From: an uncultured Acetatifactor sp.
GTDB lineage: Bacteria > Bacillota > Clostridia > Lachnospirales > Lachnospiraceae
Reading direction: 5' to 3'
Length of the DNA stretch: 39,505 bases
Assembly: GCA_947595925.1 (NCBI GenBank)
Contig: CANQEV010000027.1
Location: forward strand, 1 to 39,505
Position 1 is the stretch's first letter. Each line of letters opens with the position of its first letter. Positions 1 to 39,505 of this stretch are shown piece by piece. The translations under genes were made by a program, and so were the position numbers. The notes beneath the pieces were generated by a model. The model was not told the origin of the DNA. It worked only from the letters and a program-made list of their open reading frames with translations, and did not search any database.

Positions 1-470
1 TATCTCTGGCAGTCAAGCAGATAAACGCTTAACAGGGTCGCCTGGCCGTCCTCCATATCCAGTATGAACCATTCGATAGGTTCCGCACCGTTTTCCGCGT
101 CGTTGTCCTGCTCGTAAGTCCCGAATGTCACAATATCGCCTGCCTTGGCATTGGCGATCTCGTCAAAAGTCCACCTTGGGAGGGCGTCAAATTCTGATTC
201 CTCCGCCTCTCCGGCGGAAGAGGATGGTTCATCTGTTGAAGCGGACGGCTCTTCCGTTGATGCGGACGGCTCTTCTGTTGAAGAGGACGGTTCGGCCTCC
301 TCACCCGGTTCCTCTCCGTAAGGTTCCGAAGAACCCTGCAGCCCATCTGTTATCACCGGATTCTGACTATTTTCCAGTTCTGAAGTTTCCCCGTCCGCAG
401 ATCCGGGACCGCAGGCGGTCAGGCATATAGACAGACACAGTATAACGGGATACAGGAAAAATTTTTTCAT
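1..470 (-). CDS. DUF6273-like lipoprotein, array copy 1 (3' end outside window)
   Basis: The first 156 codons of a secreted lipoprotein; the rest lies beyond the left edge. The start is ATG at 470, opening MKKFFLYPVILCLSICLTAC, a signal peptide with lipobox LTAC and predicted lipidated Cys20. A low-complexity linker built from 7-residue units of the EEPSAST type follows (about 180-320 on the plus strand; 21-bp DNA units). The DUF6273-type domain then begins with WTFDEIANAKAGDIVTFG. It is the third gene in the direction of transcription of three near-identical tandem paralogues (the others at 607-1692 and 1794-2882). The ribosome site is a poor G-run (GTGGGGGGAC). The function of DUF6273 proteins is unknown; surface display on the membrane is inferred from the lipobox. 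Membership of the family is fairly sure. Confidence 0.85.
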   Translation of the reverse strand, partial: MKKFFLYPVILCLSICLTACGPGSADGETSELENSQNPVITDGLQGSSEPYGEEPGEEAEPSSSTEEPSASTEEPSASTDEPSSSAGEAEESEFDALPRWTFDEIANAKAGDIVTFGTYEQDNDAENGAEPIEWFILDMEDGQATLLSVYLLDCQR

Positions 471-606
471 GGATGTCCCCCCACTTAGATTTCCTCTTAT
501 TAGCAGAGATTGCTAAAATGCTGAATAGCAATTCCGCTTAAACAAACCACCTGTCTGAGCATAGCTGCTAAAGCATTTACTCAATGAGAGTTTCGCGGTC
601 GCCGGA

Positions 607-1692
607 TCAATAGGTCACCGTCAAAGCCGGACGTACGCCCAGTGTCCAAGCTAAAAGAGTTCCGCGGTATTCAACGCGGCCGTCATATACTACAAATGCC
701 GCCTCACTCTCACGATCGCCAAGTGAACGCAGCCGCCATTCGGCACAGCCGTCCGCATAACGGACTGCTTCAAACTCGGCAATCGTGGATGCATAATAGC
801 CAGGATAGGGCTCCGTCGCATTCGAAAATATCTCCACCTCCGCCTCAATATCAATAGGATCGCATCCCTGCCGAATCGCATATGCAGTAGGCTTCGCCAG
901 AATACGGTGATCCTGATCATAGCAATATTTGCTATATGTCTGAGCGTTCGGAGGTTCTTCCATCATCTTTTCGCGCTCCACCCACTCCTCCACGGAGATG
1001 TGAAAGTATTTCTCCAGATCTCCCAAAGAGAGAAGCCATATTTTGTCTGACGTGTCATTTCCACCCGGTGTGCCGAATATCGGGTTATCCTCGTTTACCA
1101 CATTTGTCACGGCGATGTGTTTCTGCTCGGCTTCTGTGAAGGCAGCGTTCAGGAAATCATCATTCAGCCACGCCCGCATCCCACAGTCTTCCCAAGTTAT
1201 CTTGTCCACATCCTCCGGATGATATCTATGGCCGTCAAGCAGATAAACGCTTAACAGGGTCGCCTGGCCGTCCTCCATATCCAGTATGAACCATTCGATA
1301 GGTTCCGCGCCGTTTTCCGCGTCGTTGTCCTGCTCATAATTTCCGAACACTACAATATCGCCCGCCTTGGCATCGGCGATCTCGTCAAAAGTCCACCTTG
1401 GGAGGGCGTCAAATTCTGATTCCTCCGTCTCTCCGGTATCAGAGGATGGTTCCTCTGTTGAAACGGACGGCTCTGCCGTTGAAGAGGATGGTTCCTCCGT
1501 TGAAGCGGACGGTTCGGCCTCTGCACCCGTTTCCCCTCCGGACGGTTCCGAAGAACCCTGCAGCCCATCTGTCATCACCGGATTTTGACTGTTTTCCAGG
1601 TCTGAAATTTCTCCGTCTGCAGATCCGGGGCCGCAGGAAATCAGGCATATGGACAGACACAGTATCAAAGGATACAGGAAAAATTTTTTCAT
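607..1692 (-). CDS. DUF6273-like lipoprotein, array copy 2
   Basis: A 361-residue secreted lipoprotein. The signal peptide ends in lipobox LISC (Cys20), followed by a Ser/Thr/Glu/Pro linker of EEPS repeats to about residue 95. The C-terminal domain carries the sequence landmarks I associate with DUF6273: EPIEWFILDMEDGQATLL, then WEDCGMRAWLNDDFLNAAF, then DKIWLLSLGDLEKYF, then a terminal GVRPALTVTY. The family's usual WWLRSPG motif reads WRLRSLG here, so this copy has drifted at the most conserved spot. An AAGGGGGG sequence precedes the ATG at 1692. The middle segment (about 905-985) and the C-terminal module (640-744) differ greatly from copy 3 although the rest is nearly identical. The function is unknown; the fold may resemble the FGE/C-type-lectin group, but that is inference. 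Confidence 0.85.
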   Translation of the reverse strand: MKKFFLYPLILCLSICLISCGPGSADGEISDLENSQNPVMTDGLQGSSEPSGGETGAEAEPSASTEEPSSSTAEPSVSTEEPSSDTGETEESEFDALPRWTFDEIADAKAGDIVVFGNYEQDNDAENGAEPIEWFILDMEDGQATLLSVYLLDGHRYHPEDVDKITWEDCGMRAWLNDDFLNAAFTEAEQKHIAVTNVVNEDNPIFGTPGGNDTSDKIWLLSLGDLEKYFHISVEEWVEREKMMEEPPNAQTYSKYCYDQDHRILAKPTAYAIRQGCDPIDIEAEVEIFSNATEPYPGYYASTIAEFEAVRYADGCAEWRLRSLGDRESEAAFVVYDGRVEYRGTLLAWTLGVRPALTVTY

Positions 1693-1793
1693 GGATGTCC
1701 CCCCTTAGATTTTCTCAATTCCCCTCAAACAAATCACCTGTCTGAGCAGAGCTGCTAAAGCATTTGCACAATGAGAGTTTCGCGGCCGCCTGA

Positions 1794-2882
1794 TCAATAG
1801 GTCACCGTTAAAGCCGGACGTACGCCTTGATGAACGTTAACAAAAATTCCGCCGTCGTTAACGGTGCCATCTCTTGATACAAGTGCCGCATAAATCTCAC
1901 GATCACCAGGTGAACGCAGCCACCATCTGTCACAGCCGTCCGCATAACGAACTGCTTCCAGCCAGTTCAGAGTGGGTGCATAATAGCCAGGATAGGGCTC
2001 CGGCGCATTCGAAAATATCTCCACCTCCGCATCAATATCCAAAGGATAGAATTCCTGCTGAATCGCATATGCAGTAGGCTTCGCCACGATACGGTGATCC
2101 TGATCATAGCAATATTTGGTATATGCCGAAACGCCAGCGGGCATGAGATCGTCGTACTTGCTTTCAATCTCCAGCCCCTCCTCCACGGAGATGTGAAAGT
2201 ACTTCTCCAGATCTCCCAAAGAGAGAAGCCATATTTTGTCTGACGTGTCATTTCCACCCGGTGTGCCAAATATCGGGTTATCCTCGTTTACCACATTTGT
2301 CACGGCGATGTGTTCCTGCTCGGCTTCTGTGAAAGCAGCGTTCAGGAAATCATCATTCAGCCACGCCCGCAGCGCACAGTCCTCCCAGGTCATGGCCGTC
2401 TCCTCCGAATGATATCTTTGGTTATCAAGCAGATAAACGCTTAACAGGGTCGCCTGGCCGTCCTCCATATCCAGTATGAACCATTCGATGGGTTCCGCGC
2501 CGTTTTCCGCATCGTTGTCCTGCTCGTAAGTCCCGAACGTCACAATATCGCCCGCCTTGGCATTGGCAATCTCGTCAAAAGTCCACCTTGGGAGGGCGTC
2601 AAATTCTGATTCCTCCGTCTCCCCGGCGGAAGAGGATGGTTCTTCTGATGAAGCGGACGGTTTTGCCGTTGAAGAGGACGACTCTTCCATTGAAGCAGAC
2701 GGCTCTTCCTCCGCACCCATTTCCCCTCCGGAAGGTTCCGAAGAACCCTGTAGCCCATCTGTCATCACCGAATTTTGACTGTCTTCCAGGTCTGAAGTTT
2801 CCCCGTCCGCAGATCCGGGGCCGCAGGAAATCAGGCATATGGACAGACACAGTATCAAAGGATACAGGAAAAATTTTTTCAT
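1794..2882 (-). CDS. DUF6273-like lipoprotein, array copy 3 (first transcribed)
   Basis: A 362-residue lipoprotein. I place the start at ATG 2882 (MKKFFLYPLILCLSI), not at the in-frame ATG 240 bp upstream. AGAGGAG lies just before 2882, the N-terminus then matches the two sister copies, and the putative promoter lies between the two ATGs. Lipobox LISC with Cys20 is followed by an EEPS-type linker and a DUF6273-type domain with an intact WWLRSPG motif and terminal GVRPALTVTY. It is the promoter-proximal gene of the array and probably leads a three-gene transcript. Its C-terminal module (1827-1931) has the same length as that of copy 2 but differs at 37 of 105 bases by my count. The function is unknown; anchoring in the outer leaflet of the membrane is inferred. 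Confidence 0.88.
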   Translation of the reverse strand: MKKFFLYPLILCLSICLISCGPGSADGETSDLEDSQNSVMTDGLQGSSEPSGGEMGAEEEPSASMEESSSSTAKPSASSEEPSSSAGETEESEFDALPRWTFDEIANAKAGDIVTFGTYEQDNDAENGAEPIEWFILDMEDGQATLLSVYLLDNQRYHSEETAMTWEDCALRAWLNDDFLNAAFTEAEQEHIAVTNVVNEDNPIFGTPGGNDTSDKIWLLSLGDLEKYFHISVEEGLEIESKYDDLMPAGVSAYTKYCYDQDHRIVAKPTAYAIQQEFYPLDIDAEVEIFSNAPEPYPGYYAPTLNWLEAVRYADGCDRWWLRSPGDREIYAALVSRDGTVNDGGIFVNVHQGVRPALTVTY

Positions 2883-2963
2883 GGATGTTCTCCTCTTGAT
2901 CATAAGGCATATTTGTATGATAGGGAAACGGAAACTGCCGGCACCCTGCAAGAATACAAGGTC

Positions 2964-2992
2964 ATTATAGCATGATGCTCCCTCCAGCACAA
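2964..2992 (-). promoter_or_regulatory. Sigma-A-type promoter of the lipoprotein array
   Basis: Read on the minus strand: -35 TTGTGC (2987-2992), a 17-bp spacer and -10 TATAAT (2964-2969) preceded by TGC, an extended -10. The leader to ATG 2882 would be about 75 nt. This is the only strong promoter seen in the 415-bp gap 2883-3297. Confidence 0.7.
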
Positions 2993-3065
2993 GCAAAAGC
3001 GGCCATTTCCCGCCCTTTCCACCCTTTTTCCTGTTCTGTCTCCCCGTCCTTCTCCTCTGTTGAAA

Positions 3066-3112
3066 TAAGCCGTTAATTTGCTGTACGTTTCTATACAACA
3101 AATAACGGCTTA
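3066..3112 (-). terminator. Long imperfect hairpin in the gap between GH13 gene and lipoprotein array
   Basis: The arms TAAGCCGTTA-A-TTTG-C-TGTA and TACA-A-CAAATAACGGCTTA form about 18 pairs with one bulge and one mismatch around an 8-nt loop. The hairpin lies about 190 bp downstream of the GH13 stop at 3298. The tail on the minus strand is only TTTCAAC and on the plus strand CTCTTTTC, so termination is possible in either direction but not certain. It could equally be a remnant of a small palindromic mobile element. A second, shorter perfect hairpin (CGCCCG/CGGGCG, 3249-3265) sits nearer the stop. I see no gene in 2883-3297. Confidence 0.4.
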
Positions 3113-3297
3113 CTCTTTTCAAAAAACCGCCGGAGCGGAACTTTAGACAGGTTCAGCCGCTCTTTCGGTGCAGTTTGCGGAAATTCAAGGTTTCTGACTG
3201 GGCGGCTGGAAAGCGCTATACAGAAATAATATATTGCCAAGCATTGCGCGCCCGCTCCTCGGGCGTACCGGAGGTTCTTTCCCTGGCCCGGTCACTC

Positions 3298-5232
3298 CTA
3301 TCGGAAACTCTTCACCCAGTTGAGCAGGGAATTATGATAGACATTCTCCCGAACCGTCTGCAGCATCTGCTCGGTGACAGGTCCGTTCTTTGCCATCTTC
3401 GCAAGGATCGCCTCCTGAAGTTCCTCTATAGTCATCTCCTCGTAGGGTTTGTCCACGGGCGCTGTCACTGGTTCCCCCGGCGAATCCACTTTCTGTTCCG
3501 GGATTTCTTCCAATCCGGCAGCTTTCTCTCCGTCCCGGGCCCCGCTCTGTTCCGGCGTCGTTTCCCGCACCTCTCCGTTTCCGCAGCCCGGTTTTTCCGC
3601 CTCTTTAAGAACCTCCCCAGGGGCTGCCTGTTCTCCCGCTTCGCCTGGGCATTCCGTCTTTTCCGTTTCTGTTGCTACTTCCAGACTTTCCGTCTTTTCT
3701 GTTGCTGCTTCCAAGCTTTCCGCCTGTGTCGTTTCTTTTGTTTCTTCCGGGCTTCCTGCGCTTTCCTGCCCTTCCGCCGCAGTTTCCGCCTTATCCAAAG
3801 TTCCCTCGCCATTTAAAACCGCGTCGGTCGTCTCCGTCAGAATCGCGGCGGATACAAGGTCAACCCTTTCCTCCGGCGTCTTTCCGTCCAGGGGAAGATA
3901 AATCTCCCCCCCATTTCCCATCACCGTCACCCGAAGTCTGCCGTCCTGAACCTTTATATGCTCGCCGGACAAGGCTCCCAAAAATTCCTCCGCGCCGTCC
4001 GCAGGGAGATCAAAGCCGGCGGGGGCGTCGTCGTTGTTCACCGCGATCAGGACGCTCTTTCCCTCATAGCTTCTCGCAAAGGCGTACTGCCGGTTGGTGA
4101 GGGTCAGTTCCCGGTAATCCCCGTAAGAGAGGGCCGGCGTGTTCTGCCGGATCCTTCCCAGGGCGGCGATCAGCGCGGTGCAGGGATTGTCCTGCAGCGC
4201 GTCCCGGTAGCCTTCTAAATGCAGGGCGGGCCGCAGGGAATCGTCCGACCATTTTTCCTTCCGGCCCTCTATGCCGAACTCCGAGCCATAGTAGACGGAA
4301 GGGACCCCCGGCAGGGTGTATAAAAGGACATGTACCGGCGCAAAATGGGCCTTGTTGCTCAACTTCGTATAGATCCGCTCCACGTCGTGATTGTCCACAA
4401 AATTATACAGTTTCAGACCGCCCGGACGATTCCCTCCCATGTCGCAGAGGCGCTTTACCGTGTGGGCGATCTCGAAATAGTTGTGGTCGTTATGGCCGGA
4501 ATACAGGGCCTTGTGAAGATGGTAGTTTGTCACGGAATGCAGCGTACCCTCGTTGACCCAGCGGCTGTACTCCCCGTGGATCACCTCCCCCATCAGCCAG
4601 AACTCCGGCTTCACCTCGTTTGCCACGACCCGGAGAGCCTGCATGAAAGAGAAGTCCAGCACGTCCGCCGCGTCCAGCCGGATGCCGTCGATGTCAAACT
4701 CCCGGACCCAGAAGCGGATCACGTCGCAGATGTAGTCCCGGACCTCCGGATTCCTCTGGTTCAGTTTCACGAGAAGATTATAGCCTCCCCAGTTGTCGTA
4801 GGAGAACCCGTCGTTGTACTCGTTGTTTCCCCAGAAATTGACGTTGCAGTACCAGTCCCGGTACCGGGAGTTCTCCCGGTTCTGCCGGATATCCCGGAAC
4901 GCGAAAAAATCCCTGCCGGTGTGGTTGAATACCCCGTCCAGGATCACCCGGATCCCCTGCCGGTGGCACTCCTTCACAAAATCCGCAAGATCCTCATTGG
5001 TCCCCAGGCGGCTGTCCAGCTTTTTATAGTCCGTAGTCTCATAGCCGTGGCCCACGGACTCAAAGAGAGGTCCGATATAAAGGGCGCTGCAGCCGATCTC
5101 CCGGATGTGTGCGATCCAGGGAAAGATCTGCCGCAGGCGGCGCTGGGGCTCCCCGTATTCGTTCTGTTTCGGCGCCCCGGTCAGCCCCAGGGGATAAATG
5201 TGAAAAAATACCGCTTCGTCATACCATGCCAT
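3298..5232 (-). CDS. Cytoplasmic GH13 alpha-amylase-family glycosidase with acidic low-complexity tail
   Basis: A 644-residue protein. The first ~440 residues are a GH13 (beta/alpha)8 glycosidase with all four classic regions: DGVFNH (about 99-104), GIRLDAAD with nucleophile Asp187, MGEVIHG with acid/base Glu216, and FVDNHD with Asp283. No signal peptide is present, so it probably acts on imported or stored maltodextrins in the cytoplasm; the exact specificity (amylase, neopullulanase, cyclomaltodextrinase) cannot be told. A beta domain follows to about residue 450. Then come about 140 residues rich in Glu, Thr, Ala, Lys and Pro (SLEAATEKTESLEVATETEK-like repeats) and a 50-residue helical end. 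AGGAG precedes ATG 5232. The gene lies 93 bp after the antiporter gene and may be the last gene of the metF run. The tail is unusual for a cytoplasmic GH13. Confidence 0.88.
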   Translation of the reverse strand: MAWYDEAVFFHIYPLGLTGAPKQNEYGEPQRRLRQIFPWIAHIREIGCSALYIGPLFESVGHGYETTDYKKLDSRLGTNEDLADFVKECHRQGIRVILDGVFNHTGRDFFAFRDIRQNRENSRYRDWYCNVNFWGNNEYNDGFSYDNWGGYNLLVKLNQRNPEVRDYICDVIRFWVREFDIDGIRLDAADVLDFSFMQALRVVANEVKPEFWLMGEVIHGEYSRWVNEGTLHSVTNYHLHKALYSGHNDHNYFEIAHTVKRLCDMGGNRPGGLKLYNFVDNHDVERIYTKLSNKAHFAPVHVLLYTLPGVPSVYYGSEFGIEGRKEKWSDDSLRPALHLEGYRDALQDNPCTALIAALGRIRQNTPALSYGDYRELTLTNRQYAFARSYEGKSVLIAVNNDDAPAGFDLPADGAEEFLGALSGEHIKVQDGRLRVTVMGNGGEIYLPLDGKTPEERVDLVSAAILTETTDAVLNGEGTLDKAETAAEGQESAGSPEETKETTQAESLEAATEKTESLEVATETEKTECPGEAGEQAAPGEVLKEAEKPGCGNGEVRETTPEQSGARDGEKAAGLEEIPEQKVDSPGEPVTAPVDKPYEEMTIEELQEAILAKMAKNGPVTEQMLQTVRENVYHNSLLNWVKSFR

Positions 5233-5325
5233 AGCTGCTTTCTCCTAAATGTATTTTTGCCGCTGTATCCTGCCCGGTTTTCCGCGTCTACAGGACCCGC
5301 CGCTGTTTTCCTCAATTTTCCAAAA

Positions 5326-6606
5326 CTACCTGACCCGGTCCGCCTTCCATTTTTCCACCATGGCAAAGACTTTTCCCGTGGTCAGACCCTGCACGACGAT
5401 CGTGAAGTACATCGTGACGCAGGTCATGATCAGGATCACCTGATACGCGTCCTCCGGAAGGAACTCCTGGGTGCTGATCGCAAGGGCCAGGGAAAGGCCG
5501 CCCTTCAAGGCGCTCCAGGTCATCAGCATGGTAAATTCCCCGATGCTGTACCGGTTCGGTATCTTTTTCCTGCCGATGATCAGCGAGGAGATCCCCACCC
5601 CCGCGTACCTGGCGATAAAATTGATGGCAACCGCGGACAGGATCAAAAGGACCAGATAACGGTGCTTGGGAACGTTCCAAACGGCGAGCCCGATCAGAAT
5701 GAACAGCACGCTGTTGAACATGGTGTCCGCCACATGCCAGAAATCCTCGTACCAGTCCTTGGGATCCACCACCTTGCGCCACTCTTCGTTCTTCGCCATG
5801 TTCCTGGAAAAGTAGAGCCCGCAGACCACCGACGCGATGACGCCGGAGCAGCCCAGTCGTTCACAGATCAGATAGGCGCTGGTCACGTCCAGCAGGCTGA
5901 TGAAGATGTGGAACATGGGATTGTCCGTGGCTCTCAAAAGCTTAAACAGTAAGAAGGACACCGCCAGCCCCACGGCGATGGCTCCCAGAAGCTCCTTTGC
6001 CATGAGTACCGGGAAGCTCAAGTCCGAAGTGTTGTTCACGATGTTCTTGATGCAGACGAACACCGCCACGCCGGTGCCGTCGTTGAACAGGGATTCCCCT
6101 TCGATCACTGTGGAGACATTCTTGGACAGCCCGGCCTTCTTTAAGATGCTGGTGGCGGCGATGGGGTCCGTGGGGGATACGATGCACCCCAGGAGCACGC
6201 AGAGCCAGATGGAAAAATCCAGGTGCATCAGAAGGCTGATCCCGTAGAACAGGATCCCATACACAAAAGAAGAGAGCACCGTGGACAACAGCGCCAGGAG
6301 GCTGATGGACTTGATGTTTTTCACAAAACGGTTGAAGTTCACGCCGCTGGCCCCGGAAAACAGCATGAAGCAGAGCACGCCCTCCATCAGAAATTCCTGG
6401 AGGTCGATCCCCGCGATGTTTCCGATGATGGTCTCCTGGAAATTTACAAGTCCCATCCACTCCAGGAACTTTGCTGCGGCCGCAAAGAGAAAGGAAAACA
6501 GCACCAGGGCGATATCATTGGAGATCCGCAGGGTCCTCTCGTTGAGGATCCCAAACAGCACGACAAGAAAGAGAATGAACAGCAGTCCCGCTAAAATATG
6601 TTCCAT
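5326..6606 (-). CDS. CPA1-type Na+(K+)/H+ antiporter
   Basis: A 426-residue integral membrane protein with about 12 hydrophobic segments, the usual length for bacterial NhaP-like CPA1 exchangers without a cytosolic tail. Signature stretches are SPTDPIAATSILKKAGL and IEGESLFNDGTGVAVF; the second holds the Asn-Asp pair expected at the ion-binding site. It should exchange sodium or potassium for protons across the cell membrane; the ion is not predictable. GAGGGG lies before ATG 6606. The gene starts only 15 bp after the trkA stop, so the two are almost certainly cotranscribed, and TrkA may gate this transporter through its nucleotide-sensing RCK domains. No separate TrkH or KtrB channel gene is visible in the window. 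Confidence 0.9.
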   Translation of the reverse strand: MEHILAGLLFILFLVVLFGILNERTLRISNDIALVLFSFLFAAAAKFLEWMGLVNFQETIIGNIAGIDLQEFLMEGVLCFMLFSGASGVNFNRFVKNIKSISLLALLSTVLSSFVYGILFYGISLLMHLDFSIWLCVLLGCIVSPTDPIAATSILKKAGLSKNVSTVIEGESLFNDGTGVAVFVCIKNIVNNTSDLSFPVLMAKELLGAIAVGLAVSFLLFKLLRATDNPMFHIFISLLDVTSAYLICERLGCSGVIASVVCGLYFSRNMAKNEEWRKVVDPKDWYEDFWHVADTMFNSVLFILIGLAVWNVPKHRYLVLLILSAVAINFIARYAGVGISSLIIGRKKIPNRYSIGEFTMLMTWSALKGGLSLALAISTQEFLPEDAYQVILIMTCVTMYFTIVVQGLTTGKVFAMVEKWKADRVR

Positions 6607-6621
6607 CTTTTCATCCCCTCT

Positions 6622-7992
6622 CTATGCCAGGATATCCGCCAGCCGGGCGATCTTGTGCTCCGCGGACACCACAAAGATACGGTCCCCTTTTTGCAGGGAA
6701 GAAGCGCCGTCCGGCACGATCGTCTCCTGACCTCTGACGATCATCGCGATGAGAACGCCGGACTTTAAGGCGAAACCGGGGTTCTTAAACTCCATTCCCA
6801 GGAGCTTAAAGTCCCCGTCCACTTCAAACTCCGCCGCCTCCACCTTTCCGGAATTTAAGGTGTAAAGGCGCTTGATCACGTTGTCATTGTCCTTTTCTCC
6901 GCCGATAGAAAGGAGCCTTGCGTCCCTTAAGATCCCGCCCAGACCCACGTCCCGGGTGGAAAAGACATGGTCGATGCCGCTCTTTTTCAGCATGTCCTCA
7001 TAGTCCTGGTTGTCGATCTCCGCCGCGATCCTCTGCAGTCCGAAGGATTTCGCGAACATGGAGATGATCAGGTTTTCCTCATCCTTCCCGGTCACGGCCG
7101 CACAGGCGTCCGCGCCCTTCAGCGCCTTCTCCATAAATTCCGCGTCCGCGCCGTTGGCGTTCACGACGTCCGCCTTCGGCAGTTTTTGCAAAAGTTCCCT
7201 GCACCGCGCCGGATCGCTGTCCACCAGAGTGACTTTTACGCCCTGGCTCAGCAGACTTTTTGTCAGGTAATAGCCCAGCTTGCTCCCGCCAACGATCACG
7301 GCCTTCCGAACCACCTTTTTCAATATATTCAGCTGTTTCAGGGCCTTGTCCGTCTCTTCCCCCGCGGCGGCGAAGGTGATCTTGTCCCCCGCCTTGATCT
7401 GGTGCTTTCCTTTCGGGGTGATCATCTTCCCGCCCCTGTCGATGGCGCAGACGAGGATCTGTGCGCCAAGCCTTGCCTGGACCTCCGGCATGAGGGCGTC
7501 GGCAAGGACGCTGTCCTCCCGGATCTGCACCGTTGCCACGTTTACGTTCCCGTCCCCGAAATGCTCGATCTCCACCGCTCCGGCGTACTTGATCAGCTTT
7601 GCCACTTCTTCCGCCGCCGACTTCTCCGGGTTGATCTGCATGTCCACGCCCATATTGGTGAAAAAGAACGCCCTGTCCTCCCCGTACTCCGGGCCCCTCA
7701 CCGCGGCGATGGTCCTCTTCACGCCCAGCTTCTTCGCCACGCCGCAGCACATGATATTCGTCTCATCCGACTTTGTCACCGCGATCAGCAGGGAGGAGGA
7801 ATCGATCCCCGCCTTTTTCAGAAGCCCCGGGCTTCCCCCGTTTCCCACATAGCCGTTGCAATCGAAAGCGTCCGTGATCTGCCCGATCCTCTCCTCGTCC
7901 TTGTCGATGATCACAACGTCGAAACCCTCTTCGCAGATATGCTTTGTCAGGGCATAGCCCACTTTACTGCCGCCAACAATGATCACTCTCAT
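6622..7992 (-). CDS. trkA: TrkA: potassium-transport regulatory protein with two RCK modules
   Basis: A 456-residue cytosolic protein with the usual duplicated TrkA layout: RCK_N (Rossmann)-RCK_C-RCK_N-RCK_C. The two Rossmann loops are VGGSKVGYALTK near the N-terminus, followed by the acidic VVIIDKDEERI strand end, and VGGSKLGYYLTK near residue 230, followed by VTLVDSDPARC. TrkA-family proteins bind NAD(H) or ATP/ADP on a membrane transporter and set its activity. Its ATG (7992) overlaps the metH stop by 4 bp (ATGA) with GGAGGAGAGG upstream, so translation is coupled to metH. The antiporter follows 15 bp later and is the likely partner. Linking trkA to methionine synthesis is unusual. Confidence 0.93.
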   Translation of the reverse strand: MRVIIVGGSKVGYALTKHICEEGFDVVIIDKDEERIGQITDAFDCNGYVGNGGSPGLLKKAGIDSSSLLIAVTKSDETNIMCCGVAKKLGVKRTIAAVRGPEYGEDRAFFFTNMGVDMQINPEKSAAEEVAKLIKYAGAVEIEHFGDGNVNVATVQIREDSVLADALMPEVQARLGAQILVCAIDRGGKMITPKGKHQIKAGDKITFAAAGEETDKALKQLNILKKVVRKAVIVGGSKLGYYLTKSLLSQGVKVTLVDSDPARCRELLQKLPKADVVNANGADAEFMEKALKGADACAAVTGKDEENLIISMFAKSFGLQRIAAEIDNQDYEDMLKKSGIDHVFSTRDVGLGGILRDARLLSIGGEKDNDNVIKRLYTLNSGKVEAAEFEVDGDFKLLGMEFKNPGFALKSGVLIAMIVRGQETIVPDGASSLQKGDRIFVVSAEHKIARLADILA

Positions 7993-10490
7993 GTCTCTTC
8001 CTCTCCTCCGGTCACCCGCATGGCGTACCGCACCGTCGCCATGGCATCCTTGGCGTAATAGTCCGCGCCGATCTTATCCGCGTATTCCTGGGTCAGCACC
8101 GCGCCGCCCACGACCGTCTTTGCCCAGGGGGCCTTTTCCTTCAAAAGCCGGATGGTGGTCTCCATGGCGGGGACCGTGGTGGTCATCAGGGCGCTCAGGC
8201 CCACCAGGGGCGCCCGCTGCTCCGTCACCGCTTCCACCACTTTCTCCGGGGGCACGTCCCGTCCAAGGTCGCACACGTCAAAACCGTAGTTTTCCAGGAT
8301 CAGCTTCACGATATTTTTCCCGATGTCGTGGATATCCCCCTGCACCGTGGCGATGACAAATTTCCCCCGGCTCACCTGTTCCGAGGAATCCCGGGACATC
8401 CTTTTCTTGATCTGCTCAAAGGCGCATTGGGAGGCCTCGGCGCTCATCAAAAGCTGGGGCAGATACATGGTCTTCTTCTCAAACCCCTGTCCCACGACGT
8501 CCAGAGCCGGGATGATCTGCGTGTTCACGATGTCCAGGGGCTCCTCCGTCTCTAACAACTGCGCCGTCAGCTCCGCCGCCTGCTCCCTCAGGCCCTTTAC
8601 AATGGCCCGCTGCAGCCCGCTCTGAGCGGCAGTCTGGCCAGGGCCTGATCCTGTCTGGCCAGGGCCTCCGGCCGGCTGACCAGCGCCCACTCCCGTCTGA
8701 CTGCCCCCTGTGCCGCTCTGGCCGAAACCTCCCCCCGGCTGGACAGCCATCCCTGACACCGCCGCGTATCTCTCGATATTTTCAATATAGTCCGCACAGT
8801 TTTCATCCAGGCCGTGCAGGGCCCGGAACGCATAATAACTCTTCATCATCTCCGCGGAATTCGGATTCATGATCGCCGCGGACAGCCCGTTCTCCAATGC
8901 AAGCGTAAAGAAAGAGGCGGTGATGATCTCCCGGCTGGGCAATCCGAAGGAAACATTGGAAACCCCCAGGGAGGTATGGCACCCCAGATCATGCCGGATA
9001 GCCCGCAGGGCCTGCAGCGTCGCCAGGGCCGCCCGGTTGTCCGCGCTGACGGTCATCGCCAGCGTGTCGAAGATCAGATCCTTTTTCTCGATCCCGTATT
9101 CCGCCGCGGTGCGGATGATCTTCCTGGCGATCTCCACCCGCCTCTCCGCGCTGTCGGGGATCCCCTCCTCGTCCAGCGTCAGACACACTACCAGCCCGCC
9201 GTACTTTTGCACCAGAGGGAAGATCTCCCGCATCACTTCCTCCTTGCCGTTCACAGAGTTGATCATGGCCTTTCCGTTATAGCGCCGGAGGGCCCGCTCC
9301 ATGGCGTTGACGTTCGTCGTGTCGATCTGCAGGGGCAGGTCGATGATGGCCTGAAGCTCAGAGCAGACCGTCTCCAGCATCTCCGCCTCGTCAATCTCCG
9401 GCAGGCCCACGTTGACATCCAGCACATGGGCCCCCTTCTCCTGCTGGGTCAGTCCCTCACCCAGGATATAGCCGATATCCCGGTTTCGCAGGGCTTCTTT
9501 AAAGCGCTTCTTTCCCGTGGGATTGATCCGCTCCCCGATCAGGACCGGGGAGTCCTGGAACGTCACCGCGTGGGTGTAGGAACTGATCACGGTAAAGTTT
9601 TTCCCTGTCACTTCCCGGGGCTGCAATCCCCTCGTCCTCTCCGTCAGTGCGGCGACGTACTCCGGCGTCGTCCCGCAGCAGCCCCCGGCGATGCGCACGC
9701 CCCTGCGGATATACTCTTCCATATCCTCAGAAAACTCCTCCGGCAGAACGTCGTAGACCGTCCTTCCGTCCTCGCTCCTGGGAAGGCCCGCGTTGGGCTT
9801 TAAGAGCACCGGGACGGAGGCATATTTCAGATATTCCTCCACCACGGCGGAAAGCTGCTTCGGCCCCAGGGAACAGTTGGCGCCGATGGCGTCCGCGTGC
9901 ATCCCTTCCAGCATCGCGGTCATGGCCGCGGGATCCGCGCCCGTCATCAGTTTCCCGTCCTCACCGTAGGCGTTGGAGACAAAGACCGGCAGATCACAGT
10001 TTTCCTTTGCCGCAAGGAGCGCCGCCTTGGTGTCGTAACTGTCGTTCATAGTCTCGATAAAGATCAGGTCCACGCCGCAGGACGCGCCGATGCGCACCGT
10101 CTCCGCGTAGACTTTAACGGCGTCCTCAAAGTCAAAATCCCCATAGGGCTTCAAGAGCTTGCCCATGGGGCCGATATCCAGCGCTATGAACTTTTCCTGG
10201 CATCCGGCGCTTGCCTCCTTCGCCCGCCGCGCGTTCTCCACCGCCGCCCGGATCAGGGTCTCCAGCTCGTCCCTCTCAAATTTCAGGGAGTTCGCGCCGA
10301 AAGTATTCGTGCAGACGATGTTGGATCCGGCGTCAAAATAGGCCTTCTGGATCTCCACGATCACCTCCGGGTGGGACACGTTCCATCTCTCCGGAAGCTC
10401 CCCGGGCAGGAGGCCCCGCTTCTGCAAAAGCGTCCCCATCCCGCCGTCCAGATATACCAGATTGTCTCTCAGATATTCCAAAACATTCAT
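7989..10490 (-). CDS. metH: Cobalamin-dependent methionine synthase, lacking the reactivation domain
   Basis: An 833-residue cytosolic enzyme transferring the methyl group of methyl-tetrahydrofolate to homocysteine. Domains in order: homocysteine methyltransferase barrel with zinc ligands in ANCSLG (about residue 208) and GGCCGTT (about 270); pterin-binding barrel starting with LIGERINPTG (about 317); cobalamin cap and binding domain with the cobalt-ligating DIHDIGKN (about 718) and the following Gly-rich loop. The C-terminal AdoMet activation domain of E. coli MetH is absent; it is encoded by the gene just upstream (10487-11134), overlapping by 4 bp. An unusual Gly/Gln/Thr/Ser-rich linker of about 40 residues (8636-8760) sits between the pterin and cobalamin modules. 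AGAGAGGAC precedes ATG 10490. Confidence 0.95.
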   Translation of the reverse strand: MNVLEYLRDNLVYLDGGMGTLLQKRGLLPGELPERWNVSHPEVIVEIQKAYFDAGSNIVCTNTFGANSLKFERDELETLIRAAVENARRAKEASAGCQEKFIALDIGPMGKLLKPYGDFDFEDAVKVYAETVRIGASCGVDLIFIETMNDSYDTKAALLAAKENCDLPVFVSNAYGEDGKLMTGADPAAMTAMLEGMHADAIGANCSLGPKQLSAVVEEYLKYASVPVLLKPNAGLPRSEDGRTVYDVLPEEFSEDMEEYIRRGVRIAGGCCGTTPEYVAALTERTRGLQPREVTGKNFTVISSYTHAVTFQDSPVLIGERINPTGKKRFKEALRNRDIGYILGEGLTQQEKGAHVLDVNVGLPEIDEAEMLETVCSELQAIIDLPLQIDTTNVNAMERALRRYNGKAMINSVNGKEEVMREIFPLVQKYGGLVVCLTLDEEGIPDSAERRVEIARKIIRTAAEYGIEKKDLIFDTLAMTVSADNRAALATLQALRAIRHDLGCHTSLGVSNVSFGLPSREIITASFFTLALENGLSAAIMNPNSAEMMKSYYAFRALHGLDENCADYIENIERYAAVSGMAVQPGGGFGQSGTGGSQTGVGAGQPAGGPGQTGSGPGQTAAQSGLQRAIVKGLREQAAELTAQLLETEEPLDIVNTQIIPALDVVGQGFEKKTMYLPQLLMSAEASQCAFEQIKKRMSRDSSEQVSRGKFVIATVQGDIHDIGKNIVKLILENYGFDVCDLGRDVPPEKVVEAVTEQRAPLVGLSALMTTTVPAMETTIRLLKEKAPWAKTVVGGAVLTQEYADKIGADYYAKDAMATVRYAMRVTGGEEET
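8636..8760 (-). repeat. Low-complexity Gly/Gln linker repeat inside metH
   Basis: A degenerate GC-rich direct repeat, seen on the plus strand as TCTGGCCAGGGCCT (two adjacent near-copies) with further relatives to the right. It codes for GQTGSGPGQT-like units. It keeps the reading frame and lies between folded domains, so it probably acts as a flexible tether. Expansion by slippage is inferred. Confidence 0.6.
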
Positions 10491-11134
10491 AGTTGTCCTC
10501 TCTTTACGTCTTTCCCCAATCCGAAGACCGCCGTGACAGATTTCGAAGGGGTCATGAGCAGGCTCTCATTTAAGGAGATCCCGATCTTCCTGTCGCACTC
10601 CAGGAGCCTGAACACGTCCCGCTGCACCGTCAGGGGAAGATCCCCGAAACCCGGGGAATATCTGGGCGTGCATTTCAGCCCTTCCTCCGCCGCCTCCCTG
10701 CGGATCTCCCCGCAGAACAGCTCGCAGAGCCGCTCCACCCGCTCCGCGCCGTAAGCCTGCATCAGGAGCGCCTTCGTGGGCTGAAACTTCTGATACTTCG
10801 CGATATACCGGTCCACGGCAAGTCCCACCGTTGCGGCGAAGATCACGATCTCGCTGCTGCCCTCCAGGCACCGCCTCAAGTCCCTGGAATCCGAGCCGAA
10901 GGGGAGCTTTGCGATTCCCTCTTCCCAGGCCACCGGCATCCGGCGGAAACACACCTTATAAGAAAAGGCGTCCTTCAGTTCCTCCTGCACCTGGACGAAG
11001 ACCTTCCTCAGTTCCCCGTCCACCTGGTCCTGGGTCCCCCGGAACCCGCTGTAACGCCACACTTCCCGCTCATTGACCGGGTAGAGCTCTTCCGCCCCAG
11101 CGTAGTTTCTAACGAACACCGTATTTTCCATCAT
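10487..11134 (-). CDS. Stand-alone methionine synthase activation-domain protein
   Basis: A 215-residue protein resembling the AdoMet-binding activation domain of MetH, here as a separate polypeptide. This matches a split arrangement known in Firmicutes, annotated as vitamin B12-dependent methionine synthase activation domain protein. Visible landmarks are an N-terminal ELYPVNEREVWRYSGFRG, a central helix-rich part, and a C-terminal CTPRYSPGFGDLPLTVQ that resembles the R-x-S-P-G-Y-G-D-x-P loop used for AdoMet binding in MetH. Its job should be reductive methylation of inactive cob(II)alamin in the MetH encoded directly downstream. The stop overlaps the metH ATG by 4 bp and the start lies 6 bp after metF, so the three are translationally linked. 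The reductant protein is not encoded here. Confidence 0.88.
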   Translation of the reverse strand: MMENTVFVRNYAGAEELYPVNEREVWRYSGFRGTQDQVDGELRKVFVQVQEELKDAFSYKVCFRRMPVAWEEGIAKLPFGSDSRDLRRCLEGSSEIVIFAATVGLAVDRYIAKYQKFQPTKALLMQAYGAERVERLCELFCGEIRREAAEEGLKCTPRYSPGFGDLPLTVQRDVFRLLECDRKIGISLNESLLMTPSKSVTAVFGLGKDVKRGQL

Positions 11135-11140
11135 TTCCCG

Positions 11141-12028
11141 TCACTCCAGAAAACTTTTTCCCAGGATGTCCGAGAGGTTTCTCCAGATCCCCTCCGCGAC
11201 GTCCGGCTTATTCATGGAATACACATGCACATTGGTGATCCCGTTGGCATACAGATCGATGATCTGGTCCGTGGCGTAGGCGATCCCCGCCTGCCGCATC
11301 GCCACCGGGTCGGAACCGAACTTATCCACCATGGCCTTAAACCTCTGGGGCATGAAAGCGCCGGAGAGCCTGACCGCCCGCTCCACCTGATTGGCGTTCG
11401 TGATCGGCATGATTCCCGGAAGGACCGGAACCGTGATCCCCGCCTCCCGGATCTTATACATAAAGTTAAAAAAGAGATTGTTGTCAAACACCATCTGGGT
11501 GGTCAGGAAGTCCACGCCCGCCTCCACCTTTTCCTTCAGCCGCCGGATGTCCTCCCGCTGGTTCGGGCTTTCCGGGTGGACTTCCGGGTAACAGGCCCCG
11601 CCGATGCAGAAATCCGTCTCTTCCTTCAATTCCCGGATCAGCTCCACGGCGTATCGATAGTCCCACTTTCTCCGGTCAGTCTGCTCCAGCTCCGGGGTCA
11701 GATCCCCCCGCAGCGCCATCACGTTTTCAATGCCCCGCTCCTTCATCTCCCGGATCCTTTCGCGGATCGTCTCCCGGCTGGAGGAGACGCAGGTCAGGTG
11801 TGCCAGCATGGGCACGTCATATTTTTCCCGGATGTTTTCCGCCACCGCCAGCGTGTACTCGCTGGTGCCGCCTCCCGCCCCGTAGGTCACGCTCATAAAG
11901 GAGGGCTTCAAGGACGCGATCTTCTCCGTGGCGATCCTGACGCTCTCAAAGGAAGTCTCCTTTTTTGGCGGGAACACCTCGAATGAAAGGGACATCTGCT
12001 CCTGGTTCAATATCTCAATGATCTTCAT
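11141..12028 (-). CDS. metF: Methylenetetrahydrofolate reductase
   Basis: A 295-residue enzyme of the MTHFR family, a normal length for bacterial MetF. It reduces 5,10-methylene-tetrahydrofolate to 5-methyl-tetrahydrofolate, the methyl donor for MetH. Supporting stretches are SFEVFPPKKE near the N-terminus with the catalytic Glu, MSVTYGAGG, ENVMALRGD and the FLTTQMVFDN block in the FAD-binding barrel. The first gene of the run metF-activation protein-metH-trkA-antiporter. ATG 12028 is preceded by GGAGAGG. No convincing promoter is visible in the 159 bp between it and the upstream symporter gene, so it may partly be read from the symporter promoter through the hairpin at 12107-12146. Confidence 0.95.
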   Translation of the reverse strand: MKIIEILNQEQMSLSFEVFPPKKETSFESVRIATEKIASLKPSFMSVTYGAGGGTSEYTLAVAENIREKYDVPMLAHLTCVSSSRETIRERIREMKERGIENVMALRGDLTPELEQTDRRKWDYRYAVELIRELKEETDFCIGGACYPEVHPESPNQREDIRRLKEKVEAGVDFLTTQMVFDNNLFFNFMYKIREAGITVPVLPGIMPITNANQVERAVRLSGAFMPQRFKAMVDKFGSDPVAMRQAGIAYATDQIIDLYANGITNVHVYSMNKPDVAEGIWRNLSDILGKSFLE

Positions 12029-12100
12029 ACGATTTTTTCCTCTCCGGCAGCCAAACGCTTACGCCGTCATCCCGGCTCCAAAGGCCGGCCCGCCGTCCAC

Positions 12101-12146
12101 CAATAAGCCCCCGTTACCGCTGGCTTGCGCAGCAGGCAACAGGGGC
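12101..12146 (-). terminator. Strong hairpin between symporter gene and metF
   Basis: On the minus strand GCCCCTGTT pairs with AACGGGGGC (9 pairs, one G-U; arms 12138-12146 and 12107-12115), with an inner GCTG/CAGC stem, and is followed by TTATTG. It may be a weak intrinsic terminator or attenuator. A second hairpin, CCGGC/GCCGG, lies at 12072-12088. The spacer also contains a 30-codon Gly/Ala-rich open frame from an ATG near 12152 without a convincing ribosome site, which I do not call a gene. Confidence 0.45.
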
Positions 12147-12187
12147 AGCATGTTACGAATTGCGGATCCCTATCCGGGGTCCTTTCC

Positions 12188-13720
12188 TTATTCCTCTCCC
12201 TGCTTTACAGCGGCGGCATACTCCGCCTGGATCCCGGGATCGTAAGAGAGAACCGGTTCCACGTCCTCCCCTTTCAGCTTCCGTGCGACATAGTTCCTGG
12301 TGATCTTCACCACAAGGGGAGTCAGCGACAGGACGCCGATCAGGTTGGGAATCATCATCAGTCCGTTGAAGGTATCGGAGATATCCCATGCCAGCGTGCT
12401 TGTCATCACCGCGCCGGGGATCATCATCAGCACAAAGATCACTTTATAGATATTCTTTCCCTTTACGCCGAAGAGATATTCCACCGCCTTGGAACCGTAG
12501 TGGGACCAGCCCATAACGGTGGTGAAAGCGAACAGCAGCACCGCGATGGCGATGAACCATTCGCCGGGCTTTCCGAAGATCCTTCCGAAAGCGGTGGCGA
12601 CCAGGGTCGCATCGTTTGTGCCCTCCGCCACCAGTCCCGTGGAGAGATCGATCGCCCCGGAGGAGAGAACCACCACTGCGGTCATGGTGCAGACCACCAT
12701 GGTATCGGCGAACACCTCAAAGATACCCCAGAGTCCCTGCTTCACAGGCTCCTTTACATTGGAGTTGGAGTGAACCATGACGGAGGAACCGAGGCCCGCC
12801 TCGTTGGAGAACACGCCCCTCTTGCAGCCGTTCTTCACCGGGCCGTCCAGGATCATCTTGATCACAGAACCGCTCACGCCGCCGGCCACGGCCCTGGGGA
12901 TAAACGCAAACTTAAAGATGGATACGAACATGGCGCCGATCAGATTGATATGGAAAAGACATACCACCAGAGCGCCGATCACGTACGCCACCGCCATAAA
13001 GGGAACCACCTTCTCCGCGAAAGCCGCGATCCTCTGAAGGCCGCCCAGGATGATAAAGCCGCCCAGGATCATCAGGCAGATGCCGATGGCCCAGTTGATG
13101 GCCGTCACGTTCTCTACGTTGCCCAGGAACGCGGACTGTATGTTGATCGTGATCTTATTGACCTGCCCCATGTTTCCGATGCCGAAGGAGGCAAGGATCG
13201 CAAAGATGGAAAAGATCACGGCGAGGACCTTGCCGACCTGCTTGCAACCCTTGTAGGAGCCCAGCCCGTCCTGCAGATAATACATTGCGCCGCCGGACCA
13301 CTCGCCCTCTTTATTCTTGCGCCGGAAATAGATTCCCAGGACGTTCTCTGAAAAGTTGGTCATCATGCCCAGGAATGCCGCAACCCACATCCAGAATACC
13401 GCGCCGGGGCCTCCGACGCAGATGGCAGCCGCCACGCCGGCGATGTTGCCGGTGCCGATCGTCGCCGCCAGGGCGGTGCAGAGGGCCTGAAACTGGGAGA
13501 CCGCTCCCGACTGTTTTCCCGCTTTTGCGTGGGTATTTTTATTGAAAACGGAACCGATGGTCTTCCCCCACCAGTGTCTCAGATGGGTGACCTGAAAGCA
13601 CTTCGTGACCACGGTACAGATCAGGCCGGTTCCCAGTAAGAGTACCAGGGCAAACCAACCCCATGCGAAATTGTTGACGACGTTGTTTACATCAGCGACC
13701 TTTTGAAAAAATTCTTCCAT
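12188..13720 (-). CDS. Alanine/glycine:cation symporter (AGCS family)
   Basis: A 510-residue multi-span membrane transporter of the AGCS family, which couples uptake of alanine or glycine to sodium or proton entry. Family landmarks are ATIGTGNIAGVAAAI with GGPGAVFWMW near the N-terminus, GVFSNEAGLGSSVMVHSNSN in the middle and FTTVMGWSHYGSKAVEYLFG in the later half. About 10-11 hydrophobic segments are seen, and the length is typical. AGGAG precedes ATG 13720 and is the last element of the leader: immediately upstream lies a glycine riboswitch aptamer (13729-13836). This makes glycine the likely physiological substrate or signal. It reads toward metF, 159 bp further on. The gene identity is firm; the exact substrate is inferred from the riboswitch. 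Confidence 0.95.
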   Translation of the reverse strand: MEEFFQKVADVNNVVNNFAWGWFALVLLLGTGLICTVVTKCFQVTHLRHWWGKTIGSVFNKNTHAKAGKQSGAVSQFQALCTALAATIGTGNIAGVAAAICVGGPGAVFWMWVAAFLGMMTNFSENVLGIYFRRKNKEGEWSGGAMYYLQDGLGSYKGCKQVGKVLAVIFSIFAILASFGIGNMGQVNKITINIQSAFLGNVENVTAINWAIGICLMILGGFIILGGLQRIAAFAEKVVPFMAVAYVIGALVVCLFHINLIGAMFVSIFKFAFIPRAVAGGVSGSVIKMILDGPVKNGCKRGVFSNEAGLGSSVMVHSNSNVKEPVKQGLWGIFEVFADTMVVCTMTAVVVLSSGAIDLSTGLVAEGTNDATLVATAFGRIFGKPGEWFIAIAVLLFAFTTVMGWSHYGSKAVEYLFGVKGKNIYKVIFVLMMIPGAVMTSTLAWDISDTFNGLMMIPNLIGVLSLTPLVVKITRNYVARKLKGEDVEPVLSYDPGIQAEYAAAVKQGEE

Positions 13721-13728
13721 TTGTTTCT

Positions 13729-13836
13729 CCTGTCCTTTTGCCTGAGAGATTGACCGGCTGACGCGCTGTTTTTTATTTCAGCCGGCTTTACACCTTCGGC
13801 GCCCTGTGATCAGGGACTCTCCAGTAACCTGCGCTC
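13729..13836 (-). ncRNA. Glycine riboswitch, single aptamer
   Basis: On the minus strand the leader reads GGAGAGTCCCTGATCACAGG, then GCGCCGAAGGTGTAAA, then a variable stem GCCGGCTGA/TCAGCCGG, then CAATCTCTCAGGCAAAAGG and ACAG. These are the conserved blocks of the glycine (gcvT) aptamer. Only one aptamer is present; the predicted start of transcription at about 13835 leaves no room for a second. The conserved 3' GGACAG runs straight into the ribosome site AGGAG and no terminator hairpin with a T-run follows. Control of translation start is therefore more likely than attenuation. Whether glycine turns the gene on or off cannot be read from the sequence. Confidence 0.94.
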
Positions 13837-13841
13837 TTTCA

Positions 13842-13870
13842 AGAATAGCACACATTTTTTCAGGCCGCAA
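13842..13870 (-). promoter_or_regulatory. Promoter of the glycine riboswitch transcript
   Basis: On the minus strand: -35 TTGCGG (13865-13870), a 17-bp spacer and -10 TATTCT (13842-13847) with a TGC extension. Transcription would begin near 13835, right at the aptamer's 5' edge. Confidence 0.6.
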
Positions 13871-13974
13871 TAAAAAATTGACAAAACGTTCCAAAACCTA
13901 GATCCGTTCCCACCGCGCCATGCTCAGGGCTTCGGCTTCCCCTGGGGATATCCCGGAGATCCCCTGCCGGTTTC

Positions 13975-15507
13975 CTAGGGCCGGCGGCCGAACAACACTC
14001 GTTTCCTCTCGATCATTTCGTCGATCCTTTCGATATATTGGGCGACTTCCTTTACGTTCTCGCACCGCTGGATCAACACGCTCTCGCTGCCTTCTTCCGC
14101 GACCCTGCGGCTGACTTTTTTTGTGATGCTCCCTGCCCCCAGCGCAACGATGCTCTGAACCTCCTCCATGATCAAAACGTTGTAGAGGCCGTATTTCCCA
14201 GGGCGGGCATACCCCACGTTTTCAAAATTGCCGGACATGTTTTTCTGCCGGTAAAGATAATAGGGGTCCATCCCCAGCTTTTTTGCGCCTTCCGCTGCTA
14301 TCGCCATGGTTTCGTCCGTATTGCGCAGGGTCTCGACGCCATGCTCCCGCACCCACTGACTGAGCTTTGAGGCCCTTTTGATCGCAAGGGAGTGAACCGT
14401 CAGGGAATCCGGATCCAGCTCCGCCACGGCGTCAATGGTGTTTTGAACGTCCTGCGCCGTCTCCCCGGGGAGTCCCAGGATCAGGTCCATGTTGATATTG
14501 TCGAACCCGGTCTCACGGGCCAGCCGGTACGCCTGAATGACCTGCTCCACGGACGCCTTTCTGCCGATGACGTCCAGCGTCTCCTGTTTCATGGTCTGGG
14601 GATTGACGGAAATGCGGGTGACGCCGTATTCCTTCAGCACCCGGAGTTTTTCCTCCGTGATACTGTCCGCCCTTCCGGCCTCCACGGTAAACTCCTTCAC
14701 CTGGGAAAAATCAAACAGACCGCGCAGCCGGGAGAGCAGGCGTTCCAACTGCCGCGGCTCCAGGGTCGTCGGGGTCCCCCCGCCGATGTACACCGTATCC
14801 AGGATTCTGTCCGCGCACTCTGCGGACACATACTCCATCTCGCGGATCAGGCAGTCCAGATAAGCTTCCACCCTGTCCCGGTACGCCGATATGGGAAAAG
14901 AAGTAAAAGAACAATACAAACAGGTAGTCGGGCAGAAGGGAATCCCGATATACAGGCTGTAACCGCCCTGATAGTGGATATTTCTGAGAAGCTCCCTCTC
15001 CCTTTGGGCGATTTCCACGCTCAGCAGGGCCTTTTCCCGGCTGACAAAGTACTTTTTCCGCATGGCATCCAGGATCTCTTCCCCGCTTTTTCCCTCTTCC
15101 AGAAGGCCATAGGCGATCTTCGTGGGACGGATCCCCGTCAGGTTCCCCCAGGGGAGGCTTTTCCCCGTATGGGCCTCCAGCGTCTTATAGAGAAAGGTCT
15201 TAAAGCCCGCCTTATAATCAAAACCGCTCTCCGGCAAGTGCTGCCATTCATATGTAAGCCCGCGAAGTTCCGGGATTTTCCCTTCCACGCCCATCTCCAT
15301 GGAAGCTCCGGCATCCTGCAGGTCAATGTGTATCTCCTCATACTCCGCCCCGGCGGTCCGCCGGACCTCGTCGTACTCCTTCTGCAGGGCGGCGCTCTCC
15401 TCCGTCACCACCCGGACCTGCCTGTCCGGATAAAAAGCCTTGACAATGGCGTTGACGTCATACTCAAAGCTGGCGCGGCTGACGGTCACAAATAAAAATC
15501 TTTCCAT
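13975..15507 (-). CDS. hemZ: Coproporphyrinogen dehydrogenase-like radical SAM protein HemZ
   Basis: A 510-residue radical SAM protein of the HemN/HemZ group. The N-terminal ~170 residues are specific to HemZ. The radical SAM core follows with PFCPTTCLYCSF, a CX3CX2C cluster motif near residue 195, then YIGGGTPT, the SVNPQTM stretch and NMDLILGLPGE. HemZ is annotated as oxygen-independent coproporphyrinogen III oxidase, but many homologues lack a full heme pathway and the true substrate in Clostridia is uncertain. It is the last gene of the apt-rel-MBL-hemZ run, 49 bp after the MBL gene; in related genomes hisS and aspS often follow, but here the riboswitch transcript begins instead. After the stop there is only a hairpin without T-run (13944-13964). 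Confidence 0.9.
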   Translation of the reverse strand: MERFLFVTVSRASFEYDVNAIVKAFYPDRQVRVVTEESAALQKEYDEVRRTAGAEYEEIHIDLQDAGASMEMGVEGKIPELRGLTYEWQHLPESGFDYKAGFKTFLYKTLEAHTGKSLPWGNLTGIRPTKIAYGLLEEGKSGEEILDAMRKKYFVSREKALLSVEIAQRERELLRNIHYQGGYSLYIGIPFCPTTCLYCSFTSFPISAYRDRVEAYLDCLIREMEYVSAECADRILDTVYIGGGTPTTLEPRQLERLLSRLRGLFDFSQVKEFTVEAGRADSITEEKLRVLKEYGVTRISVNPQTMKQETLDVIGRKASVEQVIQAYRLARETGFDNINMDLILGLPGETAQDVQNTIDAVAELDPDSLTVHSLAIKRASKLSQWVREHGVETLRNTDETMAIAAEGAKKLGMDPYYLYRQKNMSGNFENVGYARPGKYGLYNVLIMEEVQSIVALGAGSITKKVSRRVAEEGSESVLIQRCENVKEVAQYIERIDEMIERKRVLFGRRP

Positions 15508-15556
15508 GTCCTATCCACCTTGTTACCATATTATCCTGTATCGGATTCCCGCAGGT

Positions 15557-16222
15557 TCAGACACAGAAAGGATTGTTTTCTCTTTCAAAGCCGATGGTCG
15601 TGGAGCCGCCGTGTCCCGGGAAAACCCTGGTCTCATCCGGCAGGCAGAACAGCCTTTCCCGGATGGAGCGCACCAGCGTGCTCATGCTGCCTGTGGGGAA
15701 ATCCGTGCGCCCCACAGATTCCTGGAAAAGCGTGTCGCCGCTGATCAGGATCCCGTCCTCCCGGAAATAATAGCAGCAGCCCCCCACGGTATGCCCCGGC
15801 GTCGCGATCACCTGAAAGGCCATATCCGCGATGGTCCGCTCGTCCCCGTCCTTCAGATACACATCGGCCTCCAATGTGCAGGGATCCCCTCCCCACGCAC
15901 TGGAGAGATTTTGGGCCGCGTCCTGCAGGATCTCTCTCTCCTGATCCAGCGCGTAAACCTGAATGGGCTCCAGCCCCTTCTCCTTCCGGGCCCGGTTCAC
16001 CGCGCCCTTCAGCGCGGACACCCCGAGGATGTGGTCAAAGTGCCCGTGGGTCAGAAGAATGGCCTCCACCGTAAAGTCGTTCTTAAAAAGGGAGGCGTAG
16101 ATCTTCGTGCCCTGATCCGCAGGATCCACCACAATGGCCCGTCTGTCGCCCTCCCTATAGAGAAAATATGTGTTTGTGCTGCAGCTGCCCAGCACGATCC
16201 GGCCGATCTTAAGCTCACTCAT
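15557..16222 (-). CDS. MBL-fold (glyoxalase II-like) metallohydrolase
   Basis: A 221-residue cytosolic hydrolase of the metallo-beta-lactamase fold. The metal ligands are visible in order: THGHFDH (H59, H61, D63, H64), TPGHTVGG, SGDTLFQ and PGHGG. The start at ATG 16222 (MSELKIGRIV) fits the usual N-terminus of the family. An in-frame ATG 174 bp upstream would give an Arg-rich nonsense extension overlapping the rel gene and is rejected. The ribosome site is weak (AAAGG, about 14 bp upstream). The genes between rel and hemZ in Clostridia commonly include such an MBL protein. The substrate is unknown; thioester or glyoxalase-type hydrolysis is the family's typical chemistry. Confidence 0.9.
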   Translation of the reverse strand: MSELKIGRIVLGSCSTNTYFLYREGDRRAIVVDPADQGTKIYASLFKNDFTVEAILLTHGHFDHILGVSALKGAVNRARKEKGLEPIQVYALDQEREILQDAAQNLSSAWGGDPCTLEADVYLKDGDERTIADMAFQVIATPGHTVGGCCYYFREDGILISGDTLFQESVGRTDFPTGSMSTLVRSIRERLFCLPDETRVFPGHGGSTTIGFERENNPFCV

Positions 16223-16304
16223 ATTGCTGTCCAAACCTTTCGCTTTGCAAATATTTCCCTCTTTGCCGGGCCGCGTTTCCCAAATTCCCCGGCCTGCCCG
16301 TCCG

Positions 16305-18608
16305 TCAGTGCGGCTTTCTCTCCACGCTGATAACGCTCTCGATCCCCTGGATCTTCTCCGTGATCTTCGCCAGAGCTTCCCGCCCGCTGATCTCAAAAGA
16401 CATCTGCATGGTCACAAGCCCCTGCTTGCTGGTCCTGGTGTTCAGGGAGAGAATGTTGATATTCTTCTCTGTAAATGCCTTAGAGATATCCGCAAGCAGA
16501 CCGCTTCGATCATTCGCGTAGATCATCAGCTCCGCATCATAACTCTCCTGGGGCTGTTCTTCGTCCGTCTGCCACTCCGCGTCCATCAGCCGGTCCCGTT
16601 CATCCTCCGGAAGGGACAGGATGTTCACGCAGTCCGTCCGGTGGATGCTGATGCCCCTTCCCCTGGTCACAAAGCCTACGATCTCATCTCCCGGCACAGG
16701 GGAACAACACCTGGAAAACCGCACGGAGAGATCCCCGATCCCTTTCACCAAAATGCCGTTTCTGGACCTGATACGGGCCGATCTGCCGCTGTTCTGTCCC
16801 GCTTCCGCTATGCCGGCCAGGACCTCTTCGTTGGTCAGTTCCCTCCTGTGGTCCCTGTCGTACATTTCCTGCAGCCTGCCGATCACCTGGCCCTCTTTTA
16901 AGGCGCCGTGCCCGATGGCCGCCAGCACGCTGTCCCAGTCCTTGAATCCGTATTTGTGCATGATGGCGTCCATGTATTCCGCGGAGAGAAGGCTCACGAT
17001 ATTGATGGATTTCACCTTGCAGTAATTGTTCAGGAGCTCCTTGCCCTTGAGGATATTGTCCTCCTTGACCTCATTCTTGAACCACTGGTTGATCTTATTC
17101 TTTGCCTGGGTGCTTTTCACGATGTTCAGCCAGTCCCGGCTGGGGCCCTTGGCGTTGCCGGAAGTGATGATCTCGATCCTGTCCCCGTTCTTGATCTGAT
17201 AATCTATGGTGACCAGCTTTCCGTTTACCCTGGCCCCCACCATCTTGTTGCCGACGGCGGAGTGAATGCTGTAGGCAAAATCAATGGGCGTGGAGCCCGC
17301 GGGAAGGTTCTTCACCTCTCCGGTAGGCGTAAAACAGTACACATGGTCGGAAAAGAGGTCCAGATCGTTCTTGAGAAGGCTCATGAACTCCCTGTTGTCG
17401 GACATGTCCTGCTGCCACTCCAGGATCTGGCGGAGCCAGACAAGCTTTTCCTCCTCCTGGCCCTCCACCTTTTTCCCGTCGGATGCCTCCTTGTACTTCC
17501 AATGGGCCGCAATGCCGTACTCCGCGGCCTTGTGCATCTCAAAGGTGCGGATCTGGACCTCGAAGGGCTGGCCGCTGGTGCCGATCAGGGTGGTGTGAAG
17601 GGATTGATACATATTTGCCTTCGGCATGGCGATATAGTCCTTAAAGCGGCCGGGGATCGGCTTGTAATGGGCGTGGATCTCCCCCAGGACGGCATAACAG
17701 TCCTTCACGCTGTCCACGATGATCCGGACCGCGAAAAGATCGTAGATCTGGTCGATGGTCTTGTTCTGGTTCTTCATCTTTTTATAGATGCTGAAGAAGT
17801 GCTTTACCCGGCCGTCCACCTTCGCCTGAATGCCGGTGTTGGCCACGATCGCTTTCACTTCGTCCACAATGCTCTGGATATATTGCTCCCGGACGCTTTT
17901 TTTCATGGCGATCTGGTTCACCAGATCCTTATAGACCTCCGGCTCCAGGTATTTCAGGGAGAGATCGTCCAGCTCCACTTTCACCTTGCTGATGCCCAGC
18001 CTCTGGGCGATGGGACAGTAAATCTCCCGGGTCTCCCTGGCAATGCGCTGCTGGCTCTCCTGTTTCTGATACTGCAGCGTCCGCATATTGTGCAGCCGGT
18101 CCGCCAGCTTGATCAGAATGACACGGATATCCTTTGCCATGGCGAGAAACATCTTTCTCAGATTTTCCGCCTGCATCTCCAGCTTCGCCTCGGACTGGTC
18201 CACCTCGGAACTCAGCGGGATCTTCTCCAGCTTTGTCACGCCGTCCACCAGAAGGGCCACGTCGGAGCCAAACTCCCGCTCCAGATCCTCCTGGGTCATC
18301 ACGGTGTCCTCCACCACGTCGTGAAGGAGCCCCGCCACGATGGTCTCCTTATCCAGTTCCAGCTCCGCCAGGATGATGGCCACGTTCAGGGGATGGATGA
18401 TATAGGGCTCCCCGGACTTGCGAAGCTGCCCCTCATGAGCCTTCCTCGCGACGTCGTACGCCTTGGCGATCATGGAAATATCATCGCTGGGATGGTATTT
18501 TTTCACACGGGAAATAAGCTCCTGGTACAATTCCTCAGGAGCCGCAAATTCCTGCGGTTTGACGATGTTCTCATCGTTGTATCTGACGTCACTCTTTTCT
18601 TCTGTCAT
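16305..18608 (-). CDS. relA: Bifunctional (p)ppGpp synthetase/hydrolase (Rel)
   Basis: A 767-residue long RSH enzyme that makes and degrades (p)ppGpp, the stringent-response alarmone. Domains in order: HD hydrolase with IHPLNVA and LLHDVVEDT (His96, Asp97 intact, so hydrolysis is expected); synthetase with GRFKDYIAMPKANMYQSLHT (about 310-330); TGS (FTPTGEVKNLPAGSTPIDFA, about 415); a helical and conserved-Cys region with RFSRCCSPVPGDEI; and a C-terminal ACT domain (about 690-767). It is full length for a Firmicutes Rel. It lies 43 bp after apt, an association known in Bacillus and Clostridia, and links nucleotide salvage with starvation signalling. ppGpp also inhibits purine synthesis, relevant to the purine block nearby. 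Confidence 0.97.
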   Translation of the reverse strand: MTEEKSDVRYNDENIVKPQEFAAPEELYQELISRVKKYHPSDDISMIAKAYDVARKAHEGQLRKSGEPYIIHPLNVAIILAELELDKETIVAGLLHDVVEDTVMTQEDLEREFGSDVALLVDGVTKLEKIPLSSEVDQSEAKLEMQAENLRKMFLAMAKDIRVILIKLADRLHNMRTLQYQKQESQQRIARETREIYCPIAQRLGISKVKVELDDLSLKYLEPEVYKDLVNQIAMKKSVREQYIQSIVDEVKAIVANTGIQAKVDGRVKHFFSIYKKMKNQNKTIDQIYDLFAVRIIVDSVKDCYAVLGEIHAHYKPIPGRFKDYIAMPKANMYQSLHTTLIGTSGQPFEVQIRTFEMHKAAEYGIAAHWKYKEASDGKKVEGQEEEKLVWLRQILEWQQDMSDNREFMSLLKNDLDLFSDHVYCFTPTGEVKNLPAGSTPIDFAYSIHSAVGNKMVGARVNGKLVTIDYQIKNGDRIEIITSGNAKGPSRDWLNIVKSTQAKNKINQWFKNEVKEDNILKGKELLNNYCKVKSINIVSLLSAEYMDAIMHKYGFKDWDSVLAAIGHGALKEGQVIGRLQEMYDRDHRRELTNEEVLAGIAEAGQNSGRSARIRSRNGILVKGIGDLSVRFSRCCSPVPGDEIVGFVTRGRGISIHRTDCVNILSLPEDERDRLMDAEWQTDEEQPQESYDAELMIYANDRSGLLADISKAFTEKNINILSLNTRTSKQGLVTMQMSFEISGREALAKITEKIQGIESVISVERKPH

Positions 18609-18651
18609 AACCCATCAGCCCCTATGAAAAAATGTGCGACTCTTTCAGCCC

Positions 18652-19176
18652 TTATTTTCCCGGATAAACGATGGCGGAATCCAGCCGGTATCCGGCGATC
18701 CTCTCCCGTCCCTTCAGCCCTGCCAGCTCCATCAGGACGACTACGCCGACCACTTCGCCTCCAAGGCTCTCGATCAGCCGGATCATAGCCTCGGTAGTAC
18801 CTCCGGTAGCGATCAGGTCATCCACGATCAGGACCTTCTGCCCGGGTTTGATGCTGTCCTTGTGCATCTCGATGGTGGCCTTGCCGTACTCCAGATCGTA
18901 GTCCACGCTGACCGTCTCGCAGGGAAGCTTTCCCTTCTTGCGGATCAGGACAAAGGGCTTGTGATTGTTGTAGGCAATGGGAGTGCCGAAGATAAATCCT
19001 CTGGACTCCGGGCCCGCCACCACGTCGTACTCCAGATCCTTCACCAGGTCCTGCATGGTATCGATCGCCATGTGAAGACCGTCCGCATCCTGAAGCACGC
19101 TGGTCACATCGCGGAAAATGATCCCTTTTTCAGGAAAATCAGGGATGCTTCTCACATATTCTTCCAGTTTTTTCAT
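18652..19176 (-). CDS. apt: Adenine phosphoribosyltransferase
   Basis: A 174-residue cytosolic enzyme making AMP from adenine and PRPP. The PRPP-binding loop VLIVDDLIATGGTT is seen near residues 115-128, and the N-terminus has the usual IPDFPEKGIIFRDVT. The length is standard for Apt. AGGAG lies 6 bp before ATG 19176. It is the first gene of the apt-rel-MBL-hemZ run. Its upstream region (19177-19310) is a T-rich degenerate repeat rather than a recognisable promoter, so the start of transcription cannot be placed. Confidence 0.97.
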   Translation of the reverse strand: MKKLEEYVRSIPDFPEKGIIFRDVTSVLQDADGLHMAIDTMQDLVKDLEYDVVAGPESRGFIFGTPIAYNNHKPFVLIRKKGKLPCETVSVDYDLEYGKATIEMHKDSIKPGQKVLIVDDLIATGGTTEAMIRLIESLGGEVVGVVVLMELAGLKGRERIAGYRLDSAIVYPGK

Positions 19177-19189
19177 ATTATATTCTCCT

Positions 19190-19310
19190 ATGCTGTTTTT
19201 TGTCCAGAAAGTTTTTCTTTCCAGTTATTTTTTGTTCAAACATTTTTCATTCCAGACCGTTTTTGTCCGGAGCGTTTTTTCCAGACAATTTTTCCGGTCC
19301 TTCCAGCCGC
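19190..19310. repeat. Degenerate T5-TCCAGA repeats upstream of apt
   Basis: About seven imperfect units of 14-20 bp, each a run of 5-6 T followed within a few bases by TCCAGA, TTCAAA or TCCGGA. Examples are TTTTTTGTCCAGAAA, TTTTTCATTCCAGACC and TTTTTTCCAGACAA. The array occupies most of the apt leader. It is not coding in any frame I believe. Rotational phasing of A/T runs could bend DNA, or the units may be sites for a regulator. Confidence 0.6.
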
Positions 19311-19391
19311 CCCGGCAGCGGCAAAAAAGTATGTCTGCCCCAGACTGCCTTCAAGAATGCTGCGCCCTGAACCGGCCGCCGATGTTCATAT

Positions 19392-19427
19392 AAGAAAGAA
19401 GGAGCCTCTCCCCTAAGGGAAAAGCTC
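19392..19427 (-). terminator. Intrinsic terminator of the SEC-C gene
   Basis: On the minus strand GAGCTTTTCCC pairs along all 11 positions (including G-U pairs) with GGGAGAGGCTC around a TTAG loop (arms 19417-19427 and 19402-19412), followed by CTTCTTTCTT. It begins 17 bp after the stop at 19445. Confidence 0.75.
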
Positions 19428-19444
19428 TGTATCTTCATGGAGTT

Positions 19445-19948
19445 CTACTTTTTACCGCAGCACTTCTTATATTTCTTTCCAGATCCGCAGGGGCAGGGAT
19501 CGTTTGGATAAACCTTTGCTCCCTTGATGACCGTGGTGGAGGATTTCTGCTCCTTATAGAGCCTCTTTAAGGTCTCCTCGTCAAAGATGGACTTCCACTC
19601 CTCCAGGTTGTAGAGCCATTCCGCGTCAGCCGCCACCATATTCTTATACAGCAGAGCCTTGTCGAATCCCAGATTGACCTCGGTATCCTCCTCCATCTCC
19701 TCGATGGGGTTCTTCTCAATCAGGCTGTCGTTGATCCCGTCCAGGAAACCGGTCATGGTCATGACATCCACCTGATACTTCTCGGCAAGCTCCTTGACCG
19801 TTCCCTTCACAACCTCGTCCGGGTTCTTCAAGAGCTGCTCATAGATCATCTGCTCGCGCTTAAAGTACACTCCCCAGATCCGCTGAAGCTCCTGTTTCCC
19901 GACCTTTTCATCGTACGCTATCTTATGCCATTTCTCTAACAGTGCCAT
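19445..19948 (-). CDS. SEC-C motif protein
   Basis: A 167-residue cytosolic protein ending in a SEC-C zinc-binding motif, [15 protein letters not shown] (CxCx8CC), as found at the end of SecA and in many stand-alone proteins. The preceding ~140 residues are mostly helical and acidic and have no recognised domain. I choose ATG 19948 (MALLEKWHK) because AAGGATGG precedes it and this N-terminus is, from memory, the common one in Lachnospiraceae; a GTG at 19972 would add MNSKDGRK but has its GGAGGGG only 3 bp away. It is a single-gene unit with its own promoter (20012-20040) and terminator (19392-19427). The function is unknown; a role with translation or secretion is only suggested by the motif. 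Confidence 0.88.
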
Positions 19949-20011
19949 TTTTCTACCATCCTTGCTGTTCACAGGCCCCTCCGGCCCGCCTGATTCTGAT
20001 TACATGTGTAG

Positions 20012-20040
20012 ATTATATAACAAAATCCTTGCTAAATCAA
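20012..20040 (-). promoter_or_regulatory. Promoter of the SEC-C gene
   Basis: On the minus strand: -35 TTGATT (20035-20040), a 17-bp spacer and -10 TATAAT (20012-20017). It leaves a leader of about 60 nt to ATG 19948. The rest of the divergent gap (20041-20245) shows no gene and no clear structure. Confidence 0.75.
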
Positions 20041-20245
20041 TAACAACTTTTTGCCCCTGGCCCGATCCGCTGTAACCGCTTGTCCTTGCCATGCGCAAAG
20101 CCGTGCCATGACGCTTTCCGCTGTTTCTTATCAGATTTTGATTGCAAAAGCGGCAGGTCCGAATGAACCGTTACCCGGACTGCCCGGATCTGGCTGGAAC
20201 CGGTCGCCAGGAAACCGAGCTGCCCGGAAACTGATCGGGAAGGGC

Positions 20246-20275
20246 TTGCAGTTTTCCATCGATATAGCATATAAT
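20246..20275 (+). promoter_or_regulatory. Promoter of the NlpC/P60-like gene; decides its start codon
   Basis: -35 TTGCAG (20246-20251), an 18-bp spacer and -10 TATAAT (20270-20275). The -10 box covers the first in-frame ATG (20274), so that ATG would not be in the mRNA; the ATG at 20298 with GAGG six bases upstream is the likely start, giving a very short leader of about 15 nt. Confidence 0.65.
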
Positions 20276-20297
20276 GAAAGAGACGGCGAGGCAAATG

Positions 20298-21425
20298 ATG
20301 AAAAAACGATTTCTGAAAAAACCAATGCGTAGACATGTTCCTAAGATCCTGCAAAGAGGCTTATGGATTTCTCTCCTGCCGGCGCTCTCCGGACTTCTGC
20401 TGCTTGCCCCGGGCTGCGGGGGAGGCTTTGGAAGCGGGGACCGGGAGCAATTCCTGGCGGCAGACAGCCCCCTTCGGGAGCAGGCAGGCTTCCCGGCGTT
20501 GACGGGCGAACCCATAGAAGATACGGAAGACTCCGCAGAATACGAAAGCAGTTCCTTAAACGAGGAAACTTTTATGGAGGATGCCGATATGATCGCTTCT
20601 AACGATAGGAACGCTTCTAAGGAAGAAAACCCGCGCGAGTCCGCCGGTACCGTCCTGCCCGCCCCCGGCGTGAGGACGCTCGAAAACTTTCTCCGCACCG
20701 CTCTTTTACCCCTTGGAAATACCATGTACGTCTGGGGCGGGGGATGGAACGAGGAGGATACCGGCGCGGGGGATGAGGCGGTATCTTTGGGCGTCAGCCC
20801 CCAGTGGAAGACCTTTGCCGATCTGCAGACAAAGGACTACGATTACCGGCAGACGCGCTATCAGATCCACGACGGGCTGGACTGCTCCGGCTATGTAGGC
20901 TGGACGGTTTACAACACCATGGAAACCGAAGACGGCGGGGAGGGATATGTCTTCAAGTCCACCGATACCGCGGAACTTTACGCCGGGTTTGGCTGGGGGG
21001 ATTTTTCTCCCGCATCCCAGGTGAAGGACTGGCTCGCCGGAGATATCATGAGCATGAAGGGACATGTATGGATCTGTCTGGGGACCTGTGAGGACGGCAG
21101 CGTCCTGCTGCTCCACTCCAGCCCGCCGGGGGTGCGTCTCTGCGGGACCCCTGTGCCGGGGGATTCTTCAGAACGCGGCCCTGCTTCCCAGGCGGTATCC
21201 CTGGCGGAGGAATATCTGTCCGCCCACTGTCCCGAATGGTTCCAGCGGTTCCCCGACTGCCAGGCGAAGGCAGCTTACCTTCAGGATTCCGGACAGCTGC
21301 GCTGGAATAAGGAGACTTTCCCGGATGCCGACGAGATACGGGCCCTGACGCCGGAGGAACTGCTGGAAACTCTGTTTTCAGAACCGGACCCCGACTCTTC
21401 TTCCCGCCTGGAGGAGTCCCGATAG
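20298..21425 (+). CDS. NlpC/P60-like cell-wall lipoprotein (putative cysteine peptidase)
   Basis: A 375-residue exported protein from the start chosen at 20298; 20295 is possible, but GAGG is then only 3 bases away. A basic N-terminus and hydrophobic segment end in LLLLAPGC, an imperfect lipobox with Cys at about residue 40. An acidic low-complexity spacer follows to about 125. The C-terminal half resembles an NlpC/P60 papain-like domain: GLDCSGYVGW supplies the catalytic Cys (about 196), KGHVWICLG the His (about 256), and LLHSSP a third polar residue (about 273). Such enzymes usually cleave peptide bonds in peptidoglycan stems. The domain is long and divergent, with an insert around MYVWGGGWNEEDTG, so the substrate is uncertain. 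The small membrane protein at 21499 follows in the same direction. Confidence 0.82.
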   Translation: MKKRFLKKPMRRHVPKILQRGLWISLLPALSGLLLLAPGCGGGFGSGDREQFLAADSPLREQAGFPALTGEPIEDTEDSAEYESSSLNEETFMEDADMIASNDRNASKEENPRESAGTVLPAPGVRTLENFLRTALLPLGNTMYVWGGGWNEEDTGAGDEAVSLGVSPQWKTFADLQTKDYDYRQTRYQIHDGLDCSGYVGWTVYNTMETEDGGEGYVFKSTDTAELYAGFGWGDFSPASQVKDWLAGDIMSMKGHVWICLGTCEDGSVLLLHSSPPGVRLCGTPVPGDSSERGPASQAVSLAEEYLSAHCPEWFQRFPDCQAKAAYLQDSGQLRWNKETFPDADEIRALTPEELLETLFSEPDPDSSSRLEESR

Positions 21426-21498
21426 GCAGTACGGCCTGGACTTCCGTCCCCAAGCCGGGGACGGGAACGCAAGATTTCATACGGAGAAAGGACAAACT

Positions 21499-21927
21499 AT
21501 GTCAGATCAGAACACGATAGAAAAAAAAGATGGGGAAAGACAGCGTCCGTCGGAAACCCAGACGAACCATGCAGATTCAGTCCGGCCCGCAGCCCCCAGG
21601 CACAAACGGATCGCCGCCCTGCTGGGTGTCATTCTCTTAGGGGCGCTGTACCTGATCACATTGATTGCCGCCATCTTTGACAAAAGCTCTTCGGGCAGAT
21701 GGTTCCTGCTCTGCCTCATCGGCACCGTGGTGATCCCCTTGCTGATCTGGATCTACACCTGGATGTACGGGGTCCTGACGGGCCGGCGCACCATCGCCAG
21801 CGTAGAACCGAAGGACCGCAGGGAGCCGGAAACCGAAAGGCTCGAAGACAAAGTTCGGGAAACCGGAGATTCCGATACCGCAACCCCCGAAACCGCAGAA
21901 CCGGACGCCGGGAAGTCACAGGAGTAA
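21499..21927 (+). CDS. Small two-helix membrane protein of unknown function
   Basis: A 142-residue protein with a polar N-terminus of about 35 residues, two hydrophobic helices (about 38-60, AALLGVILLGALYLITLIAA, and 68-91, WFLLCLIGTVVIPLLIWIY), and a charged Glu/Arg-rich C-terminal tail of about 45 residues. AGAAAGGAC lies upstream of ATG 21499. Both tails should face the cytoplasm if the positive-inside rule holds. The gene is 73 bp after the NlpC/P60-like gene and may share its transcript. I do not recognise the family. It ends 10 bp from the convergent HAD gene. Confidence 0.75.
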   Translation: MSDQNTIEKKDGERQRPSETQTNHADSVRPAAPRHKRIAALLGVILLGALYLITLIAAIFDKSSSGRWFLLCLIGTVVIPLLIWIYTWMYGVLTGRRTIASVEPKDRREPETERLEDKVRETGDSDTATPETAEPDAGKSQE

Positions 21928-21937
21928 AACCCGTCCC

Positions 21938-22543
21938 CTACACCTCCAGCCCCATTTCCCGCAGCTCCCGGACCGCCTGCTCCCTGGTCTGAAAGACGAT
22001 CCCCTGAATGCCCAGCTTCCGCCCAGCCTCGATATTCACGGGAGTATCGTCCAGGAAAACACATTCCTCCGCCCTCAGGCCGAAGCGTTCCAGAAGCAGC
22101 GCATAGATCGCGGGGTCCGGCTTGATCAGCTTATCCCGGTGGGAAAGGATCCCCCCGTCCATCTCCGGGAGAAACGCCAGCCCGTCCCGGCACTCCCTCT
22201 CGATCTTCTCGGAAAAATTCGAGAGATAGTAAACCCCGAACCCCTTCTTTTTCAGTTCCCTGACCCACTCCACCGCGTAATCCCGGATCACCACGATCCC
22301 CCTCATATCGTCGTAAGCCCTGTGAAATTCCTCTTCCATCTCGGGATCGTTGCGCACAAAGCCTTCCAAGACCTGCTCAAAAGTCCACTTCCCCCTGTCC
22401 AGCTCCGACCAGACAGGACTCAACACGGAGGCCCGGGCGATCCTCTCCAATTTTTCCCCGGAGAACCCTTTTTCCTCCAGAAATTCCTTCCAGCGAAAGT
22501 CCGTCAGCACATTTCCGATATCAAAGATAATATTCCGGATCAT
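21938..22543 (-). CDS. HAD-superfamily phosphatase (HAD-IA, YihX-like)
   Basis: A 201-residue cytosolic hydrolase of the haloacid dehalogenase superfamily. Motif I is FDIGNVL with nucleophile Asp8 and Gly in place of the usual second Asp, as in YihX-type proteins. Motif II is YLSNFS, motif III the Lys of KLIKPDP, and motif IV FLDDTPVNIEAGRKLGI. The cap is the small helical C1 type. Sugar-phosphate phosphatase activity is likely, but the substrate is not predictable. Its start overlaps the end of the LysR gene by 23 bp, so the two are read as a unit with LysR first. Confidence 0.9.
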   Translation of the reverse strand: MIRNIIFDIGNVLTDFRWKEFLEEKGFSGEKLERIARASVLSPVWSELDRGKWTFEQVLEGFVRNDPEMEEEFHRAYDDMRGIVVIRDYAVEWVRELKKKGFGVYYLSNFSEKIERECRDGLAFLPEMDGGILSHRDKLIKPDPAIYALLLERFGLRAEECVFLDDTPVNIEAGRKLGIQGIVFQTREQAVRELREMGLEV

Positions 22544-23465
22544 TTTTTTCTCCTTTCGCCCCTGTCCCTTCCTGACCGCCGGGCTCCATGATCTTCAGAA
22601 GCTTTTCGGCAGCCGCGGACATGGGAAGCTTTTTACTCCTTACCAGGCAGATCCTCCGCTTCGGTATGAGCTTGTTAAAGCGGAGCTCAAAGATCTGACC
22701 GCTCTCCAGCGCCTCCTTCGCAAAATCCCGCACCACGCACCCCACTCCCAGGTTCCGCAGGACGAACTGCACGATCATATCGCTGGTGGCCAGTTCAAAC
22801 TCCGGTCTGAGATCCACGCCGTTCCGCCTCAGAAAACCGTCCATATAAGTCCGGGTACTGGTATTTCCCTCCAGGAAGATCATGGGAAGATTCTTCAGCG
22901 CCTGCAGATCCAGGGTCTTGTTCTTGCAGGAAGTAAATCTCCGGCCGGCGATGAAGATATCCTCTATCTCCCGCACCTCCCTGACGTCCAGATCCTCCCC
23001 GCCCTCAAAGGGGCTGCTGACAACGCCGAAATCGATCTTCCCCGCCTCCAGGATGTCCAAAGTCTCCGGGGTAGGCGCGTTGGTCACGTTTACCTTAATA
23101 GCCGGGTACCTCTCATGGAACCTCTCCAGATAGGGGAGCAGATAATACTGCAGCGTCATATCGCTGGCGCCGATCCTCACCTCGCCAAGCTCCAGATTTT
23201 TCAGCCTCCGGATCTTCTCCTCCCCGCCCTCTATCAGTTCATAGCCCTTGCTGATATCGGCATACAGGATCTCTCCCGCGCTCGTCAGACGGATCCCCTT
23301 GCTGACCCGGTGGAACAATTCCACGCCCAGAAGGTTTTCCAGCTGTTTCAAGGACTGGCTCGCCGCCGGCTGCGAGATGTTCAGCATCTCCGCGGCCTTT
23401 GTCACACTGCCGGACCTGGCGGCATAATAAAACACCTTGTAGTATTCCAGATTTGCGGTCACCAT
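22521..23465 (-). CDS. LysR-family transcriptional regulator
   Basis: A 314-residue regulator. The N-terminal winged helix-turn-helix spans about residues 1-60 (SVTKAAEMLNISQPAASQSL is the recognition region), then a linker helix, then the periplasmic-binding-protein-like effector domain to about 290. The last 20 residues are polar. LysR regulators usually control a divergent or adjacent gene; here the partner is most likely the overlapping HAD gene, as no divergent neighbour exists. The effector is unknown. Its leader is a 14-bp tandem repeat whose minus strand carries AAGGA in most units, which could affect transcript folding or ribosome loading. A purine-rich GAGGAGGGGGAAG lies before ATG 23465. 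Confidence 0.93.
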   Translation of the reverse strand: MVTANLEYYKVFYYAARSGSVTKAAEMLNISQPAASQSLKQLENLLGVELFHRVSKGIRLTSAGEILYADISKGYELIEGGEEKIRRLKNLELGEVRIGASDMTLQYYLLPYLERFHERYPAIKVNVTNAPTPETLDILEAGKIDFGVVSSPFEGGEDLDVREVREIEDIFIAGRRFTSCKNKTLDLQALKNLPMIFLEGNTSTRTYMDGFLRRNGVDLRPEFELATSDMIVQFVLRNLGVGCVVRDFAKEALESGQIFELRFNKLIPKRRICLVRSKKLPMSAAAEKLLKIMEPGGQEGTGAKGEKNDPEYYL

Positions 23466-23485
23466 ACTTTCCCCGCTTCCCCCTC

Positions 23486-23611
23486 CTCTTTGTCCTTCTC
23501 TCTTTGTCCTTCTCTCTTTGTCCTTCCCTCTTTGTCCTTCCCTCTTTGTCCTTCCCTCTTTGGTTTTCTCCCTTTGTCCTTCTCTCTTTGTCCTTCTTCC
23601 CTTGTCTTTCT
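23486..23611. repeat. 14-bp tandem repeat in the lysR leader
   Basis: Nine consecutive 14-bp units with consensus CTCTTTGTCCTTCT on the plus strand; units 1-5 and 8 differ at no more than one base, units 6, 7 and 9 are degenerate. Read with lysR (minus strand) it is a purine-only-like tract of AGAAGGACAAAGAG units, each holding an AAGGA resembling a ribosome site. It starts 21 bp upstream of the lysR ATG. Copy number is likely to vary between strains. Confidence 0.9.
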
Positions 23612-23651
23612 TTTATGCAAAGAACCCCTCCGCCGTGTCTGCGAAGGGGTT
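23612..23651 (-). terminator. Terminator of purA
   Basis: On the minus strand AACCCCTTCGC pairs with GCGGAGGGGTT (11 positions, one G-U) around a 7-nt loop and is followed by CTTTGCAT. It begins 14 bp after the purA stop. The T-run is short, but the stem is strong. Confidence 0.65.
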
Positions 23652-23665
23652 CAAAACCTTCCGTC

Positions 23666-24958
23666 TTATTTCTTCAGAGAGCTCTCACGATAAATGATAT
23701 CCTGCCTTCCGGGACCGTTGCTGACCATGGTGATGGGATACCCGATCTGTCCCTCGATAAATTCAATGTATTTGCGGCAGTTTTCCGGCAGTTCCTCATA
23801 ATTCTTAATGCCCCGGATATCGCACTTCCAGCCGGGAAGTTTTTTCAGGACGGGAGTCGCCTTCTCCAGTTTCCAGGTCACGGGGAACTCCGTGGTCACT
23901 TCCCCGTCGATCTCATAGCCCACGCAGACGGGGATCTCATCCAGGTAACCCAGCACATCCAGCACCGTAAAGGCCACGTCCGTAGTCCCCTGCAGGCGGC
24001 AGCCATACTTCGAGGCTACACAGTCAAACCAGCCCATGCGTCTCGGCCGCCCGGTGGTAGCGCCGTACTCTCCCCCGTCGCCGCCCCGTCTCCGAAGCTC
24101 CTCCGCCTCGTCTCCGAAAATTTCCGACACGAACGCCCCCGCGCCTACCGCGGAAGAATAAGCCTTGCAGACGGTGATCACTTCCTTGATCTCATAAGGC
24201 GGGATGCCCGCGCCGATAGCGCCGTACGCGGCCAGCGTGGAGGATGAGGTCACCATGGGATAGATGCCGTGGTCCGGATCCTTCAGCGTCCCGAGCTGCC
24301 CCTCCAAAAGGATGGTCTTTCCGTCTTTGATCGCCTGATCCAGGAAGGAGGACACATCGCAGACATAGGGCTCGATCATTGTTTTATAATCATGCAGGGT
24401 ATCCAGAAGTTCTCCGGGATCCAGCTCCGGCTTGTTATACAGGTGCTTCATCAGGACATTCTTGATCTCACACACCCGTTTTACCTTCTCCTCCAGCGTC
24501 TCCTCGTCAAAGAGCTCGCTCACCTGGAAGCCGATCTTGGCGTACTTGTCGGAATAGAAGGGGGCAATTCCCGTCTTCGTGGAACCGAAGGATTTTCCTC
24601 CCAGCCTCTCCTCCTCGTACTGATCCAGCAGAATATGATAGGGCATGACGATCTGGGCCCTGTCGGAAACCAGGATCTTAGGCATGGGAACGTTCCGGTC
24701 CACAATGGACTGGATTTCCTTAAACAGCACGGGAATGTTCAGCGCAACCCCGTTGCCGATCACGCTTGTGGTGTGGCTGTAAAACACGCCCGACGGCAGA
24801 GTGTGCAGCGCAAATTTTCCGTAACAGTTCACAATGGTGTGCCCCGCGTTCGCACCGCCCTGAAAGCGGACGATGATATCCGCCTTCTCCGCCATCATAT
24901 CCGTGATCTTCCCTTTTCCCTCGTCGCCCCAGTTGGCGCCAACTACCGCTTTTACCAT
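23666..24958 (-). CDS. purA: Adenylosuccinate synthetase
   Basis: A 430-residue cytosolic enzyme joining IMP and aspartate with GTP to form adenylosuccinate, the first step of the AMP branch. The start at ATG 24958 (MVKAVVGANWGDEGKGK) is preceded by GGAGGG; an ATG 24 bp upstream is rejected. The GTP-loop GDEGKGK (11-17, with catalytic Asp12) and GGANAGHTIV with His40 are intact, as are TGRPRRMGWFD and the C-terminal half. The length is standard. It has its own promoter (25015-25043) and terminator, so it is probably transcribed separately from the purine genes upstream. Confidence 0.97.
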   Translation of the reverse strand: MVKAVVGANWGDEGKGKITDMMAEKADIIVRFQGGANAGHTIVNCYGKFALHTLPSGVFYSHTTSVIGNGVALNIPVLFKEIQSIVDRNVPMPKILVSDRAQIVMPYHILLDQYEEERLGGKSFGSTKTGIAPFYSDKYAKIGFQVSELFDEETLEEKVKRVCEIKNVLMKHLYNKPELDPGELLDTLHDYKTMIEPYVCDVSSFLDQAIKDGKTILLEGQLGTLKDPDHGIYPMVTSSSTLAAYGAIGAGIPPYEIKEVITVCKAYSSAVGAGAFVSEIFGDEAEELRRRGGDGGEYGATTGRPRRMGWFDCVASKYGCRLQGTTDVAFTVLDVLGYLDEIPVCVGYEIDGEVTTEFPVTWKLEKATPVLKKLPGWKCDIRGIKNYEELPENCRKYIEFIEGQIGYPITMVSNGPGRQDIIYRESSLKK

Positions 24959-25014
24959 AATACCCTCCGTTTTGAATGCCAAGCAGATACGCTTGATTTA
25001 CTCTTGTAAGGATA

Positions 25015-25043
25015 AGTATAGCATACTATTTACCATAAGTAAA
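25015..25043 (-). promoter_or_regulatory. Promoter of purA
   Basis: On the minus strand: -35 TTTACT (25038-25043), a 17-bp spacer and -10 TATACT (25015-25020) with TGC before it. An A/T-rich stretch with two TATAAAAT-like repeats lies just upstream (25044-25080) and could act as an UP element. No purine riboswitch is seen in the leader. Confidence 0.65.
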
Positions 25044-25109
25044 ATCAATATATTTTATAGATTTTATAAGTCGAAATTATATTATGTCAGTTCAGCCAGA
25101 CGCTCCGTC

Positions 25110-26513
25110 TCACTCTCTCCCGTCCCAGCAGTAGGTGCAGAGCTTGTCCTTGTCGATTCCCACGGACTCGATCATGTCGTCCAGCCTGTGATAGCGCAGG
25201 GTGGTGAAGTTCAGCTGCTTTCCGATCCGCGCCACCATGTCGTTGTACTCGTCAGTGTTGGGATCCACATATTTCTTCAGGTCCATCTTCAGCCCTTCCT
25301 GTTTCATGTCGTTCAGGACGCGCCTTGCGATCAGCTCCATCTCGGAGGTGGAGCGGGAGAAATTCAGGTACTTGCAGCCGAACAGAAGGGGCGGGCACGC
25401 CGGGCGGATGTGAACCTCCCTTGCGCCGCTCTGGTACAAAAATTCCGTGGTCTCCCTAAGCTGGGTTCCCCGGACGATGGAATCGTCGATCAGAAGCAGG
25501 CTCTTGTCCTGGATCAGGTCGTGCACGGGGATCAGCTTCATCTTCGCGATCAGGTTCCTCTGGTTCTGCATGGTGGGCATGAAGGACCGGGGCCAGGTCG
25601 GGGTGTATTTAATGAAGGGCCGGGAAAAAGGAATCCCGGACTCATTCGCGTATCCGATGGCGTGTGCCGTTCCGGAGTCCGGGACGCCCGCCACGATATC
25701 CGGCTTCACATGATCCCGCTTCGCCAGGGCCGCGCCGCATTTGTACCGCATCTCCTCCACGCTGATCCCCTCGTAGGAAGACGAGGGATAGCCGTAATAG
25801 ATCCACAGGAACGTACAGATCTTCATCTTCTCCCCGGGCTTTACAAGGGTCTGCACCCCCTCGGGAGTGAGCACCACAATCTCCCCGGGACCCAGCTCCC
25901 TCACCGGCGTATATCCCAGGTTCAGGTAGGAAAAGCTCTCAAAGGCCGCGCAGTAGGCGTCCTCCTTCTTGCCGATGGCCACCGGCGTCCTCCCCAGCCG
26001 GTCCCTGGCCGCGTAGATCCCCAGCGGCGTCAGTATCAGGATCGTCATGGAACCGTCTATCTTCTCCTGGGCGAAGCGTATCCCCTCCACCAGGTTGTCC
26101 TTCTGATTGATCAAGGCCGCCACCAGCTCCGTGGCGTTGATATCGCCGCTGCTCATCTCCATGAAGTGGGAATTGCCGTTGTCGAAGATCATCTTCGTCA
26201 GCTCTTCGGTGTTGTTGATCTTTCCCACCGTGGTGATGGCGTAGGTCCCGTGATGGGAGCGCATGAGAAGGGGCTGGGGCTCGTAGTCGGAGATACAGCC
26301 GATGCCCAGATTTCCCTCCATGCTGTTTACGTCCTTATCAAATTTCGTCCGGAAGGGGGCGTTCTCGATATTGTGGATCGCCCTGTCAAATCCCCTCTTT
26401 CCATACACCACCATGCCGGCGCGGCGTGTTCCCAGATGGGAGTGATAATCCGTGCCAAAAAACAGGTCAAACGTGCAGTCTTCCTTCGCCGCTACTCCAA
26501 AAAATCCACCCAT
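25110..26513 (-). CDS. PurF paralogue without a glutaminase active site
   Basis: A 467-residue homologue of amidophosphoribosyltransferase. The phosphoribosyltransferase half is intact, with the PRPP loop LLLIDDSIVRGTQ, as are Cys positions matching the iron-sulfur ligands of Bacillus PurF (KICTF, LLFGCKY, CTYCWDG). The N-terminal glutaminase half is present as a fold, but its catalytic residues are gone: codon 2 is GGT (Gly; MGGFFGVA) where the processed enzyme has Cys; the RYST loop is deleted (GIGCISDYEPQP); the NG oxyanion pair reads VG; the later Asp is Asn. It cannot use glutamine by the known mechanism. It may use ammonia, act on another acceptor, or regulate the true PurF encoded 1.6 kb upstream. 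It sits between purB and purA. AGGAAG precedes ATG 26513. Confidence 0.88.
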   Translation of the reverse strand: MGGFFGVAAKEDCTFDLFFGTDYHSHLGTRRAGMVVYGKRGFDRAIHNIENAPFRTKFDKDVNSMEGNLGIGCISDYEPQPLLMRSHHGTYAITTVGKINNTEELTKMIFDNGNSHFMEMSSGDINATELVAALINQKDNLVEGIRFAQEKIDGSMTILILTPLGIYAARDRLGRTPVAIGKKEDAYCAAFESFSYLNLGYTPVRELGPGEIVVLTPEGVQTLVKPGEKMKICTFLWIYYGYPSSSYEGISVEEMRYKCGAALAKRDHVKPDIVAGVPDSGTAHAIGYANESGIPFSRPFIKYTPTWPRSFMPTMQNQRNLIAKMKLIPVHDLIQDKSLLLIDDSIVRGTQLRETTEFLYQSGAREVHIRPACPPLLFGCKYLNFSRSTSEMELIARRVLNDMKQEGLKMDLKKYVDPNTDEYNDMVARIGKQLNFTTLRYHRLDDMIESVGIDKDKLCTYCWDGRE

Positions 26514-26596
26514 GTCTCATCTTCCTCGCTTTGTCTCTGTCAAATTTCTATTTTCTTTGTCCCTCAGGCGAATCCCGCCAGAGCTCCCAAACTTTT

Positions 26597-28048
26597 TCAG
26601 ACGTTGATCTCCGCCTTGATCCCCAGAATATCGTTGTTGGCGTCCAGGATGGGCCGGATCACCTTATTCAGAAAAGCGTCCACCTGCTCCACGGAACGGC
26701 CCACATAGCGGGCGGGATCCATGCACTTCTGCAGATCCTCCAGGGACATGCCGAAAGCGGGATCCGCTGCGATCAGCTCCAGCAGATTGTTTTCCAGTCC
26801 TTTATCTTTGACGTTCTGCCCCGCTTCCATGGAGAGCTCGCGGATGCGCTCGTGCAGTTCCTGGCGGTTCCCGCCCCTCTTTACCGCGTCCATCATGATA
26901 TTCTCGGTGGCCATAAAGGGCAGCTCGCTGCGGAGCCGTTTTTCGATCACCTTCGGATAAACCACCAGGCCGTCCACCACGTTCAGGCACAGGTCCAGGA
27001 TGCCGTCGATGGCCAGGAACCCTTCCGGGATGGAGAGCCGCTTGTTCGCGGAGTCGTCCAGGGTCCTCTCAAACCATTGGGTGGCGGAGGTGATCGCGGG
27101 GTTCAGCGCGTCCACCATGACGAACCTGGAGAGGGAGGCGATCCGCTCGCACCGCATGGGATTTCTCTTATAAGCCATGGCGGAAGACCCGATCTGGTTC
27201 TTCTCAAAGGGCTCCTCCACCTCCTTCAAATGCTGGAGCAGCCGGATGTCGTTGCTCATCTTGTGGGCGCTGGCCGCGATACCCGCCAGTACATTCACCA
27301 CCCGGGTGTCCACTTTCCGGGAATAGGTCTGGCCGGACACGGGATAGCACTCCTGAAAGCCCATCTTTTCCGCGATCATGGGGTCGATCTTGTCAATGGT
27401 CTCCTGATCCCCGTCAAAGAGCTCCAGGAAGGACGCCTGGGTGCCAGTGGTTCCCTTGGATCCCAGAAGCTTCAGCGTAGAGGCGACATAATCCAGATCT
27501 TCCAGATCCATGGAAAACTCCTGCAGCCAGAGGGTCGCCCGCTTTCCCACGGTGGTGGGCTGGGCCGGCTGGAAGTGGGTGAAGGCCAGCGTGGGCTGGG
27601 CCTTGTATTTCTCCGCAAAATCCGCCAACTCCTTCATCACATTGATCAGCTTCCGGCGGACCAGTTTCAGAGCTTCTCTCATCACGATGATATCCGTGTT
27701 GTCCCCCACGTAGCAGGACGTGGCCCCCAGGTGGATGATGCCCGCCGCCTTGGGACACTGCTGCCCGTAAGCGTACACGTGGCTCATCACGTCGTGCCGC
27801 ACCAGACGCTCCCGCTCCTTCGCCACCTCGTAATTGATGTCCTCCGCGTGGGCCTTCAGCTCATCGATCTGCTCCTGGGTGATGACGGGCTTTCCGTTCT
27901 GGGAGAGCCCCAGTTCCTTCTCCGTCTCCGCCAGGGCGATCCAGAGTTTCCTCCAGGTCTTGTACTTCATGTCCGGGGAGAAGATATACTGCATCTCCTT
28001 GCTGGCGTAACGCTCCGATAAAGGGCTCTGATACTTGTCTGTGCTCAT
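26597..28048 (-). CDS. purB: Adenylosuccinate lyase
   Basis: A 483-residue enzyme of the fumarase/aspartase superfamily. It removes fumarate from SAICAR and from adenylosuccinate, serving two steps of AMP synthesis. The superfamily signature SSAMAYKRNPMRCE is present near the middle, and TQASFLELFDGD and TSCYVGDNTDI mark other active-site regions. The length fits the longer clostridial type. AAGGAGAG precedes ATG 28048. It lies 60 bp after purF and 83 bp before the PurF paralogue and reads in the same direction, probably one transcript. Confidence 0.96.
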   Translation of the reverse strand: MSTDKYQSPLSERYASKEMQYIFSPDMKYKTWRKLWIALAETEKELGLSQNGKPVITQEQIDELKAHAEDINYEVAKERERLVRHDVMSHVYAYGQQCPKAAGIIHLGATSCYVGDNTDIIVMREALKLVRRKLINVMKELADFAEKYKAQPTLAFTHFQPAQPTTVGKRATLWLQEFSMDLEDLDYVASTLKLLGSKGTTGTQASFLELFDGDQETIDKIDPMIAEKMGFQECYPVSGQTYSRKVDTRVVNVLAGIAASAHKMSNDIRLLQHLKEVEEPFEKNQIGSSAMAYKRNPMRCERIASLSRFVMVDALNPAITSATQWFERTLDDSANKRLSIPEGFLAIDGILDLCLNVVDGLVVYPKVIEKRLRSELPFMATENIMMDAVKRGGNRQELHERIRELSMEAGQNVKDKGLENNLLELIAADPAFGMSLEDLQKCMDPARYVGRSVEQVDAFLNKVIRPILDANNDILGIKAEINV

Positions 28049-28108
28049 CGTACTCTCCTTTTTATCCGGGATACTCTCCCTGTTTTTCTATTATGTTGAC
28101 CGATGTGG

Positions 28109-29557
28109 TCAGCGTTCATATTCCCCGCGGATATCGGTCTTTGGCGGTTCCATGGGGTATTTCCCGGTAAAGCATCCCCGGCAGATCCCCAGGCCCCCGG
28201 CGATCTGCGCCAGCCGCTCCTCACGGAGATAGGCCAGGCTATCGCTGCCGATGATCTCCCGGATCTGCTCCACCGTGCGGCCACAGGCGATCAGCTGCTC
28301 CCGGCCCGGAACGTCCGTCCCGAAATAACAGGGCCAGAGGAAGGGCGGCGAACTGACCCTCATGTGAACCTCCTTTGCCCCGGCCTCCCGGAGCATCCTC
28401 ACGATGCGGTCCGAGGTGGTCCCCCTGACAATGGAGTCGTCGATCATGATCACGCGCTTTCCCTCCACCGCCTCCCGGATGGGATTCAGCTTCACCTGGA
28501 CGCTGCTCTCCCGGTTCTTCTGTTTCGGCTTGATAAAGGTGCGCCCCACGTAGGCGTTTTTCATAAAGGCGATCCCGTAGGGAATCCCCGACTGCATGGA
28601 ATATCCCATGGCGGCGCAGTTCCCGGACTCCGGGACTCCCACCACGAGATCCGCGTCCACCGGGGAATCCATGGCCAGATACTTCCCCGCCAGGATCCGG
28701 GAATGGTACACGCTGACGCCGTCGATGATGCTGTCCGGCCGTGCGAAATAAATGTATTCAAAGACGCAGCGCCCCTCGTCTTCCTTCTTCAGGGCGTGGC
28801 TCATGTCGGACTCGATCCCTTTTTCCGGAGAGATCGTCACGATCTCCCCGGGCCGGACGTCCCGGATGAACTCCGCTCCGATCGTATCCAGGGCGCAGCT
28901 CTCGCTGGACAGGAAATACGTGTTGTCCCGCTTTCCGATGCACAGGGGCCGGAAACCGTAAGGGTCCCTGGCACCTATGAGTTTCCTGGGCGACATGACC
29001 GCCAGGGAATAGGCCCCCCGGATCTTATCCATGGCCCGTCCCACCGCCTCTTCCACGCTTCCCACATTCAGCCTCTCCCGGGCGATGTGGTAGGCGATCA
29101 CCTCCGAGTCGATGGTGGTCTGAAAGATGGCGCCGGTATAGGCAAGTTCCTCCCGGAGCTGGGGGGCGTTGACCAGGTTGCCGTTGTGGGCGAGGCCCAG
29201 GATCCCCTTCACATAATTCAGGACCAGGGGCTGGGCGTTCTCCCGGGTGGAGCTTCCCGCGGTGGAATACCGCACATGCCCCACGCCGATATCCCCTTTC
29301 AGCTTTTCCAGGTGTTCCGGGGCAAACGCCTCGTTGACCAGGCCCATATCCTTGTACGCCAGGGCCTTTCCCTTGGGGCCCGAAGTGTCGCTGACCGCGA
29401 TCCCGCAGCTCTCCTGGCCCCTGTGCTGCAGGGCCAGAAGGCCGTAATAAATCGTGGAGGCCACGTCCCCGCCGCTGAAATCATAAGCGCCGAACACGCC
29501 GCACTCTTCCCTGAGCTTGTCCTGAAGGTCTTCCTGCACAAAAATTCCGTCTGTCAT
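28109..29557 (-). CDS. purF: Amidophosphoribosyltransferase (glutamine PRPP amidotransferase)
   Basis: A 482-residue enzyme for the first committed step of purine synthesis, PRPP plus glutamine to phosphoribosylamine. The start at ATG 29557 (MTDGIFVQEDL) with AAAGGACGG upstream gives a short propeptide, to be cleaved before the nucleophile Cys19 in REECGVFGAYD. Glutaminase residues are all present: GHVRYSTAG, AHNGNLVN and TIDSEVIA. The PRPP loop is VIMIDDSIVRGTT. Cysteines for a 4Fe-4S cluster as in Bacillus PurF are visible (EGRCVFEY, WPCYFG, CRGCFTGKYP). An in-frame extension upstream to 29716 is Arg-rich and would run through two hairpins; it is rejected. It follows purC after a 162-bp spacer. 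Confidence 0.97.
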   Translation of the reverse strand: MTDGIFVQEDLQDKLREECGVFGAYDFSGGDVASTIYYGLLALQHRGQESCGIAVSDTSGPKGKALAYKDMGLVNEAFAPEHLEKLKGDIGVGHVRYSTAGSSTRENAQPLVLNYVKGILGLAHNGNLVNAPQLREELAYTGAIFQTTIDSEVIAYHIARERLNVGSVEEAVGRAMDKIRGAYSLAVMSPRKLIGARDPYGFRPLCIGKRDNTYFLSSESCALDTIGAEFIRDVRPGEIVTISPEKGIESDMSHALKKEDEGRCVFEYIYFARPDSIIDGVSVYHSRILAGKYLAMDSPVDADLVVGVPESGNCAAMGYSMQSGIPYGIAFMKNAYVGRTFIKPKQKNRESSVQVKLNPIREAVEGKRVIMIDDSIVRGTTSDRIVRMLREAGAKEVHMRVSSPPFLWPCYFGTDVPGREQLIACGRTVEQIREIIGSDSLAYLREERLAQIAGGLGICRGCFTGKYPMEPPKTDIRGEYER

Positions 29558-29618
29558 CTCTTCCGTCCTTTCCGCCTCCCGCCGTATCCTGCGGAGGCAT
29601 CCGGACAGCCCTGGGCAG

Positions 29619-29649
29619 AATGGGGCCGCCGGATCAGCGCGGCCCCATT
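29619..29649. other. Perfect GC-rich hairpin in the purC-purF spacer
   Basis: AATGGGGCCGC and GCGGCCCCATT are perfect 11-bp inverted arms around a 9-nt loop. No T-run follows on either strand, so it is more likely an RNA-stability or processing element than a terminator. Confidence 0.55.
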
Positions 29650-29684
29650 GCCGCAGACATTTTCCATATATAAGACGCCTAAAG

Positions 29685-29709
29685 CCCAAGGCGCTTTTCG
29701 CGCCCCGGG
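29685..29709 (-). terminator. Hairpin just after purC, possible partial terminator
   Basis: On the minus strand CCCGGGGCGC pairs with GCGCCTTGGG (10 positions, two G-U) around a GAAAA loop, then CTTTAGGCG. It begins 11 bp after the purC stop. The tail is too short for a full terminator; partial termination could set purC above purF. Confidence 0.45.
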
Positions 29710-29719
29710 CCGTCATTTT

Positions 29720-30595
29720 TTACTGCAGCTTTTTCCCCGTCAGGAGCTCATACCCCTGCAGGTACTTGTCTATGGTCTTCTGAACCACCTCTTCCGGCAG
29801 GGTCCAGTCGTGCTCATTGGCCTTCAGCCAGTCCCTGGCGAACTGCTTGTCGAAGGAGGGCTGAGCGTGGCCGGGTTCATACCCCTCCGCCGGCCAGAAC
29901 CTGGAGCTGTCAGGGGTCAGCATCTCGTCGCCGAGAACGATGTTTCCCTCCTCGTCCAGACCGAACTCAAACTTCGTGTCCGCGATGATGATGCCTCTCG
30001 TCAGCGCGTAATCCGCACACTTTTTATACAAAGCTATGGTGTAATCCCTGAGCTTGGAAGCGTACTCCTCTCCCTTCCCGGGGAAGCGTTTCTCCAGATA
30101 GTCCACGCTGGCCTCGTAGGAGATGTTCTCGTCGTGATCGCCGATCTCGGCCTTGGTGGAAGGGGTATAAATGGGCTCCGGCAGCTTGTCCGACTCCTTC
30201 AAACCCTCCGGAAGGCGGATGCCGCAGACCGTGCCATCCTTCACGTAGCTGGCCCAGCCGCTCCCGGTGATGTAGCCGCGGACAATGCACTCCACGGGAA
30301 GCATGTTCAGCTTTCTGCACATCATGCTGTTGCCGTCAAACCTGGGCTGCTGAAAAAACTCCGGCATGTCCTTCACATCCACGGAGATCATGTGGTTGGG
30401 GATGATGTCCCTGGTCATGTCGAACCAGAATTTAGAAAGCTGCGTCAGTACGGTCCCCTTCTTCGCAACGGTGTTATGAAGGATCACGTCAAAACAACTG
30501 ATCCGGTCCGTGGCCACCATGATCAGGCTGTCGCCGTTGTCGTAGATCTCCCGGACCTTTCCCTCTTTGATGGGTTTCAACTCCTGCACACTCAT
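29720..30595 (-). CDS. purC: SAICAR synthetase
   Basis: A 291-residue enzyme, phosphoribosylaminoimidazole-succinocarboxamide synthase, joining CAIR and aspartate with ATP. Recognisable stretches are GKVREIYDNGDSLIMVATDR at the nucleotide-binding N-terminus, CIVRGYITGSGW, ADTKFEFG, and LGDEMLTPDSSRFW. GAGG lies before ATG 30595. It leads the colinear run purC-purF-purB-PurF paralogue. Its leader is structured (30636-30683) and a promoter can be proposed directly upstream, beginning 10 bp from the stop of the preceding operon. Confidence 0.96.
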   Translation of the reverse strand: MSVQELKPIKEGKVREIYDNGDSLIMVATDRISCFDVILHNTVAKKGTVLTQLSKFWFDMTRDIIPNHMISVDVKDMPEFFQQPRFDGNSMMCRKLNMLPVECIVRGYITGSGWASYVKDGTVCGIRLPEGLKESDKLPEPIYTPSTKAEIGDHDENISYEASVDYLEKRFPGKGEEYASKLRDYTIALYKKCADYALTRGIIIADTKFEFGLDEEGNIVLGDEMLTPDSSRFWPAEGYEPGHAQPSFDKQFARDWLKANEHDWTLPEEVVQKTIDKYLQGYELLTGKKLQ

Positions 30596-30635
30596 GTTAA
30601 GCTACCTCGCTCTCTTATAGTGGATTGCCATGCTG

Positions 30636-30683
30636 ATTAGGTTTTTTGTGAACACGGCGGCCTGCCGGACCGCTACACCTAAT
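30636..30683 (-). promoter_or_regulatory. Structured leader element upstream of purC
   Basis: On the minus strand the outer arms ATTAGGT and ACCTAAT (30677-30683 and 30636-30642) enclose an inner hairpin GCGG-U-CC / GGCCGC with loop GGCA (30657-30673). It matches no riboswitch I know and lacks a T-run. It would be at the extreme 5' end of the purC mRNA if the promoter at 30684-30712 is right. Confidence 0.45.
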
Positions 30684-30712
30684 ATGCTAAAGGCATTTTC
30701 AAAAAATTTCAA
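30684..30712 (-). promoter_or_regulatory. Candidate promoter of the purC run
   Basis: On the minus strand: -35 TTGAAA (30707-30712), a 17-bp spacer and -10 TAGCAT (30684-30689). The -10 is only a 4-of-6 match, so support is moderate. Confidence 0.4.
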
Positions 30713-30721
30713 TAGAAAAAT

Positions 30722-31903
30722 TCACGATATTCTCTCGGATTCCCGCTGGTATTTCTCCACCATATCCAAAATTTCACCGCTGTATTCCGGATATTGGCGG
30801 GAAATCTCAAGAACCTGCTGATGCGCTTCCTCCGCGGCGCTCTTGTTGTAATCCATCTGTTTTCGAAGCGCCTGGCGGCGCTGGATCAGATCATGCCGGA
30901 TCTCCACCATCTCCCTGGGATCCAGCAGGGCCGCCGTCTGCCGCACCCACCTTCCCGGATCCTTCAGACGGCAGCGCCTCAGCTGTTCCTCCAGCCGGTC
31001 CTGATAATATTCGACCTTTGACTGGGCCTCCGCAAACTGTTTCCTGACCTCTTTTTCCTGCTGATAAATCTCCCAGAGTCCGGCCAGTTTTTCAGAGGAA
31101 TCCGTATTGTACTTCATGCGGAGATATTCCAGCAAGTTTGTATTGTTCACATAGCGGATCTTGACCGTGTTCTGCAGCTGGATCAGCTTGCTGATGGCAC
31201 GCCGGATCCCCTCCAGCTCCTTCTGGGCGTCCAGATACCTCACGCCGACAAACGTCACCGCTATGGCCCCGGACATCACCGCCACAAAATATCCGACATA
31301 CGCATTCATGTGAAGGCCGAACTGCAGCACCGCCAGGAGCACAAGGCAAATCGCCAGGGCAGCCAGAAAGATGACCGCCATGCCCCGGTAGTTCCCGCAC
31401 ATGCCCTCCAGTTCCTGCTCCCGAAAGGCGTGGGCCTGCCTCTCCACGTCCAGTTTTTTCAAATCCTGACGGATCAGGCCGGAGTACCGCTCCGCCTCCC
31501 GGAGTTTTTCGATCCCTTCCTCCACGGTCTGTTCCTGGCTGCGAAGAGCGTGATACTCCTGATCGGTCATCTTTCTTTTTCTTTCCAGATAACCCTCTAT
31601 CTCCCCCTCCAGGGTCCTGATCGTCCGGGCATTCTGTTCCAGCTCTTTTTTCTCCTGCTCGGGAAGCGCCTCGATCTCCTCCATGTCGGAGAGATAGTCC
31701 GTGACCAGGGCATACTCCCCCTTCAGTTTCTCCGTCTCCCGGTCCGCCTCCGCAATCTGCTCCAGGCATCCGGCCACATACCGGTTCCTCTGGCTCCGGT
31801 CATTGAAATTCACGCCGTCCGTGAGGTAAACCAGCTGTTCCCAATCTGCCGGATCCGCCGCCGTCTTCTTTTTTTTACCAAATAATCGCTTCCAAAATCC
31901 CAT
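30722..31903 (-). CDS. Membrane-hairpin coiled-coil protein of unknown function
   Basis: A 393-residue protein. A basic N-terminus (GFWKRLFGKKKK) leads into charged heptad-rich helices (about 45-165). Two hydrophobic segments (about 175-195 and 202-224) with a short FGLHMNAYV turn follow, then a second long charged helical region to the end. With two closely spaced helices both coiled-coil arms should face the cytoplasm. No catalytic motif is seen and I do not recognise the family. It is the last gene of the four-gene operon 37650-30722, starting 11 bp after the TPR-like gene with AAGGA overlapping that gene's end. It could be the membrane anchor of a complex formed by the operon's products. 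The purC promoter follows at once. Confidence 0.82.
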   Translation of the reverse strand: MGFWKRLFGKKKKTAADPADWEQLVYLTDGVNFNDRSQRNRYVAGCLEQIAEADRETEKLKGEYALVTDYLSDMEEIEALPEQEKKELEQNARTIRTLEGEIEGYLERKRKMTDQEYHALRSQEQTVEEGIEKLREAERYSGLIRQDLKKLDVERQAHAFREQELEGMCGNYRGMAVIFLAALAICLVLLAVLQFGLHMNAYVGYFVAVMSGAIAVTFVGVRYLDAQKELEGIRRAISKLIQLQNTVKIRYVNNTNLLEYLRMKYNTDSSEKLAGLWEIYQQEKEVRKQFAEAQSKVEYYQDRLEEQLRRCRLKDPGRWVRQTAALLDPREMVEIRHDLIQRRQALRKQMDYNKSAAEEAHQQVLEISRQYPEYSGEILDMVEKYQRESERIS

Positions 31904-31914
31904 GACGTTTCCTT

Positions 31915-32769
31915 TTATTCGTTGACACAGATCCGGTAGGCGTCCTTCAGCGACCGACAGAGAAGGCCGCTCTCTTCATAATAGCGCTGTTTCCCGCTGC
32001 CCTCTCTCCACTCGCTTCTCTGCCGCAGCATCAGCTTTTCCGGCTGCGTCGCAAAATCCCTGCGGAGTTCCTGCATGCGCCGTTCCAGCTCCAGCGTCAG
32101 CTCGTAATGCTCCAGTTCCCCGGCTGCAAAGGCAATGTACTGGTTCTCAGACAGTTCCATCCGCTTTGCGCCCAGATAGCAGAAATACTCTTCCTCATTC
32201 CCTCCGGCCCGATAGGCTTCCAGAAAACATTCCTGAGCCTGTCCGTACAACATCAGCCTGCAGTAAGCCACGCCCTTATTGTGCAGAATGTCCGCCCGGA
32301 TCTCTTCCCCCGGCAGTTCCCGCCCCATCCCGGCAAACTCTTCCCACCTGAGAAGCAGGCTGTCATACCCCCGGAGGGCGGCCGTATACTTTTTCTTTTT
32401 TACTAGATAATCCACCTGTTCCTTGCGTTTTTCCAGATTGGAGAGCCCCGCCCCTTTCCGCAGGGTCTGCTCTACCTGCCGGATGGTATCCTCATCGTAA
32501 AGCCCCACATATTGAAGGATCGCCGATACAAACATGCTCAAGGACCCCTGCCTGTGGACCATGGGATACAGGGAATCCGCGAGCTCATCCAGGCCGCACT
32601 GTTCCCGGATCCAGCCGATCAGAACGTCGTTCATCAGCGTATTGTCCAGCAGAAACGCATTTTCCTTGATTCCGTAGCACAGTTCCTCCATGCAGTACAC
32701 CTGGATTTCCAGCCCCTGGATCAGATAGGGGATGGAGGAATACTCTCCCACACACAAATACCCCGGCAT
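31915..32769 (-). CDS. TPR-like helical protein of unknown function
   Basis: A 284-residue protein from ATG 32769, six bases after AGGAGG; the GTG at 32772 is too close to it. The first ~110 residues (PGYLCVGEYSSIPYLIQGLE) are a conserved-looking helical domain I cannot name. Two TPR-like pairs follow: VDYLVKKKKYTAALRGYDSL, and ADILHNKGVAYCRLMLYGQA followed by QECFLEAYRAG. The last part is charged and helical. There is no signal peptide or membrane span, so it is cytosolic. TPR proteins are adaptors, often for Hsp70-type partners; the neighbouring gene encodes an Hsp70-like protein. The spacing is 10 bp from that gene and 11 bp to the coiled-coil gene. Confidence 0.82.
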   Translation of the reverse strand: MPGYLCVGEYSSIPYLIQGLEIQVYCMEELCYGIKENAFLLDNTLMNDVLIGWIREQCGLDELADSLYPMVHRQGSLSMFVSAILQYVGLYDEDTIRQVEQTLRKGAGLSNLEKRKEQVDYLVKKKKYTAALRGYDSLLLRWEEFAGMGRELPGEEIRADILHNKGVAYCRLMLYGQAQECFLEAYRAGGNEEEYFCYLGAKRMELSENQYIAFAAGELEHYELTLELERRMQELRRDFATQPEKLMLRQRSEWREGSGKQRYYEESGLLCRSLKDAYRICVNE

Positions 32770-32779
32770 CACAAGCCTC

Positions 32780-34054
32780 CTAATCGATTATGATTTCCTG
32801 CGTCCAGCGCCTGTTTTCGGCGGGACGGAACTCCCCAAAGCCAAGGTCCTCGAACTCCGCCTCCAAAAGGTTCTCCTCCTTCATGGAAAGCGACATCCGG
32901 ATCCTGGCGATATCGCCCGGAAGCTGGTCCAGCGCAATGGGGACTTCCCACTTTCTTCCGCTGCCGAGGGAGGTAACGGTGATCTCCACCTTTTTTTCCT
33001 CCCGAAGATAAAACTCCCAGGAGGCCTCCGCCTTCTTCCAGTCGTTCCCCGCGTCCAGAAGCGCCAGATAAGTCTCCTTCCCCCGCTGCATGACCTTCAT
33101 TCCAATATTGCTCTTCAGCTTATCATTTCCCAGGAAAACATATTTACCGGTATTTTCCCCGGGCGAAAAACGCTCCAGCATCCCATAGCAGGCGCCCTTG
33201 CTGAACAGGTTGTTTCCCAGGAAGATCCTCCTGCCCTCGCAAAGAAACTTCAGGGATTCTTTCAGCCACTCCTCCGAGAAATCCTCCCCGATCAGGTAGA
33301 CCGACGAGACTTTCAGCCCGTCGAGCTTTTCCCGCGCCGTCCTTAAGAATTCCCGGTCCAGCAGAAGATTCCCCTGATCGTCCGCCGGCATTGAGGCCTT
33401 GGCGGGAAATTCTTCCTCCGACTGATGGATAAAAACCGTGATGGGCTGGGTCTTCCGGTTACATTCCAGCCGGAGAAACCCCATGCGGTTCCCATGATAG
33501 TCAAACAGGACGGAGGTATCCCTCCAGAGATCCAGGTCCTGCCGGAGCATGTAATGGTAATAGCTCTCCTGATGGGATTGAAAACAGATCTTTGCCGTTT
33601 TCAGCCGGAGATTGGCCGCCATCCGTTCCAGCATTTCCATCATCTTCTCATCCATCCGGTCGCAGGTGATCATAAGCGCTTCAATCTTATCCGCCGCCGC
33701 AATTCCGGAAAGCATCCCCAGGCTTCTCTGCAGAAACAGAGTCAAAAGCGCCGTCGGATCATACTCCGTCTCTTCGATGTAAACCGGTTCCCCTTCCAGT
33801 GCGAGATGCAGCAGATCCTGTACCAGGATCCCCCCGCTCTCCCGTGCATACTGGAGGGCTTCTTTTCCATAGAACCACTGATTGATGCCGGTGCGCTTGC
33901 AGAGGGCCACCGGTATGCTGTAATTCTCGGAACCCGCCACGGAAGACAGGGTCTCCACCTGGGCCCGCGCCACATTGCAGTAACTGATCTGCGCGTATTC
34001 CCAGCCAAGGTCATAGCCCACGATCCATTTTTCATTGCCAAATCCCTTCAGCAT
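32780..34054 (-). CDS. DUF5716-like protein with a divergent Hsp70/actin ATPase fold
   Basis: A 424-residue cytosolic protein which I believe corresponds to DUF5716 (from memory). Position by position it follows the Hsp70 nucleotide-binding domain: VGYDLGWEYAQIS (13-25) for phosphate loop 1; FYGKEALQYA (61-70); EALMITCDRMDEKMMEML with CFQSHQESYYHYML (125-170) for the ITVPA...NEPTAAAIAYGL segment; SVLFDYHGNRMGFLRLE (181-197) for loop 2; and VYLIGEDFSEEWLKESLKF with SKGACYGM (252-292) for the adenosine region. A beta-rich C-terminal domain (355-424) resembles a short substrate-binding domain. Loop 2 lacks the Gly-Gly-Gly-Thr of active Hsp70s, so ATP hydrolysis may be weak or absent. It is the second gene of the operon, 20 bp after the DUF5717-like gene, with GGGGGAGGAC upstream. 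Confidence 0.82.
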   Translation of the reverse strand: MLKGFGNEKWIVGYDLGWEYAQISYCNVARAQVETLSSVAGSENYSIPVALCKRTGINQWFYGKEALQYARESGGILVQDLLHLALEGEPVYIEETEYDPTALLTLFLQRSLGMLSGIAAADKIEALMITCDRMDEKMMEMLERMAANLRLKTAKICFQSHQESYYHYMLRQDLDLWRDTSVLFDYHGNRMGFLRLECNRKTQPITVFIHQSEEEFPAKASMPADDQGNLLLDREFLRTAREKLDGLKVSSVYLIGEDFSEEWLKESLKFLCEGRRIFLGNNLFSKGACYGMLERFSPGENTGKYVFLGNDKLKSNIGMKVMQRGKETYLALLDAGNDWKKAEASWEFYLREEKKVEITVTSLGSGRKWEVPIALDQLPGDIARIRMSLSMKEENLLEAEFEDLGFGEFRPAENRRWTQEIIID

Positions 34055-34074
34055 GCCAGTCCTCCCCCGCGGCT

Positions 34075-37000
34075 TCAGTGCAGAACAAACAGGTTCTCAC
34101 CGCAATATTCCTTAAAGTAATAGTTTTCCAGCTCGCTGTCCAGCGTATCATAATCCCGAAGGCTGTTGCTGATCACAATGTCGTTTATCAGGCTGTATTT
34201 GCTGCCCTGCAGATCCGTCTCCGAGTCGCTTCTCTGAAGGTTCCCGCTCTCCGTGAGCTGGGAGCCCTCCTCGTCTTCCTCCGTGATATAATACTGCAGC
34301 GTCTCGCCAAAGAACAGGACAAATTCCTTACAGCACACGCCCCCGAACACATCCCGCATGTTTTCGGAAAGATACTCCCCTCCTTCTCCATCCTCCTGCA
34401 GGATCATATAGTGGATCCGGGCGCGTCCGCCGGGTTTCGCGTGGTATTCCACGATCACCTTGTCGCTGAGCTCTCCCAGGAGATGCGCCTGGGACTTCAG
34501 TTTTTTATAAAAGGCAAAATGTATCTTTTCCGCCATCATCTCCCGCAGGAAACTGTCCAGGGCCTCATTCACTTCCTTTGTCACTTCGCCCTGGTTGTCG
34601 CCGTAATACTTCAAAAAAGCCAGCTTGCATGCCTTGGGCACCGGCGCTTCCCACTTATAGTAATCCAGTATGGTCCGGAAAATGACTCCGTCAGTCAATC
34701 GCTCCCGCACGAAATATTCATAGGAGCTTGCCATGAGGAACGCCCTGGTCACTTCGCAGTCCCCCGCCGCCTGGTAGAAGCTCTGGAAGATCTCCGCCTT
34801 TTCACCCACATGGGACCCCGTATACATCAGCTGGATCAGGATCCTTTCCTCTATTTCCCGGCTGTCCAGTCCGTTCCCCTTCATTTCCTTCCACACGTCC
34901 CGGAGCTCCTTACAGGTGCCGTCCATCCACCGGCCCAGATATTCCAGGATGACAGCATTGTGTTTTGACCTGTGGAACAGATAGCCTGCAGACGCCAGGA
35001 TGACGGGGTCACAGTCCTGCCCGCCCTCGCTCAGCAACGTGCTCACGAGCCTCGCCAGGGTCTTTGCCTCCGGGAAGTAGGGGCCATACTTCCGCACCCA
35101 TTCAAACGCCTTCTTATAATTGCCCTCCAGGACCAGATACCGCATCGCCTCCATCCGCTCCTGGGAACTCAGCCAGTCGGCGTCCATTCCGTCCAAAAGC
35201 CTGTCCAGTTCCTGCACGCGGTCCATCTCATAAAACTGTCTCATAAGCTTCAGGGTGAGCTGCTTTTTCAGCTTTGGCTCGATATGTTCCCAGGCGCAGA
35301 GTTTCATGGCTCTGCCGGCCATCCCCTCATCCAGGACATCCCCCTCCGATTTTTCCCGGAGGAGATAGAGGTCAAACTCCGGACAGTCCGTCACATATTT
35401 CATCAGTTCCGGCACATATCTGCCCGGCAGCATATATTTTTCCAGCTCATGGGGCATCCTCTCGGAAAACCGGTTCCCATACGCGTCCTCGAACACAAGG
35501 CAGTACCCGCTTCCGTAAATCGGCACACAGGCCTCCCCATTCGTCAAAGTATATTCCAGCCCCCGCGTGCTTCCCTCCGCATAGACGACCACCTTCCGCA
35601 TCCGGCTGTCCTCCACCCGGATCTTGGTGGCAAAAAACAGTCTGGCCAGTTTTTCCGCGTTCTGCTCCGTGATCCTATCCGGCGTGAGCAGTCTGGCGTA
35701 GAGATTCGCCAGATGACGGTTGATCCTCTCCTTGCTGATCTGTTCTTTGATAAACTCTTCGGCCTTCATCAGATATTTTTCATAGCTGTCCGAAAAAAGC
35801 AGCCTGTTGTCCAGGACATAATCGTACAGCAAAGCGCTCCTGGAATAATCCAGGTTGTTCTGGTAGGCAAAGTAAAGCACAACGGCCTTTGGCAGGCTCT
35901 TGACGTTCTCCGGGTTCAGGGACATCATGTAAAATTCATAGAGATTCGTGATGCGGAGCTGATCCTCCACGCCCCTTTCATACCAGACGCAGGCCTTCGG
36001 CCCTGTCACCCCTCCCCTGGCAAGCAGGAGACACATCTCCTGGACAATCCTGTCGTCCGCCCTCTTCTCATAAAGCTTGTCCAATATTCGGTAAAGGGTG
36101 GGCGAGAACTCCTTGTTTTTGCCCATGAGCTCCAGAAACCTCTCCACCAGCTCCGCGTTCAGATAATCCCTTCGCACGCCGTAATACAGCACCTGCTGTT
36201 CAAACCGGTCCAGTTTCCGCAGCAGGGACGGGTTGTTGTTCAGAATCTGAAGCGCCTCTATGTACAGGACAAAACTATTGCTGCCCCGTTCAAACTGTTT
36301 CTCAATAAACTGGAGCTTCGCCACCGGCATTTTGGAAAACTCGTCGGAGAGGTATAAAAGGAGCCAGGCAATCCTCCAGGACTCCGGTTTTTCCCTGTAT
36401 AACTCCTCCACCTCTGCGGAAACGCTTTCGATCAGGCCCTCCTCTCTGTTGACCAGTGTAGTCAAATACAGATAGTAGGCCCAAAGCTCCTCGCTGACCT
36501 TCCCCTTGTTCTCCATCATGGTCCGGGCGTGGTCCAGAAGCCATCCGGCCTCGTTCTGCCGCTCCTGGGTAATTAAAATCTGCGCCTTGAACAGTTTTGA
36601 CGCGGGGTCATCCCCGTCCAGCGCGATCAGTTTCTCAACCAGGACGCCCGTCTCCTTCAGCCAGTTTGCCAGACCGATCCTATGCGTCCTGAAATTCTCA
36701 TACTGCTTCATCAGGGCAACCACGGTCCTCTGTTTTTCCAGCACCGCCAGACTCAGGAGATGATTGGTCCCCATCTGCACGCTCACAGGGATCTCCAGAT
36801 TGACAAAGGAATTGTAGAGGACAACCTTTCCCCGGTTTTTCCCCTGACAAAGGCGGGAACCGTCCACATAGAGCGGAAGCCTGGCATAATTTCCCAGGAA
36901 ATCATCCTCCGTCAGGAGCGTCTTTTCCGAGTATAGGAAATCGCCGTCGCACTCCACGTTCAGCGCGGTATACCCCCAGCCATTCCTGACAATGGTGATC

Positions 37001-37650
37001 TCCCGGGGAAGCAGCCTGTACTCTCCCTCGGAGGAATGACCCTCCATTTGAACCTCCGGCTCCTGAACCCAGAATTCCACCGGCTGTTTCTTTCCGACAT
37101 GGATCAGAAATTCTTCCATGTTCTGCTCCTGACCCGGATATACGGAAAGTCCCTGATAACTGGTGAGATACTGCGCGTCGCTCTCTTCCAGCATTTTTGA
37201 GAAATCTTTGGAATAAAAGACCTTAACGGCTTCCTGCCAATTGCTCTTCGCCAGATTTGTAAAATGAAACAGATTTTTGATGGGGCCCATGGAAGAATCA
37301 ATTCTCCGCGGTTCGCAGACCACCACATACGGAAGGGAATACTCCCCCTGGCTGCTGATCACCCGGAAAGCCCCCTTCACCGTCTCGCCCTCTTCCACCG
37401 CCTCGCCGTGAAACAGATACCCGATCTCAGATACGCTGCCGGAAAACGTCCCGTTCAGACACTCCATGCGGTAATCCGTGGACAGGACACGCCCCTCCGC
37501 TACGGTTCCCCGCTGGCCCAGGATCTGAAAGCTGCCGGAAAAAGTCTCGCCCTGGGATATGGAAATCTCTATCTTCGTACAGGAAAAATCGAGAAAACCG
37601 CCCTCAAATATGTAATTTCCCGCCAGAATCTGATCCACAATCTCTCTCAT
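34075..37650 (-). CDS. DUF5717-like giant helical-repeat protein
   Basis: A 1191-residue protein, by far the largest here, which I believe belongs to DUF5717 (from memory). The first ~115 residues are a beta-rich domain (FLDFSCTKIEISISQGETFS, GTFSGSVSEIGYLFHGEAVE). A second beta region runs to about 290 (WGYTALNVECDGDFLYSE). From about 310 to 1050 it is almost all helical with TPR-like spacing and many Leu/Tyr/Arg positions. The last ~120 residues return to strands (EYHAKPGGRARIHYMILQED) and end in an acidic stretch. It has no signal peptide, membrane span or enzyme motif. It is the first gene of the operon and likely its scaffold. AAGGAG lies a rather long 13 bp before ATG 37650. The function is unknown. 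Confidence 0.83.
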   Translation of the reverse strand: MREIVDQILAGNYIFEGGFLDFSCTKIEISISQGETFSGSFQILGQRGTVAEGRVLSTDYRMECLNGTFSGSVSEIGYLFHGEAVEEGETVKGAFRVISSQGEYSLPYVVVCEPRRIDSSMGPIKNLFHFTNLAKSNWQEAVKVFYSKDFSKMLEESDAQYLTSYQGLSVYPGQEQNMEEFLIHVGKKQPVEFWVQEPEVQMEGHSSEGEYRLLPREITIVRNGWGYTALNVECDGDFLYSEKTLLTEDDFLGNYARLPLYVDGSRLCQGKNRGKVVLYNSFVNLEIPVSVQMGTNHLLSLAVLEKQRTVVALMKQYENFRTHRIGLANWLKETGVLVEKLIALDGDDPASKLFKAQILITQERQNEAGWLLDHARTMMENKGKVSEELWAYYLYLTTLVNREEGLIESVSAEVEELYREKPESWRIAWLLLYLSDEFSKMPVAKLQFIEKQFERGSNSFVLYIEALQILNNNPSLLRKLDRFEQQVLYYGVRRDYLNAELVERFLELMGKNKEFSPTLYRILDKLYEKRADDRIVQEMCLLLARGGVTGPKACVWYERGVEDQLRITNLYEFYMMSLNPENVKSLPKAVVLYFAYQNNLDYSRSALLYDYVLDNRLLFSDSYEKYLMKAEEFIKEQISKERINRHLANLYARLLTPDRITEQNAEKLARLFFATKIRVEDSRMRKVVVYAEGSTRGLEYTLTNGEACVPIYGSGYCLVFEDAYGNRFSERMPHELEKYMLPGRYVPELMKYVTDCPEFDLYLLREKSEGDVLDEGMAGRAMKLCAWEHIEPKLKKQLTLKLMRQFYEMDRVQELDRLLDGMDADWLSSQERMEAMRYLVLEGNYKKAFEWVRKYGPYFPEAKTLARLVSTLLSEGGQDCDPVILASAGYLFHRSKHNAVILEYLGRWMDGTCKELRDVWKEMKGNGLDSREIEERILIQLMYTGSHVGEKAEIFQSFYQAAGDCEVTRAFLMASSYEYFVRERLTDGVIFRTILDYYKWEAPVPKACKLAFLKYYGDNQGEVTKEVNEALDSFLREMMAEKIHFAFYKKLKSQAHLLGELSDKVIVEYHAKPGGRARIHYMILQEDGEGGEYLSENMRDVFGGVCCKEFVLFFGETLQYYITEEDEEGSQLTESGNLQRSDSETDLQGSKYSLINDIVISNSLRDYDTLDSELENYYFKEYCGENLFVLH

Positions 37651-37685
37651 GCCCTGTTTCCAGCTCCTTCTTTTGCCTTATGGAT

Positions 37686-37730
37686 CCAAAGTGCAAGATC
37701 ATTTATAGTTTATCATATTTCTCACTTTGG
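37686..37730. promoter_or_regulatory. Perfect inverted repeat flanking the promoter of the four-gene operon
   Basis: CCAAAGTG (37686-37693) and CACTTTGG (37723-37730) are perfect 8-bp inverted arms, 37 bp centre to centre. One arm touches the -35 box and the other falls just after the expected start of transcription. This is a good candidate for a looping or dimeric operator. Confidence 0.55.
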
Positions 37731-37735
37731 GGCAA
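37707..37735 (-). promoter_or_regulatory. Promoter of the DUF5717-DUF5716 operon
   Basis: On the minus strand: -35 TTGCCC (37730-37735), a 17-bp spacer and -10 TAAACT (37707-37712) with a TGA extension. The leader to ATG 37650 would be about 50 nt. Confidence 0.55.
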
Positions 37736-37784
37736 TGAATTTTGAGAAATCGATTCCCACATTCTTTCCATCCACCGGATCCGG

Positions 37785-37827
37785 AAACAAAAGAAAAGCA
37801 GCACCCTCAGGCGGGAGTGCTGCTTTT
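37785..37827 (-). terminator. Intrinsic terminator of the ABC transporter operon
   Basis: On the minus strand AAAAGCAGCAC pairs perfectly with GTGCTGCTTTT (11 bp; arms 37817-37827 and 37794-37804), with further CCC/GGG pairs inside, and is followed by TTTTCTTTTGTTT. A textbook terminator 23 bp after the permease stop. Confidence 0.88.
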
Positions 37828-37850
37828 GCCGCATTGTCAGATAAAAGTAT

Positions 37851-38705
37851 TTATTCCAGGTTCAGCCGGTTTTTCACGATGGCATGGGCCCAGATCATCA
37901 GCCCTGCCGCCGCAGCGATATCTATAATAAGAGTGCTGAGACTTTTCCCGTTGACCAGGAACCACTGACCGACGGTCCCCTGGATCTGCAAAACGCTGAG
38001 CAGTACCATGTTGCAGATCACAGTCAGCATGGACACCGCAAGGCTCACCCCGCAGTACGCCAGGATCCCCATCAGGCCCTTATTTTTCCGGGAATAATGT
38101 CCCAGTGTCAGAGAGCCAAAGAGAATGCCCATGTTTAGAAAAGGTTCCAAGAGTCCAATGGCGAGCCAGAGAAGCAGCGTGGCCCTGGAAGACGGTTCCT
38201 CTAGAATGCTCGACATCGCCTGCCAGAAAATGTCCCAGGCTTCCCCGAAACTCACCGGCGCAACCCCCAGGATCGCCGCCAGCACCAGGATCAATGTAAA
38301 GACGAGCAGCAGGAAATTGACGATCAGCATCCAGCAGCCGGCGGTGATCGTCTTGGAGATCAGAAGACGGCTGGGTCTCACGGGCAGCGTGTGGGTCAGG
38401 TATCCCTCACCCGAAAACATGCTGCGGTAATACCGGACTCCCAGAAAGATCATCTGCCCGAACCTTACGCCCACCAGCACAAGGATATAGGTCAGGGCCC
38501 CGCCTATGCTCAGGAGGATCCCCAGACTGTTCGCCATCAAGCTGGACATCGCCCCCGACCCCATGCTGCCATATATCATCTCCCGCCACAGGGGCGTCTG
38601 AAAATAGACCACGCCCAGAAGGGTAACCCCCGCGGAGATGGCCACCAGCAGGAGATTCATCCAGCTTACGGCCTTCCACTCATATTTGAACAGTTTTCCT
38701 AACAT
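37851..38705 (-). CDS. ABC transporter membrane protein (ABC-2 type)
   Basis: A 284-residue integral membrane protein with about six hydrophobic segments, starting MLGKLFKYEWKAVSW, an N-terminus typical of ABC-2 permeases of Firmicutes bacitracin/antibiotic-resistance-like and YtrC-like exporters. Its ATG overlaps the end of the ATPase gene by 7 bp with GGGAGGTG upstream, so the two are translated together. The substrate is unknown. A strong terminator follows at once. Confidence 0.88.
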   Translation of the reverse strand: MLGKLFKYEWKAVSWMNLLLVAISAGVTLLGVVYFQTPLWREMIYGSMGSGAMSSLMANSLGILLSIGGALTYILVLVGVRFGQMIFLGVRYYRSMFSGEGYLTHTLPVRPSRLLISKTITAGCWMLIVNFLLLVFTLILVLAAILGVAPVSFGEAWDIFWQAMSSILEEPSSRATLLLWLAIGLLEPFLNMGILFGSLTLGHYSRKNKGLMGILAYCGVSLAVSMLTVICNMVLLSVLQIQGTVGQWFLVNGKSLSTLIIDIAAAAGLMIWAHAIVKNRLNLE

Positions 38706-39400
38706 GCGAACACCTCCCTAAAGTATGCGTCCACGGATTTCCCGTGCTTTTCCCGGATATTGTCCACGGAAGTGTATAAGACCAGCTTTCCCCTCCGCAT
38801 AAAGATCACCTCGTCCAGGACCTGCTCGATATCGCTGATCAGGTGCGTGGAGATCAGGACCGTGGCCTCCGGGTTATAATTGTTGATGATCGTCCTGAGG
38901 ATATAATCCCTGGCGGCCGGATCCACCCCGGCGATGGGTTCGTCCAGAATGTACATATCCGCTTTCCGGCTCATCACCAGGATCAGCTGCACCTTCTCCT
39001 TATTTCCCTTGGAAAGGGTCTTCAGTTTCACATTGGTGTCGATCCCCAGATTTTTCAGCATCTCCTCCGCGCTCTCCTTGGAGAAATCGCTGTAAAAATC
39101 CTGAAAGTAATTCAGGATCCCCTGGATGGTCTCTCCGCCGGACAGGTAGGTCCGATCCGGAAGATAGGCAACCCGGGCCTTCGTCTGCGGTCCGATATTC
39201 TCCCCGCAGATCCGGATCTCCCCGGCGTCCGGCTTCAAAAGGCCGGTTATCATCTTGATCAGCGTGGTCTTCCCGCTGCCGTTTGGCCCTAGGAGCCCGA
39301 TGATCTTCCCCCTCGGCAGCGTGATGGAAATATTGTCCACCGCATGGTTTCTCACGTCATAGGCTTTTGAAAGCCCCTGGATCTCCAGCAAATCACTCAT
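38699..39400 (-). CDS. ABC transporter ATP-binding protein (YtrB-like)
   Basis: A 233-residue ATPase subunit. Walker A GPNGSGKTT (about 35-43), Q-loop region, signature LSKGNKEKV (a degenerate LSGGQ), Walker B MYILDEPIAGVDP and the switch His in LISTHLIS are all visible. It powers the membrane protein encoded downstream. GAGGAGGGAGAG precedes ATG 39400. In related Firmicutes such pairs are often preceded by a GntR regulator; none is complete in this window. The last 105 bp contain an open frame to the edge that ends in an ATGA overlap with this gene, but its sequence does not look like a GntR end. Confidence 0.92.
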   Translation of the reverse strand: MSDLLEIQGLSKAYDVRNHAVDNISITLPRGKIIGLLGPNGSGKTTLIKMITGLLKPDAGEIRICGENIGPQTKARVAYLPDRTYLSGGETIQGILNYFQDFYSDFSKESAEEMLKNLGIDTNVKLKTLSKGNKEKVQLILVMSRKADMYILDEPIAGVDPAARDYILRTIINNYNPEATVLISTHLISDIEQVLDEVIFMRRGKLVLYTSVDNIREKHGKSVDAYFREVFAC

Positions 39401-39433
39401 GTCTCTCCCTCCTCACTGTATTCTCTCACAATA

Positions 39434-39450
39434 GGCGTTTGCGAAACGCC
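39434..39450. promoter_or_regulatory. Palindrome upstream of the ABC operon
   Basis: GGCGTTT and AAACGCC are perfect 7-bp arms around GCG, 34 bp before the ABC ATPase start. It may be an operator for a regulator such as a GntR protein, or a small hairpin. No clear -35/-10 pair could be placed around it. Confidence 0.4.
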
Positions 39451-39505
39451 ACAAGCCGCAAAAATACGGCATTTCTTGTTACTCAAAAACAAATAACTCC
39501 TCACC

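Follow-up and report, generated by a model that had tools for sequence, protein, structure and literature searches.

Introduction

Among Hsp70 relatives, Ssz1 of the yeast ribosome-associated complex acts with partners and not as an independent chaperone; it pairs with a J-protein and, like Hsp110, aids another Hsp70. The nearest published descriptions that we found for the operon reported here are the Hsp70-GrpE theme of the GAP1-N2 GTPase systems, which combines Hsp70 and GrpE with proteins of FNIII-DnaJ or FNIII-TPR type (Kaur et al., 2020; PMC7159879), and the CoCoNuTs, in which a degenerate Hsp70-like protein thought to bind RNA stands beside a McrB GTPase (PMC11090510). The two Pfam families at the centre of this work, DUF5716 and DUF5717, were known to the original prediction, made from the DNA sequence alone, only as names of families with no described role, in agreement with Pfam, which states no function for them, and with the literature searched: in open-licence articles, DUF5716 and DUF5717 appeared only in work on another subject, and neither their Pfam accessions and 'family protein' names nor a description of the operon was found. 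The link of both families to Hsp70 and to a longer operon, as suggested by the comparisons below, emerged from the present analysis.

Layout of the operon

The window, i.e., the whole stretch of DNA analysed, is a contig of 39,505 nucleotides from an uncultured Acetatifactor sp. (CANQEV010000027.1). Its minus strand encodes the DUF5717 scaffold gene (S; 34075-37650, 1191 aa, PF18984 and PF18983), the DUF5716 gene (H, of the H2 type described below; 32780-34054, 424 aa, a degenerate Hsp70), a TPR adaptor gene (T; 31915-32769, 284 aa from ATG) and a coiled-coil gene (C; 30722-31903, 393 aa). The four ORFs are separated by 20 bp (S-H), 7 bp (H-T, or 10 bp if T starts from the ATG) and 11 bp (T-C), which bears out the tight arrangement, with gaps of 7-20 bp, that had been read from the sequence. 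For T, the ATG at 32769 is a more likely start than the GTG at 32772, which would give 285 aa, because a GGAGG lies just upstream and 82 of the 120 homologues listed are 284 aa long. The single promoter that had also been proposed was not recovered: a terminator-like hairpin (37794-37827, minus strand; 13 pairs, 6 of them G-C) lies between the upstream ABC-transporter genes and S, and since no sigma-70 consensus site was found between this hairpin and the start of S, the promoter of the operon is assumed. A promoter-like site at 30712-30684, by consensus match only, would belong to purC (PF01259), downstream of the operon. No match above cut-off to NCBIfam was found for the four proteins.

Downstream of the operon lie purC and purF and, further on, purB and purA (23666-30595), and purine genes likewise follow the operon at many loci of the window's own family (labelled f1; named matches among its hits are Lachnospiraceae, Acetatifactor and Roseburia). 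Recurrent neighbours, annotated on representatives only, are purA, purB, purC, purF, valS, an ABC ATPase and a divergent aminotransferase; we rejected reading a function from them, as they offer no functional clue. On the plus strand, an 845-aa open frame (28103-30640) runs antisense to purF and purC and is most likely a by-product of codon usage. Further away, two adjoining DUF6273-domain proteins, with one hydrophobic segment in each, are encoded at 607-3122.

The four proteins

A profile built from 47 of the 53 listed H2 proteins and the window's H aligns over positions 22-502 to DnaK 37-500 (E 1.3e-22). In the predicted structure of H, residues 8-298 (33161-34033, minus strand) adopt the fold of the Hsp70 nucleotide-binding domain, as supported by structure search, and residues 316-422 (32789-33109, minus strand) form the substrate-binding β-sandwich, seen in the strands of the model and in the profile alignment to DnaK. 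By both profile and model, H has no α-helical lid (SBD-α) and stops after the β-sandwich. The DUF5716_C model of Pfam matches residues 126-421, and the HSP70 model (PF00012) has no match to H itself. The ATPase-site motifs (phosphate-1, phosphate-2, connect-1 and adenosine) are degraded, with GYDLGWEYA, FDYHGNRMG and LIGEDFSEE in H against GIDLGTTNS, YDLGGGTFD and LVGGSTRIP in DnaK of the same genome; H keeps the Hsp70 fold and, by its sequence, may still bind nucleotide without the usual motifs. The divergent Hsp70 fold originally suspected for the 424-aa protein is therefore matched by profile and predicted structure alike, the latter being an Hsp70 fold where a different one could have emerged. 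As the match takes in the substrate domain, a reading of H as an actin or MreB-like filament protein was rejected.

The two Pfam domains of S, DUF5717_N (PF18984, residues 1-876) and DUF5717 (PF18983, 882-1188), together cover its whole length. Its AlphaFold2 model (pLDDT 87.5, pTM 0.61) predicts, from the N-terminus and all on the minus strand, two immunoglobulin-type (possibly PapD/ASH-like) β domains with a helical linker (residues 16-293; 36772-37605), a first TPR-like α-solenoid (299-672; 35635-36756), a small β domain between the solenoids (674-738; 35437-35631), a second α-solenoid (746-1057; 34480-35415) and a C-terminal β domain (1064-1139; 34234-34461). In Foldseek searches, the first solenoid matches Naa15, SKI and other TPR proteins at the level of the fold only, and for the N-terminal β domains, equal scores go to PapD-like pilus chaperones and to other immunoglobulin-type domains. 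None of the PDB chains among the matches listed resembles S over its full length, and the TM-score normalised by the length of S is at most 0.19. The earlier view of S as a helical-repeat scaffold would accordingly apply to its two predicted solenoids; with two immunoglobulin-type and two further β domains, the protein as modelled is not purely helical.

For the TPR-like adaptor proposed for T, Pfam gives TPR matches that are sub-threshold only. Besides, T has an N-terminal domain of its own, with a homologous N-terminal domain in the 390-aa TPR protein that the long operon described below encodes (hhalign probability 99.8). In a class-wide draw of 293 genomes, this domain gave two weak matches only outside f1 (G746 and G038), at loci without a related operon (L246 and L247). 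C has nothing above cut-off in Pfam, and its profile matches a keratin coiled coil (E 4e-4); two transmembrane segments (residues 175-193 and 203-221; 31241-31381, minus strand) are predicted by hydropathy. Together with a homologue in the long operon, these features agree with its original description as a two-helix membrane hairpin with coiled-coil arms.

Occurrence within and beyond the family

In an order-wide draw of 245 genomes, each at least 90% complete, DUF5716 was matched in 132, comprising 72 genomes of f1, with one copy each, and 60 of other families. No f1 genome is among the listed genomes without a match, and 113 of the 173 genomes from other families lack one, which indicates that families other than f1 can do without the system. 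Across the 72 f1 loci, searched by profile in all six frames, S and H were each found in 72, T in 71 and C in 45, and the order and strand of S, H and T are identical in 71 of the 72; because the same order recurs in this way, the operon is not a chance arrangement. The remaining locus (L108), truncated where its contig ends, has no T; a second contig of the same genome ends with T and then C (L248). In 65 of the 72 loci, the matches to the three genes lie no more than 400 bases apart; in six more (L063, L074, L078, L118, L120 and L133), the genes are consecutive on the gene map in the same order and strand, and the best-matching stretch of S ends early. Presence was counted on all frames, as a caller that favours long ORFs hides genes in L084, L125, L129 and L136. 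The constant co-occurrence that had been proposed as a check on all four genes was thus found for S, H and T and not for C: in 27 f1 genomes C is missing from the locus, and of these, 26 lack a match to it in the whole genome and one carries it on a different contig. Median gaps in f1 are 13 bp for S-H (68 loci), 8 bp for H-T (64) and 16 bp for T-C (43), and in three of the 72 genomes, from three genera, H and T form one ORF of 690-729 aa (L064, L132 and L135).

In a wider draw, DUF5717 was found in 147 of 150 f1 genomes, representing 146 of 149 genera; the same three genomes lack both DUF5717 and DUF5716, for which assembly gaps are possible. Class-wide, DUF5717 occurs in 13 of 293 genomes, and phylum-wide, DUF5716 occurs in 5 of 398, all of them f1. 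The system is single copy and near-universal in f1, and it appears to be vertically inherited.

A long Hsp70 operon in other families

Other families of the order often have two or three matches to the DUF5716 search per genome, and gene maps revealed in at least nine of them (f4, f5, f7, f11, f16, f19, f22, f23 and f24) a longer operon of fixed order: SN, SC, H1, X, H2, H3, H4, T and, in some, C. The encoded proteins are about 390 (SN), 900 (SC), 558 (H1), 500-530 (H2), 547 (H3), 695 (H4) and 390 (T) aa long, and X mostly 550-650 aa. At one such locus (L058), Pfam assigns SN and SC to parts of DUF5717, H1 and H3 to HSP70 (PF00012), H2 to DUF5716 with a weaker HSP70 match, H4 to HSP70 (PF00012) followed by a von Willebrand A (vWA) domain, and T to TPR, and X ends in a GrpE domain (PF01025). 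The four operon genes of the window are, to judge by their sequences, orthologues of the S, DUF5716, TPR and C genes of this operon. Of the 49 loci outside f1, 19 extend from SN to T (two with C) and 5 from SC to T; the other 25 are incomplete, in many cases because the contig ends there; in f22, no separate SN was recognised, nor was T in one of the four loci. The ATPase motifs are intact in H1, H3 and H4, degenerate in H2 and more so in the H2 of f1, as compared over 30 H4, 37 H3, 37 H1, 47 long-form H2 and 68 f1 H2 proteins selected by length and E-value cuts.

A pattern scan for X over 84,980 species genomes returned 57 loci, labelled by their depositors as Defluviitalea phaphyphila, Defluviitaleaceae, 'Candidatus Epulonipiscium', Eubacteriaceae, Eubacteriales, Clostridiales, Clostridia, Turicibacter (1) and Bacillota (1), with the long form of D. 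phaphyphila at L204. By a simple motif, which can miss such genes, no J-domain gene was found in the 49 and 57 loci, and the long operon may therefore not be a classical chaperone machine. An HSP70 search of 24 genomes left 14 with only DnaK and short, MreB-sized matches, 12 of them from f2, f8, f10, f13, f14, f15, f17, f20 and f21, together with G034 (f11) and G046 (f22); the long operon is thus missing from part of the order. Several loci (L050, L052, L058, L252 and others) carry three motif-intact Hsp70s, one of them fused to vWA, along with a degenerate Hsp70 and a GrpE-ended protein of about 565-645 aa, and this multi-Hsp70 set, which we did not find described in the literature searched, is worth a study of its own. 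Extra unannotated genes, possibly clients or insertions, interrupt the long operon at L186, L189, L202 and L222 (MAGs labelled Defluviitaleaceae or Clostridiales), and at L047 in G027 (f4), H4 and T are each divided between two reading frames and X has a length of only 279 aa, which may reflect reduction under way or an assembly error. Directly upstream of the long operon at L060 and on the same strand, a 388-aa protein (17828-18994) combines hydrophobic segments with a long coiled coil, with sub-threshold Pfam coiled-coil matches only.

C was present in all 10 long-form genomes tested, directly after T in G027 (f4), G030 and G052 (f7) and elsewhere in the other seven. It also follows T at three f22 loci and, at the fourth (L254), an unrecognised gene in the position of T, so that C stands after T in f1, f4, f7 and f22. 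Since all long-form genomes tested have C, on or off the operon, and some f1 genomes lack it, C is probably an old member of the gene set that is able to move or be lost. Where separate in long-form genomes, C adjoins valS and other genes, the latter named presumptively from reading the sequences by eye, and these neighbours give no functional clue.

Evidence for a proposed reduction

In a tree of H proteins of at least 360 aa, the four Hsp70 paralogues form four clades and the f1 H proteins fall within the H2 clade. Rooted on H3, the f1 H proteins form a single clade (support 1.0), whose sister is the H2 of the long-operon family f4 (0.996), and both join f22, also with a long operon (0.919); the S tree supports f1 and f4 weakly (0.417). 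The latter two trees used family-labelled loci, with f1 thinned to 23, so that 50 of 99 sequences entered for S and 59 of 104 for H. None of H1, H3, H4 and X was found at any of the 72 f1 loci by six-frame profile search. The HSP70 matches in the window's own genome (G000) are DnaK and two short ones in MreB-sized ORFs of 331 and 351 aa, and X is absent from the 150 f1 genomes but for 5 weak matches in ORFs of 206-245 aa, the size of the housekeeping GrpE. Growth in the opposite direction, from a four-gene ancestor, would require ATPase motifs to be regained, because H1, H3 and H4 are canonical and H2 is not.

A divergent aminotransferase gene is the immediate upstream neighbour at 28 of 121 loci, made up of 19 of the 72 in f1 and 9 of the 49 elsewhere (one representative annotated). 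Although confined to a minority of loci, this shared neighbour fits long and short operons occupying the same chromosomal site and, therefore, a reduction in place. What looks like a second, independent reduction is found in G039 (f16), where SN, SC and H2 stand alone at the locus and the genome otherwise has DnaK, H2 and two MreB-sized matches.

Proposed function and alternatives

We favour, with a probability of roughly 0.6, a joint reading in which the operon was reduced from a multi-Hsp70 operon and inherited vertically, its products S, H and T form a complex built on the pseudo-Hsp70, and C tethers this complex where present. The ancestor would have encoded S, an Hsp70, a GrpE-domain protein, the DUF5716 pseudo-Hsp70, a further Hsp70, an Hsp70-vWA protein, the TPR protein and C, of which f1 would have lost the three motif-intact Hsp70s and the GrpE-domain protein and kept S, H, T and often C. 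An S-H-T complex, predicted to be stable, is supported by the constant order, the small gaps, the H-T fusions and the joint absence in three genomes, and the fusions, found in three genera, support a direct association of H with T. Within the complex, H would act as a nucleotide-independent, fixed adaptor between S and T, with its β-sandwich docking one or the other, and C, where present, would hold the assembly at the cytoplasmic face of the membrane. Such a tether is not essential everywhere, as 26 of the 72 f1 genomes lack C and 7 of the 10 long-form genomes have it off the operon. The complex would most likely be a scaffold that assembles or holds a client close to the membrane, working without ATP or through the housekeeping DnaK. 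The original prediction of an assembly on the membrane is borne out in part: gene order and fusions speak for an S-H-T complex, which we infer, and the membrane tether would apply where C is present. More tentatively, a multi-Hsp70 machine may have turned into a near-universal, chaperone-free structural assembly, a new membrane-associated body made of a degraded Hsp70, an immunoglobulin-TPR beam, a TPR adaptor and often a coiled-coil anchor.

The most serious alternative, possible although we lean against it, is a client-specific helper, in which S and T recruit the housekeeping DnaK, together with its DnaJ and GrpE, to a client at the membrane and H2 has a regulatory role like that of Ssz1 or Hsp110; the 50 structural matches listed for H fall within 1.4 Z, so that a match to Ssz1 or Sse1 is not specific, and the dedicated Hsp70s are lost in f1. 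A purely structural body, with the pseudo-Hsp70 as a building block and S as a beam, would resemble the ciliary central apparatus, which also has immunoglobulin-type, TPR and Hsp70 parts, and seems rather unlikely, given that this likeness is at the level of the fold only, that PapD-like pilus chaperones and other immunoglobulin-type domains equal it in score and that S reaches no higher TM-score over its own length than that given above for the matches listed. That the genes are loose neighbours, merely co-transcribed with S acting alone, would suit a C gene that can be lost or placed elsewhere and is improbable in view of the S-H-T order in 71 of 72 loci, the H-T fusions and the joint absence in three genomes.

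Defence systems are typically patchy in distribution. A conflict or immunity system in the style of GAP1-N2 systems or CoCoNuTs has a similar parts list (Hsp70, GrpE, vWA, immunoglobulin-type domains and TPR), the CoCoNuTs likewise combining a degenerate Hsp70-like domain with helical repeats, and PADLOC candidate-defence models (PDC-M61B and PDC-M71B) match the long-operon Hsp70s (E 5e-5 to 2e-8) and TPR protein (E 2e-10). Those matches, however, span only the shared Hsp70 and TPR stretches, the four proteins of the window have none at E 1e-3 (best E 0.056), and a Pfam scan with E up to 1 of eight L058 and two L050 operon proteins found no GTPase, GAP1, McrB-type GTPase or McrC domain; as the system is moreover single copy, near-universal in f1 and apparently vertical, a defence role is very improbable and not our leading view.

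The favoured reading, a reduced operon with an S-H-T complex, bears on a scaffold kept in 147 of 150 genomes of a dominant gut-bacterial family, which points to a core function. Its probable descent from a multi-Hsp70 system of which only a catalytically degraded Hsp70 is left gives a starting point for study, and long-form relatives such as Defluviitalea phaphyphila allow the role of the Hsp70s to be compared with what remains after their loss.

Comparison with known systems

The GAP1-N2 systems place Hsp70, GrpE, and immunoglobulin-type/FNIII and TPR proteins in one neighbourhood, as does the long operon (PMC7159879). This Hsp70-with-GrpE theme was found in the long operon only (PF00012 in H1, H3 and H4; PF01025 in X), not in the operon of the window; in contrast to those systems, neither GTPase nor GAP1 was found in the Pfam scan of the ten long-operon proteins, and the present operon is near-universal in f1. 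The CoCoNuTs are alike in that their degenerate Hsp70-like domain occurs beside helical repeats, coiled coils and vWA proteins (PMC11090510), and differ in their McrB GTPase, McrC and nuclease domain, which are lacking from the proteins scanned here, and in being a patchy restriction system. With Ssz1, H shares the retained Hsp70 fold; no J-domain protein was found by motif at the present loci, and the structural match to Ssz1 is no better than that to DnaK. At the level of families, H and S are members, above cut-off, of the DUF5716/DUF5717 Pfam families (PF18980, PF18983 and PF18984). The S set assembled for the present analysis comprised 78 of the 120 listed S homologues and the window's S. 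Compared with the Hsp70 family (DnaK, PF00012), H lacks the lid, has degraded phosphate-1, phosphate-2, connect-1 and adenosine motifs and escapes the Pfam HSP70 model, yet across its whole length it has the same nucleotide-binding-domain fold and substrate-binding β-sandwich.
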